The notes beneath the pieces were generated by a model. The model made no database searches. It was not told the origin of the DNA and worked only from the letters and a program-made list of their open reading frames with translations. A program made the position numbers and the translations under genes. DNA of 64,000 bases from Closterium sp. NIES-65 (lineage: Eukaryota > Streptophyta > Zygnematophyceae > Desmidiales > Closteriaceae): assembly GCA_948144175.1 (NCBI GenBank), contig CANXME010002160.1, positions 1,497,501-1,561,500 on the forward strand, in the 5' to 3' direction. Below, piece by piece: positions 1-64,000 of the stretch (its first letter is position 1; every line of letters starts with the position of its first letter).

Positions 1-49
1 TGTCATCTTCCTCGTCGTCACCAACACCACGATCTCCCTCAGCCTCTTC

Positions 50-3000
50 ATCTAGGTTTTGTTGGGTTGGCCTCGTCTCTTGCCTCTTCCCCCCTCCCCC
101 TCCGCCCCCTCTCCGCCTCCTGTCTGGCTATGTTGCATGTGTTGAACAGCTTCCGCTTCTTGTAGTTGCGCCAGATCTCCACTATCTTGTCCCATTAGGC
201 TCGTAACGGGGCAGCGACATGCACATCAAGTCGCTGAGCCAAGCATCCTTGAGGCTGCCTCATTGCCAGGACTTGATAATGTTCTGCCGCAAGAAGCCAC
301 GCTCGCATGTTCCTGCCAGTCCTGCCGTTGAGCAAAGTTGCTCAATTGTGCTCAACGACAACACAGCCACCGCCACCCACAACCACACCAGGTTCGGGTA
401 GTGTTCCTGCCAGTCCGTGGTCTTGAGCATGGCGGTAAGGCCCGTGCGGAACCCGCGCTCACCCTTCGGTGCACGTGCAAGGACCGGATTGACAGCCGCA
501 CTTCCTTGACTGCTCTCTTCTTGTCGACCCCTGCAGTAAGAAAGTACAAGCATAGACAGAAACACCGCAGTGAAGTTAATGAAATATGACATGAAACAAT
601 ACACATTCGAGATGCATCAAGCAACACAAAAGGGAATGGGCTCATCAGGTACGATTTCCTCACACTCTTCAGCCCAAAAGAGTATGATCAGAGACTCAAG
701 ATACTCTTGACACTTTGCCTGGCGCTCGTGCCTGCCATGCGGCCAAGAATCGGGAGTGAACAAAGCCACGCCCGTCAGCTTGTCAAGATCGCCCAATCAA
801 TCCTCGAGATTGGCCGCAATGAGCTCTGCAAACTCGGTGCAGATGTCCAGACATGCGTTGTGGAGTCTAGACGTGCAGAAGCCTTGGAATGAGTCAGCCG
901 CCAAACTCGTCCCCACAGTCAACGTAACGGGCCTCCAGATATCCCGTTGTATATCGAATCTACGCATGAACAGCAGTCAGATCGGGTGGGGGAGGATACA
1001 AAACAGATGCAACAGAGGAGATGTAAGACTGAACAAAGTACAATCAACACGGTACATAGACATAGACAATGGGGCTGCGAGTCATGACAGCACAAACACA
1101 CCTGTCGTCACTGGAACGTTCTACTCAGGACGTTTATCTGGTCAAGGACGCCGGAAAGGAAGAGCAGGAGAAAGTGGAACCTGTATGACGTCACCATGGC
1201 GTAAAGCTTCTCATTCCACTCCTTCAGCATCATGATGACGGCGGGTAGGACCGCCACAAACCTGGCAATGGCATCACCACTTGTTAGCCTCTGCACTAAA
1301 TGAATCCCTTGCAGCTCCAGGAAAGTTGAGGTGAAAACCTCATGAAGCGCTGATGCCATGGACCCGAACGGCTGAGGTGCTCTACGATTGCACGGATGGT
1401 GGTATCAATCATATCGAAGACAAGCAGGCTCTCTGCTGCATCCTTAGCAGCAAGGGCCTCCCTGCAAACAGACACGATAACATTGTGTGTTATAATATCG
1501 ATAACACAAGACAACAATGCAGAGAATGACATCGAGTGACCGGTGTGCAATACAGTGACATGAGACGAGGTGAGGTATGCGAAGCTGCAACTGTGCCACC
1601 AAGCCCGAATTCGATCCCATCATGACGGAAGCCCCGTCCGTGCTGATGCCCACGATGCGCCGAAGGTTAACGTCACACGCCTGCAAGTGGCACAGCAGCA
1701 ACTACAACAACGAAGCTGCATCCGCCTTCTCGACCGTCAGCAGTGCCATGAACTCGGTGACAAGGCATGCGTCGCGGATGAATGAGACAAATAAGTTAAG
1801 GTGTTTGCCTCTGCAACGGTCGGTGCTCTCGTCGCACGATATGCCGATGTAGGGACTGGCCAGAATCTTCTCAAGCTGAGTTGTCTGCATTCATGTTGCT
1901 ATAGAGTTTGTCAGCTCCCCAAATCCGTACGTGACATGTGAGCAAGATGATATAGTTTAGATCTTAATCTTAAAACCCGATAGATTGGCACCAAATTATC
2001 CAAATAAACTTACATAGTGTAATAGGTCTCGTAACCCTTCGTCGGAAATCCTGCGACTCCTTTCTCAAACAGGTAACAAACCAATCTCACCCACAGCTCC
2101 ATACATGCGTCTTACCTGCCTACGAAGAGGAGAGCGTCCAACAGCGCCACGACCCGGACCTTCTCGCTGTCCTGCGCGAGCAGATGCTCGCCAATCCGCC
2201 CCTGCCTCGTCGCTCCAACGAGCTGATCCTACCGTTGTATCACGAGCTTATGCTTGTTGGTGGTAGCGTGCCTGCTTCTGTACGACAACCACTCCTTTTC
2301 TGCCCTTCCAGGCCTTGCAACGCAGTCTTGCATGTTCCAGGCACACCGAACACTTAAAAGCAGTGTGACTCGTTGAAGTTTTCACAAGTTGCGACAAGGC
2401 AAATTGACCTTGCCACAGAGGCTTAAACCTATCAAGAGCAACGGCGGAAAGCTCCTCAGCAGAAGCAGATGGCTGGTTTGAGGCTGCAAATTTTGAGTAC
2501 GGGTGGTAGCGGAACACCGGTGGGCACCGTCGGTGGTGCTCTTGAAGGGCGAAGGAAGTTCAGCTTTGACTGCACGAGGCGAGTAGCCGGGGATGCCAAT
2601 GGGGCTGCCCGAGGGTGAGATGCCGGTGGAACTGGCCAAGAAGCTGGGGACGCCACGTCGAGAACCGGTAGATGGGACAGGCAGGGATTCCGGAGCCGCC
2701 TTTGCAGGAGAAGGTGGTTGAGACGGCGGAGGAACCAATTGAGAAGTCTGGGACGCCGCTGCTGGTGTTGACGGGGGAAATCTTTACCGTCACCGGTACA
2801 GATTCCTTCAGATTCGTGGGTGGCGTTGTTCTTTCTGTGACTGGGCCTCCAATCGAATCTGGTGGGGGGGAAGTTTCCAGGGAAAGGTGAGATTGAAGCT
2901 GCGATAGGATTTTTTCTATGCGGTTGAATGGTGGCTTTAAATAGCGAACAAAGCAACAGGTCTAGACCCGTGCGTGCTATCTCGACCTCGATGTCGTCAG

Positions 3001-3052
3001 GCTTGTCAGCAAGCTCGTCAGGGGCAGCATCACCATCGGTGTGTCTAGCCAT
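50..3052 (-). pseudogene. hAT-transposase-like gene (ZNF862/KIAA1586-like), decayed
   Basis: Read on the minus strand, this resembles the family of zinc-finger proteins that keep a hAT-type transposase body. An N-terminal part from about 3052 carries Ser/Pro-rich sequence and then a segment with FKCSVCLEH near 2350, which looks like a degenerate zinc finger. The body contains YIGISCDESTD (about 1850) and GISTDGASVMMGSNSGLV (about 1650), followed by CHCIAHRSLD, all typical of hAT RNase-H-like folds. A further block near 1110-1330 reads SGDAIARFVAVLPAVI. The C-terminal dimerisation region reads YPNLVWLWVAVAVLSLST (about 400) and continues to KSWQ-GSLKDAWLSDLMCMSL. Coding is split over several exons; donor-like GTAAGA is visible near 2113. 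In-frame stops lie at 1702-1704 (TAG), 797-799 (TGA) and 260-262 (TGA), and a one-base frameshift lies near 195. It is probably a dead transposon copy or a decayed domesticated gene. Exon limits are approximate. Confidence 0.7.
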
Positions 3053-3728
3053 GGCGGCAGTAAGGACGAGAGGACAACGCCGGAGAGGAGAGAGTCAGCA
3101 GAGAAAACTGATAGAATCAAGCACAACTAACACACACCAAGAATGGGGTGGAGATTCGAGAAGATGGGGAAGGGAGGGACAACACAACTCGTTGGTGATT
3201 GGTTGAAAGCACAAACCCCACCATGCAGGCGTGGATGGTCCCCGATGGGCCATCCACGAAAACGAATGTGCCCCTGTTTTCGGCACAATTCCACAGCGTC
3301 ACGGTCTACAACCGTGATGCAACGGAATCTTGCCAGTCCTGGCCATGTGATTGGGCATGGGGTGTGATTACCCGAAACTGCCCAATCACTCGCAAGCTTG
3401 ACAGATGATGGCGACAACACATCAAGTCAGGTGTGTGTGTAGGTACAGTAAAGATTCCGTTTCCCGTGATTGACAATGACGGCGGAAATTTCGGGAGTTT
3501 TTTTGTTTTTTTATTTTTATTTTCCAGATCCACTGAATCTAGGCATTTTGCAAACAGAGATGGCCCTTATACTATCTGATTCAAATTAGGGTTCTCTCGG
3601 CAAAAGACGCTGAAAGTTCAGGCCTAGTACATGAAAGTTAGCTGAAAGATCAGCGTAAACAAAAATAACACAAAACAAAACCTTTCTCACCAGTGTTGGG
3701 TCCTAAAAACACCCTGCTACCTTTCTCG
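3053..3728. other. Gap without a gene; possible hAT-MITE remnant at 3540-3700
   Basis: No convincing coding sequence was found. The stretch 3635-3700 contains cgctgaaagttcag and further GCTGA/TCAGC motifs. That 14-mer also occurs inside the short hAT-type element at 17538-18227, so a decayed relative may lie here. No ends or target duplication could be found. Confidence 0.3.
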
Positions 3729-3769
3729 CTCGCTACTCCTCCCCCTCTACTACTGCCCTAGGCCGTCTC

Positions 3770-4426
3770 ATGCTGCCATATGTTTTTCCTGAAGTGTCAT
3801 ACTTCCACACCCTCGCTGATCTCATCACCCACCTTCGCTCTGCTCTCAAGCTGGCCTTTCTAATTGCGAAACCACCCCCTATGTACATCACTGTTTACAT
3901 CCTTGTCACTCACCTCCCTGACTCCCTCCGCGCCGTTAGGGGTCACTTCCTTGCCCTTGACCCCTCCGAGCTCACCGTGGACTTGCTAGAGAAGCATCTC
4001 CTCAAGGCTGAGACCAGTGCCATTGCTGTGGTTACCTCTCGTGGTACTCCCCGCTCTCCCTTATTTGAGGGGTCCTCCCTTCTTGCACCCTCTGTTGCCT
4101 TTGCTGCTGCTGTTGACTTCCTTCGTGCTGAGGAGGTTGGTGCTTCGTCTGCTCCTAGTGGGAGGCGCCACAGTAGCAAGGGCAAGGGGGGTAAGGGTCG
4201 TGAGGGTGGCGCTGCAAGGGGTGGTGGCAGTTGTGGTGGCGGGGGTGGAGGCGGTGGTGGCGGCAGTGGAGGTGGCGGGGGTGGTGGAGGCGGTGGGGTG
4301 GGCGGAGGAGGCTCGGGTGGCGGTCGGGGTGGAGCTGCTAAGGGTGGAGGCTCTGGAACGACGAGTGGGGGTGCAGATCGTGAAGGCGGAGGCTCTGCGG
4401 GAGGACAGCAGCAGCAGCCACGCTAG
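3770..4426 (+). pseudogene. gag: Copia A gag, C-terminal part with Gly-rich tail
   Basis: The 218 codons include MLPYVFPE, LITHLRSALK and MYITVYILVTHLPDSL, matching the gag of copy D (LITHLRTSDSRYRAALRAEF, MYITLYYRVTQL). They continue through LTVDLLEKHLLKAET into a long Gly-rich run (about residues 140-218), an RNA-binding-type tail. In another frame downstream, a knuckle-like motif CGKFGHTEYRC lies near 4540-4575. The N-terminal third of gag is missing, because the element is 5'-truncated just upstream. The start Met is only the first Met in the truncated frame, not the original start. Confidence 0.75.
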
Positions 4427-4642
4427 CATGAGACACTCACGCCCCAGCAGCTTCGTAAGTGGGCTGTCCAACGTGGCTCCTCGGGGGGTAGTGGTCGTTG
4501 CCCGTACGTCAGGCGCACGGGTCCCCGGGCTGGTGACCCCTGCGGGAAGTTTGGACACACTGAGTATCGTTGCCTCTTCTGTCTCGAGGATGCGTGACGC
4601 ACTGAGTACAGTGACGACATTGAGATCCCCAATTGCTTATGA

Positions 4643-5011
4643 TTGCTCCAGAAGGGGGTTGATGTGTTTGCTCTAGATTTTGACAAGATCAATGCTGCCC
4701 TGTATGCAATGTATGCTGGCTCTGCTAGTGCTGACGGTGGTTTCTACTCGTGTGTGCCTCTCGATCCTGGTATAGAGGTTGCTGCTCTAAGTGCTAATGA
4801 GTCTGCTGCCACAGGTGCTACTCTTACTAAGGCCCTGCACACCTTCACACTTGACTTAGGCATGTCACGAAGTTTCTTCCGAGACAACTCCACAGTCACA
4901 CTGCTTACTGCACATGTCCCAGTCTCTCTGAAAGACTCCTCTATGGGCCCTGTCATTGCACGTGCCTCCACTGTTCTCCCGTGTCCGGCAGTCCCCTCTG
5001 GCTCCCTGTGA
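4643..5011 (+). pseudogene. Copia A protease region
   Basis: This 122-codon frame contains ALHTFTLDLGMSRSFFRD, which aligns with FTLDSGASRSFFRD of copy D. The retroviral-type aspartic protease motif DSGA has become DLGM: the Asp is kept but the Ser and Ala are lost. The flanking LPCPAVPSGSL is also conserved with copies B and D. The frame ends early at TGA 5009-5011, just before the segment that reads 'GLYLPSF' in copy D. Confidence 0.75.
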
Positions 5012-5766
5012 GGTCTCTACCTCCCCTCATTTTCTTCGAAGTTGGTGATTAACGCTGTCCTCCAGGACGAGTTGGTCACTACCGCTATTCCTTGAGGTGA
5101 GCGTGCGGAGATCTGTACGTGCGCTTACACGGGCTGCAAACTTGCCACGTTCACACAGAGGCCTGTTTACACTGACCACTGCGTCTGCAAAATGAGTGCT
5201 TCAGGTCAGGTGGCTGCGTCTTGCTCGTGTCGACTTCTCACGCCGTCTTGTCACCCCTCCATGCCGCGTCTGCAAAGCATCCACTCTCGTCTCCTTATCT
5301 CTAGCCTCCCCAGGTTCGTGCCCCCCCTCCCACACTTGGTTGCACCGCCGTGCCTTCCCTGCGTCGAGGGGCGGTAGCGCGCCGCTCCACACTCCTCGTT
5401 TCCTCCGACCACTGCTCCTCTGCCGACTTAACACATGGACGTGTGGGGCCTCGTTTGCGTCAGTGGACTTGACCATGAGCGCTTTTTTTTGCTGGTTGTT
5501 GATAACTACACGCACTACACCACGTTCTTCCCTTAGTAGAGCAAGAAAGATGTTCTTAGTGTCTTAATCCAATGAATCCTTTTTGTCCATCCTCAGCTCA
5601 ACGCATGGCTCCGGCAGGACCTTCTGGTCCTGCGATTGCACTCTGACGGAGGCAGTGAGATTTCCTCCCGCCTCCTAGAGGATTTTTGTCACGCTGAGGC
5701 ATCGTCCAGTCGTTTACGCTTCCGACCATTCCATAGAACAATGGGATTGCAGAGCGTCGCATCGGC

Positions 5767-7743
5767 TTGATCATGGAGGTTGCTCGCACCTCCATGATCA
5801 GCTCAACCTCTGGCCCCATGTCTTTGTGCCAGAGACCTCGCCTACACTGCGTTGGACGGGGAAGATGGGAGATGCGTCGGCGTTTTAGGTCTGGGGCTCA
5901 CTTTCCCTCTTCCGCGATCCTACTGCGGGCAAGCTCTCTCCTCACAATCTTCTCTTCGTCTTCCTTCACTCTCCCACTGATGCCCCGCCCTGACAATTTT
6001 ACCACCCTCGCCCCGTCTTGTCCTCATAGGACGTCACCTTTGACGAGTCGGTTTGCTTTTACCGCCTTCACCCCCACACCACTTCCCCCGTCCCCCCCGC
6101 CGCCTCTCTTCCTAGTTCCAGGTCCTCCCCCGGTAGACCCTCTCCCACCACAGGGTCCTTCTCCCTCAGGTGTGTCTCAGGTTGACCCACCCCCCTTGGT
6201 TGAGCCTTTGGAGGTCTCCTCCGACACCTCTGGCCAAGTTGAGGGGGGTGACGCTGCTGCTGATGACACGGCGGCCACTCGCCACTCACCTCACTTAAAG
6301 ACCCCTCCTGGCTTTCCACCTCTGCCGTCTTCACCACCTCTTCAGCCTGTTGCTGTCGACTCTGGTGCTGCTGGGGGTGGTGATACTACAGGTGCGGACT
6401 CTGGGGGTGGCAAGAGTGAAGGTGCGGACTTTGGAGGTGCTGGTTCTAGGGGTGGTGGTTCTGGGGGTGCTGAGTCTGGGGATGTTGGTTCTCAAGGCAC
6501 TGAGCATCCTTGTGGTGGTGGAGTCATCGGTGCTTCCGCTGGAGGCTCTAAGGGTAGCCCGCAGCAACAGTTTTGTCGGCAAGAGGTGCTCTTGCCACAT
6601 CACCTTCGCGAGTGGGTTACTCGGCAGTTCTGCGCTGGAGGCACTAGTACTGGAGCCGCTGGGGCTGACGGTGCTGGTGACACTGGTGCTGGAGGCGATG
6701 GAGCTGGTGGTACTGGAGGTGCTGGAGGCGCTGAGGCTGGAGGTGGAGGCACGGGAGCTGTCGGTACTGGTGCTGGAGGTACTGGAGGTGCTAAAACTGG
6801 AGGTGCTGATGGAGTGAAAGGTGCTAACGGAACCGGACCTGGAGGTACTAGAGGTGCTAGTATTGGAGGTGTTGGTGGAGCTGGAGGTGTTGGAGGTACT
6901 GGAGATGGAGGTGCTGGAGGTACTAGAGCAGGAGGTTCTGGCATTGCGGCTACTGCACCGCAGCGAGCATTCTTTTTGTCGCAGCAGCGGTCGTCACTCA
7001 GACCACCTTGCACGGCGCTGTGCCAGGTTCTTAGTCTTCCTTCTTCTACTGGCCTTACTCCTCCTTTACTGTGTCCACCGCCTGACCCGTCTCAGACACA
7101 GCTATCGCAAGACTCCCCACTGCCTGCTCCTTCTCCTTACACTGCACAGTTGGAATCCCTCACAGTGCGTTGTGAGCCCGCGTCTTGTCCTACCTCGATT
7201 GTTTGCATCGTTTGTCATGCTCATCGTGTTCCTCGTCCTCGTTCTCCATCAGACCCCGGCACTCACACTATGACACTTCGTCCTTCCTCTATTCCACGGC
7301 GTGTTTCTCTACCGTCTCATCTTCAGCCCTCTCTTCCTGACGCTCCTGACCCTGAGTCTGACCTTGCTTGTGCTACTAGTCCTACTGTTACGCGTTTCAT
7401 GGCCACCCTCGTCACCGACCCTTCCTTTGAGTCTGTTGCTGCGTCCGCCGTAGTCACTGAGCTTTGCTACACGTCGTCTAGACTACTGGATCTGAGTCTG
7501 ACTGTCCTCCGTCCGTCGGGGGTGAGCTTGCCCTTGGCAGTGACGTCCTTAAAGACAGGCAGTTTGAGCTCGAGTTCCTTGCGGCTGCTGTACCTCATCT
7601 CACTTCCATGCTGCTTTGCCCTGAGGAAGACCCGGATGCTCACGACTTCCCCACCCCGCGCTCTTACGCAGAGGCGATCACAAGTGAGTACTCCTCTCAG
7701 TGGCAGACAGCCATGGATGCAGAGATTGCTTCCTAGAAATTGA
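5767..7743 (+). pseudogene. Copia A integrase tail, Gly/Ala spacer and start of reverse transcriptase region
   Basis: This is a 658-codon open frame. Its first part is out of frame relative to integrase in copy D. From about residue 160 it is rich in Gly, Ala, Ser and Thr, with GGA/GGT-coded repeats such as [15 protein letters not shown] at about residues 300-400. It then holds SLPSS, PAPSPYT and SDLACATSPTVTRFMATL, which match the region between integrase and reverse transcriptase in copy D. The Gly-rich part is low complexity, so the long frame by itself is weak evidence for translation. Confidence 0.6.
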
Positions 7744-8629
7744 CAGGCACCTACCTCGACGTAGTTCCCCCTCCTGGGGCGAACATAGTCGATGGCATAT
7801 GGAATTTCCTAGTGAAGCGACCGCCAGGTTATCCGCCTGTATTCAAGGCGCGTTATATTGCACGAGGCTTCAGTTAGCAACAAGGGGTCGACTTCTTCCA
7901 TACCTTCTCCCCCTCCCCGAAGATGACCACTCTTCGGGTGTTATTGCAAGTTGCAGCATAGCGTGACTACGAGCTCCACTCACTTGACTTCCGCACAACT
8001 TGCAGGGCAGCCTTCACGAGAAGATCTGGCTACGTTGCCCACCTGGCTGTACTGGGTCATTTCCAGAAGGTACCCAATGGAGCATCCGGCGACCAGTCTA
8101 CGGTCTCCGTCAGGCGCCCCGCGAGTGGCATGAGACGCTGCGGACTACACTTGTGGCTCTTGGGTTTGCTCCTTCGACTGCTGACCTGTCTCTGTTTCTG
8201 CTCACCGACTCTTCTCTGCCACCGTTCTATATCCTTGCGTACATCGACAACTTGGTCTTTGCTACAGCTGACACCGAGGCATTGGCCCTTGTGAAGGTGG
8301 TGCCGCAGAAGAGACATACCTGCACTGACCTTGGTGAGCTACGCAGCTATCTTGGCCTGCAAATCACCTGGGACGAAGCATGGCGCACCATCACTTTGAC
8401 TCAGTCACACATGGTGCACCATCCACAATCCACCCGTCTGCCTACGGGCCACTCGCCAAAATCCACCCCTTTGGCGCTTCGGCTTCAAGTTCACCTCGCC
8501 ACAATCCACCCCTGTGCCTACGGGCCACTCTCTCTGAGCTCCATCTTCGGACGAGTGCGTAGAGCCAAATGGTCAGTATCCAGAGCTTGTGGGCTGCCGC
8601 ATGTACCTAATCACCTGCACTCGACCTGA
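7700..8629 (+). pseudogene. Copia A reverse transcriptase, inactive
   Basis: Recognisable blocks are VYGLRQAPREWHETL, LGFAPSTADLSLFL, YIDNLVFATADTEAL and LRSYLGLQIT. All belong to the RVT_2 reverse transcriptase of copia elements. The catalytic YVDD is YIDN. A TAG at 7875-7877 replaces the first Gln of the FSQQQG block seen as CAG in copy C. Frame changes occur near 7740 and 7960. Confidence 0.85.
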
Positions 8630-8904
8630 CCTCACGTACCCCTCCAGCATCTTGGCGCGCTACGTTGCAACCGGAAAACACTGACCAGAGCACTGGCGGG
8701 CTGCTAGGAGGGTGCTGCGTTACTTGTGCAATACATCGGGCATGAGGCTCGTGCTTGGAGAGCGTGGTCAGTTGTACTCACTGGACACTCAGACACTTCT
8801 TGGGCAGACAACCAGACGACTCAGCGGTCGTCACAGGGTTACACCTTAAGCCTTCGCTCCTTTCAGTTTCCTAGAGGTCTACTCACTCGTCTTCTGTTCT
8901 AAGC

Positions 8905-9235
8905 TCCAGTTGTGAGGCTGAGATCTACGCGGGGGCCATGGCTGCACAGGATTTATGTTGGTTGACCTACCTGCTGACCGACTTGGGAGAGTGGCCTCGC
9001 TCTCCTCCAGTCATGTATGTCGACAACAAGGCTATGCTTGCCTTGTGTTAGGAGCAAAGACTGGAGCACAGAACGAAGCATATCGCTCTGCGTTGCTTCC
9101 TCGCACGAGATTTGCAGCAGCGTGGTCAGCTTCCCCTTGCTTACGTGGCCTCACAGACTAACACAGCTAATATTTTCACCAAGACAATTCTGTCTAGTGA
9201 TCATCAGCGTTTCTACACTGCTCTAGGCCTTATAC
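8905..9235 (+). pseudogene. Copia A RNase H, C-terminal end
   Basis: Reading from about 8915, the sequence gives AEIYAGAMAAQDLCWLTYLL, then VMYVDNKAMLALC, a TAG near 9049, then EQRLEHRTKHIALRCFLA and AYVASQTNTANIFTK. These match the RNase H domain of copy D. The TAG replaces the Arg of CREQRLEH. The match stops around 9250, before the 3' UTR and LTR seen in copies B and D. Confidence 0.8.
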
Positions 9236-9250
9236 CGACTCCTATGCATA

Positions 9251-10675
9251 TTCATTTTGCAAAAGTATGTACTATCTAAATAGGGGATATTAATGGGCAT
9301 GTGCAAGGTTAAGGGCACATTTTGGTCGCAACATGTGTAGAAATATAGTGTCATAAACGTATTTGTGACTCATTGTGATACTCTGAAACAATAATTGTGG
9401 TTGATTGTGATGATCCGAAATCAAGAAGTGAACCACTCTTAGTAAGATATCTGGCATCTCGTGACATTCCATGGTTCAGAGTATAACACTAGAACAATTA
9501 TGGTTTCTGGTGATTACAGTTAATAATGAATACTGGTTTTGGATTACCAAAATTAGTCACGAATACAGGTTTTGAAGTCTTAAAATTAGTCTAAAATATG
9601 TTTGTGACACTTTCTTTCAGCACATGGCACGTCTAGAATGTACCCTAAATTGTTGTAAGTTGTGTGAAGCATGGGTACTGAGATAACCGTGATATGGTTT
9701 TAAAACAAAAAACATGTTCTCAAAATTTATGGAAACTAATCAAGACATTATAACATACATGTATGCAATATTCCTATTGTCGTGCACATACATAATGACA
9801 AGGTGGAAGACTTTCGTTGCCTTGCCATATTTTAACCCTAAAATTTCTGGGTTATTGCAAAATTGTAGATATGATTGGATTTTGGGCATCCTAAACCCCT
9901 GAAGCATTTACATTTTTTTTTTTTTGCACTACCTGTCCTCTGACACGTAGCTGCCAAGGTCAGAACTACCCTTAACAGAAGGAGGACATGCAGGAAAGAA
10001 GAACAATAGTGAAGCGCGGTCAAGGCGACGGGTGGAGGCAAATTCAATGACAGCGACGACTAGAATAGAGAGGGATGGATGAGGAGCAGTGGGGTCGGTA
10101 TTGAGAAAGGAAATAACAAGGGAGACCATTGGGCGTGCGGCCCGGAGAAAGTCAAAGAACGGAGGAGAGGAGACATCAAGGGGGTGACTCAAATTAGGCG
10201 ACTGGAAAACTAAGGGTGGCAGAGCACGAGAGACGCAATAACGGATAAGCATATACTGGTATTTGATAATGGATTATAAGTTTAGGGGAGAGAACCATGG
10301 CGAGAGTAACAAAAGTAAGGAGGGTTCTGGCCAAGGAGGGTTGAGAATAAATAGCTTCACTATGGAGCGAAGTGTGCGTAATGTTGTGTCAAAATTTCTT
10401 TGTGGAAATGATAGACTATTTAAAAATAGGGGTTTAAGAAGGAACGTCGAGAGGATAGATGTACCCTTTACTATGCAACTCACTACAGCCTAACAAAGTC
10501 AAAACATATGTTATTATATTTTGAGACACCTCCACACGCTAAATGAGGGGCATCCGAACGAGCAAGACAGACACAAGGTCACAAGACCAGTCAAAAAAAG
10601 CAATCAAGCAAGGGATGCAAAGGTGGCACAAGTAGCTAGGCTCTCAAAGAGACGACCATAAGGGTAGTCCAACAG
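9251..10675. other. Non-coding gap, AT-rich then purine-rich
   Basis: From 9250 to about 9910 the sequence is AT-rich with no supported gene. From about 9960 to 10330 the plus strand is purine-rich with many GGA and GAGA steps. An open frame of 107 codons on the minus strand (9929-10252) has no recognisable motif and is probably chance. No repeat ends were found. Confidence 0.5.
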
Positions 10676-11515
10676 TACACACACACACACACACACACTC
10701 ACACACACACATACAAACACACACACACAGACATACACATACACACCCACACACACACACACCTCCCCCCCCACACACACACACGCGCACGCACACACAC
10801 ACAGAGACGCACACACGCACACACAGATACACACACCCCCCACACACACACACACACGTATGCACACGCACACACGCAAGCATGCACACACGCACTCACG
10901 CACACACAAACACACCCCCCACACACACATACACACACACACCTACTCACCCACACATACATACACAGACACACACAAACACACATAGATATACACAGAT
11001 ACATACACAGACACACATACAGACACACACACAGACACACACACACATACACAGACACACACATACACACACACACCCACACACACACCTACACACACCC
11101 ACACACACCCACACACACACACACCTACACACACCCACACACACACACACCCACACACCCCCCCCCCTGCACACACATATAGAGACACACACAAACATAC
11201 ACACAGACACACAGACACGCGCACAGACGCACACACACGCACGCACGCAGACGCACACACACACACACACGCATACACGCACACACGCACACACGCACAC
11301 ACGCACACGCGCACACGCACGCACGTCACACGCACGCACGCGCACCCGCGCACACACGCGCACACGCGCACACCCGCACGCACGCACGCATGCACGCACA
11401 CACGCACACACACACACACTCACAGACGCACACACGCACACACACATACGCACACACACACACACGCACACACCCACACACGCACACACACACACGCACA
11501 CACACACAGAGATAG
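10676..11515. repeat. Imperfect (CA)n microsatellite with CG-rich and CCCC interruptions
   Basis: About 840 bp are almost entirely CA dinucleotides on the plus strand, broken by CGCA, TACA, GACA and short C runs (for example near 10765, 10830, 10915 and 11160). The stretch 11215-11400 is rich in CGCACG, an alternating purine-pyrimidine pattern. All long open frames here (Cys/Val-rich or His/Thr-rich) are products of the dinucleotide repeat. Confidence 0.95.
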
Positions 11516-11559
11516 ACAGATCTATACATATGGCAAAAGGTGCAGAGCAAGAAACAAGA

Positions 11560-11985
11560 GACAACCCTACAACAAGTAAGTGCTTGTCTGAAGAGGGCCA
11601 AGTTGTGAACAGAACCGTTGGTGGTCACCAGGCGAGAGGGCCTTGGTGAAGATGTCTACAGTGTTGGTTGTTGAGGCTACAGACACCAAGCGTGCCTTGC
11701 AGCTCTCGCAACAGGAAGTACCGCGGACCTATATGCTTCTGACTGCTCTCTAGTCGAGGCTCTCGACATAGGAGGATCATGGCCTTAGGTCGATGCAAAG
11801 CTAGACCACTCACCTAGGTTAGTGAGTAGGAAGGTCAATCAACAAAGCTCATGAGCATCCATAGCAGTGGCGTAGATCTCGGCCTCATCATCGGAAGAAG
11901 CCACAGACAGTAACCGAGTCCAACTCGACCTGCACGATACAGCTCCAGAGCCCAAGCTGAAGCGATATTCCTAATAGCCCAACAT
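11560..11985 (-). pseudogene. Copia fragment E: RNase H on the minus strand
   Basis: On the minus strand the sequence reads DDEAEIYATAMDAHELC (about 11920-11860), then AMILLCREPRLE and RYFLLREL (11780-11700), then [12 protein letters not shown] (about 11645-11605). This matches the RNase H end of copia copies A, B and D. It is oriented opposite to copy B and ends next to the 5' end of copy B, so the two meet head-on. Only the C-terminal part is present, with frame damage in the NTADIFTK region. Confidence 0.75.
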
Positions 11986-12176
11986 GTCTTCAAGTACTCG
12001 GCGTAGGACAATCGTAACCCACGGTAAGTTGCAGTTCGCTACTAGTACCGTCGCCGCACGGGCCGCCCTGGAGAGGTCTGCGGTAGGCTGGGATACACTT
12101 AGGCGGCTTTAACCACCTGGACGACGCCTTTCGCACGGCGTTTGGTGAGCAGACTAAGAGTGCTGTCTGATTAGGA

Positions 12177-12662
12177 TTGCTAAAGAAGGGCGTAGATATA
12201 ATTGCTCCTGTTTGGGACGAAATCTCTTCTGGCATGTATGCTATGCATAGTGCTGGTGCTAGTGCTCAGGGTGACAATTATTCTTGTATACCTAGATCTG
12301 CAAGTGTAGAGGGGGCTAGTGTAGGTGCTTGTGTGTCTTCTAGTAGAGGTGCAGTTCCAGCGAAGGCTTTGCTCACCTTCACATTGGACTCAGGCGCGTC
12401 TCGCTGCTTCTCCCACGACTGCACCACAGTCACACCGCTCACAACACCTGTCGTTGTTACTCTGGCTGACCCCTCCTCTAGCCCAGTCGTTGCACCCGGC
12501 TCCACTGTTCTCCCATGTCCGGCAGCCCCCTCTGGCTCCCTCACAGGTCTCCACCTCCCCTTGTTCGTTACGAGCTTGGTGAGTACCTCTGTCCTCGAGG
12601 ATATGTTGGTCACTACCACACTCCTGGGGGTGGGCTCGTGGGGATCTGTACGGAGTCAGTGA
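12177..12662 (+). pseudogene. Copia B protease region
   Basis: The 161-codon frame contains LLTFTLDSGASRCFSHD with the aspartic protease motif DSGA intact at 12387-12398, followed by SSPVVAPGSTVLPCPAAPSG and TGLHLPLF. The motif order matches copy D. The frame leaves homology after about 12600 because of an indel. Confidence 0.85.
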
Positions 12663-12769
12663 CTAGCGATCACCTCGTCACGTTCATTTTGAGGTTTGGG
12701 TCTGGTCTACACACACTACCCATTGAGTCTGCATAGGTGGCCGCGTCTGGTCAGGTAGCTGCATCTTGC

Positions 12770-14480
12770 TCTTGTCGGGTCCTCATGCACCCATCTCTCC
12801 TCTAGCACCACCGTCTTGGTTACCCCTCTAAGCAGCGTCTATGTTGCATGCACTTGCATCTCCTTGTCTTTGGCCTCTCGAGGTCCCTGGCCCCACTCCC
12901 GCCGTCGCGTGCGCCATAGTGCACTCCTTGCATCGAGGGGCGGCAGCGCGCCACTCCTCACTCCACCTCGATCCCTCCGACCACTGCTCCTCAGGAGACG
13001 CTACACATGGCCGTGTGGGGAACCTCCCTCGTCCCTGGGCCGCACTGGGAGCGCTACTTCTTGCTGGTCGTTGACGACTAAATTTCCTTAGAGCATAAGA
13101 GAGACGTCTGTGTTGTTTTAGTCCCTTAAATCCGCATTGTTCGTCGCTAGCTGAACACATATTTCCCATGGCCTCCCGATGCTCCATCCGCACACTGACC
13201 GTGTGGAGTGTTTTCCTCCCGTCTTCTTGAGGATTTTTGGCATAAGAAAGGCATCATGTACTCGTTCACGATTCTGGCCTCCCCAATGGAGAATAGGATT
13301 TTTTTGTGCCGCATAGGCTTGGCATGGAGGTTGCTCGCAACCCTGTGATCCATGCGGCTGCTCCCCATACGCCACGCATCAGCTCAACCTCGAGCCCCGT
13401 GTCTCCGAACCAGGGTCCTCACCTACACTGCGTTGGATGAAGGAGGTTGGCGATGGCGTCAGCGTTCTGGATCTGGGGTTCGCATGCGCTTGTCCGTGAT
13501 CCTACTGCGGCAAAGTTCTCTCCCCGCATCATTCGCCGCGTCTTCCTTGGCTTTCTTGATGACACGCTGCCTTGGCAGTTTTACCACACAGGCACACGCC
13601 GTGTCTTCTCCTCCTGTGACGTCACCTTTGACGAGTCAGTGTGCTAATACCGTCTCTTTCCCCACCATAGTTCCCGGTGCTCCCCCCCCCCCTCCCCCCC
13701 TCCCCCCCCTCCCCCTCTTCTTGGTTCCAGGTTACCCCCCAGTAGACCCCCTCCCCCCCCTGCGTCCTGCTTCATCAGGTGTGTCTCAGGTCACACCACC
13801 CCCCTTTGTTGAGTCTTTGAGGTCTCCTCAGACCCCTCTAGCTTGACTGAGGGAGGTGACCCTTCTGCTGATGACACGGCGGTTTCTCGTCGCTCACCGC
13901 GCTTGGAGACGCCTCTTGGTTTTCTATCTCGCCCGTCCTCGCCGCCTCTGCAACCTGTCGCTGTGAAGTCTGGTGCTGCTAAGGGTGGTGACGCAAGAGA
14001 CACTGGCTCTGGGGGTGCTGGTTCTGGTGGCGCTAGTTCTGGGGGTGCTGAGCGACTTAGTGGTGGTGGAGTCAAGGGTAATTCTGCTGGATGTTTTGTA
14101 GGTGCCTCTGCCGCAGCGCCCCTTGTATTGGGAGCAGCAGAAGTTGTCGCTCCTACTTCCTGTGTCCAATCCTGGAGGTTCTGGGGGTGCTGGAGCTGGA
14201 GGTGCTGGAGGCTCTGGTGCTGGAGTTTCTGGTACTAGAGGTGCTGGAGCTAGAGGTTCTGGAGCTAGAGGTTCTGGAGCTGTAGGTAATGTAGCTGGAG
14301 GTGCTAAAGGTTTTGGTGCTACAAATACTGGAGCTAGAGATACTAGATTTGGAGGTGCTGGAGGTTCTGGTGCTGGAGGTACTGCAGCTGTGGGTGCTTC
14401 GCAGCCACGGCAGCAGCGACCGTTTTTCTGCGAACAGCTGAAGTCATCGCTGCCACTACCTGGCTCGGTGATTCACTAGG
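12770..14480 (+). pseudogene. Copia B integrase remnants and Gly-rich spacer
   Basis: Integrase pieces are spread over three frames: a pre-integrase-like segment near 12790-12960, the 'HGRVG..LVVDD' equivalent near 13000-13080, and FLGFLDDTLPWQFYHTGTRRVFSSCDVTF at about 13535-13635. The last matches FLGFPPDPPGWQFYH of copy D. The spacer at 13980-14400 has GGT/GGA-coded Gly-Ala repeats. C homopolymers at 13680-13765 mark a Pro-rich stretch that is probably prone to slippage. Confidence 0.65.
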
Positions 14481-15171
14481 TTCTTTGTCTTCTGTATGCC
14501 TTGACAGACCAGTCTACCACTCGTAATACTTCACCTTGATTGTGTCCACCGCCCGACCAGTCCAAGACATAGTTACCCACTGCCCAACTCCCCATTGCCT
14601 GATCCTTCTCATTACCATGGGTTGACAGACTTTTTGACTGAGCATCGAGAGCATGCGTGTCGTCCTGCCTCAGCTTTTGCATGTACTCATCGTGCTCGTC
14701 GTGTTCGTTCTCCACCTGTCCCCAACACTCACACCATGGCACTTCGTCATTCCTCCGCTGCACAACATCCTATCCTACCATCTCCTCCAGCGTCTCCTCC
14801 TGATGTTCCTAACCCTGTGTCTGACCTTGCTCATTGCTACCACACTTAATGTCTGGCCACACTTGTCACTGACCCTACCTTTAAGTCTGCTGCTATGTCT
14901 ACCTTAGTTACTAAGCTCGTTGACTTTGCTACTGCGTGTCATCTTGGCTACCTTGCAAGTCTTGTTTATGACTCTCACTCTGCATGTCCTCCATCCTCTG
15001 GGGGTGAGCTTTCCCTTGGCTGTGACGTCCTTGAGGACAGATAGTTTGAGCTAGAGTGCCTCGCTGCTGCTGTACCTCATCTTGCTGCCATGCTGCTTGC
15101 CTCTAATGGAGACCCCGCGCTCCTACGCAGAGGTGAACACGGGTCACTACTCCTCTCAGTAGTAGACAACA

Positions 15172-15915
15172 ATGGGCGCAAAGATGGCATCCTGGAAGTC
15201 CACAAGCACCTACATCGATGCAGTTTCCCAACTTGGGTCGAACATAGTCAACGGCATATGGATTTTTAGGGTGAAGCAGTCGCCTGGTTCCCTGCATGTC
15301 TTCAAGTTGCGTTATGTTGCACGGGGCTTCAGGGGTCAAGAGGTTGCCTTCTTCCAGACCTTCTCCCCCACCTTGAGAATGGCCACTCTTCAAGTGTTAC
15401 TGCACATTGCAGCACAGCGTGACTACGAGCTACACTATCTCGACAACTCCACAGCTTTCATACAGGGCAGCATCCACGAGGAGATCTGGCTGCACCGTCC
15501 ACTTGGCTTTAGTAGGTCATTTCCTGAGCACACCCAGTGGAGGCTCCAACTGCTAGTCTACAGTCTTAGTTAGGCGCCCCGCAAGTGGCACGACACATTG
15601 AGGAAGACACTTGCAGCTCTTGGCTTTGCTCCTTCAACTGCCAACCAATCGCTGTTTTTATGCACCGAATCTACTCTGCCGCCATTCTACATCCTTGTGT
15701 ACGTTGATGATTTGGCCTTTGCTACTGCTGATAGTGAGGCACTGGCCTTTGTGAAGGTAGCACTGCAGAAGAGACGCACCTGCACTGACCTGGGTGAGTT
15801 GCGGAGCAATCTTGACTTGCAGATCACTCGAGACAGAGCAGCGCGCGCCATCACTCTGACTCAGTCACACATGGTGCAGCAGGTCCTTCAGCGGTTCCGC
15901 TTTCTCTGCCTATGA
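15172..15915 (+). pseudogene. Copia B reverse transcriptase
   Basis: Blocks in order are KSTSTYIDAVSQLGSNIVNG, FRVKQSPGSLHVFKLRYVARGF, FFQTFSPTLRMATLQVLL, LDNSTAFIQGSIHEEIWL and, after a TAG at 15571-15573, LAALGFAPSTANQSLFL and YVDDLAFATADSEALAF. The catalytic YVDD is intact (15700-15711). The TAG sits where copy A has Gln (GLRQAP). A frameshift near 15900 separates the C-terminal LVGCLMYMMTCTRPDLSYPL block (about 15980-16040). Confidence 0.85.
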
Positions 15916-16149
15916 GTGACTCGATGTCACCTCCACCTTCGGACGATTCAGTAGAGCCGGCTGGTCCATATCGAGAACTCGTGGGCTGCCTCATGTACAT
16001 GATGACGTGCACTCGGCCTGACCTCTCGTACCCTCTCAGCATCTTGGCACGCTACGTTGCGCCTAGAAGACACTGCCATGAGTACTTTTGGACTGCTACA
16101 ATGTTATTGCGTTACTTGTGCAGTAAATCAGGCATGGGGCTTGTGCTTG

Positions 16150-16615
16150 AAGGGCGGGGCCCATTTGTGTTCACGGTCATCACAGGGTTACACTTTTATT
16201 CTTGGATCTGAGGTTCTCTCTCGTGGAGGTCCACTCGCCCGTCTTCTGTGCTTAGCTCCACCGGTGAGGCCGAGATCTACGCTGGGGCTATGGCTGTGTA
16301 GGAGTTATGCTTTCTGACCTACATGCTGACAGACTTGAGTGAACAACCTCATTCTCCTCCAATTCTGAACGTCAACAACAAGGCCATAATTGCCTTGTGT
16401 CGAGAGCAGAGAATGGAGCACAGAACAAGGCGCATTGCTCTTCGCTGCTTTCTCGCAAGAGAGTAACAACAACGTGGTCAGCTTCGTATTGCTTATGTGG
16501 CCTTTCAAGCTAACACTGCTAATATTTTCACCAATGCTCTAGGGCCTGGTGATCATCAACGTTTCTGCACTGCTCTAGGTCTTGTGACTACCCTGCCTCA
16601 CTTGCTTGTCTCTTG
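16150..16615 (+). pseudogene. Copia B RNase H
   Basis: Partial matches to the copy D RNase H include AEIYAGAMAV near 16270, NKAIIALCREQRMEHRTRRIALRCF near 16380-16450 and [20 protein letters not shown] near 16512-16570. Several stops and frame changes break it. It ends with TGA near 16615, as in copy D, followed by the 3' UTR. Confidence 0.75.
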
Positions 16616-16915
16616 AATTTGCCTTCTGTTTGATATATGTATATATATATATTCATACTTACTTGTGTAACTAATAGATTGTGATCATTGTACTACTCGT
16701 GCTCTTATAATACTGTAGGTGAGCTGGCCTTGTGGCCTCTTGCTTGTGCTTGGACTCTGTGGTGATCTTGAGATTCACCCTGAGCTTTGTTTTTTTTTTC
16801 TTCTCTTGACTTGTCTTTTGACGTGTTCTTACTATCCCCCTTTTCACCTTTGGGGTGTGTCAAAACTATTTGTTCATAAATTGTTGGGCTATAGTGGGGC
16901 TAGCCTTAGAGGGTA

Positions 16916-17490
16916 CCTTAATACCCCAAACATAAGACCCCCTCTAGTTGTAGATCCTCGGGTCTATAATATAGAGGGGGGTATGCTAAATAGGTTGTTT
17001 TTAGCTATTCCCCCTTTTTGGGGGGCTAATATTATAAGACCCCCCTCCACCTAAAGACTGGGTCATTTGATAGGCAAGGAATGAAATTCTGATAGTTTTT
17101 CTACCATTTTCCACACCAAGTCTCATATCATGCTGGAGGTATAAATAGCCAGTCACAAAAGCACGTCTACTCGCAATCCTGTCCAGCAACCTATTCCCCT
17201 TCACATCAGCCATCTGCCCACCTCTCGTGATGTGGTAACCACGTTTTAGGACCAATGGGAATAGGCATCCAGCGTCATTTCTAGGTGGCGAACCTTAGCT
17301 GGTCGTGTAGTTTATTCCGCGAATGTTCTTTGAATGCTAAAAACGGAGTGCATACTGTTTATATGTCTAGCTTCCAAATCACATAGAATATTTATGACCT
17401 TATGATAAGACCCGGGTCTTAAAATATGTAGCCAACTGTTAAGACCTCCCACCATTTTTGGGGTGGGATTCTTTTCATTCCTATGGGTAT
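16916..17490. repeat. Probable insertion inside the copy B 3' LTR, with clustered inverted and direct repeats
   Basis: LTR homology to copy D stops after ggctatagtgggg (about 16905) and resumes near 17495. Between them lie 'ataagacccccctc'-type motifs (about 16933 and 17033), a 'tataatatagagggggg' block (about 16967) and 'ccccctttttgggggg' (about 17011), which can pair with itself. Near the right end are 'aagacccgggtctt' (17407-17420), a perfect palindrome, and 'cccaccatttttggggtggg'. No clear target duplication was found, so the limits are uncertain. Confidence 0.4.
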
Positions 17491-17537
17491 TTTATCCGGG
17501 GTATTACGTACATATTTCTAGGTTTCATACTTGTACC

Positions 17538-18227
17538 TAGGGCCCTGGATATCAGACTTTTTACTCTGATTCAAAGTTTGTTCATATATTTTTTTTTGTA
17601 CCTAGGCTGAACTGAAATGTTTTTGTTTTTTTTGTACCTATTATAATATTTCAGAGTTCTTTTTCACGACTTGGCTGAATTTTCAGCCTAATTGTATGAG
17701 TGTAGGCTGAGCCCTCAGCCTTGTATCGGGGGTGCACACTGAATCCGACAATACACGGATTTCCGCCAGCCTGTAGGATGACTGGTAACACTGTCAATCA
17801 TGGGTGGGAAATCAAGTTTTCCCCCGCGAGGCCACGCACTGTCGCGTTGGTACAGCAAAGCGGCCAATCAGGGTTGCGCAGCAGGCAGCGTTGGCAAGAA
17901 TCGTTGTTAACGCATGGCTCTCAGCACGCTACAACCGCTCTGCTGCAAGAAACAGGGAGCCTTCAAGGGCTCGGAAGGAGGTTGTAGAGGTTGAGCATGC
18001 TCTTGTAGAGGTTCAGACTCTGACTCAGATATGTGACATGATCTATTGTGTTTTATGAAAATGCATGATCAACTTAAGTTTTACAGCTAACGCTGAAAGT
18101 TCAGCCTAAAAAACTTCGAGTTGTCTGATTTTTTTGCCTAAGATATTGGGGCCACGCTGACCCACAGAATACTAACAGGGGTGCACACTGATCGATCAGC
18201 GTGCCTCAAAACAAATCTAGGGGCTTG
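17538..18227. mobile_element. Short hAT-type non-autonomous element, copy 1 (old)
   Basis: The left end is tagggccctggatat. The right end, aatctaggggcttg, gives an imperfect inverted match (caagcccctagatt). The two ends share overall layout with the element at 21668-22746: poly-T tracts, repeated GGCTGA/TCAGCC motifs, 'gggggtgcacactgaatcc' and 'ggatttccgccagcctg'. The flanking 8-mers cttgtacc and cttctttg match only partly, as expected for an old insertion. It sits in the copy B 3' LTR, whose sequence continues on both sides. No transposase is encoded. Confidence 0.65.
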
Positions 18228-18639
18228 CTTCTTTGTCAATCGTATCTCTCGTTTCTTGACACTTCTGGCATAGCTAGAATCGTAACACTCTGTGATGGCT
18301 CCAGCGCGTCGATGTGGGTGTTAAGCTACTCGATGAGCTCTGGATCCACAGATGTTACTCCATAGAAGACATTTATGGGAGAACTGGCTGGATTTTCTCA
18401 AGTTTTCACCGCAAACAGCGCCTTACTAAAAAAAACAATAACAAAACAAAACAAACAAATTATACTAAAGTTCCAGGCCCTCAAATTAGTTTCAAGGCAT
18501 GCTGATGAATCAATGTGCCCTTCCCAAAGTTGTGTCCAAATCAACGTTGGGGGTTAGATTTATGCAGATTTTGTCATTGTAAAATTTCAAGGCAAACTGA
18601 CTTATCAGTGCAAAATTTATTATTACACAGGTAACGGTG

Positions 18640-18720
18640 CCACTTTAGCTCTCTAAGGTTTTGCCTTGTAACCGAGAAGGTTTCAGGTTTGATTCTCGTC
18701 TACGGGAGCAATGTGAGCAT
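18640..18720 (+). repeat. tRNA-like (SINE-like) segment 1
   Basis: The stretch reads like a decayed tRNA gene: an A-box-like TTAGCTCTCTAAG, a putative anticodon arm and a B-box-like GGTTTGATTCTCG, followed by gggagca. A similar segment lies at 20890-20972. There is no CCA-proximal acceptor stem that pairs well, so it is more likely a tRNA-derived SINE piece than a working tRNA gene. Confidence 0.4.
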
Positions 18721-18814
18721 GTGCCGAGCAAGATTACAGCTCGAGAAATTCTTTTTACTGGAAACTTGGGACAGACGCCCAATGTACACGCAAACCCTAT
18801 CGTGTCTGAATCAG

Positions 18815-20466
18815 TGTAACTCGTTTGTTAGCCACGGTTGTCACTGACCCTTCGTTTGAGTCCACTGCTGCGTCTGCCTTAGTTGCTGAGTTTTTTGGGT
18901 TGGATGCTGCTTGTCGTCTCGACTACGCCGTTAGTCTTGTTGTTGAGTCTGAGTTTGTCTGTCCTCCGTCCCTCAGGGGTGAGTGTGCTCTTGGCACGGA
19001 CGTCCTTGAGGAAAGGCAGGAGGACTTTGCAGCTGCTGTACCTCATCTCGTGGCCATGCTGCTTGTAACTGAGGGAGACCTGGATGCACTAGACATGCCG
19101 ACCTCGCGCTCTTACGCAGAGGCGATTGTGGATCCCTACTCCTCTTAGTGGCAGACAGCCATGGACGCAGAGATGGCATTCTGGAAGTCCACAGGCACTT
19201 GTTGACGCCGTTCCCCCTTCTGGGGCGAACATAGTTGATGGCATGTGGATTTTAAGGGTGAAGCGGCCGCCAAGTTCTCCGCCTATCTTGAAGGCTCGTT
19301 ACGTTGCACGAGGCTTCAGTCAGCAGCAGTGAGATGACTTCTTCCAGAACTTCTCCCCTACCCCAAAGATGACCACTCTTCGAGTGCTGCTGCACGTTGC
19401 CACTCAGCGTGACTACGAGCTTCACTCTCTTGACTTCAGCACAGCTTTCTTATAAAGTAGCCTGCACGAGGAGATCTGGCTGTGCCGTCCACTTGGCTTC
19501 ACTGGGCCGTTTCCTGCACGTTCCCAGTAGAGCCTCTAACGGCCAGTCTACGGTCTCCGCCAGGTGCCTCGTGAGTGGCATGACACACTGAGGACGACAC
19601 TTTCGGCTCTTGGGTTTGCTCCTTCTACTGCAGACCTGTCGCTGTTTCTCTGCATCAACACTTCGCTGCCGTCGTTTCACATACTCGTGTACGTCGACGA
19701 CTTGGTCTTTGCCACTGCTGACACTGAGGCACTCGCCCTTGTGAAGTTGGAGCTCCAGAAGAGACACACGTGCACAGATGTGGGTGCGCTACGCAGCTAC
19801 CTTGGCTTGCAAATCACCCGGGACAGAGCACGGCACACCATCACCTGAACTTAGTCACACATGGTGCAGCAGATCCTTCAGCGCTTCGGCTTCACTTGGT
19901 CCTCGCCACAGTCCACTCCTCTGCCTAACGGTCACTAACTCTTAGCTCCAACTTCGGACGAGTCTGTAGAGCCGAGTGGCCTATATCCAGAGCTTGTGGG
20001 CTACCTTATGTACCTGATGTCCTGCACTCGACCTGACATTGCCTACCCTCTTAGCATCCTGACACGCTATGTTGCGCCCGGGAGACACCGACGAGATCAC
20101 TGGGAGGCCGCTAAGAGGGTGTTGCACTACTTGTGCAGTACATCGGGCATGGGGCTCAAGCTTGGAGGACGAAGTCGAGTTGTCCTCACTGGACACTCTG
20201 ACGCATCTTCTGGTTGACGACATGGCTACGCAGCGGTCGTCACAGGGTTGCACGTTCACCCTTGGCTCCGGCTCTGTTTCTTGGCGGTCTCCCGCTCGTC
20301 TTCTATTCTCAGCTCCCGTTGTGCGGCTGAGATCTACACATGGGCCATGGCTGCACAGGAATTAAGCTCGCTCACCTACCTGCTGATCGACTTGGGAGAG
20401 TGGCCTCGTTCTCCTCCAGTTCTGTACGTGAACAACAAGGCCGCTATTTCGCACGCCAAGTGGTAA
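18815..20466 (+). mobile_element. Ty1/copia copy C: fragment with reverse transcriptase and partial RNase H
   Basis: Homology begins at LATVVTDPSFESTAASALVAE (18825) and continues through SYAEAIVDPYSS. A TAG near 19146 replaces the Trp-equivalent position. It then reads FLRVKRPP-like sequence, RYVARGFSQQQ (TGA at about 19330), GLRQVPREWHDTL and YVDDLVFATADTEAL. It then passes TGA 19846-19848 and TAG 19852-19854, LVGYLMYLMSCTRPDIAYPL, and AEIYTWAMAAQELSSLTYLL, and stops after VNNKAAISHAKW (20466). The YVDD motif is intact (19690-19701). Both ends are missing and no LTR was seen. Confidence 0.85.
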
Positions 20467-20704
20467 TAACCTAAGAGATATGACAAGCATAGCTTAAGCA
20501 GAGAGGGGAAGGGATCTATGTGACGGAGCCAGGTGCTGATCAGGAGTGAGAGTATCATAGCTAGAGCAAGGCAGAGGGCAGGCAGACATATGACAGAGGA
20601 GGGTACAGAGACGTGGCAGGAAAGGTGTGGCAGGAAGGAGAGCAAGAGAAGCGGGTAGTAAGGCAGAAGGAGCGAGCTAGCAGAGCAAGAGCCTAGGGAG
20701 GGAG

Positions 20705-21206
20705 CAGGGCTTTAGATTCGTTTTGGGCCACCCTTAGTAATCAGGGTTCTAGGTATAGTCAACCCTGATGCGTAGGGTAAGTTTTTTGTTTCCCTGATAA
20801 ATTCAGGGCAAAAAAACTGTTAGTCTGTTTGGCCAGGGTAATTTTTCAAAATCATGTCTATCAATGAAAACAAAGTAGTTATCTTCGACAATTGGTGGTT
20901 CAGCTGGTTCGATTACGCATCAGATTTGAAAGGTCGCATGTTTGAGTCTCGCTATTGGGAGCATTTTGCCGGGGCCTGTGTAGTGTTTCATCTCGCTACG
21001 GAGCATTCAGTATCAGTATAGTGGGATCGCAGACTATACAGTCAGAGTAATGTGTTCCTTACGCTGTTTTTCCGAAGGGTATTAAAAACCATACGCTTTC
21101 TGGCCTAGGGTAAAAAATCCAGTACCCTGCCTGTGAAAGGGTGACTGAAAAAAACGGCCGCCAGTCAGCACAAAAAGAGTATTTTACCCTGATAACGAGA
21201 GGCCTG
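20705..21206. mobile_element. Short hAT-type non-autonomous element, copy 3, exact 8-bp target duplication
   Basis: The ends are cagggctttagattcg (left) and ...ggcctg (right, reverse complement caggcc). The element is 502 bp and is flanked by ggagggag at 20697-20704 and again at 21207-21214, an exact 8-bp target duplication. CAGGG-type ends and 8-bp duplications are hallmarks of hAT elements. The left end 'tagattcgttttg' also matches the right end of the 21668-22746 element in reverse. It carries no open frame and contains the tRNA-like segment at 20890-20972. Confidence 0.8.
20890..20972 (+). repeat. tRNA-like (SINE-like) segment 2 inside a hAT-type element
   Basis: The A-box-like TGGTTCAGCTGG and B-box-like GCATGTTTGAGTCTCGC are spaced as in tRNA genes, and the middle ACGCATCAGATTTGAAAGGT resembles an anticodon/variable region. 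It is followed by gggagcattttgcc, similar to the gggagcaatgtg after the segment at 18640. It could supply internal RNA polymerase III promoter elements. A functional tRNA is unlikely because the acceptor stem is not evident. Confidence 0.5.
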
Positions 21207-21284
21207 GGAGGGAGGGAAGGATCCAACAATCAGTCGAATTTTTCAGGGGCCTCAAAATCCTAGCGAGGACCCTGACTGTACCGG

Positions 21285-21520
21285 TAATTAATGCTGGTGC
21301 TTCAGCTGAAGGTGGCAGTGCAGTTGATGCTGGTGCTTCAGTTGGTGCCGGTGCTCCAGCCAATGCTGGTGCTTGGGTGCTGACACTGGCATGAGAGAAT
21401 ACATATTGATTGGACAGAGTTGAGTTGAGTCGTACTCTGCTGCAAGGCATACCTATCTTGCCATCCAACTTTTATCCAAGGCTTGCCGGAGTTGGTGTGG
21501 CATTGCTTTTGTGCGTGTGT
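21285..21520 (-). pseudogene. Duplicate of a receptor-like linker exon (Ala/Pro/Thr-rich)
   Basis: On the minus strand this reads an Ala/Pro/Thr-rich segment, for example APTEAPASTALPPSAEAPA. The DNA is similar to 23085-23245 over about 230 bp, including the shared 'gagttggtgtggcat' and 'gcagttgatgct.gtgcttcag' strings. It is probably a duplicated piece of the LRR-type gene represented at 23.1-23.95 kb. The function is only inferred from the neighbour. Confidence 0.4.
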
Positions 21521-21667
21521 GTGCGTAGTCAGTGCAGGAGCCTTTGTAAGGATTCGTAGAAAGCCCCCCGATTCCATGCAAGGGGATAACGATAACATTC
21601 CTTCCAGAGATTGTAACCAACCATGACCATAAAAAGTTGCCAGAAAACATCATGGATAAGTATTGAC

Positions 21668-22746
21668 AAGGGCCCTAGATATTAAATTTTGGAGTCTGAT
21701 TCAGAGTCCGTTCAGACTTTTTTTTTTACCTAGTCTGAACTCCAAGAATTTTTTTATGCACCCTGCCTGTCTGTTTTTTCAGAGTTTTTTTAACTGACTT
21801 GTCTGAAATTTCAGCGTAGTCATAGTAGTGTAGGCTGAGCCTCAGACTTGTTTCGGGGGTCCACTCTGAAACCGGTTATACAGGGGTTTCCGCCAGCCTG
21901 AATGAAAGGTTATTGAAACGAAACTTCCTCGAAACTTCTTTTTAATACACCCACGTGTGCACGGGCCAGCACTAAAGATTTCCTCCGGATAAAACTGTTC
22001 GAGTAGGGGCACCAGAATACACTACTTTGTCGACGCTATCACGAGTGTCGAATTCATTGGGGGCTTATAGCAACCCTTAAATTATGAAACTAGATAGCCA
22101 ATCGCACATGGCCAAAACGATTTTAGCGACTCGCACATGGTGAAAAGCGAATTGGTGCAAACGAAAGCCTTGTCACATATGTGTCTCGTACTTCAGCAGA
22201 ACCGCACATCATTTCCCCTTGCCAAACCGAGTATAAATTTCGAAGCTGCAACTTTAGGAGAAAATATTCCACGCACATACGGTGTACACAGTTGAAAACT
22301 CTTGCTGCTGCCAGCGCGCCCAGCACAGAAAAGTGCCGAGCGATACCGGGCCTGCTGCCAAGTCAGTTGATTGTGAGCTTTGCCACACTTGGCACTTGCA
22401 CGAGGCCATTGTCTGAGGGTTTTGAGTTGATCACGCACTGTTACCCACACCTCGACCCTGACTGCTCAGTGTTCCTAACTCTTGAAAAATGGCCAATGAG
22501 AGTGCCCCATTTCTGGCCGCACATTTGCGTTGGTATGCTGTAATCAGCTTCAATGCTATTATAACTAAGCTGTTATGAAACTGCATGAACATCTTAAATT
22601 TTGAAGTAACTCTGACAGTTCAGACAAAAAAAATTGTGCTTGTCTGAATTTTCAGACTAAAAAAAAAAGGTTACTCTGACGGCCAGACTAGGAAGAGGGG
22701 TGTACTCTGAGGTGTCAGACTACCTCAAAACGAATCTAGGGGCCTG
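21668..22746. mobile_element. Short hAT-type non-autonomous element, copy 2, exact 8-bp target duplication
   Basis: The element is 1079 bp and is flanked by gtattgac at 21660-21667 and again at 22747-22754. The left end is aagggccctagatat and the right end aatctaggggcctg, which pair imperfectly as inverted ends. Near both ends are many copies of GTCTGA/TCAGAC in both orientations and poly-T or poly-A tracts, probably subterminal transposase-binding motifs. A 120-codon open frame on the plus strand (22181-22543) has no recognisable domain. It is related to copy 1 at 17538-18227 by overall layout. Confidence 0.85.
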
Positions 22747-23084
22747 GTATTGACCCTGCATGTGTACACAACTGACACTGGCTTGAAAGGTAGCCACAAA
22801 ACATGTCTATTATTGACTACAGCAATCATTCAACACTATGTGAAAGCTATAACACACATAGTTCAAGAAGAAAAACTCTGGCATGCTAGTTCAAACTTGT
22901 GTCCCATTACACAAAGTCATCTGCCCACAACAATCCATACGAAACCAAGATGTGAAAACTCTACTACACTTCACATCCCAGATATCAGGAGCGAGAGGGT
23001 GGCAACAGCAGCAGCACCAGAAAGGTTGATGGCAGCAACAATAAACGTGCAAGGGGCACATGCCGATGGCGAACTACGTGGTAA

Positions 23085-23514
23085 CGTTGGAGCCGACGCT
23101 GGCACTGCAGTTGATGCTAGTGCTTCAGTGGGTGCTGACACCGGAATATGGGAGTATGCATAGATTGATCATAGTTAGATCATAATCTGCAAGGAATACA
23201 TATCCTGTAAGGCTTGATGAAGTTGGTGTGGCATCTCTCTTGAATGGAGGCTCACATGTATGGGGCGTGCAGGAGGAGCAGAAGGAGAAGCAGAGGTGGC
23301 AAAAGCTGGTGGTGTTGCTCTGCTGCACCAGGCACTTGCTGCCGTCTGCAGGGCAAGTCAGGCCCGTGCTCGAGACGTTCCTGGGGGCGAGGTGGGGATG
23401 AGAGGGATGGGAGAAGGGAGGAAAAAGTACACTGGTGTTAAATCGAGATAAGTCCAAGATTCCTGAAAAGCCGATCTCCCAGAGCACGTATTGACAGGAA
23501 CAGGTGAAAGCCAT
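23085..23514 (-). pseudogene. Receptor-like protein piece: Cys-rich ectodomain motif and Ala/Pro linker
   Basis: On the minus strand, 23365-23266 reads GLTCPADGSKCLVQQ followed by SFCHLCFSFCSSC, six or more cysteines in a small region. Downstream at 23160-23085 is an Ala/Pro/Ser/Thr-rich stretch (SAPTEALASTAVPASAP). A Cys-rich cap followed by an extracellular linker would fit the membrane-proximal end of an LRR receptor-like protein whose LRR exon lies just upstream at 23884-23955. No transmembrane segment or kinase was found, so the gene is either continued elsewhere or broken. Confidence 0.4.
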
Positions 23515-23883
23515 AAGAAATGCAAGTGTTCTTTGTCAAGCAAGAACGTGAAATTCCTGCACAAATTCTTTCTGAGTAATTGGTTGAATAACATTTGCAA
23601 TCTTGATTAGGAGTTAATCAGTTACAGGTTCGCTTAGAAAAGAACAATGACAACAGGTGAGACAAGAAGGGATGATGCAGCATGTGCCATAGAGGAGTGC
23701 ATACAGAAAAGGGGCCAGTCAAAACCACTATGTTGCCAGTGATTCCAATGGAGGGGGGCAGAATAGGAGGACAAACAACGTACTAGTGAGACCCAAATAG
23801 GAAAGAGGGAAGCCATACGAGCATTGCCACGAGAGCAGTCAGATGTAGGCTTTTGGTGGACGGAGACAGGTTGTGCTACTCAC

Positions 23884-23955
23884 AGGGGCGTCAGATTGAC
23901 AAGGCTGCCAATGCGAGCAGGTATGGGGCCACTCAAGTTGTTGCCTCCAAGGCCC
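23884..23955 (-). CDS. Single LRR exon of a receptor-like protein
   Basis: The minus strand reads GGNNLSGPIPARIGSLVNLT, a plant-type LRR (LxxNxLSGxIPxxIGxLxNLxxL). It ends at a donor GTGAGT (23878-23883), so the exon is about 72 bp, one LRR unit. This one-repeat-per-exon design recurs at 32.3-34.5 kb and 50.2-63.3 kb on the same strand. LRR ectodomains bind ligands outside the cell in receptor-like kinases and proteins. Confidence 0.6.
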
Positions 23956-23957
23956 TT

Positions 23958-24015
23958 GCCATGTGATGCCATGCCATGCCATGCCATACCATGCCATGCC
24001 ACGCCATGCCACACA
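23958..24015. repeat. Short (CATGC)n pentamer repeat
   Basis: Plus strand: catgccatgc-type pentamers run for about 55 bp with a few changes (catac, cacgc). Confidence 0.85.
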
Positions 24016-24154
24016 TGTGCAAACATAGCGCATCATTTGTTGGGTGCAAATCTTAATTTTGCACGTCAACAAGCCGCTTGCATGAAGTCCCGCATTTTGT
24101 CTGTGTTCTGTGCGCATTTGTTTCTGCATTCTGTTTCATGTGTTTTTGTTGTGG

Positions 24155-24310
24155 GCACATGACAAGTCATGACAGATCATGACGAGTCATGAATTCTCAT
24201 GACGACTCATGTTCATTCGCTAATTCTCATGAACAACTATGAGCGTTCATGATAGTTATGAGCGTCATGAAAGCTCATGAAAGCTCACAAGTTTTCATGA
24301 GCACTCGTGG
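24155..24310. repeat. CATGA-based ~10-bp tandem repeat
   Basis: About 150 bp are built of decamers starting with CATGA or CATGN: catgacaagt, catgacagat, catgacgagt, catgaattct, catgacgact and others, ending with two catgaaagct units. Units differ at the last 4-5 positions but keep close to 10-bp spacing. It has no coding potential. The 10-bp step resembles the internal step of the large satellite at 34868-49751, though the sequences differ. Confidence 0.75.
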
Positions 24311-25262
24311 CGAGTGTCGAGTGTGTCGGAGGGTGCTGGGCTCGAGTCTTTGACTCGGACCCTTTGACCGATTTCACGCTGGTCAAAAAGTGCGCGAAAG
24401 TCAGGAGCCGCGCGTGGGGTCCTGACATGCACGTGTGGCCCCTCAGGGCCCGCGCGTGTGTCGTAACTGTTGCGACCGTGCACAGTTGAACGATCGCAAC
24501 AAGACAGGGCAATTTAATGCCCCGTCCCACGCGAGACAAAGCACGATCGCGTCAGCGATCGGCTTTTCTCGCTTGACCGGGTGCCACGGGATTACGGTTG
24601 ACCAGCCGTATCCCGCGCTGACTTGGAAACAACAGGCTTCGCGCGAAAGTCACGCTACTTAGCGTGATGATTTTTCAACAGGTACAAAACGGTGACTTCC
24701 TTTTTTATAACAGTAAAAGCCGTTTTACAACTGGGAAACGGGAATCCCACACGAGTGTCCATGATTCCACACGAGAACTCATGAATATTCGTGACGGGAG
24801 TCAGCAGGGGAGTTTGGCTTCAGCACAAATGGATTACAGTTAATTCTAATGAGGCAGATTGAGCCAAATTCTCCAGCAGTTTCACAACTGTTTTCTAATA
24901 CAGCAAGGCGAAGCCCTGAATTCCAGTTAAGCAATTGTTTTATGTTTACCTTTGTGTCTTTAGGACTTTATATAAATGTGTGCTTGTACTGTTCATTTTC
25001 AATGAATACAATCACGCTTTTCAAAGTCAGGAATTCTACTACTACGTATTGACGAGAGTAGAAACGTAAGGCATAACTACTCACTTTATAGCTGCTCGAC
25101 CAGATTACTCACTCCACAATTCAAGCAAGGCATAACTACTCACTTTATTCTTCTTACACCCTTGGCTATGAGGTGACATGCTGTCACACTCGGAGGGTAT
25201 AAAGTCAAGTTAAGTGCTGCCAAGTTTGAGTTCGCGGTTCAGTTTTAAACGCTTCCGCAGAG
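24311..25262. other. Gap without a supported gene
   Basis: No domain-bearing frame was found. The stretch 24311-24660 is GC-richer with tgcgcgaaagtc-like words. A 22-bp direct repeat, aaggcataactactcacttt plus at, lies at 25068-25089 and 25127-25148. Copia copy D begins at about 25263. Confidence 0.5.
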
Positions 25263-25387
25263 TATCATATTTATATGACATAGCTACTCTAGGCTATAGT
25301 GGGGTAGCACATATGGGGTACAACTTTCTAGGGTTTGTACTTGTACCCAACTTTCCCTGAGTCATTTTTCATTCTCGTTCATTGTCA
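25263..25387 (+). repeat. 5' LTR of copia copy D
   Basis: It matches 32002-32125 along most of its length; the first seven bases (tatcata against tgtcgga) are diverged. It ends with ...cattgtca. The length of about 125 bp is short for a copia LTR. Confidence 0.8.
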
Positions 25388-25389
25388 TA

Positions 25390-25403
25390 TGGTATCGAGC
25401 AGG
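25390..25403 (+). promoter_or_regulatory. Primer-binding site of copia copy D
   Basis: tggtatcgagcagg, three bases after the LTR end. It closely resembles the TGGTATCAGAGC primer-binding site common in plant copia elements, where initiator methionine tRNA primes minus-strand synthesis. Confidence 0.75.
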
Positions 25404-25485
25404 TTCCCCTGTGGGAACTGTTCCTAGGGCCCACCACCTTTTTTTTCCTGTCCGGAGTGCGCTCTACACTGCCCGAGTCGAGCTC

Positions 25486-26205
25486 CCCTCTCACGGCCCC
25501 GTCGCGCCGCCCTTTCGACCCTGTCGCGCCGCTTTAGCGGCCCCGTCGAGTCGGCTTGCGGCCCCGTCGCGTCGCCCTCGCGGCCCCTTCACGTCGCGCC
25601 GCCCTAGCGACCGAGTCGCGCCGCCCTCGCGGCCCCGATCCGCCGCCCTCGCAGCTCCGTCGCGTTGCGCCGCCCTTGCGGCCCTCTCGCGCCGCCCTCG
25701 CGGCCCTTTCATGCCGCCCTCGCGGCCTCATCAAGCCGCCCTCGCGACCCCCTCCTCCTAGCCGCCCTAGCGGCCCCGTCGCCTACCCGTGCGGCCCCGG
25801 CGCCGCCCTTCCCTGCCTCGGCGCTGACTCTGCTGGCCCCTTCACCTACTTCTGCGGCCCCGGCGCTGCCCGTCCCGGCCCCGCCACCGCCTCTACTTGC
25901 CCCGACGCCGCTCCACCCGGCCCCACCGCTGTCCCACGCGGCTCCACCGTCACCACCGAGCCGCCGGCGCCACCTAGCTGCTGCCGAGCCGCCCAATCCA
26001 CCCGAGCCGCCCGAGCCGCCGCGCCACCTGAGCCGCCCGAGCCGTCGGGTCGCCAAGCCGCCGTACCGCCGAGCCGCCCGAGCCGCCCGAGCAGCCGAGT
26101 CGCCGAGCCGCAGTTACTGCCGAGCCGCCGTACCGCCGAGCCGCCCGAGCCGCCGAGTTGCCGAGCCGCCGAGCCACCGAGCCGCCCGAGCCGCCCTGTC
26201 CGGTA
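25486..26205 (+). repeat. GC-rich degenerate minisatellite in the leader of copy D
   Basis: The first half repeats variants of 'cgccgccctcgcggcccc' with roughly 20-27 bp spacing. The second half (about 25970-26200) repeats 'gagccgcccgagccgcc' in short steps. All three plus frames and some minus frames are open and rich in Arg, Ala and Pro because of composition. It lies between the primer-binding site and the gag ATG (26271), so it is leader sequence rather than a gene. Confidence 0.75.
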
Positions 26206-26270
26206 AGAGCAGCGCCTCTGTCACTGCACTGCCCTTACCCTACTGCTCGCACTGCTACCCTACTGCTGTC

Positions 26271-27090
26271 ATGGCTACCCCTAGTGTCCTCGCTTTTGAC
26301 GCTGAGGGTTGAGCCATTGACTTTGACGTCTGGGTAGATGACCTGCAGCTTTTCCTACAGTGCGATAGGGCAGACGGTCTCTACCTCTTTGACCTCACCT
26401 CTGGTGCCTCTCCTGCCCCTGCTGCTGATGTCGACGCCACAAATCGCTCACAATGGGCCACACGCGATGCTGCTGCACGTCTTGCTGTGCGTCGCCACCT
26501 GCTTACCTCTGAGCATCCGCACTTTAGCCAGTACAAGAGTGCTCAGACCTTGTACGACGCTGTAGTTGCACGCTACTCCTCCCCTGCCACTGCTGCACTG
26601 AGCCGCCTCATGCTACCTTACCTCTTCCCTGACCTTGCTGCCTTTCCCACAGTCGCTCACCTCATTACGCACCTCCGCACTAGTGACAGTCGCTACCGCG
26701 CTGCGCTTCGTGCTGAGTTCTGCGCCAAGAACCCCCCCCCCATGTACATCACCCTCTACTACAGAGTCACCCAGCTCCTAGCTCCCTCTACTACCTGGAG
26801 CTAGTCACGGTGGCACTGCGCAGAGGGTCAGCTCCGGTGGTGGTCAGCGCCAGCAGCAGCAGCACCAGCAGCGCACTCGTGACATCCCCACCCCTGAGCA
26901 GCTCCGTGAGTGGTACGCTGCACGCCAGCGGAGTGGGGGTACTGGTCCGTGCACCTACGTCCTACGCACCGGCAACCGTGCGGGTGGGCACTCCACCCAG
27001 TGCTGCTTTGGCCACCTGACGGACGCTTGGCGCCACCAATTCCCTAAGGCCACTGAGATCCCTTGCTGGGGCGAGCTGTCTAGGGTGGGA
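26271..27090 (+). pseudogene. gag: Copia D gag
   Basis: The ATG at 26271 opens MATPSVLAFDAEG, then TGA (26310-26312), then in the same frame AIDFDVWVDDLQLFLQC, LAVRRHLLTSEHPHF, YDAVVARYSSPATAALSRLM and MYITLYYRVTQLL to a TAG at 26802-26804. The TGA probably replaces CGA (Arg), giving EGRAID. Compared with copy A, the stretch from LPDSLRAV to the Gly-rich tail is largely deleted. A knuckle-like segment CTYVLRTGNRAGGHSTQCC lies at about 26950-27010 in another frame. Confidence 0.85.
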
Positions 27091-27690
27091 GTAGCTATCT
27101 TTGACCTTGACTTTGATGCTATTCTTGCTGCCATGTATGCTGTGACTATTAGTGAGGAGGGTGACTGTTACCGGTGGTTTTCGCCCGACCCGGGCATTGA
27201 CACTGCTGCTCTAGGTACTGGTGAGGCTGCTGCTCTAGGTGCTAGCGAAATTGTTGCTCTAGGTGCCAGTGCGTATGCTTCCTCAGGTGCTGGTGAGTCT
27301 GCTCTCTCAGGTACCGCGTCGGCTTCGACCTCCCACACCTTCACCCTTGACTCGGGGGCTTCTCGCTCCTTCTTTCGAGACCGCACCACACTCACGCCGC
27401 TTCGTCGGCCAGTTGCAGTCTCTCTGGCAGACCCCTCTGGGGGTCCTGTCCTTGCTCACTTCTCCACTGTCCTCCCGTGTCCGGCGGGCCCCTCTGGCAC
27501 CCTGTCTGGTCTTTACCTCCCCTCGTTCTCTATGAACTTGGTGAGTGGTGCTGACCTACAGGATGCAGGGGGTTCACCAGTTCACTCATGCGAGTCAGCG
27601 GTTGACCCACTGCACGGACGCTCGAAGAGGCCGACACCTGGCCACGTTTACACGTCGGCCGGGGTCGAGCCTGTACACACTGACCACTGA
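27085..27690 (+). pseudogene. Copia D protease
   Basis: The 201-codon frame has TFTLDSGASRSFFRD with DSGA intact at 27349-27360, then ADPSGGPVLAHFSTVLPCPA and SGLYLPSFSMNLVSG. This is the aspartic protease that cuts the copia polyprotein. An upstream repeated ALGTGEAAALGASEIVALGAS stretch is a linker. A frameshift near 27560 precedes the pre-integrase part. Confidence 0.9.
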
Positions 27691-28750
27691 GTCCCCTCCA
27701 ATCACTGCGTCAAGTCAGGTAGCTGCGTCGGGTCAAGTGTTTGCTGCAGCGTCCAGGTCTGGTCCTGAGTCTGCCCCCTGCTCGTGTCGCCTCCTGTCTC
27801 ACGAGACTCTGCCCTGGCACCACCGCCTTGGTCACCCCTCCCTGCTTCGTCTTCGAGGCATGGCCTCCCGTCTCCTTGTCTCTGGTCTTCCCTGGTCCCT
27901 CCCTCCCCTTCCTCCAGGGCCTGCCCCTGCCTGCGTCCCTTGTGTCAAGGGGCAGCAGCGGGCTGCCCCTCACTCCTCCCAGTTTCCTCCGACAGAGGCC
28001 CTGCTGCAGACGCTTCACATGGACGTGTGGCGCCCGGCCCGCGTCCGTGGACAGGTCATGAGCGCTTCTTCCTGCTGGTGGTTGACGACTACTCGCGTTA
28101 CACCACAGTCTTCCCCTTGCGCAGCAATTGTGATGTCACTGAGGTGTTGATCGACTAGATCCGCGCAGCTCGTCTCCAGCTCAGGCAGAGCTTCGCCTCG
28201 GACTTTCCTGTTCTGCGTCTGCACTCTGACAGAGGTGGAGAGTTCTCCTCTGGCCTTCTTCAAGCCTACTCTCATGCAGGAGGCATCCGCCAGACCTTCA
28301 GACTCCCCACAGCAAAATGGGATTGCTGAGCGCCGCATTGGCATGGTTATGGACATTGCCCATATGTCCATGATGCATGCGGCTGCCCCCCATTTTCTGT
28401 GGCCGTTTGCGGTTAGGTACGCGGCATATCAGATCAACCTTCAGCCCAGGGTCTCTATGCCGGAGACCTCCCCAACTTTGCTGTGGACGGGGAAGGTTGG
28501 CGATGCGTCTGTATTGTGTGTCTAGGGATCTCGGGCGTTTGTCCGCGACTTGTTTGCGGACAAGTTGTCCCCTCATGCTGCTCCTTGCATCTTCCTTGGC
28601 TTCCCCCCTGACCCGCCAGGGTGGCAGTTCTACCACCCCACCTCTCGCCGTGTTCTGTCCTCCCAAGACGTCACGTTTCACGAGTCCGTCCCCTACTACC
28701 GCCCCTTCCCCTACCACACTCCGTCCCTACCCCCGCCACCGCTCTTCCTT
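27545..28750 (+). pseudogene. Copia D integrase
   Basis: The pre-integrase zinc-binding part includes LPWHHRLGHPSLLRLRG (about 27810-27860). Core pieces include VVDDYSRYTTVFPLRS (about 28078-28125), LHSDRGGEFSSGLL (about 28220-28260) and DSPQQNGIAERRIGM (about 28300-28345), carrying residues of the D,D-35-E type core. The domain ends with FVRDLFADK, FLGFPPDPPGWQFYH and SSQDVTFHESV. TAG at 28156-28158 and 28523-28525 sit where Trp is expected (LIDW and VWG). Frame changes occur near 28200 and 28310. Confidence 0.85.
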
Positions 28751-28799
28751 GTGCCAGGTCCCCCCCGGTAGACCCCCTCCCCCTTCATGGTCTTGCCCC

Positions 28800-29690
28800 T
28801 TCAGGTGTGCCCCAGGTAGACGCAGTCGAGCCGGTCGAGGTTACTGGTGACTCTAGTGCTGCTGGGGGTGCTGAGCCTAGGGGTGCTGACTCTAGGGGTG
28901 CTGAGCGTGTGGGGGCTACGCATGGGGGTGTTGAGCCTGAGGATGGAACTACTGGGGGTGCTGAGCCTGGGGGTGCTGGGCCTGGGGGTGCTGAGCCTAG
29001 GGGTGCTTCGACTGGGGGTGCTCAGCCGGGGGGTGGTGAGCCTGGGGGTGCTACAACTGGGAGTGCTGAGCCTGGGGGTGCTACGCTTGGAGGTGCTGAG
29101 CCTGGGAGTGAGGAGCCTGAGGTAGCTGGGCCTGCTCGTGTCGCGTTTGGCGGTACTGTGCCTAGAGGTTCTCTGGGTGCTTCGTCTCGCCGGGAGCCAC
29201 TCTCTCCACAGGAACTGCGCGAGTGGTTTGCTCGGCGCTGGAGGCGTGCTGCTGGAGCTGGAGGTTCTTCGGCTGCTTAGGATGCTGGTGTCGCGGGTCC
29301 CGAAGGTGCTCGTACTGGGAGTACTGGAGTTGCTGGACCTGCGGGTACGACTGGAGCTGGAGCTACTGAGGGTGCTGGCGCTGAGGCCACTGCTGTCGGT
29401 CCTGGAGGCGGTCCTGCTGGGGGTGCTACTGTTGCTGCTGGAGGTACTGGAGCTGGAGGTGCTGCTGGTGCTGGTGCTACCACTAGGGGTACAGGTGCTG
29501 TCCTTGCTCTGTCTCGAGTCTGCGCGGCCCCGGCCGTACTTCGTTCCGCTCCTTCAACAAGTTCTTGGTCTCCCGCCTTCTTTTGGTCCTCCTCCTCCCT
29601 TAGAGTGTCCACAGCTTGTCCCCTCACATTTACAATTACAGCCGGCCTCCCCACTACCTGCTCCTTCTCCCTACACAAGTCCTACTAGAG
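28800..29690 (+). repeat. Gly/Ala codon-repeat spacer between integrase and reverse transcriptase of copy D
   Basis: Units of about 15-30 bp such as 'gggggtgctgagcct' repeat from 28850 to 29120 and give GGAEPGGAEPR-like protein. A second tract at 29235-29500 has 'ggagctggaggtgctg' units. Equivalent spacers lie at 6350-6960 in copy A and 13980-14400 in copy B. Confidence 0.8.
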
Positions 29691-30189
29691 GTCTTGCTGA
29701 GCGCCGTGAGCCTGCGTCTCCCCCTGCGTCGCCCGTCCGTGCTGCTCGCACTAGTGGTTGTGGTTTGCGTCAGCGTCCTCCTCCTGTCCCTGGCACGCAC
29801 CGGATGTCTTTGCGTCTGTCCACTGCTCCTGTGCGTGCCCCTTTGCCTTCTCCTCCTGAGTCCTCTCTTCATGCTCTTCCCGACTCGGAGTCGGACTCTC
29901 TTCGTGCTGCCAGTCCTACTGTCACGCGTCTCCTGGCTACTGTCGTCACTGACCCTTCTTTCGAGTCCAATGCTGCGTCTGCCCTAGTTGCTGAGCTCGT
30001 CGACTTTGCTGCTCGCTGTCGTCTAGACTACGCTGCTAGTCTTGTTGCTGAGTCTGAGTCTGTCTGTCGTTCGTCCGTCGGGGGTGAGTGTGCCCTTAGC
30101 ACGGACGTCCTTGAGGACAGACAGGAGGACTTCCAGTGTTTGGCTGCTGCTTCACCTCATCTCGTGTCCGTATTGCTTACCCCTGAGGG

Positions 30190-31285
30190 AGACCCGGATG
30201 CACTTGACATCCCGACTCCGCGCTCTTACGCGGAGGCGATAGAGGCTCCCTACTCCTCTGAGTGGCAGGCAGCTATGGACACAGAGATGGCTTCCCGGAA
30301 GTCCACAAGCACCTACGTTGACGAGGTTCCCCTGCCTGGTGCGAACATCGTCAGTGGCATGTGGATTTTCAGGGTGAAGCGGCCACCGGGTTCTCCGCCT
30401 CTCTTCAAGGCGCGTTACGTGGCTCGTGGCTTTAGTCAGTGGTAGAAAGTTGACTACTTTCAGACCTTCTCTCCCACCCCGAAGATGACCACTCTTCGGG
30501 TACTACTGCACATAGCTGCTCACCGCGACTACAAGCTGTAATCTCTTGACTTCAGCACTGCTTTCTTGCAGGGCAGCCTGCACAAGGAGATCTGGTTGCG
30601 TCGCCCACCTGGCTTCACTGGGTCTTTTCCTCTTGGCACCCAGTGGAGCCTCCGGCGGCCAGTCTACGGTCTCCGCTAGGCGCCCCGTGAGTGGCACGAC
30701 ACACTGAGGACTACACTTGCGGCTCTTGGGTTTGCTCCCTCTACTGCCGACCCATTGCTGTTTCTGCGCACCGACACTTCTTTGCCGCCGTTCTACATCC
30801 TCGTGTACGTCGACGACTTGGTCTTTGCCACAGCTGACACTGGTGGACTCGCCCACGTGAAGTCCGAGCTGTAGAAGAGACACACGTGCACAGACCTGGG
30901 TGAACTGCGCAGCTACCTTGGCTTGCAGATCACCCGGGACAGAGCACGCCGCACCATTACCCTGACTCAGTCACACATGGTGCAGCAGGTCCTTCAGCAC
31001 TTCGGCTTCACGTACTCCTCGCCTCAGGCCACTCCTCTGCCTACTCGCCACTCACTCTCAGCTCTGCCTTCGGATGAGTCCGTAGAGTCGAGTGGCCCGT
31101 ACCCAGAGCTTGTTGGCTGCCTCATGTACCTGATGACCTGCACACAACCTGACCTTGCATACCCTCTTAGCATTCTCGCACGCTATGTTGCTCGTGGGAG
31201 ACACAGACTGAAGCACATGGCTGCAGCGAAGAGGGTGTTGCGCTACTTGTGCAGTACGTCGATCATGGGGCTTGTGCTTGGAGGG
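30190..31285 (+). pseudogene. Copia D reverse transcriptase
   Basis: The domain (RVT_2) starts in PRSYAEAIEAPYSSEWQAAM and FRVKRPPGSPPLFKARYVAR. It passes TAG 30443-30445, then reads VDYFQTFSPTPKMTTLRVLL, a TAA near 30540, STAFLQGSLHKEIWLRRPPG, TAG 30677-30679, APREWHDTLRTTLAALGFAP, YVDDLVFATADT (catalytic YVDD at 30806-30817), TAG 30872-30874, and KRHTCTDLGELRSYLGLQIT to LVGCLMYLMTCTQPDLAYPL. Catalytic residues are intact but four stops disable it. Confidence 0.95.
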
Positions 31286-31287
31286 TA

Positions 31288-31789
31288 GAGTCCGGTGGTC
31301 CTCACTGGGCACGCAGACGCTTCTTGGGCTGACGACCAGGCTACGCAGCGGTCGTCACAGGGTTACACCTTCAGCCTTGGTTCCGGCTCTGTTTCGTGGC
31401 GGGCTACCCTCTCGTCTTCTGTTCTCAGCTCCAGTTGTGAGGCTGAGATCTACGCCGGGGCCATGGCTGCACAAGAGCTTCGCTGGCTCACCTACCTGCT
31501 GACTGGCCTCGGAGAGCCGCCTCGTTCTCCTCCAGTGCTGTACGTAGACAACAAGGCCATGCTGGCCTTGTGTCGAGAGCAGAGATTGGAGCACAGAACG
31601 AAGCTCATTGCTCTCCGCTACTTCCTTGCTCATGAGCTACAGCAGCGTGGTCAGCTGCGGCTTGCGTACGTGGCCTCTGAGGCCAACACTGCTGATATCT
31701 TCACCAAGGCACTTGCGCCTTGTGATCATCAGCGCTTCTGTACTCAGCTGGGTCTTGTGCCTGCCTTGCCTCACTTGCTCACCTCTTGA
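31288..31789 (+). pseudogene. Copia D RNase H
   Basis: The frame begins after a TAG (31287-31289) with SPVVLTGHADASWADDQATQ and continues SQGYTFSLGSGSVSW, SSSCEAEIYAGAMAAQELRW, VLYVDNKAMLALCREQRLEH and ASEANTADIFTKALAPCDHQ to TGA. The Asp, Glu and Asp expected at the active site (HADAS, CEAEIY, VDNK) are present. It is the cleanest RNase H in the window and the template by which fragment E was recognised. Confidence 0.95.
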
Positions 31790-32001
31790 CCTTGCTTGTA
31801 CTGTTACATATATATATACCCTGCTCTTGCTTGTCTAGCCTTTTATATTTATATATATGTACTCCTGCATGTGAACTGGCCTTTTGGCCTTGACCTTGTG
31901 CTCGGAATGTGTGGTGACTTTGTGATCCACCCTGAGCTTGCTTTGCTTTGTTTGACTGGTCTTGTGACCCTTTGTTCTCCCCCACCTTGCCTATGGGGTT
32001 G

Positions 32002-32125
32002 TGTCGGATTTATATGACATACAGACTGTAGGCTATAGTGGGGTAGCACATATGGGGTACAGCTTTCTAGGGTTTGTACTTGTACCCAACTTTCCCTTAT
32101 TCATTTTTATTCTCGTTCATTGTCA
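32002..32125 (+). repeat. 3' LTR of copia copy D
   Basis: It starts tgtcggatttatatgacat just after 'ctatggggtt', matches the 5' LTR, and ends ...ctcgttcattgtca. It is followed by caaag, close to the cagag before the 5' LTR. Confidence 0.8.
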
Positions 32126-32299
32126 CAAAGAGTACTTAGAGTTAACATCAGTTTCATGCAATGATGACCATTGAAATCTACTCAAGGCCAAGACAAGTTG
32201 TGCACAACCTGTTTTTCAAAGTAGCATCCGTGCGTCTTCAGACATCTCTGCTTCACAACAGCACCACGCCCTCGTGCTCAAGAGGGCGGTTTTGCAGCT

Positions 32300-34470
32300 C
32301 ACAGGTGTTGCAGCGATGCAAATTTGGAAATTGAGTTGGGAAGGGAGCCTCTGAGCTGGTTGTCACTCACATCCCTGGGAATTGAATGGGGCATGGCGGT
32401 GGGTGAGTTGTGGGAAGGGTTACGAGGGGAGAGAGTAAAGGAGGGCTGGAGGGGGGGGGAAATTGAGGGGAATGAGGAACCAAGGCAACGCGTCCCTGTG
32501 AGTCACGCGATGTTGGGCATGTGGCTGCTGGATCAGATGTGGAATGTGGCTGGTAGAGTAGTTTACATTTGACCCTGTTAAGTGGGTGAAGACCCAAAAA
32601 AGAAATCTAAATGGGACTTGGAGCTCTCATGTAGATGAATAAGCGGTTGAGAAGAAAAAGAAGAAGGAAGTGATCTCTTAGCACGCGTAGCAGAGGGGTA
32701 TTCCACAAAGAAAGGTTGGGAAGCAAGCCAGAGAATGCATTGCCTTGCAGCTCACTGTATGGAGGCATGGGTTGCATGGGATGGGGATGGGGGAATGATC
32801 AGCAGTATGTTCAAACACAATGTGAGTTGTCAGCGTTTTGAGTGAAATCATTCAACAGACAGCATTCTGGGTAAGGGGAGAAGGAAGAACAAGGGGTGTG
32901 GAAGGGGTGGAGGACAGGTGTGGGGAAGGGGGAAAGTAGACAAGGCGAATGAGGATCCAAGGCAGCGTGTCGCTCTGCCCAAATGACTAGTGCCTTCCAA
33001 ACATGTAGTGCCACGTGGTGCTGGGCATGTGGCTGCTAGATCAGATGTGGCGCGTGGCTGGAGGAATGACCTTATTAAGTGGTTGCTAGGAAATTTAAGG
33101 GGACCTAAAACTCTCACATACATGAGCAAGCGATTGAGAAGGATAGGAATAAGGAGGTGATCTCACAGCACACGCAGCGGAGGGGTGTCCCATAAAGCAG
33201 GGTCGGGAAGCGAGCTAGAGAATGCATTTCATTGCAGCTCACTGTATGGAGGCATGGGGATGTGGGAATGATTAGCAGTACGTTGAAAGGGAAATGTTCA
33301 CAATGAGAGTAGTTGTCGATTAGAGTGAGATCAATCGAGGGTACAAGGCAGCACATCCTTCAGCACATGCACTTCCCTCCTGGACCGACCAACTTCCATG
33401 CGCGCTCACTGAAAAAAGCCATCATATATGGCGCCGAGGGCAGAAGGCAGAGGCCCCTCGAGCTGGTTGTGAGCCATGGAGCTGGAGGGCGATGGAAGTG
33501 AATTATCTGTAACATGCCCCCATGGAATTTTCTAGAAGGGACCTGCTACAGCGAGGAGTGAGCCATCCAGAGACCCGTGGGCCATGGCATGACCAATTGT
33601 ACATGCGTTCTGCATGCCCCATGAGGTTCTACCTCCGTATCCTTGCTTCTTGCACCACGCCATTGCTGCCAGCCTTGCTATGCCAAATCACGGAGTGCTC
33701 AACTCATTTCTCAAGGTAGCATCCGTGCCTTCTCAGACATACCAGTTTCACAACCGCACCCTGCCTCGTGCGCTCAAGTGCTGTCTTTGGCTTACAGGTG
33801 CTGCAGCGATGAAAGGCGGGAGATGCAGTCAATGAGGGAGCCACTGAGCTGGTTGTTGCTCACATCCCTGGGATTTGAGAGGGGCATGGTGGAGGTGGGT
33901 GGGTTATGGGAAGGGTGAAGGAGAGAGTGGAAAAGGAGGGGTGGAGAGGCGAGTTGAATGAGGATTCAAGCAACGTGTCACTGTGCTCAAATAACTTCCA
34001 GCCATCAGAGCCGTGTGATGCTAGGCATGTGGCTGCCAGACCAGATCTGGCCATGTTAAAGTGGTGAATACACTGACAAGTAGACATACGTAGAGGACAG
34101 GAGGCTGAGAAGAATAAGAGGAAGGCGGTGATCTCACATCACAAGTATATTAGGGAAGTCCCATGAACAAAATTCGGGAAACGGGCCTAAGAATGCATTG
34201 CCTTGCAACTCACAGCATAGAGGAATATGATGGGAATGGGGGATGGGCTTGCGGTGTATACAAAGGGTAATGCTTGCGGTTGCAAAAATGAGTGAAATCA
34301 AGAGAGAACGAGGCAGCATATGCTTTAGTACACCCCTCCCTCCTTCCATATAGGAGCGAGCAGCTTCAAGGCTTTATTACAGATAGTTGATAAATTTGGA
34401 GAAGAGGGGAAGAGGCCCCCTGAGCTGGTTGTGAGCCATGGAGCTGGAAAGAGCGCATGAGTGATGGTGG
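32300..34470 (-). pseudogene. Repeated set of LRR exons of a receptor-like gene
   Basis: On the minus strand seven LRR-like exon pieces are visible. 34465-34395 reads MAHNQLRGPLPLFSKFINYL. 34215-34155 reads ELQGNAFLGPFPEFCSWDF. 33870-33800 reads DVSNNQLSGSLIDCISRLSS. 33480-33420 reads MAHNQLEGPLPSALGA. 33240-33170 reads NAFSSLASDPALWDTPPLRV. 32755-32690 reads ELQGNAFSGLLPNLSLWN. 32375-32305 reads DVSDNQLRGSLPNSISKF. Three exon types recur, with similar intron sequence (for example 'gggcatgtggctgct.gatcagatgtgg' at 32515, 33025 and similar at 34023). So an intron-plus-exon block was duplicated in tandem. Some copies carry stops (TGA or TAG at 33230). No kinase or signal peptide was found. Confidence 0.6.
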
Positions 34471-34867
34471 AAGGAAGCGACAAGATAGTCACATGCATTA
34501 GAAGCAGCGTGCTGCGGTGAGGAGTGAGTCATACAACAGTCTGTGGAGTGTCCAGATGCACGTGTGGCATGTCTCATGAGTTTCCGCCTATTTACATGCA
34601 TGCACCATCCCACACCCAAGAGTGTACGCAGTAGCATGCTCGTGTTTCCTCCAAGCCACAGCTGAGAATAGATGGTTTTCAATAAAGAGATATGAACGAA
34701 ATGTAGTACTATTTCTACTTGTCGAAAAAGAGGGAAGTCATAAACAAATGTCTTTTAGTAAGAAAGCCAGACACATAGGCCCAAATGAGCGTGCAAACAC
34801 GCTTCGGTAAGAAAATGCCTTCCTCTGCTAGTATATTTGGCTCTTTCCCATGCCAGAAGGGGTAGAG

Positions 34868-37800
34868 TGGCATGGAATGGCATGTAATGGCATAGCATGA
34901 CAAAAGACGGCACAGCATGACACAAGATGACATAGAATGATACAAGGTGGCACAACATTACACAAACGAGACAGCATGACACAAGATGACATAGAATGAC
35001 ACAAGGTGGCACAGCATTACACAAACGACACAACATGACACACGATGACGTAAAATGACATAAGGTGGCACAAGATTACACAAACAACATAGCATGACAC
35101 AAGATGACATAGAATGACACAAGGTGGCACAGCATTACACAAACGACACAGCATGACACAAGATGACATAGAATGACACAAGGTGGCACAAGATTACACA
35201 AACGACACAGCATGACACAAGATGACATAGAATGACACAAGGTGGCACAGCATTACACAAACGACACAGCATGACACAAGATGACATAGAATGACACAAG
35301 GTGGCACAGCATTACACAAACGACACAGCATGACACAAGATGGCATAGAATGACACAAGGTGGCACAGCATTACACAAACGACACAGCATGACACAAGAT
35401 GACATAGAATGACACAAGGTGGCACACCATTACACAAACGACACAGCATGACACAAGATGACATAGAATGACACAAGGTGGCACAACATTACACAAACGA
35501 CACAGCATGACACAAGATGACATAGAATGACACAAGATGGCACAACATTACACCAACAACACAGCATGACGCAAGATGACATAGAATGACACAAGGTGGC
35601 ACATCATTACACAAACGACACAGCATGACACAAGATGACATAGAATGACACAAGGTGGCACAGCATTACACAAACGACACAACATGACACAAGATGACAT
35701 AGAATGAGACAAGGTGGCACAGCATTACACAAACGACACAGCATGACACAAGATGACATAGAATGACACAAGGTGGCACAGCATTACACAAACGACACAG
35801 CATGACACAAGATGGCATAGAATGACACAAGGTGGCACAGCATTACACAAACGACACAGCATGACACAAGATGACATAGAATGACACAAGGTGGCACAGC
35901 ATTACACAAACGACACAGCATGACACAAGATGACATAGAATGACACAAGGTGGCACAGCATTACACAAACGCCACAGCATGACACAAGATGACATAGAAT
36001 GACACAAGGTGGCACAGCATTACACAAACGACACAGCATGACACAAGATGACATAGAATGACACAAGGTGGCACAGCATTACACAAACGACACAGCATGA
36101 CACAAGATGACATAGAATGACACAAGGTGGCACAGCATTACACAAACGACACAGCATGACACACGATGACATAAAATGACACAAGGTGGCACAAGATTAC
36201 ACAAACGACACAGCATGACACAAGATGACATAGAATGACACAAGGTGGCACAGCATTACACAAACGACACAGCATGACACAAGATGACATAGAATGACAC
36301 AAGGTGGCACAGCATTACACAAACGACACAGCATGACACAAGATGACATAGAATGTCACAAGGTGGCACAGCATTACACAAACGGCACAGCATGACACAA
36401 GATGACATAGAATGACACAAGGTGGCACAGCATTACACAAACGACACAGCATGACAAAAGATGACATAGAATGACACAAGGTGGCACAGCATTACACAAA
36501 CGACACAGCATGACACAAGATGATATAGAATGTCACAAGGTGGCACAGCATTACACAAACGACACAGCATGACACAAGATGACATAGAATGTCACAAGGT
36601 GGCACAGCATTACACAAAGGACACAGCATGACACAAGATGACATAGAATGACACAAGGTGGCACAGCATTACACAAAGAACACAACATGACACAAGATGA
36701 CATAGAATGACACAAGGTGGCACAACAATACACAAACAACACAGCATGACGCAAGATGACATAGAATGACACAAGGTGGCACAGCATTACACAAACGACA
36801 CAGCATGACACAAGATGACATAGAATGACACAAGGTGGCACAGCATTACACAAACGCCACAGCATGACACAAGATGACATAGAATGACACAAGGTGGCAC
36901 AGCATTACACAAACGACACAGCATGACACAAGATGACATAGAATGACACAAGGTGGCACAGCATTACACAAACGACACAGCATGACACAAGATGACATAG
37001 AATGTCACAAGGTGGCACAGCATTACACAAAGGACACAGCATGACACAAGATGACATAGAATGTCACAAGGTGGCACAGCATTACACAAAGGACACAGCA
37101 TGACACAAGATGACATAGAATGACACAAGGTGGCACAGCATTACACAAAGAACACAACATGACACAAGATGACATAGAATGACACAAGGTGGCACAACAA
37201 TACACAAACAACACAGCATGACGCAAGATGACATAGAATGACACAAGGTGGCACAGCATTACACAAACGGCACAGCATGACACAAGATGGCATAGAACGA
37301 CACAAGGTGGCACAGCATTACACACACGACACAGAATGACACAAGATGACATAGAATGACACAAGGTGGCACAGCATTACACAGACGACACAGCATGACA
37401 CAAGATGACATAGAATGACACAAGGTGGCACAGCATTACACAAACGACACAGCATGACACAAGATGGCATAGAATGACACAAGGTGGCACAGCATTACAC
37501 AAACGACACAGCATGACACAAGATGACATAGAATGACACAAGGTGGCACAGCATTACACAAACGACACAGCATGACACAAGATGACATAGAATGACACAA
37601 GGTGGCACAACATTACACAAACGACACAGCATGACACAAGATGACATAGAATGACACAAGATGGCAAAACATTACACCAACAACACAGCATGACGCAAGA
37701 TGACATAGAATGACACAAGGTGGCACAGCATTACACAAACGACACAGCATGACACAAGATGACATAGAATGACACAAGGTGGCACAGCATAATACAAACG

Positions 37801-40800
37801 ACACAACATGACACAAGATGACATAGAATGAGACAAGGTGGCACAGCATTACACAAACGACACAGCATGACACAAGATGACATAGAATGACACAAGGTGG
37901 CACAGCATTACACAAACGACACAGCATGACACAAGATGGCATAGAATGACACAAGGTGGCACAACATTACACAAACGACACAGCATGACACAAGATGACA
38001 TAGAATGACACAAGGTGGCACAGCATTACACAAACGACACAGCATGACACAAGATGACATAGAATGACACAAGGTGGCACAGCATTACACAAACGACACA
38101 GCATGACACAAGATGACATAGAATGTCACAAGGTGGCACAGCATTACACAAACGCCACAGCATGACACAAGATGACATAGAATGACACAAGGTGGCACAG
38201 CATTACACAAACGACACAGCATGACACAAGGTGACATAGAATGACACAAGGTGGCACAGCATTACACAAACGACACAGCATGACACAAGATGACATAGAA
38301 TGTCACAAGGTGGCACAGCATTACATAAACGACACAGCATGACACAAGATGACATAGAATGTCACAAGGTGGCACAGCATTACACAAAGGACACAGCCTG
38401 ACACAAGATCACATAGAATGACACAAGGTGGCACAGCATTACACAAAGAACACAACATGACACAAGATGACATAGAATGACACAAGGTGGCACAACAATA
38501 CACAAACAACACAGCATGACGCAAGATGACATAGAATGACACAAGGTGGCACAGCATTACACAAACGGCACAGCATGACACAAGATGGCATAGAATGACA
38601 CAAGGTGGCACAGCATTACACAAACGACACAGAATGACACAAGATGACATAGAATGACACAAGGTGGCACAGCATTACATAGACGACACAGCATGACACA
38701 AGATGACATAGAATGACAAAAGGTGGCACAGCATTACACAAACGACACAGCATGACACAAGATGGCATAGAATGACACAATGTGGCACAGCATTACACAA
38801 ACGACACAGCATGACACAAGATGACATAGAATGACACAAGGTGGCACAACATTACACAAACGACACAGCATGATACAAGATGACATAAAATGACACAAGG
38901 TGGCACAGCATTACACAAACGACACAGCATGACACAAGATGACATAGAATGACACAAGGTGGCACAGCATTACACAAACGCCACAGCATGACACAAGATG
39001 ACATAGAATGACACAAGGTGGCACAGCATTACACAAACGACACAGCATGACACAAGATGACATAGAATGACACAAGGTGGCACAACATTACACAAACGAC
39101 ACAGCATGACACAAGATGACATAGAATGACACAAGATGGCACAACATTACACCAACAACACAGCATGACGCAAGATGACATAGAATGACACAAGGTGGCA
39201 CAACATTACACAAACGACACAGCATGACACAAGATGACATAGAATGACACAAGGTGGCATAGCATAACACAAACGACACAACATGACACAAGATGACATA
39301 GAATGAGACAAGGTGGCACAGCATTACACAAACGACACAGCATGACACAAGATGACATAGAATGACACAAGGTGGCACAACATTACACAAACGACACAGC
39401 ATGACACAAGATGGCATAGAATGACACAAGGTGGCACAGCATTACACAAACGACACAGAATGACACAAGATGACATAGAATGACACAAGGTGGCACAACA
39501 TTACACAAACGACAGAGCATGACACAAGATGACATAGAATGACACAAGATGGCACAGCATTACACAAACGACACAGCATGACACAAGATGACATAGAATG
39601 ACACAAGGTGGCACAGCATTACACAAACGACACAGCATGACACAAGATGACATAGAATGTCACAAGGTGGCATAGCATTACACAAACGGCACAGCATGAC
39701 ACAAGATGACCTAGAATGACACAAGGTGGCACAGCATTACACAAACGACACAGCATGACACAAGATGACATAGAATGACACAAGGTGGCACAGCATTACA
39801 CAAACGACACAGCATGACACAAGATGACATAGAATGTCACAAGGTGGCACAGCATTACACAAACGACACAGCATGACACAAGATGACATAGAATGTCACA
39901 AGGCGGCACAGCATTACACAAAGGACACAGCATGACACAAGATGACATAGAATGACACTGGGTGGCACAGCATTATACAAAGAACACAACATGACACAAG
40001 ATGACATAGAATGACACAAGGTGGCACAACAATACACAAACAACACAGCATGACGCAAGATGACATAGAATGACACAAGGTGGCACAGCATTACACAAAC
40101 GGCACAGCATGACACAAGATGGCATAGAATGACACAAGGTGGCACAGCATTACACAAACGACACAGAATGACACAAGATGACATAGAATGACACAAGGTG
40201 GCACAGCATTACACAGACGACACAGCATGACACAAGATGACATAGAATGACACAAGGTGGCACAGCATTACACAAACGACACAGCATGACACAAGATGGC
40301 ATAGAATGACACAAGGTAGCACAGCATTACACAAACGACACAGCATGACACAAGATGACATAGAATGACACAAGGTGGCACAGCATTACACAAACGACAC
40401 AGCATGACACAAGATGACATAGAATGACACAAGGTGGCACAGCATTACACAAACGACACAGCATGACACAAGATGACATAGAATGACACAAGGTGGCACA
40501 GCATTACACAAACGACACAGCATGACACAAGATGACATAGAATGACACAAGGTGGCACAGCATTACACAAACGACACAGCATGACACAAGATGACATAGA
40601 ATGACACAAGGTGGCACAGCATTACACAAACGACACAGCATGACACAAGATGGCATAGAATGACACAAGGTGGCACAGCATTACACAAACGACACAGAAT
40701 GACACAAGATGACATAGAATGACACAAGGTGGCACAGCATTACACAAAGAACACAACATGACACAAGATGACATAGAATGACACAAGGTGGCACAACAAT

Positions 40801-43800
40801 ACACAAACAACATAGCATGACGCAAGATGACATAGAATGACACAAGGTGGCACAGCATTACACAAACGGCACAGCATGACACAAGATGACATAGAATGAC
40901 ACAATGTGGCACAGCATTACACAAACGACACAGAATGACACAAGATGACATAGAATGACACAAGGTGGCACAACATTACACAAACGACACAGCATGACAC
41001 AAGATGACATAGAATGACACAAGATGGCACAGCATTACACAAACGACACAGCATGACACAAGATGACATAGAATGACACAAGGTGGCACAGCATTACACA
41101 AACGACACAGCATGACACAAGATGACATAGAATGTCACAAGGTGGCATAGCATTACACAAACGGCACAGCATGACACAAGATGAGATAGAATGACACAAG
41201 GTGGCACAGCATTACACAAGCGACACAGCATGACACAAGATGACATAGAATGACACAAGGTGGCACAGCATTACACAAAGAACACAACATGACACAAGAT
41301 GACATAGAATGACACAAGGTGGCACAACAATACACAAACAACACAGCATGACGCAAGATGACATAGAATGACACAAGGTGGCACAGCATTACATTAACGG
41401 CACAGCATGACACAAGATGGCATAGAATGACACAAGGTGGCACAGCATTAAACACACGACACAGAATGACACAAGTTGACATAGAATGACACAAGGTGGC
41501 ACAGCATTACATAGACGACACAGCATGACATAAGATGACATAGAATGACACAAGGTGGCACAGCATTACACAAACGACACAGCATGACACAAGATGGCAT
41601 AGAATGACACAAGGTGGCACAGCATTACACAAACGACACAGCATGACACAAGATGACATAGAATGACACAAGGTGGCACAGCATTACACAAAAAACACAG
41701 CATGACACAAGATGACATAGAATGTCACAAGGTGGCACAGCATTACACAAACGGCACAGCATGACACAAGATGACATAGAATGACACAAGGTGGCACAGC
41801 ATTACACAAACGACACAGCATGACACAAGATGACATAGAATGACACAAGGTGGCACAGCATTACACAAACGACACAGCATGACACAAGATGACATAGAAT
41901 GTCACAAGTTGGCACAGCATTACACAAACGACACAGCATGACACAAGATGACATAGAATGTCACAAGGTGGCACAGCATTACACAAACGACACAGCATGA
42001 CACAAGATGACATAGAATGACACAAGGTGGCACAGCATTACACAAAAAACACAGCATGACACAAGATGACATAGAATGTCACAAGGTGGCACAGCATTAC
42101 ACAAACGGCACAGCATGACACAAGATGACATAGAATGACACAAGGTGGCACAGCATTACACAAAGAACACAACATGACACAAGATGACATAGAATGACAC
42201 AAGGTGGCACAACAATACACAAACAACACAGCATGACGCAAGATGACATAGAATGACACAAGGTGGCACAGCATTACACAAACGGCACAGCATGACACAA
42301 GATGGCATAGAATGACACAAGGTGGCACAGCATTACACAAACGACACAGAATGACACAAGATGACATAGAATGACACAAGGTGGCACAGCATTACACAGA
42401 CGACACAGCATGAAACAAGATGACATAAAATGACACAAGGTGGCACAGCATTACACAAACGACACAGCATGACACAAGATGACATAGAATGACACAAGGT
42501 GGCACAGCATTACACAAACGCCACAGCATGACACAAGATGACATAGAATGACACAAGGTGGCACAGCATTACACAAACGACACAGCATGACACAAGATGA
42601 CATAGAATGACACAAGGTGGCACAACATTACACAAACGACACAGCATGACACAAGATGACATAGAATGACACAAGATGGCACAACATTACACCAACAACA
42701 CAGCATGACGCAAGATGACATAGAATGACACAAGGTGGCACAGCATTATACAAACGACACAGCATGACACAAGATGACATAGAATGACACAAGGTGGCAT
42801 AGCATAACACAAACGACACAACATGACACAAGATGACATAGAATGAGACAAGGTGGCACAGCATTACACAAACGACACAGCATGACACAAGATGACATAG
42901 AATGACACAAGGTGGCACAACATTACACAAACGACACAACATGACACAAGATGGCATAGAATGACACAAGGTGGCACAACATTACACAAACGACACAGAA
43001 TGACACAAGATGACATAGAATGACACAAGGTGGCACAACATTACACAAACGACACAGCATGACACAAGATGACATAGAATGACACAAGATGGCACAGCAT
43101 TACACCAACGACACAGCATGACACAAGATGACATAGAATGACACAAGGTGGCACAGCATTACACAAACGACACAGCATGACACAAGATGACATAGAATGT
43201 CACAAGGTGGCATAGCATTACACAAACGGCACCGCATGACACAAGAAAGCATAGAATGACACAAGGTGGCACAGCATTACACAAACGACACAGCATGACA
43301 CAAGATGACATAGAATGACACAAGATGGCACAACATTACACCAACAACACAGCATGACGCAAGATGACATAGAATGACACAAGGTGGCACAGCATTACAC
43401 AAACGACACAGCATGACACAAGATGACATAGAATGACACAAGGTGGCATAGCATAACACAAACGACACAACATGACACAAGATGACATAGAATGAGACAA
43501 GGTGGCACAGCATTACACAAACGACACAGCATGACACAAGATGACATAGAATGACACAAGGTGGCACAACATTACACAAACGACACAGCATGACACAAGA
43601 TGGCATAGAATGACACAAGGTGGCACAGCATTACACAAACGACACAGAATGACACAAGATGACATAGAATGACACAAGGTGGCACAACATTACACAAACG
43701 ACACAGCATGACACAAGATGACATAGAATGACACAAGATGGCACAGCATTACACAAACGACACAGCATGACACAAGATGACATAGAATGACACAAGGTGG

Positions 43801-46800
43801 CACAGCATTACACAAACGACACAGCATGACACAAGATGACATAGAATGTCACAAGGTGGCATAGCATTACACAAACGGCACAGCATGACACAAGATGACA
43901 TAGAATGACACAAGGTGGCACAGCATTACACAAACGACACAGCATGACACAAGATGACATAGAATGACACAAGGTGGCACAGCATTACACAAACGACATA
44001 GCATGACACAAGATGACATAGAATGTCACAAGGTGGCACAGCATTACACAAACGACACAGCATGACACAAGATGACATAGAATGTCACAAGGTGGCACAG
44101 CATTACACAAAGGACACAGCATGACACAAGATGACATAGAATGACACAAGGTGGCACATCATTATACAAAGAACACAACATGACACAAGATGACATAGAA
44201 TGACACAAGGTGGCACAACAATACACAAACAACACAGCATAACGCAAGATGACATAGAATGACATAAGGTGGCACAGCATTACACAAACGGCACAGCATG
44301 ACACAAGATGGCATAGAATGACACAAGGTGGCACAGCATTAAACAAACGACACAGCATGACACAAGATGACATAGAATGACACAAGGTGGCACAGCATTA
44401 CACAAACGCCACAGCATGACACAAGATGACATAGAATGACACAAGGTGGCACAGCATTACACAAACGCCACAGCATGACACAAGATGACATAGAATGACA
44501 CAAGGTGGCACAGCATTACACAAACGACACAGCATGACACAAGATGACATAGAATGACACAAGGTGGCACAACATTACACAAACAACACAGCATGACACA
44601 AGATGACATAGAATGACACAAGATGGCACAACATTACACCAACAACATAGCATGACGCAAGATGACATAGAATGACACAAGGTGGCAGAGCATTACACAA
44701 ACGACACAGCATGACACAAAATGACATAGAATGACACAAGGTGGTACAGCATAACACAAACGACACAACATGACACAAGATGACATAGAATGAGACAAGG
44801 TGGCACAGCATTACATAAACGACACAGCATGACACAAGATGGCATAGAATGACACAAGGTGGCACAGCATTACACAAACGACACAGCATGACACAAGATG
44901 ACATAGAATGACACAAGGTGGCACAGCATTACACAAACGACACAGCATGACACAAGATGGCATAGAATGACACAAGGTGGCACAACATTACACAAACGAC
45001 ACAGCATGACACAAGATGACATAGAATGACACAAGGTGGCACAGCATTACACAAACGACACAGCATGACACAAGATGACATAGAATGACACAAGGTGGCA
45101 CAGCATTACACAAAAAACACAGCATGACACAAGATGACATAGAATGTCACAAGGTGGCACAGCATTACACAAACGGCACAGCATGACACAAGATGACATA
45201 GAATGACACAAGGTGGCACAGCATTACACAAACGACACAGCATGACACAAGATGACATAGAATGACACAAGGTGGCACAGCATTACACAAACGACACAGC
45301 ATGACACAAGATGACATAGAATGTCACAAGTTGGCACAGCATTACACAAACGACACAGCATGACACAAGATGACATAGAATGTCACAAGGTGGCACAGCA
45401 TTACACAAACGACACAGCATGACACAAGATGACATAGAATGACACAAGGTGGCACAGCATTACACAAAAAACACAGCATGACACAAGATGACATAGAATG
45501 TCACAAGGTGGCACAGCATTACACAAACGGCACAGCATGACACAAGATGACATAGAATGACACAAGGTGGCACAGCATTACACAAAGAACACAACATGAC
45601 ACAAGATGACATAGAATGACACAAGGTGGCACAGCATTACACAAACGACACAGCATCACACAAGATGACATAGAATGACACAAGGTGGCACAGCATTACA
45701 CAAACGACACAGCATGACACAAGATGACATAGAATGACACAAGATGGCACAGCATTACACAAACGACACAGCATGACACAAGATGACATAGAATGACACA
45801 AGGTGGCACAGCATTACACAAACGACACAGCATGACACAAGATGACATAGAATGTCACAAGGTGGCATAGCATTACACAAACGGCACAGCATGACACAAG
45901 ATGAGATAGAATGACACAAGGTGGCACAGCATTACACAAGCGACACAGCATGACACAAGATGACATAGAATGACACAAGGTGGCACAGCATTACACAAAG
46001 AACACAACATGACACAAGATGACATAGAATGACACAAGGTGGCACAACAATACACAAACAACACAGCATGACGCAAGATGACATAGAATGACACAAGGTG
46101 GCACAGCATTACATTAACGGCACAGCATGACACAAGATGGCATAGAATGACACAAGGTGGCACAGCATTAAACACACGACACAGAATGACACAAGTTGAC
46201 ATAGAATGACACAAGGTGGCACAGCATTACATAGACGACACAGCATGACATAAGATGACATAGAATGACACAAGGTGGCACAGCATTACACAAACGACAC
46301 AGCATGACACAAGATGGCATAGAATGACACAAGGTGGCACAGCATTACACAAACGACACAGCATGACACAAGATGGCATAGAATGACACAAGGTGGCACA
46401 GCATTACACAAACGACACAGCATGACACAAGATGACATAGAATAACACAAGGTGGCACAGCATTACACAAACGACACAGCATGACACAAGATGACATAGA
46501 ATGACACAAGGTGGCACAGCATTACACAAACGCCACAGCATGACACAAGATGACATAGAATGACACAAGGTGGCACAGCATTACACAAACGACACAGCAT
46601 GACACAAGATGACATAGAATGACACAAGGTGGCAGAGCATTACACAAACGACATAGCATGACACAAGAAAGCATAGAATGACACAAGGTGGCACAGCATT
46701 ACACAAACGACACAGCATGACACAAGATGACATAGAATGACACAAGATGGCACAACATTACACCAACAACACAGCATGACGCAAGATGACATAGAATGAC

Positions 46801-49751
46801 ACAAGGTGGCACAGCATTACACAAACGACACAGCATGACACAAGATGACATAGAATGACACAAGGTGGCATAGCATAACACAAACGACACAACATGACAC
46901 AAGATGACATAGAATGAGACAAGGTGGCACAGCATTACACAAACGACACAGCATGACACAAGATGACATAGAATGACACAAGGTGGCACAACATTACACA
47001 AACGACACAGCATGACACAAGATGGCATAGAATGACACAAGGTGGCACAGCATTACACAAACGACACAGAATGACACAAGATGACATAGAATGACACAAG
47101 GTGGCACAACATTACACAAACGACACAGCATGACACAAGATGACATAGAATGACACAAGATGGCACAGCATTACACAAACGACACAGCATGACACAAGAT
47201 GACATAGAATGACACAAGGTGGCACAGCATTACACAAACGACACAGCATGACACAAGATGACATAGAATGTCACAAGGTGGCATAGCATTACACAAACGG
47301 CACAGCATGACACAAGATGACATAGAATGACACAAGGTGGCACAGCATTACACAAACGACACAGCATGACACAAGATGACATAGAATGACACAAGGTGGC
47401 ACAGCATTACACAAACGACATAGCATGACACAAGATGACATAGAATGTCACAAGGTGGCACAGCATTACACAAACGACACAGCATGACACAAGATGACAT
47501 AGAATGTCACAAGGTGGCACAGCATTACACAAAGGACACAGCATGACACAAGATGACATAGAATGACACAAGGTGGCACATCATTATACAAAGAACACAA
47601 CATGACACAAGATGACATAGAATGACACAAGGTGGCACAACAATACACAAACAACACAGCATAACGCAAGATGACATAGAATGACATAAGGTGGCACAGC
47701 ATTACACAAACGGCACAGCATGACACAAGATGGCATAGAATGACACAAGGTGGCACAGCATTAAACAAACGACACAGCATGACACAAGATGACATAGAAT
47801 GACACAAGGTGGCACAGCATTACACAAACGCCACAGCATGACACAAGATGACATAGAATGACACAAGGTGGCACAGCATTACACAAACGCCACAGCATGA
47901 CACAAGATGACATAGAATGACACAAGGTGGCACAGCATTACACAAACGACACAGCATGACACAAGATGACATAGAATGACACAAGGTGGCACAACATTAC
48001 ACAAACAACACAGCATGACACAAGATGACATAGAATGACACAAGATGGCACAACATTACACCAACAACATAGCATGACGCAAGATGACATAGAATGACAC
48101 AAGGTGGCAGAGCATTACACAAACGACACAGCATGACACAAAATGACATAGAATGACACAAGGTGGTACAGCATAACACAAACGACACAACATGACACAA
48201 GATGACATAGAATGACACAAGGTGGCAGAGCATTACACAAACGACACAGCATGACACAAGAAGACATAGAATGACACAAGGTGGCACAGCATTACACAAA
48301 CGACACAGCATGAAACAAGATGGCATAGAATGACACAAGGTGGCACAGCATTACACAAACGACACAGAATGACACAAGATGACATAGAATGACACAAGGT
48401 GGCACAACATTACACAAACGACACAGCATGACACAAGATGACATAGAATGACACAAGGTGGCACAGCATTACACAAACGACACAGCATGACACAAGATGA
48501 CATAGAATGACACAAGGTGGCTCAGCATTACACAAACGACACAGCATGACACAAGATGACATAGAATGTCACAACGTGGCAGAGCATTACACAAACGGCA
48601 CAGCATGACACAAGATGACATAGAATGACACAAGGTGGCACAGCATTACACAAACGACACAGCATGACACAAGATGACATAGAATGACACAAGGTGGCAC
48701 AGCATTACACAAACGACACAGCATGAGACAAGATGACATAGAATGACACAAGGTGGCACAGCATTACACAAACGACACAGCATGACACAAGATGACATAG
48801 AATGACACAAGGTGGCACAGCATTACACAAACGCCACAGCATGACACAAGATGACATAGAATGACACAAGGTGGCACAGCATTACACAAACGACACAGCA
48901 TGACACAAGATGACATAGAATGACACAAGGTGGCACAACATTACACAAACAACACAGCATGACACAAGATGACATAGAATGACACAAGATGGCACAACAT
49001 TACACCAACAACACAGCATGACGCAAGATGACATAGAATGACACAAGGTGGCAGAGCATTACACAAACAACACAGCATGACACAAAATGACATAGAATGA
49101 CACAAGGTGGTACAGCATAACACAAACGACACAACATGACACAAGATGACATAGAATGAGACAAGGTGGCACAGCATTACACAAACGACACAGCATGACA
49201 CAAGAAGACATAGAATGACACAAGGTGGCACAGCATTACACAAACGACACAGCATGACACAAGATGGCATAGAATGACACAAGGTGGCACAGCATTACAC
49301 AAACGACACAGAATGACACAAGATGACATAGAATGACACAACGTGGCACAACATTACACAAACGACACAGCATGACACAAGATGACATAGAATGACACAA
49401 GGTGGCACAGCATTACACAAACGACACAGCATGACACAAGATGACATAGAATGACACAAGGTGGCTCAGCATTACACAAACGACACAGCATGACACAAGA
49501 TGACATAGAATGTCACAAGGTGGCACAGCATTACACAAACGGCACAGCATGACACAAGATGACATAGAATGACACAAGGTGGCACAGCATTACACAAACG
49601 ACACAGCATGACACAAGATGACATAGAATGACACAAGGTGGCACAGCATTACACAAACGACACAGCATGAGACAAGATGACATAGAATGACACAAGGTGG
49701 CACAGCATTACACAAACGATACAGCATGACACAAGACCGCACAGCATGACA
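34868..49751. repeat. 59-bp satellite array, about 250 copies
   Basis: The unit is gacacaagatgacatagaat + gacacaaggtggcacagcat + tacacaaacgacacagcat (59 bp), tandem over about 14.9 kb. Recurring landmarks on the minus strand between 36551 and 48941 are all separated by whole multiples of 59 (472, 590, 708, 767, 531, 885, 649, 1298, 826, 944 bp), so there is essentially no net length change in the array. Units differ by a few substitutions (for example gaatgtcac, aaaggacac, caacaatac, caccaacaac). The left edge at 34868-34910 grades into looser decamers, and the right edge ends at 49751. Minus-strand frames of 113 codons within it are by-products of the repeat. Confidence 0.97.
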
Positions 49752-50200
49752 GTGTTGGAATAAACGTGTAGCTTGCTAAGCCATTGTGCTTGAGAACTTT
49801 TGTTTTACATATATGTCGGGTAAAACCTTTGTGGCTGGTCCTCCAAACACAAGCAACCGTCTTTTGTCAATCCAATGACAACTCTTACCATTTTCACCAA
49901 CACCAGCGCCTCACATTAGTGTGCTGGGTTGGGCACTAATGCGCTTATAATCAAATCTCTAGGGACGACCAACTTACCTTTCTAACTTTTTTTGCTCCTC
50001 ACTTCACTATAAATGCTCTCCAGCTACTTTAATCAATGTAGAATGATACCAAACCTCTCAGCCACAGCTGAATGATATGAAAGTATAGCTATTCCTACAG
50101 AAGAGAGATTTCAAGAGACCTTGCAGGGCAGCAACTGAGGGTCGAGATTCCGTTTACCAACTCATAACCTGCCCAACGTGCTGTTGAAATCGACTTGCCT
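49752..50200. other. Gap between satellite and LRR exons
   Basis: No supported coding sequence or repeat was recognised here. Confidence 0.5.
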
Positions 50201-50284
50201 TCATGTGACGCTCCTTACCTTCGTCATACCTCGAGGAGCATCTGATGGCATGAGTGGCCGCACTCACAGTGATGACAGGCACTC

Positions 50285-50760
50285 ATAGGGACTTTAGGCT
50301 TCTCAGGTTCCAAATGCCAGGAGGAACACCGCCAGTGAACTGGTTGTGGGTAATGTTGCTGTTTGTAAAGGTGAACCACGTGGGCAAGGGAACAACAGAG
50401 GTTTGAAGGAGGACTAAACATCAGATTCAAGCAATGTATCAACAACTCAACTGCGATAACAGAGGATGCCTATAAAGCCCCTTACAATGTTTCCAGGGTC
50501 ATAGAGTTGGCTATTTTTGGTGGAATGGGCCCCTTGAATTTGTTATGTGACAGGTTGGTGCTCGCAATAACAAGCAGTGCTTGGATGCAATGAAAGGAGT
50601 GGAGTCAAGAGGATGCCAGTTACATGGTATTGGCATGTTAAGGAAAAGAAAACGTCCGTGAGAAGCGATTGAGAACGCATTACATGTCGTATACATCCTG
50701 ATCCAAGAGAGAGGGGGGAAAGGGCCCAGTGAAGCTGTCGTAAGACACGTCACTATGGAG
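50285..50760 (-). CDS. LRR exons of a receptor-like protein (three repeats)
   Basis: On the minus strand, 50755-50690 reads DVSYDSFTGPFPPSLLDQD, 50575-50505 reads NLSHNKFKGPIPPKIANSMT, and 50360-50290 reads NITHNQFTGGVPPGIWNLRS followed by LKSL. Each is one plant-type LRR per exon (N-x-[FL]-x-G-x-[VIF]-P-P). The first and third continue into stops or possible donors, so they are separate exons. The spacing of about 200 bp suggests short introns. The strand and style match the LRR exons at 52.9-54.65 kb and 62.3-63.3 kb. Confidence 0.55.
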
Positions 50761-50829
50761 GAGGAAGGGCGGTAAGGGAAGGTGGACAATGATGCATGGA
50801 GGATGGGAGGAGGCAATATGTACAGGGAA

Positions 50830-52860
50830 GATAAGGAACAAATCAGGAGAACTTGCTGTTGAATGGGGTGAAACTGCTAAATGAGCAAGTCACACAACAA
50901 TCACTTGCCAATCGATCCAATCTTGCAAACGCACAATTCAGAAGCCATCTCGAAGATTTATGGTATGTCACTTTGAAACACAAACTCACAAATGCTAAAA
51001 ACATTGTGAAAGAAGTTACATGTAAAAAAATGATCGCTAACAAAGTGCATGTGAGAGACGGGCCCTACAGTCAATGATTGGAAATAGATGAGGGGAAATC
51101 ATAAAATGATTACAGGAGTTTTGGGGAAAATTCTCACACACATTGACCATTAAGTGACAGAAAAAGGGACAACAGGGCCTATCTACTAACTTATAGAGAG
51201 GGAATTCAATATCTCGTTCTGTACGTTTCTACACTGTGGATTAGCGTACTTTTGATTTGCATTTGTTGGGTGTTGAACCACTTGTTTCCTGACCCTGCCC
51301 AAATGTGGCTAACCATAATCTCCAATCCACGCTGTTTAGGGATGGCCCTCAATTTTCTCAGTGTGTGAATGTGAGGTGACGGATTCATCTTGTGGAAGCA
51401 CCTCCGTGTCTAGGATTGCTGGCCCTGCCATGAAAGCTTTGTGTTTTTTTCTGAGTAGCCAAGCACACGGGTGAGTGCAAGGGGTGCACGCCTAACTCTG
51501 GAGTTTCTTTGAAGTGGACACGGCAACTAAAGGACTGATCATTTGCACTTGGCATAAAAATGGTGAAGCAACACATCTCACATAGGATCTGGTATGATTA
51601 CAATTCAAGAAAAACAAATGATTTTTCAGAGACAGTGCTCGATTCTAGTGCATCACAAATTTGTTCGAGTCAGCTGACTTGTTGAGCCAATGCTGAATAC
51701 ACCCCACACAGACGAGTCCGCAAAGCATCGACAAATAATACTATGACTTGCCATGACTCAAGTCAAGTCAAGTACATCAAAAGCCGAGTGTGCTTGGTGG
51801 GGTCACCGATATTAAAGAGGGAGCATATTGCGACTCAAGTCCCTGAACACTAAACCAACAGCACCGCTCACTTGCCCTCTCAAATGGTCCTTCGCATTAG
51901 GAAACGGCAACGTGGCAAGGCAACACCACCTATGACATGGCAAAGACGTCCATACAATTCCTCCAATACAGCTAGCTGTCTTGCAAACTCAATTACCGAA
52001 TGTACAGTCCATTTGGCCACCAGACCATCCGGTGCCCTTGCAGGTGAGGTGTTAGGAGCAGACGGTGATGCAGTCTCACCAGTTTTGGGTAGGAGTTGGA
52101 AGGATAAGAGGCGGTATACATGTGAATGAAGGGTGCTTCCTCTCCATGTACTACCAGTCATTGCACACTCGACGACTGTGAGGTCTTTACGTCCTATCCT
52201 CTTTCCCCCTCTCTCCCTCTCTCAAGTGGTCCCTTATACCATGGGACAGCTAGTACAGCAAAAGGATATTGGTAAATATCTCCCTTCCTTGCATGGTCCC
52301 TCTCTCTTGCTCACGTCCTTGTGCCCTCAATTTTCCTGGGACTTACAAAGTTCCCACATTGATGGCAGGAGGCACGGTGCTGAGGTGATTGTGGGAGAGG
52401 TCTCTGCACGCAGTGAGTGCAAGCAGAGGGGAGGGGATGCGGAAGAGAGAAGGGATATGCATGTTGAGCCAGGGGTGGGAATGTTTGAGTGCTACACACC
52501 AAAGGGATGTGCGATTTGGAACAGCTCCGATCCATTATTGGAGGAGCACGAGGCAGGACTGTTGAACATAAAGTGCATAATGCATGTCATCACAGGGAGG
52601 TGTGAGAATATCCGAATCTTCATACAACCTCAGCTATCAAGAGCACAACACAACACAACCAGCTACCCTCATAACCAAGAACGGGCATGCCATAATAATA
52701 GGGTGGTGCGAGAATTTCGGAATCTTCACACAACCTTAGGCTATCAAGAACACATAAATACATTGCCAAAGTAGCAGCAGGAGAATTCCAAGGGGCATAT
52801 TGAGAGAGTCTCCAGCTGATTCCTTCCATATGGTTGACACTTGTTCGGTCACGGGGAGAG
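50830..52860. other. Mostly non-coding stretch between LRR exons
   Basis: No domain was recognised. It may be intron of the LRR gene on the minus strand. A Cys-rich minus-strand reading near 52045-51920 (KGTGWSGGQMDC) might be an LRR-flanking cap, but this is weak. Confidence 0.35.
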
Positions 52861-52871
52861 GCAAGTTTTAA

Positions 52872-52945
52872 AGACTCACAAGGTTCCAAAGTGTTCACCA
52901 GTGAAGGCAGGAACGGCACCGGTGAGATTGTTGAAGGAGAGCCCC
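52872..52945 (-). CDS. LRR exon
   Basis: The minus strand reads LSFNNLTGAVPAFTGEHFGT and ends at a donor-like GTGAGT (about 52871). This is one LRR unit in the same style as its neighbours. Confidence 0.5.
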
Positions 52946-53684
52946 CTGTGTTGTGTGGCGGCAAGCGCGTGTGGGGAGAGGCCAGGGCATGGGAATTAGG
53001 GATGGGCAGTGCAATGCGATTCTATGCAGTGGATTGTCATTCCGTATGAGGGGAAAGGACTTGTACAGTGCAGGGATTAGCTTCGAGGTAATGGCTGCTT
53101 GTGACCTTGCAGCTCCGTAACTATATTCATAGCATTTTCCAGAGTGGCTTGATTAAGACGTCTATAGTGTCACGCCTGTGGTAGAACCATCACGGATGGA
53201 ATGGAAAGCTGATTTCTGGGTTGATGCTGATGCAAGCCAATACGAGGGAGCAAGGCACGTGCAAGCTAGTGGAGGTAGAAGGCAGAAAAAGAGAGCGGGT
53301 ATGAATCACGAATTAAAACCCGCGGCCCAAATTGCGGAGCACGCTGGTCAAGCATTTAAAACGTGACGAAGTAGTTCTTGCAAGATTTGAAAAGAAGCGC
53401 GCCTGCAATTTGGGACTTCTTGGGACTGAACCAGCCCCCAAGGCAAAATACGAAGGCAGGCTGGGTTTGGAAAAAAAATAACAGGGAACAAAAATATCTG
53501 AATCACTCGCCAAAACCCAGACCAGAAAAACCCCCGCGCGTCAACCTTCTAAAACTTGTGCAATTTGGGCAAAGGTCCAAAACGTGGTTCACCAAACTGA
53601 GGAATTTCTTTGGCACGTTGAGTCGAGTTTAAAGCCATGGTAAAAATCAATCACAAGTGAAGATGTGAGGGCCTTACATGACAC

Positions 53685-53752
53685 GCAGGTCAGTGAGCTT
53701 GAAGATTTCAGCAGGGATGCTCCCTGAGAGGTTGTTGAAATAGAGCTCCCTG
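53685..53752 (-). CDS. LRR exon
   Basis: The minus strand reads RELYFNNLSGSIPAEIFKLT followed by DLRVM. This is a clear plant-type LRR (NNLSGSIPAEIFKLTDL), followed by gtaag, a donor-like site. Confidence 0.65.
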
Positions 53753-53978
53753 GTGGGGCCATTGCGAGGATGGGAGAGGGGTTGTCGCTGCCTTAGAGGA
53801 AATGACAGGCTGAACCGCCTTCACAAAAGGAACCACCTTTACAAGATGAACCGCCTTCACTATATCTTATTCCTTTTCCGAGTTGGCCCTCAAACCCTGA
53901 TGCTGTAAAGTTGAATCTTTTGTAAATCTTATCTTCCTATTTGTTAGAACCACTGCATCTCAAATGACGATCTTTTGG

Positions 53979-54090
53979 AAGGAGGAGGAGGAGGAGGAGG
54001 AGGAGGAGGAGGAGGAGGAGGAGGAGGAGGAGGAGGAGGAGGAGGAGGAGGAGGAGGAGTAGGAGGAGGAGGAAGAGGAGGAGGAGTGCA
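53979..54090. repeat. (GGA)n trinucleotide repeat
   Basis: About 30 GGA/GAG triplets run on the plus strand with two or three interruptions (gagtagg, ggaagag). Poly-Gly and poly-Leu/Pro frames here come from the repeat. It lies just downstream (minus sense) of the LRR exon at 54215-54125. Confidence 0.95.
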
Positions 54091-54124
54091 AAAAACAGAG
54101 GGAGCGGTGGGTGGGATGGGAAGG

Positions 54125-54215
54125 GAGGCGTACAGGTCAGTGAGATTGGTGAGGGCGGAGATGGTGGAGGGGATAGAGCCAGTGAAGCCATTCAGACCAG
54201 CCCGCCTGGAGGTGG
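54125..54215 (-). CDS. LRR exon
   Basis: The minus strand reads AGLNGFTGSIPSTISALTNL then TDLY, a textbook plant-type LRR with GSIPSTISALTNL. Confidence 0.65.
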
Positions 54216-54549
54216 AAGGGGGGGGGGGGCGAGAGGAGACGTGCACGCACTGGTGGCTAGTGGGCCAACCGGGCTAACAGCAATGGAATGGTGGGAGATG
54301 TCTGAGAATGGACCCATGTGCAATGCCACCAATCGATCGGTCGAACAGTTCTAAATCAAATACAGCGGGCTGAGGAGCTCTCAATCTAATCAATTGGTCG
54401 GACAGTTCTCAAGGTGTCAAATCAAGATGGTGTGCTCTTGACACTGTAAATGGGGAGTGGCGCTCAAAAAATAATAGAACAGTGGGAGAGGTTTGAGCAG
54501 CTCAATCTGTCAAACCAACATGGTGTGCTCTTGACATAGTGCATGGCTC

Positions 54550-54650
54550 ACAAAGTTTCTAGCCCTGTGAACGCCATCCAATCGGTGGGGAATGATGCAG
54601 AGCGGTGGACGTCAAAGTTGCCGGTGACATCCCTGCAGTGCAGTGCGGTT
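54550..54650 (-). CDS. LRR-like exon, divergent
   Basis: The minus strand reads CRDVTGNFDVHRSASFPTDW then MAFTGLETL. LRR spacing is loose, but the ending TGLETL and the acceptor-like ctgcag before it fit the neighbouring LRR exons. Confidence 0.4.
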
Positions 54651-54984
54651 AAGGTTAGGAGGGTGGTGACTGCGGCATGGGCACAGGCACTCTGATAAAC
54701 TCTAGTCAGTGGAGGATGAGATTGGGGGAGAGCACTCTGATTGGTGGCCCAGGGCAGTACAGCACAGGGCAGTACGGATTGTGGAAAAACAGCGTATGGC
54801 CTGTCGGAAGCCCTCCACTCATCCTCCTGCTCTGCCCTCCACCTCCTGTTCTGCTCCACACTCTCCTGGCTTGCTTCACCGGTTCTGCCACTTATGGCCT
54901 GGTTAGACCATGCCCTTCCTTCCCCTAACCCTCCCTTCACCGAGCTCTTGCTTCCCTCGCTCCCTCCTCTCTCCCTTTTGTGTC

Positions 54985-57900
54985 CTACCCAACCTTCTGC
55001 TTTCCCTTCTCCTTGCTGGTCTCTTCTTCGGACCCTCCTTGCCCCCTCCCATGGCGCAATGCAGCCGCCCTCGTGCGCGTCATGGGACCCTGGGGTCCGC
55101 CCTTCGCCATCTTTGAGCGGATCCTCGCCACGTTCGTCACATGGTCTGCCACCCGCTTGCCCTTACCGTCTTCCAGCACAATCACTCCCGAGGGTCGCAC
55201 CTCCTTCACCGTCCATCGCTGCTGCGACAGCCCCACGTCCAGGGCATGCTTGCGCTGCCTCCTAATGTACACTTCCTCCTCCTCCTGCACTCCTGCTGCT
55301 ACGCCCTTGCCATTGGCCTCTTGCCGTCGCTTATACTGCTCTATGTCCCTCAACTGGGCCACGTGCAGGTTCTCCAGCGCTGCTGGCAGCAGGTGCCTCA
55401 GATACGCTGCCCGCGCGTCCGCCACTGCGACCCACTTTTTTGGTGAGCCCGTAGTGATCACGTCCGCCAAGAGCTTAGGTGCTCCCACCGGCAGCACCGG
55501 CTCCTTCCCAAACAGCAGATAGTAGGGAGAGACGTCCCTTAACGCGGCCTGCTTGCTGAAACGGTACCCTGCCATGACCCAGCAGAGTTTCCTGTCCCAA
55601 TCCCTCTTGTGCTCCTCGCCGTACGCCCGCAACCCTTTCTTCACCGTCTGTACCAGCCTCTCCGTGAGCCCGTCACTTTGCGGATGATAGCGCGACGTGG
55701 TTCTGTGCCGAATGCCGCTGGCCTGCAGCAGCTGGTCAAAGGCCCCGGCAAACTCTGTTCCTTGATCCGTCAACACTTCACCGCATGCCCCTAGCCTGGT
55801 GATCACCATTTCCTCGAAAGCTTCTGCCACGGCTTCCGCTGACTTCTGCACCAGCGGCCTTGCCTCTGCCCATTTGCTAACATGCTCCACCATGAGCAGT
55901 ATGTACCGGCGCCCTTTTGTGGTGACAGGCAGCTCCCCAGCGATGTCTAGCGACCAGCGATACCCCAGGCTCACTATAGGCAGCGGCTGCAGCTCTGCTT
56001 TCTCCCTCTCTAGCACTGCTCGGTTCCTGCAGCATGCATCGCACTTGCTCACCCAGTCTTTGATCTGCTGCCGCATTCCCGCCCACCACCATCCTGTCTG
56101 TACCAGCTGCTGCGTCCGCAAGGGCCCGTAGTGCCCCAGCTTTGCGTGCACTTCGCTGATGATGCCCTCTCGTTCTACAGGCGGCGGTACATGCTTCCAT
56201 CCTTCCCCTGTTCGCAGCTGCACCTGCTCCTTGAACCAGCGGTAGTGTTCACCTCTGGCTCGCACCCGCGCCGACACTGCTCCTTCTTCCGTAGTAGCTC
56301 CCTGTATCCAGGCCAGTGCTGCTGGGTCCTCCCAGATGTCTGCTGGCCCCCCCTTTTGTTCCCCCCAGACCTGCCCCCTGTCCGCTTCCTTCGCCATCGC
56401 CATGAGGCAGGCCGACGGCTGCACCGCTGGTGGATTCCGTGACAGCCCATCCACGTGTTGCATAGTCTTGCCTGGACGATGCCTGATCTCAAAATCGTAC
56501 TCCTGTAACTTCATCGCCCACCGCGCATTCCGCCCCGTCAGGTCTGGCGCCTGCATCAACCAGAGCAGAGGTTGGTGGTCCGTCACTAGCGTGAAATTCC
56601 GGCCCTGCAGGTAGACCCTGAAGTGCTTCACGGCCCACACCACTGCCAGGCCTTCCCCCTCGTAGGAGGAGTAGTTCGCCTCGGCCGCGTTACAGCTGCG
56701 GCTCGCGAAAGCTACCACCTTCTCCTCTTCTCCCTTCATTTGGGTCAGCACTGCACCCATGCCCGCGCTGCTCCAATCCGTGTAGAGTGTGAATGGTAAG
56801 TCCGCCCTTGGCAGCTCCAGCACTGCGCCGTTCTTAACTGCGCCCATCAAGTCCTGCACCGCTCTTTCCTGGTCAGGGCCCCATTCCCACGGCTGATCTT
56901 CCCGAAGCAGCTGGTTCAGTGCTGTGGCTCTGCTACTAAAGTTCGGCACAAACTTACGATAGTAGTTCAAGAAGCCCAGGAGAGCTCGCAGGCTGGATCG
57001 ATCCTTCGGAGTTGCCACTCGGTCCAGCACCTCGACCTTCGCCTTCTGGATCCCGATTTTCCCCCCTTCCACTTCGAGCCCCAGGTAGTACACCGTCGTT
57101 TGGCCGAATGAGCACTTCCCGGGGTGGCAGGTGAGACCTGCCCCCTGTATGGCGCTCAGGGTTGCCTCCACATCGGCCACGTGCGAGCTGCTGTCGGTAC
57201 TGAAGACTATCACATCATCGATGTAGCATGCCGCGTTCTTGACGTCTCGGAGCACCTGATCCATGACTCGTTGGAACTCCGGCGAGGCTGACTTCAGGCC
57301 GAAGGGCAAGAAGTTCCATTCGTACTGCCCATCGGGCCCATGGAATGCGGTTTTCTTCTTGTCTGCCTCCGCTAGCGGGATCTGGTTGAAGCCTTGCCTG
57401 AGATCTAGCGTAGTGAACACCCGTGCCTCCGCTAAGAGATCAAACAGCTCGTCTGGCATTGGTGTCTGGTATCGTTTCATGACCGTGATCTTGTTCAGTC
57501 CCCTATAGTCCCCGCACATCCTTTTAGAAAGCACCTTGCCGGTCAGGTCTGTGCGTGCCGCCACTACGGTCGCCGCTGCATATTCCGAGTTGGACCTCCT
57601 GATAAACCCCGCCTCGAGCAGTTCCTGACACTTCTCTTTGCAGATCCGTACTTCTTCTGCCGTCATCCGGCGCCGCCGCTGGTAGACCGGTATGTCCGTG
57701 GTCAGGTCTAACGTGACTACTGCCATGTTGCATCTCCCGACCTCCTTGAGTGTGTAGGCGAAGGCGGCCCGATGTTTCGTCAGCACCTCCCTCAGCTTCC
57801 CCGCGTCTGCTGCTGACATTCCGTCTCCTATCACCCAATCTGGCTGTCCCTCTGGCCACCCTGGCTGCTTTGCCCTCGGATCTGCCGCCGCCGTAAGTTC

Positions 57901-60900
57901 TTCCTCTGTAGCTGCTGCCTGCTCTGTGGCGCTGCTGCTTCCTGACTGATCTTGCCCCATGACCCCTGCTGTCACGTCCGCTTCCTTTGTGACGGCCATA
58001 AGAGCGAAGTCACTCAGGCCAAATTCCCGCTCATGCCGCTCTCGGCGCCGCTGCTGCTCAATGGCTTCAAAAACCCAATCAAGGTCCTCTCGCTTCTTAT
58101 CCACCGCGGCTTCCTCCCTCTCCCCTGGCAGCCAGATTTCTTCTTGCTCAGCGTAGACCACCGGCCTTTCATCTTCCTCCTCCCAAGGATAGACCCACCT
58201 CCTTTCCAGTGGGTAGCCGCATTCGCGCTGTCGCTCATCGTGCTCCTGAATCTCGCCCAACATTGCACGTGCCAATGCCTCTTTCGCCGCTGACCTCTCT
58301 GTTGGTGGCTGCACCGCTGCTGCTTTATCGCGCTTCCGTTCCCACCGCAGCTGAGAGTGGTACATGCGGATGGTAGCCACAAGCCAGTGCATTACGTTGA
58401 GATCCATAGCCCGACCCAACGCCCTCCTCCTCTCTTCTTCCGTCACCTCCGGGTGTGCCGTCGCATCCATCATGAACCCCATTGCAAGCTCTCTCTCCAG
58501 CGCCGTTGGCTCTTGCCACTCCCCCGTCAAGCAGTCGTACACCATACCTGGACCCGGGTCCTCACCATGCATCCGAAATGCCGTTGCGTTCAGATAGGAC
58601 ACGAACGTAGGCCAGGCCTGCCTTGGCTTGCCCACTTCGTTGCACGGAAACTGAGCCGGATGATCCAACCGCATCACCGGTGCCGCCAACCTTCCTGGTT
58701 CCAGGATGTCCTCCACCAACCGCGGTGTTGGTCTTTCCATGAGTGAGAGTCGGTACTGCAGTGCAGCCTCGCTGACCCCATTAGTCCAGAAGCGGCGAGT
58801 CCGATGCGCTCTGCTCCCCATCTGCGCTCCATCCACGACCACGCCCGGCCCTAGCTCTGCCGTCACCTCCTCGTGCGCCAGCTGCACTTGCTCCCTGATA
58901 TCTCCTTCCATGTCCACATTCTCGACAATGTAGAGCACGTTGCCCTGGATACGCTTTATCAAGCCCAACACTCGTTTCAGCTCTCGGAACAAGCTGCTCC
59001 TTTCGTCCATCAGTCCTCTCCCTGCACCTGCTCGTGAGTAGCCTTGGCACTCCCACCCCGCAATGACTATATCTATCCTTCCCCACTGTCGCAGCTGCTG
59101 TTCGTCCACGTCACGTATATTGCATTGTCCACACTGTAGGCTTCGATCCATGGATTCTGAGCAGAACTGGTGCGGGTAGCGCTCGTGCAACTTGCTCGCG
59201 TGACAAACTGCCATCTTCGCCGCCTCCATGTCGCTTTCAACCAGTATCCATTTCTCTACGCTGATGCCCGACTTCAGCACTGCTGCTAATCCCGTCCCTA
59301 TGCCCCCGAAGAGGTCCAACACCACCGTCGGCCCCAGCAGTCGCTTGGTGTTGGTACAGAGCGCTCTGAGATCTGGTTCCCCTTCTGCTCCTCCCGGATC
59401 CGGCGGCGGCAGCCGCTCGATCTGCTGCCACGTGGGTATGCCCAACTCCTGCCGTATCTCTGCCTCTGTGCACTGATACGCCTCCCTAGGTTCTCTGCAC
59501 ACAAAACGCACTGGCAGCGTGCCGAGTGGTCCGTCGTCCTCCCAGTAGCAGACCCTGTACTGCACTTTCTCTTCCCACATGCAGATAGTGGCACCGATCC
59601 CAAACAAGTACTCTACGCCGATGAGCAGATCGAAATCTTCCGACTCCGATACGCCGCAGTCCACCCGGAGTGCGCACTCTTCCGGAGTTCCCGGATTCAG
59701 CAGAAGGGACATGGACTGCCGAGTCTTCGGCATCCACTTCGCCTCCCCTCCCTCGGCCGTCATCAGCAGGTATCCTTCCGCGATAAGCCGCCCCGGCATA
59801 TGCAGCTGTAACTTCTCCGCCAGGCGTTTACCGATTAGGACATGGGCCGCTCCCGTGTCAACTATAGCCCTTGGTGCCGTGAATCCCCCAATCGTCACCG
59901 CTCCCTCCGCTATGGTCAGCACCGTGGCCTGGCTCGCCATCCTTTCCTTTGGGTGCCTGAATGCCGCTCCTGGGGTCTCCGGCCTATCGCTCGCCCGCCG
60001 TCTCGGCCCGTCCTCCCGCCTGACGTCTTCGGGAAAGTCCTGCCTTCGGGTGCTCCTCCTCAGTCCCAGCTCCTCACGGTCTCGCGCCGGCTGAGCCATG
60101 AGCATGAATTCGGGGTCCTCCGCGTCTGCTTCCTCTTGTGCCACCATGGCCGGCTCCTTCGACTCCGCTGCCTCCAGCTCCGCCAGTTGCGCCCGTAACC
60201 TTGCAATGGTGGCTTGCTTGTCCTCCCCCGCTTCTCCGCCTCGCCGATCCCTTCTCGCCGCGTAACATTCTGCTTCGCGGTGTCCCATCCTGTTACACCT
60301 GGTGCAGCTTGGTGCGCTGGGGCAGTCTCTCCGCATGTGATCTCGGCTCCCGCAGATCGAGCAGGCTGCGGGGTTACGGCAATCCCTTCGGAGATGTCCT
60401 GTCATCCCGCAGTTGTGACAGCGCTGGGGGTCCTCTCGTCCTCTCTCTTCCCCAACCTGATAGGCTGACGTCGCTGCCCACGCCGGGCGCCTCCTTTCCG
60501 GTGCTCTGTCTGCCGACCGTTCTACCTCATACATGCGCCGCCCGGTCTCCACGCGCTTTACGATCTCGTACGCTCCCTTCAACGTAGCCTCAGGCCCCAT
60601 TTCAAATACTCGCACTTCCACATCCTGCCGCAGCGGCTGGCTCAATCCGTTTACAAACTTCCCGATCAACCTGCCCTGATCCGTACAGTTCATGTCTTCC
60701 GCCAACTCCACCAGCCTCCCGTAATACGCAAGTAGAGATTCCCCGTCTCTGCGGCGGAACCCACGAAACTCCACCACCCGCTCCGCTGTCTGCAGCGGGA
60801 ATTGCTCACGCAGCATCGCCAGAAAACGCACCGTCGGATCACGTTCGCCTGGCGCTCTCCCCGCCGCCCAGTCGAGTAGCTCCTTCCTGGAGATCCGGTA

Positions 60901-60984
60901 GTAGGTCTCCGCTTCTCCCGACAAGGTATTGGCCAAGCCTCTGAAGAACTCTTCTGGATCCAGCCGGTCCTTTGCCCAGCGCAC
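54985..60984 (-). CDS. Gypsy gag-pol polyprotein with embedded cytosine-5 methyltransferase
   Basis: The frame has 1999 codons; the nominal start is GTG at 60984, only the first start-like codon after the TAG. Numbered from there: gag about 1-150 (LANTLSGEAETYYR); CCHC knuckles at C189-C202, C208-C221 and C227-C240; aspartic protease with DTGA at 376-379; methyltransferase about 551-870; charged linker 870-1050; reverse transcriptase about 1090-1310 with D1194 in TTLDLRQGFNQ and YIDD at 1254-1257; RNase H with D1403, E1442 and D1469; and integrase with a zinc-binding H/C region (C1648, C1651) and core residues D1680, D1740 and E1776 (spacing 35). The C-terminus reads VKEVRPSGVIVLEDGKGKRV, an SH3-like tail; no chromodomain was seen. 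All catalytic residues of RT, RNase H and integrase are present, unlike in the copia copies. It is probably young. Confidence 0.95.
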   Translation of the reverse strand: MRWAKDRLDPEEFFRGLANTLSGEAETYYRISRKELLDWAAGRAPGERDPTVRFLAMLREQFPLQTAERVVEFRGFRRRDGESLLAYYGRLVELAEDMNCTDQGRLIGKFVNGLSQPLRQDVEVRVFEMGPEATLKGAYEIVKRVETGRRMYEVERSADRAPERRRPAWAATSAYQVGEERGREDPQRCHNCGMTGHLRRDCRNPAACSICGSRDHMRRDCPSAPSCTRCNRMGHREAECYAARRDRRGGEAGEDKQATIARLRAQLAELEAAESKEPAMVAQEEADAEDPEFMLMAQPARDREELGLRRSTRRQDFPEDVRREDGPRRRASDRPETPGAAFRHPKERMASQATVLTIAEGAVTIGGFTAPRAIVDTGAAHVLIGKRLAEKLQLHMPGRLIAEGYLLMTAEGGEAKWMPKTRQSMSLLLNPGTPEECALRVDCGVSESEDFDLLIGVEYLFGIGATICMWEEKVQYRVCYWEDDGPLGTLPVRFVCREPREAYQCTEAEIRQELGIPTWQQIERLPPPDPGGAEGEPDLRALCTNTKRLLGPTVVLDLFGGIGTGLAAVLKSGISVEKWILVESDMEAAKMAVCHASKLHERYPHQFCSESMDRSLQCGQCNIRDVDEQQLRQWGRIDIVIAGWECQGYSRAGAGRGLMDERSSLFRELKRVLGLIKRIQGNVLYIVENVDMEGDIREQVQLAHEEVTAELGPGVVVDGAQMGSRAHRTRRFWTNGVSEAALQYRLSLMERPTPRLVEDILEPGRLAAPVMRLDHPAQFPCNEVGKPRQAWPTFVSYLNATAFRMHGEDPGPGMVYDCLTGEWQEPTALERELAMGFMMDATAHPEVTEEERRRALGRAMDLNVMHWLVATIRMYHSQLRWERKRDKAAAVQPPTERSAAKEALARAMLGEIQEHDERQRECGYPLERRWVYPWEEEDERPVVYAEQEEIWLPGEREEAAVDKKREDLDWVFEAIEQQRRRERHEREFGLSDFALMAVTKEADVTAGVMGQDQSGSSSATEQAAATEEELTAAADPRAKQPGWPEGQPDWVIGDGMSAADAGKLREVLTKHRAAFAYTLKEVGRCNMAVVTLDLTTDIPVYQRRRRMTAEEVRICKEKCQELLEAGFIRRSNSEYAAATVVAARTDLTGKVLSKRMCGDYRGLNKITVMKRYQTPMPDELFDLLAEARVFTTLDLRQGFNQIPLAEADKKKTAFHGPDGQYEWNFLPFGLKSASPEFQRVMDQVLRDVKNAACYIDDVIVFSTDSSSHVADVEATLSAIQGAGLTCHPGKCSFGQTTVYYLGLEVEGGKIGIQKAKVEVLDRVATPKDRSSLRALLGFLNYYRKFVPNFSSRATALNQLLREDQPWEWGPDQERAVQDLMGAVKNGAVLELPRADLPFTLYTDWSSAGMGAVLTQMKGEEEKVVAFASRSCNAAEANYSSYEGEGLAVVWAVKHFRVYLQGRNFTLVTDHQPLLWLMQAPDLTGRNARWAMKLQEYDFEIRHRPGKTMQHVDGLSRNPPAVQPSACLMAMAKEADRGQVWGEQKGGPADIWEDPAALAWIQGATTEEGAVSARVRARGEHYRWFKEQVQLRTGEGWKHVPPPVEREGIISEVHAKLGHYGPLRTQQLVQTGWWWAGMRQQIKDWVSKCDACCRNRAVLEREKAELQPLPIVSLGYRWSLDIAGELPVTTKGRRYILLMVEHVSKWAEARPLVQKSAEAVAEAFEEMVITRLGACGEVLTDQGTEFAGAFDQLLQASGIRHRTTSRYHPQSDGLTERLVQTVKKGLRAYGEEHKRDWDRKLCWVMAGYRFSKQAALRDVSPYYLLFGKEPVLPVGAPKLLADVITTGSPKKWVAVADARAAYLRHLLPAALENLHVAQLRDIEQYKRRQEANGKGVAAGVQEEEEVYIRRQRKHALDVGLSQQRWTVKEVRPSGVIVLEDGKGKRVADHVTNVARIRSKMAKGGPQGPMTRTRAAALRHGRGQGGSEEETSKEKGKQKVG
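58375..59334 (-). other. Cytosine-5 DNA methyltransferase domain inside gypsy pol
   Basis: The domain spans residues about 551-870 of the polyprotein. Motif I is VVLDLFGGIGTGLAA (SAM binding, 554-568). Motif II is LVESD with E583. Motif IV is AGWECQGYSRAG with the candidate catalytic Cys at 646. Motif VI is VENVD (E688). Motif VIII is SRAHRTRRFW (724-733). Motif IX-like is PTALERELAMGF (826-837). Motif X is GRAMDLNVMHWL (857-868). The order is canonical, not the rearranged DRM order. The usual Pro before the catalytic Cys (PCQ) is Glu here. The enzyme would add methyl groups to cytosine in DNA; the target is unknown. Placement between protease and reverse transcriptase means it should be released from, or act within, the polyprotein. 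Confidence 0.92.
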
Positions 60985-60999
60985 CTGCAGGTTTTCGAG

Positions 61000-61422
61000 C
61001 TACATGATGTAGTTTTTAAGGCTCGGTCCTCGCCTTGTATCTCCCGAGAACCTCTCCGGCACCTCAATTTTTGGTAGCTGCGTGTACTTCCACCGCAGGA
61101 TCGACGCCTCATCCTCCGTTCCTTGCCACGAGGCACTCCGCTGATATGCGCTCGGCCCTCCTGGCTGCGAACACCCCGGCTGCTGGCTGCGCAGGCGTTC
61201 CCTCTGCTCGTTGGATGCGTTCGTACGGCCATCCTTGTCATTCACGCCATCGCCGCCTTGCGGCCCACTTGCACCATCACTCGGCCCAGTCCGGCCTTCC
61301 GTCCTTCCCGTCTCCTGAGAGAGATCTATCGGCCGACCGTTGCCTTCTTCGTTCACCATTTCCTCCTGGTCCTTCTGCTTGACCGTGACCGACTCTAGCT
61401 TCTTTCCAGATCTTAACCGCAT
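61000..61422 (-). CDS. gag: N-terminal gag of the gypsy element, ended by TAG
   Basis: The 140 codons start at ATG 61422 (MRLRSGKKLE) and end with PSLKNYIM at TAG 61000-61002. The segment ILRWKYTQLPKIEVPERFSG is a gag-like start of the capsid region. The next codons in the same frame, LENLQVRWAKDRLDP, continue gag into the 1999-codon frame, so one TAG separates the two. Either the TAG is a point mutation or it is read through. It lies inside gag rather than at a gag-pol border, which favours mutation. Confidence 0.75.
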   Translation of the reverse strand: MRLRSGKKLESVTVKQKDQEEMVNEEGNGRPIDLSQETGRTEGRTGPSDGASGPQGGDGVNDKDGRTNASNEQRERLRSQQPGCSQPGGPSAYQRSASWQGTEDEASILRWKYTQLPKIEVPERFSGDTRRGPSLKNYIM

Positions 61423-62285
61423 AGACTGTGCGTATGTAATCCCCAGCTCCTACCCATTCATTTCGACTGTGGTTATGGCTCCGTGTTAGAACTGCGTGAG
61501 ACAAAGAGTACTACAGTAATTTCACGAAAACATACGCACAGTAGCAGTCCCATGGCCCGAGGCCCTTTCTTATGCTTCCCTACCTACTCTAGCAAGGCTA
61601 CCTAGCAACGAAGCTGTTGAGTAGATAGCCTAGCTGCCAACCGTACTGCCGTGCTGCCTGCCTCCCAGCTGGAAACAGTGACTTCCAGCTGACCTCGGAC
61701 TCGGTGTCTGCGGAAACAAAAAGAGCACACCCCCATGCACACCATATCCACCCCAATCTCATACCACGCCACGTCATTCTGCAGCCACCTCTGCCAACCG
61801 GTCCTTCCCCTTTTCTCGGTCCCTCCTCTCCTCCTTGTCGCATGCCTGGTCCTTCCCCGCTGCAGGGTCCCTCGCTATTTACAAATGTACATCACAGTTC
61901 AGTACACCTTCCCCCCCCCCTTTTGTTTTGTTTTGCCCTTATGCTTATCCCTGCTTCACCCTCTGTCAGACCTCCTTAGGCCATAGCCTCAGGATTCTGA
62001 CAGGCCAGACAGAGGACGACAACGAAAGTACTCGGATGAAGGCAGCACAATTGAGTTAGAAAGCGAGCTTCCGCAGCGAGCCTTGGCATAGCTCCAGCAG
62101 TGAGCAAAGCAGGGCAATGGCAAGACTGGAGCGATTCACAGCTTGTGCAGGGGGGGTGACGACATGGAAAGAACCCACAGAACAAATGTGCCTGTGCCTC
62201 TTTTACCAAGTGAATCAGGTGCAAGATACGACAGAAGTGCTGATGAAAGTCAGTGCCGATTTGGGGAGAGGGGATCGTGGTGCGA
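61423..62285. other. Region upstream of the gypsy gag; possible leader and LTR
   Basis: On the minus strand this lies upstream of gag and should contain the 5' leader and LTR. I could not find a matching second copy downstream. It has C/T-rich stretches (61780-61960) on the plus strand. No gene was recognised. Confidence 0.3.
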
Positions 62286-62287
62286 CT

Positions 62288-62360
62288 CACAAGTAAGTGA
62301 GGCTGGAGAGTGAATTGATCCATTGCGGTAAGCGGATGCTGCGAAGGAACATCAGGTCAC
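62288..62360 (-). CDS. LRR exon
   Basis: The minus strand reads DLMFLRSIRLPQWINSLSSL then TYL, ending at donor-like GTGAGT. It is similar in design to the other one-repeat exons, though the N-x-L-x-G part is altered. Confidence 0.45.
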
Positions 62361-62399
62361 TGCCACAGAGGGAAGAAGAGAGGGGGGAGTGAGGGCGAG

Positions 62400-63095
62400 C
62401 ACAACCTCAAGCTTCTGCTGTGCCCTGCTGGTTTAACCAAAGGAATTTTGTGATGGTTTGTTAATAGGACCTGTGAATCCTTGAAAACGATACGTGTATG
62501 CTTGTTCCTTCGTGAGGTGTACCCATGCACTGTAGTACTACTCGGGAGGGATGAAAAGCATTTGATTTCGATCTGATCATAGCAAGGTTGAAAAAACGTC
62601 GTTTTTTTGGAAATTTACCGTAATAAACGGCCGTAAAAAACGGTATTGTAAAAAACGGTAAAAAACGGTTCTAGAAGGTAATTTTTGCTTGAAGAAAAAA
62701 TCGGCCATTTTATGGGACCAAATTGATGGCGAAAATCACTAGCATGAAGAGGATGAATCCCTCCTTGCATGTGTGCATGTGTGGGCATGATTGAATTTGT
62801 ATCCGACCTTGTTTTTGCCTTTTTTTTTCTTGGTGACAAGCGTTCTTTAACAAAAAAACGCCGTTTAAAAAAAAAAACTGGAAAAAACGGACCGTAATTT
62901 ACGAAAACCATAATTTTGAACCTTGGATCATAGTATACGCTCATCGGATGCAATGCGTTCAAGTTCAACGAGCAAGCCTAAAGCTAACCAAGAGAACGTC
63001 AAGATGACACCGGTATCGTGGTTGTGCCTTGTTGGTTACCAAAATTATGCATCAAATATGGAAGAAAAGAAAACAAGACAAGGCACGCATCCAGC
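62400..63095. other. Gap, AT-rich with aaaaacgg-type words
   Basis: Around 62590-62910 there are repeated 'aaaaaacggt' and 'ccgtttt'-like words in both orientations (for example taaaaaacggta near 62635-62670 and aaaaaacgccgtttaaaa near 62855). This suggests inverted ends of a short AT-rich element at about 62595-62915. No target duplication was confirmed. Confidence 0.3.
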
Positions 63096-63104
63096 GACAG
63101 TGCA

Positions 63105-63185
63105 GCAGATACTCTTTGAGTTTAGTAAGGGCAGAAAGAGAGGAAGGGAGCTCTCCAGCCGTGAGGTTGAGACCCTTGAGTGCAC
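63105..63185 (-). CDS. LRR exon
   Basis: The minus strand reads ALKGLNLTAGELPSSLSALT then KLKEYL, a plant-type LRR (LxGELPSSLSALTKL). Confidence 0.6.
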
Positions 63186-63239
63186 TAAGCAAAAATGAGA
63201 GCACGGGCAAGTGCCGTGTAGAATGTGGGAGAGAGGGGG

Positions 63240-63290
63240 GCAGCAGCAGGCAGAGAGCCAATTAGATGGTTGCTGAGGTTTGCAAGAGGA
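63240..63290 (-). CDS. LRR exon, partial
   Basis: The minus strand reads LANLSNHLIGSLPAAAPLS. The NLSNHLIGSLP core is LRR-like. It directly adjoins the hAT-type element at 63303-63979, so the exon or intron may have been split by that insertion. Confidence 0.45.
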
Positions 63291-63302
63291 CTTGAATACA
63301 TT

Positions 63303-63979
63303 CTATGTTGGAATATACGGTCAGCTCCTAAAGCGTATAGTATATACACCCTTGCGTTTATACGCAAAACGCTATACGCTAGCTAATACGCTATACGCAG
63401 TCAGAAATTGTTAGGGGCTTCCTAGGGAAAAAAAAAGAATCGAAGGTATACAGAAAGATGTGGAATCTGCTGGTGAGCATTTCGCTGAAATCGAGATGCA
63501 AAACGGCGTTCTAGAGAAGGGGATATGTGCCTCCAAAGTTTTCAATCGCGTCTGGCAGTTCAGATTTACAATTCCGATTAGTACCGCATTGAAAACCATC
63601 CCATCTACAAACTCCAATCTGTCAAAACGTCCCCCCAACAAACTCCTCTCACGCTACTTACCAGCCAACCCAGCTGCACTTGTCATATCTACTAGCTTAC
63701 TTTCCCGCTTCCCAACAGAGTTCATTCCGATTCCTACTTCTCCTTTAGCGATAGTGTCTACTACACATCCCACTCCAATCGCCGTTCTGACTTAGGAAAA
63801 TGCTACAAAAGTCTTAGTGAGAATAGAAAATACCTTCCCGATGTAGGGCACGATATTTTTTCACCTGTCCAGGAAAGATCTTCCCTTGCCAAAAAAAGCA
63901 TATGTCCAAACCGGCCCCTAAGTGGATAGTGTATAAGCGATAGCGTGTATATACACTAAACGCGTATATTCCAACATAG
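63303..63979. mobile_element. Complete short hAT-type element with perfect TIRs and 8-bp target duplication
   Basis: The left end ctatgttggaatatacg (63303-63319) and right end cgtatattccaacatag (63963-63979) are exact reverse complements over 17 bp. The flanks aatacatt (63295-63302 and 63980-63987) are an exact 8-bp duplication. Length is 677 bp. Inside each end are many CGTATA/TATACG words (for example 63339-63397 and 63930-63966), possible subterminal binding sites. An 8-bp duplication points to hAT, although the terminal bases are not the usual CAGGG. No transposase is encoded. Confidence 0.92.
63460..63795 (+). other. Unrecognised open frame carried inside the short hAT-type element
   Basis: The plus strand gives 111 codons (ESAGEHFAEIEMQNGVLEKG near the start). 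The minus strand of the same DNA gives AIGVGCVVDTIAKGEVGIG, followed after KLVDMTSAAGLAG by a donor-like gtaagt (about 63660). Either strand could be a captured host gene fragment. I do not recognise a family on either strand. Confidence 0.3.
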
Positions 63980-64000
63980 AATACATTGGGCAATGAATAG

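Follow-up and report, generated by a model that had tools for sequence, protein, structure and literature searches.

A DNMT3-type cytosine-5 methyltransferase domain in Pol of a Ty3/gypsy-type element from a Closterium-like zygnematophyte

In the 64,000-nucleotide stretch of DNA that was analysed (the window), a Ty3/gypsy-type element was found whose Pol contains a DNMT3-type cytosine-5 methyltransferase (MT) domain. We favour the interpretation, with a probability of about 0.6, that this is a near-complete copy from a Closterium-like zygnematophyte, interrupted by one stop in gag, that its MT domain was captured long ago, and that this domain would mark the element's own cDNA. Judged by its sequence, the element belongs to a class already known from KnitGypsy-Dnmt3 of Klebsormidium nitens, a gypsy element with a DNMT3-type domain (PMC5890265). 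A preliminary description of the window had attributed the class to Klebsormidium and dinoflagellates, which is right for the former, but the dinoflagellate elements are LINE and DIRS, not gypsy, according to the accessible text of PMC5890265. In the literature searched, as far as the texts were accessible, DNMT-bearing gypsy elements were described in PMC5890265 alone; PMC12344493 repeats the report; with reference to the 2018 paper, it says that retrotransposons of streptophytes and dinoflagellates (given there as LTR Copia and DIRS) harbour some members of DNMT3. No report on such elements in Closterium or Marchantia was found in this literature, which consisted mostly of papers available without subscription. 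New are the relatives in many Closterium proteins and in one Marchantia protein, with correlated reverse transcriptase (RT) and MT distances, the position of the domain behind RNase H in one clade, and Glu instead of Pro at motif IV in the window and 45 relatives.

Organization of the polyprotein and ends of the element

The element is encoded on the minus strand. Its main open frame in the ORF list comprises 1,999 codons without internal stops (60984-54985) and covers the rest of gag, protease, the DNMT3-type domain, RT, RNase H and integrase. Pfam domains of the whole ORF follow the order zf-CCHC, protease, DNA_methylase, RVT_1, RNase H, integrase zinc-binding domain and integrase core; the protease matches were below the curated cut-off, while RVT_1, RT_RNaseH, Integrase_H2C2, rve and zf-CCHC were all above it. 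In the zinc knuckle region of gag (60265-60420), Pfam recognized two zf-CCHC stretches and three CCHC patterns were located. Profiles built from relatives placed the aspartic protease region at residues 346-478 (59551-59949, DTG motif at 59830-59859), the MT domain at 539-880, RT at 1085-1305 (57070-57732, YIDD motif at 57205-57225), RNase H at 1363-1500 (56485-56898) and integrase, with its H2C2 zinc-binding part and DDE core, at 1600-1786 (55627-56187); the last three were also detected by Pfam. The integrase motifs SLDIAG, TDQGTEF and GLTERLV are present and are read as the D, D and E of the core, with 35 positions between the second and the third. The element thus has the order protease-RT-RNase H-integrase, a CCHC gag, a YxDD RT and DDE integrase motifs, all of them Ty3/gypsy-type traits. 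Gypsy-type domain sets were likewise present in most of the best 120 of the 145 relatives obtained with the RT-to-integrase region, several of which are named Gypsy retrotransposon integrase-like. Its assignment as Ty3/gypsy-type is judged by these domain sets and by the names of the relatives, the tree containing no named Ty3 reference.

The start of gag, 140 codons in the same frame as the main ORF (61000-61422), is ended by a TAG at 61000-61002. Its final 48 residues are 71% identical (34/48) to the closest relative, P0001. Since the frame of P0001 is open where the window has the in-frame TAG, the window copy is evidently broken once within gag, unless the codon is read through or reflects a sequencing error. 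An LTR pair was neither found by blastn of 60.9-64.0 kb against 49.9-55.1 kb, nor did blastn of both flanks against the whole window, together with local alignments compared to shuffled sequences, reveal a pair above chance. The 5' end with the 5' LTR may lie beyond the window edge at 64000. A candidate tRNA primer-binding site near 61450, noticed by eye, was dropped as unsupported. Downstream of the element there is a pair of 46-bp repeats, 93 bp apart (54408 and 54501); for the pair as a whole or the 47-bp stretch in its middle, no upstream partner above shuffles was detected. The ends of KnitGypsy-Dnmt3 consist of DIRS-like repeats in the arrangement A-coding-B-A-B, according to the accessible part of PMC5890265, whereas in the window no such repeats were found in comparison to shuffles. 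With a TAG interrupting its gag frame and no LTR pair found, the window copy itself may not be active. The preliminary description had spoken of one open frame with apparently intact RT, RNase H and integrase, which holds for the 1,999 amino acids without a stop but has to be qualified for the element as a whole. It had overlooked the TAG, the lack of a detectable LTR pair and the ECQ (not PCQ) at motif IV.

A frame of nearly 2,000 open codons for which no LTR pair was found could also belong to a domesticated host gene, i.e. a retrotransposon polyprotein that was kept while its LTRs were lost. This is very unlikely: the RT and DDE integrase motifs, which domesticated genes rarely need, are intact, many related elements exist in Closterium, gag contains an in-frame stop, and the 5' end may simply pass the window edge.

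The element has an observed/expected CpG ratio of 0.85; its left and right flanks have 0.49 and 0.81, respectively, and the whole window has 0.62. These ratios give no sign of a lengthy methyl-cytosine decay in the element, and its own ratio fits a young copy or low methylation. Other repeats share the window. A satellite array with a 59-bp unit (34888-49736, approximately 94-95% matches) occupies roughly 15 kb. Copia-type remains on the plus strand were recognized by Pfam as RVT_2 (8000-8626) and GAG-pre-integrase (27545-28147); the adjoining ORFs (5767-7740, 27085-27687 and 29138-30442) gave no Pfam match. On the 5' side of the element, positions 63295-63987 resemble a small terminal-inverted-repeat transposon, with arms of 25 nt that are 92% complementary and 643 nt apart.

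The methyltransferase domain and its motif IV

The MT domain was identified by Pfam, profiles, fold and motifs at 58345-59370 on the minus strand. The preliminary description, which had proposed a full cytosine-5 methyltransferase domain within a Ty3/gypsy pol, is borne out by the Pfam domain set together with the DNA_methylase match; the position it gave (58375-59334, residues 540-880) was correct, the limits being slightly wider (59370-58345, residues 539-880). The profile search it had suggested was significant, with E-values of 1.4e-6 for the whole ORF and 8.5e-8 for the 320-aa piece it had delimited, above the curated cut-off. Motifs I (DLFGGIGTG), II (VESD), IV (ECQGYS), VI (ENV), VIII (SRAHRTRRFWTN), IX-like (EDILEP) and X (ERELAMGF...LGRAMD) follow one another at 59316-58402, between protease and RT as it had stated; the motif names I to X were assigned by us. 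Their order is canonical and not permuted as in DRM. The domain is closest to DNMT3, clearly so by sequence profiles and modestly by fold comparison. Host DNMT3 proteins, which occur in animals and, according to PMC5890265, in bryophytes, provide the closest solved structures and have similar motifs VIII and X, while the window domain shares only about 20-26% identity with the animal DNMT3 structures, has ECQ at motif IV and is part of a retrotransposon polyprotein. Phage matches amounted to 186 records with less than 60% identity; the top value among the 20 matches listed was 31.5%, and none spanned 80% of the query. Both single-sequence and profile searches favour DNMT3 over a phage or bacterial origin. 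Pattern scans of genome contigs and viral contigs yielded 15 and 2 stretches, respectively, none of which was a relative by tblastn.

To our knowledge, the Pro-Cys dipeptide of motif IV is near universal in cytosine-5 methyltransferases, in which the Cys of this motif and the Glu of ENV are catalytic. All six reference rows had PC, whereas the window carries Glu in place of Pro before the catalytic Cys (ECQGYS, 59035-59052, minus strand), as revealed by the alignment and the motif scan, and therefore lacks the canonical dipeptide; it retains both this Cys and the Glu of ENV. This is not a peculiarity of one copy. Among the 100 aligned element rows, 46 including the window had ECQ, 17 PCQ and 12 other residues, while 25 were gapped, so that ECQ accounts for 46 and PCQ for 17 of the 75 rows with letters at this site. 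Nearly all ECQ rows covering the respective columns have kept the Cys and the ENV Glu; exceptions at ENV are P0024 with KNV and P0012, P0027, P0040 and P0049 with EH instead of EN. Only three of the 75 rows (P0023, P0103 and P0104) have no Cys, and P0023 may be a faulty gene model. P0103 and P0104 possess the MT domain between RNase H and integrase without the motif IV Cys. E occurred in 41 of the 66 tree rows scored as E or P, with four changes on the tree including this column and six on a quick tree without it. These data suggest an altered catalytic setting in which the Cys and the ENV Glu are still kept. Strangest about these methyltransferase-bearing elements is the Glu that recurs next to the nucleophile.

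It is conceivable that the domain, though derived from DNMT3, is no ordinary DNA cytosine methyltransferase and that the exchange of Pro for Glu either made it serve Pol in nucleic-acid binding or processivity or redirected it to another substrate such as genomic RNA. The prevalence of ECQ, the 12 rows with other residues, the changes on the tree and the three rows lacking Cys agree with this, as does the stronger divergence of the domain compared to RT (56% versus 72% identity between the window and P0001). On the other hand, the two catalytic residues were kept in nearly all ECQ rows, and the Cys persisted while its neighbour changed repeatedly between E and P, which suggests tuning rather than decay. 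We regard this alternative as unlikely.

Relatives and history of the domain

Searches for the domain in long polyproteins yielded 23 proteins, among them 12 of Closterium, one of Klebsormidium nitens and one labelled Tetstr, which we take to be Tetraselmis striata. With the domain alone, 45 of 52 proteins were from Closterium. With 80% of the query aligned, identities to the relatives reached 79%; shorter segments gave 85-95%. Judged by these affinities of the element, Closterium is the probable host. The best 120 of the 145 proteins passing the search with RT to integrase include P0158 of Marchantia polymorpha, which carries protease, MT, RT and RNase H. P0044, which is assigned to a Candidatus Obscuribacterales MAG, groups with the element domains and probably stems from a misbinned eukaryotic contig.

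Two layouts were found among the 186 sequences scanned. In most of the relatives with the domain, including those of Closterium and Marchantia, it precedes RT; in proteins such as P0017, P0090 and P0105 it lies between RNase H and integrase. A precomputed Pfam PHD finger was present in 10 of the 15 post-RNase H rows of the MT tree. Four gypsy polyproteins without an MT match (P0109, P0161, P0162 and P0173) have their RNase H and integrase separated by 388-634 residues; in this interval, Pfam detected a PHD finger for P0109 and nothing for P0161. P0013, P0014 and P0020 end 2-3 residues past the MT match, and nine domain-less ORFs, one of them P0110 of K. nitens, start 53-242 residues upstream of RT and have a PHD finger at their end. 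The DNMT proteins ending in this way and the RT-PHD ORFs together suggest a two-ORF layout in K. nitens-type relatives. P0014 (KFL_013780020, marked partial), which we take to be a KnitGypsy-Dnmt3-type element, is organized as gag-PR-DNMT, shows 36% identity to the window domain, has PCQ and ends two residues after the DNMT match, whereas the window has ECQ and one continuous Pol frame, without a Pfam PHD match like that at the end of P0110. With KnitGypsy-Dnmt3, as far as the accessible description goes, the window element has in common the Ty3/gypsy make-up and a non-rearranged DNMT3-type domain in Pol. SymbioDIRS-Dnmt3 of Symbiodinium also has a DNMT3-type domain sharing an ORF with RT, for which two domain orders exist; it differs by its tyrosine recombinase and DIRS structure in place of a DDE integrase and by its dinoflagellate host (accessible text of PMC5890265).

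The preliminary description had considered an assembly error joining two genes. Such a fusion of a methyltransferase gene to a gypsy element, by assembly or annotation, is hardly conceivable, as 27 relatives in the RT tree (Closterium strains, Marchantia and others) carry the MT before RT in one protein; the sole point in its favour is that the case was judged without reads.

The RT tree, a quick search with SH-aLRT values only, unrooted and drawn with a midpoint root, comprised 81 of 122 usable rows, i.e. all 41 with the MT domain and 40 of the 81 without it. A branch with SH-aLRT 100 divides 30 of the 40 domain-less rows from the 41 rows with the domain and the ten remaining domain-less rows. 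These ten are nine short RT-PHD ORFs and P0101, whose gene model is a fusion with a RAD50-like ATPase. As the tree is unrooted, it is compatible with a gain on this branch as well as with a loss on the side of the 30 rows; the midpoint root nests the domain-less rows inside the domain-bearing ones, which leaves repeated loss as open as one gain. For the MT tree, 71 of 100 element rows were used, 29 with fewer than 230 aligned columns being left out, and two DNMT3 and four phage rows were added. The 71 element rows were separated from these six at 100/100, with a long-branch warning. The post-RNase H rows formed one clade in both trees, with 13 rows (SH-aLRT 99) in the RT tree and 15 rows (94/82) in the MT tree. 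At the base of this clade both trees placed P0089, which has a broken motif IV and the domain before RT.

RT and MT distances were correlated in a Mantel test (r 0.77, n=38, 0 of 5000 permutations as high), also after collapsing to 23 elements (r 0.36, 7/5000) and for the 11 pre-RT elements (r 0.60, 0/5000). For the 12 collapsed post-RNase H elements the correlation was weak (r 0.33, 454/5000), which counts against the favoured interpretation. Both trees and the Mantel test weaken the notion that there is no relationship between pre-RT and post-RNase H elements. RT and MT of related elements probably share their history, the domain being an old acquisition that was passed on as part of Pol. 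The correlation fits one old capture, joint inheritance and one relocation; a single capture falls short of proof with a tree that does not contain the host DNMT3 of green plants. Several independent captures of DNMT by gypsy elements of different green lineages appear rather improbable, somewhat less so than a loss of the ordinary enzymatic function discussed above. They would agree with the different positions of the domain in Pol and with the missing green-lineage host DNMT3, sequences of which could fall between the element clades. Moreover, PMC5890265 argues, in the text available, for an acquisition within the K. nitens lineage. They are opposed by the separation of the 71 element rows from DNMT3 and phage rows, subject to the long-branch warning, and by the single post-RNase H clade of both trees.

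A more far-reaching scenario is tentative, and we would rather bet against it. According to this, one ancient DNMT3 capture founded a green-lineage line of Ty3/gypsy elements (Klebsormidium, Closterium, Marchantia and perhaps Tetraselmis), in one branch of which the domain later left its place ahead of RT and came to lie between RNase H and integrase. Pro-Cys and Glu-Cys would have been switched repeatedly; the Glu variant would represent a novel catalytic type of cytosine-5 methyltransferase that retrotransposons keep for marking their own cDNA.

Possible role and significance

We infer self-methylation of the element's cDNA as the likeliest and most economical role of the domain. As part of Pol, the methyltransferase would be expected to be packaged together with RT and integrase. 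It could then act on the cDNA while this is being synthesized or shortly afterwards, and the DNA that integrates would already carry the methylation. A new copy marked in this way would resemble host DNA and might quickly be tied to the maintenance methylation of the host. Methylation of own cDNA has been discussed for SymbioDIRS-Dnmt3, where the self-methylation of copies is still a hypothesis; SymbioDIRS domains methylated CG in yeast, but the KnitGypsy domain did not (PMC5890265, accessible text). The lack of observed activity of KnitGypsy-Dnmt3 in yeast, which its authors called inconclusive (same text), counts against self-marking, as do a motif IV without the usual Pro and the retention of Cys-less domains in P0103 and P0104.

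DNA methylation is normally directed at retrotransposons, yet the elements described here seem to be long-time keepers of a methyltransferase of their own. With deep relatives, two domain positions and two catalytic motifs, the gain of a retrotransposon from a DNMT can be tested comparatively as well as by biochemical work in culturable algae. The Marchantia protein P0158 would bring the question of DNMT-bearing retrotransposons into a model land plant.
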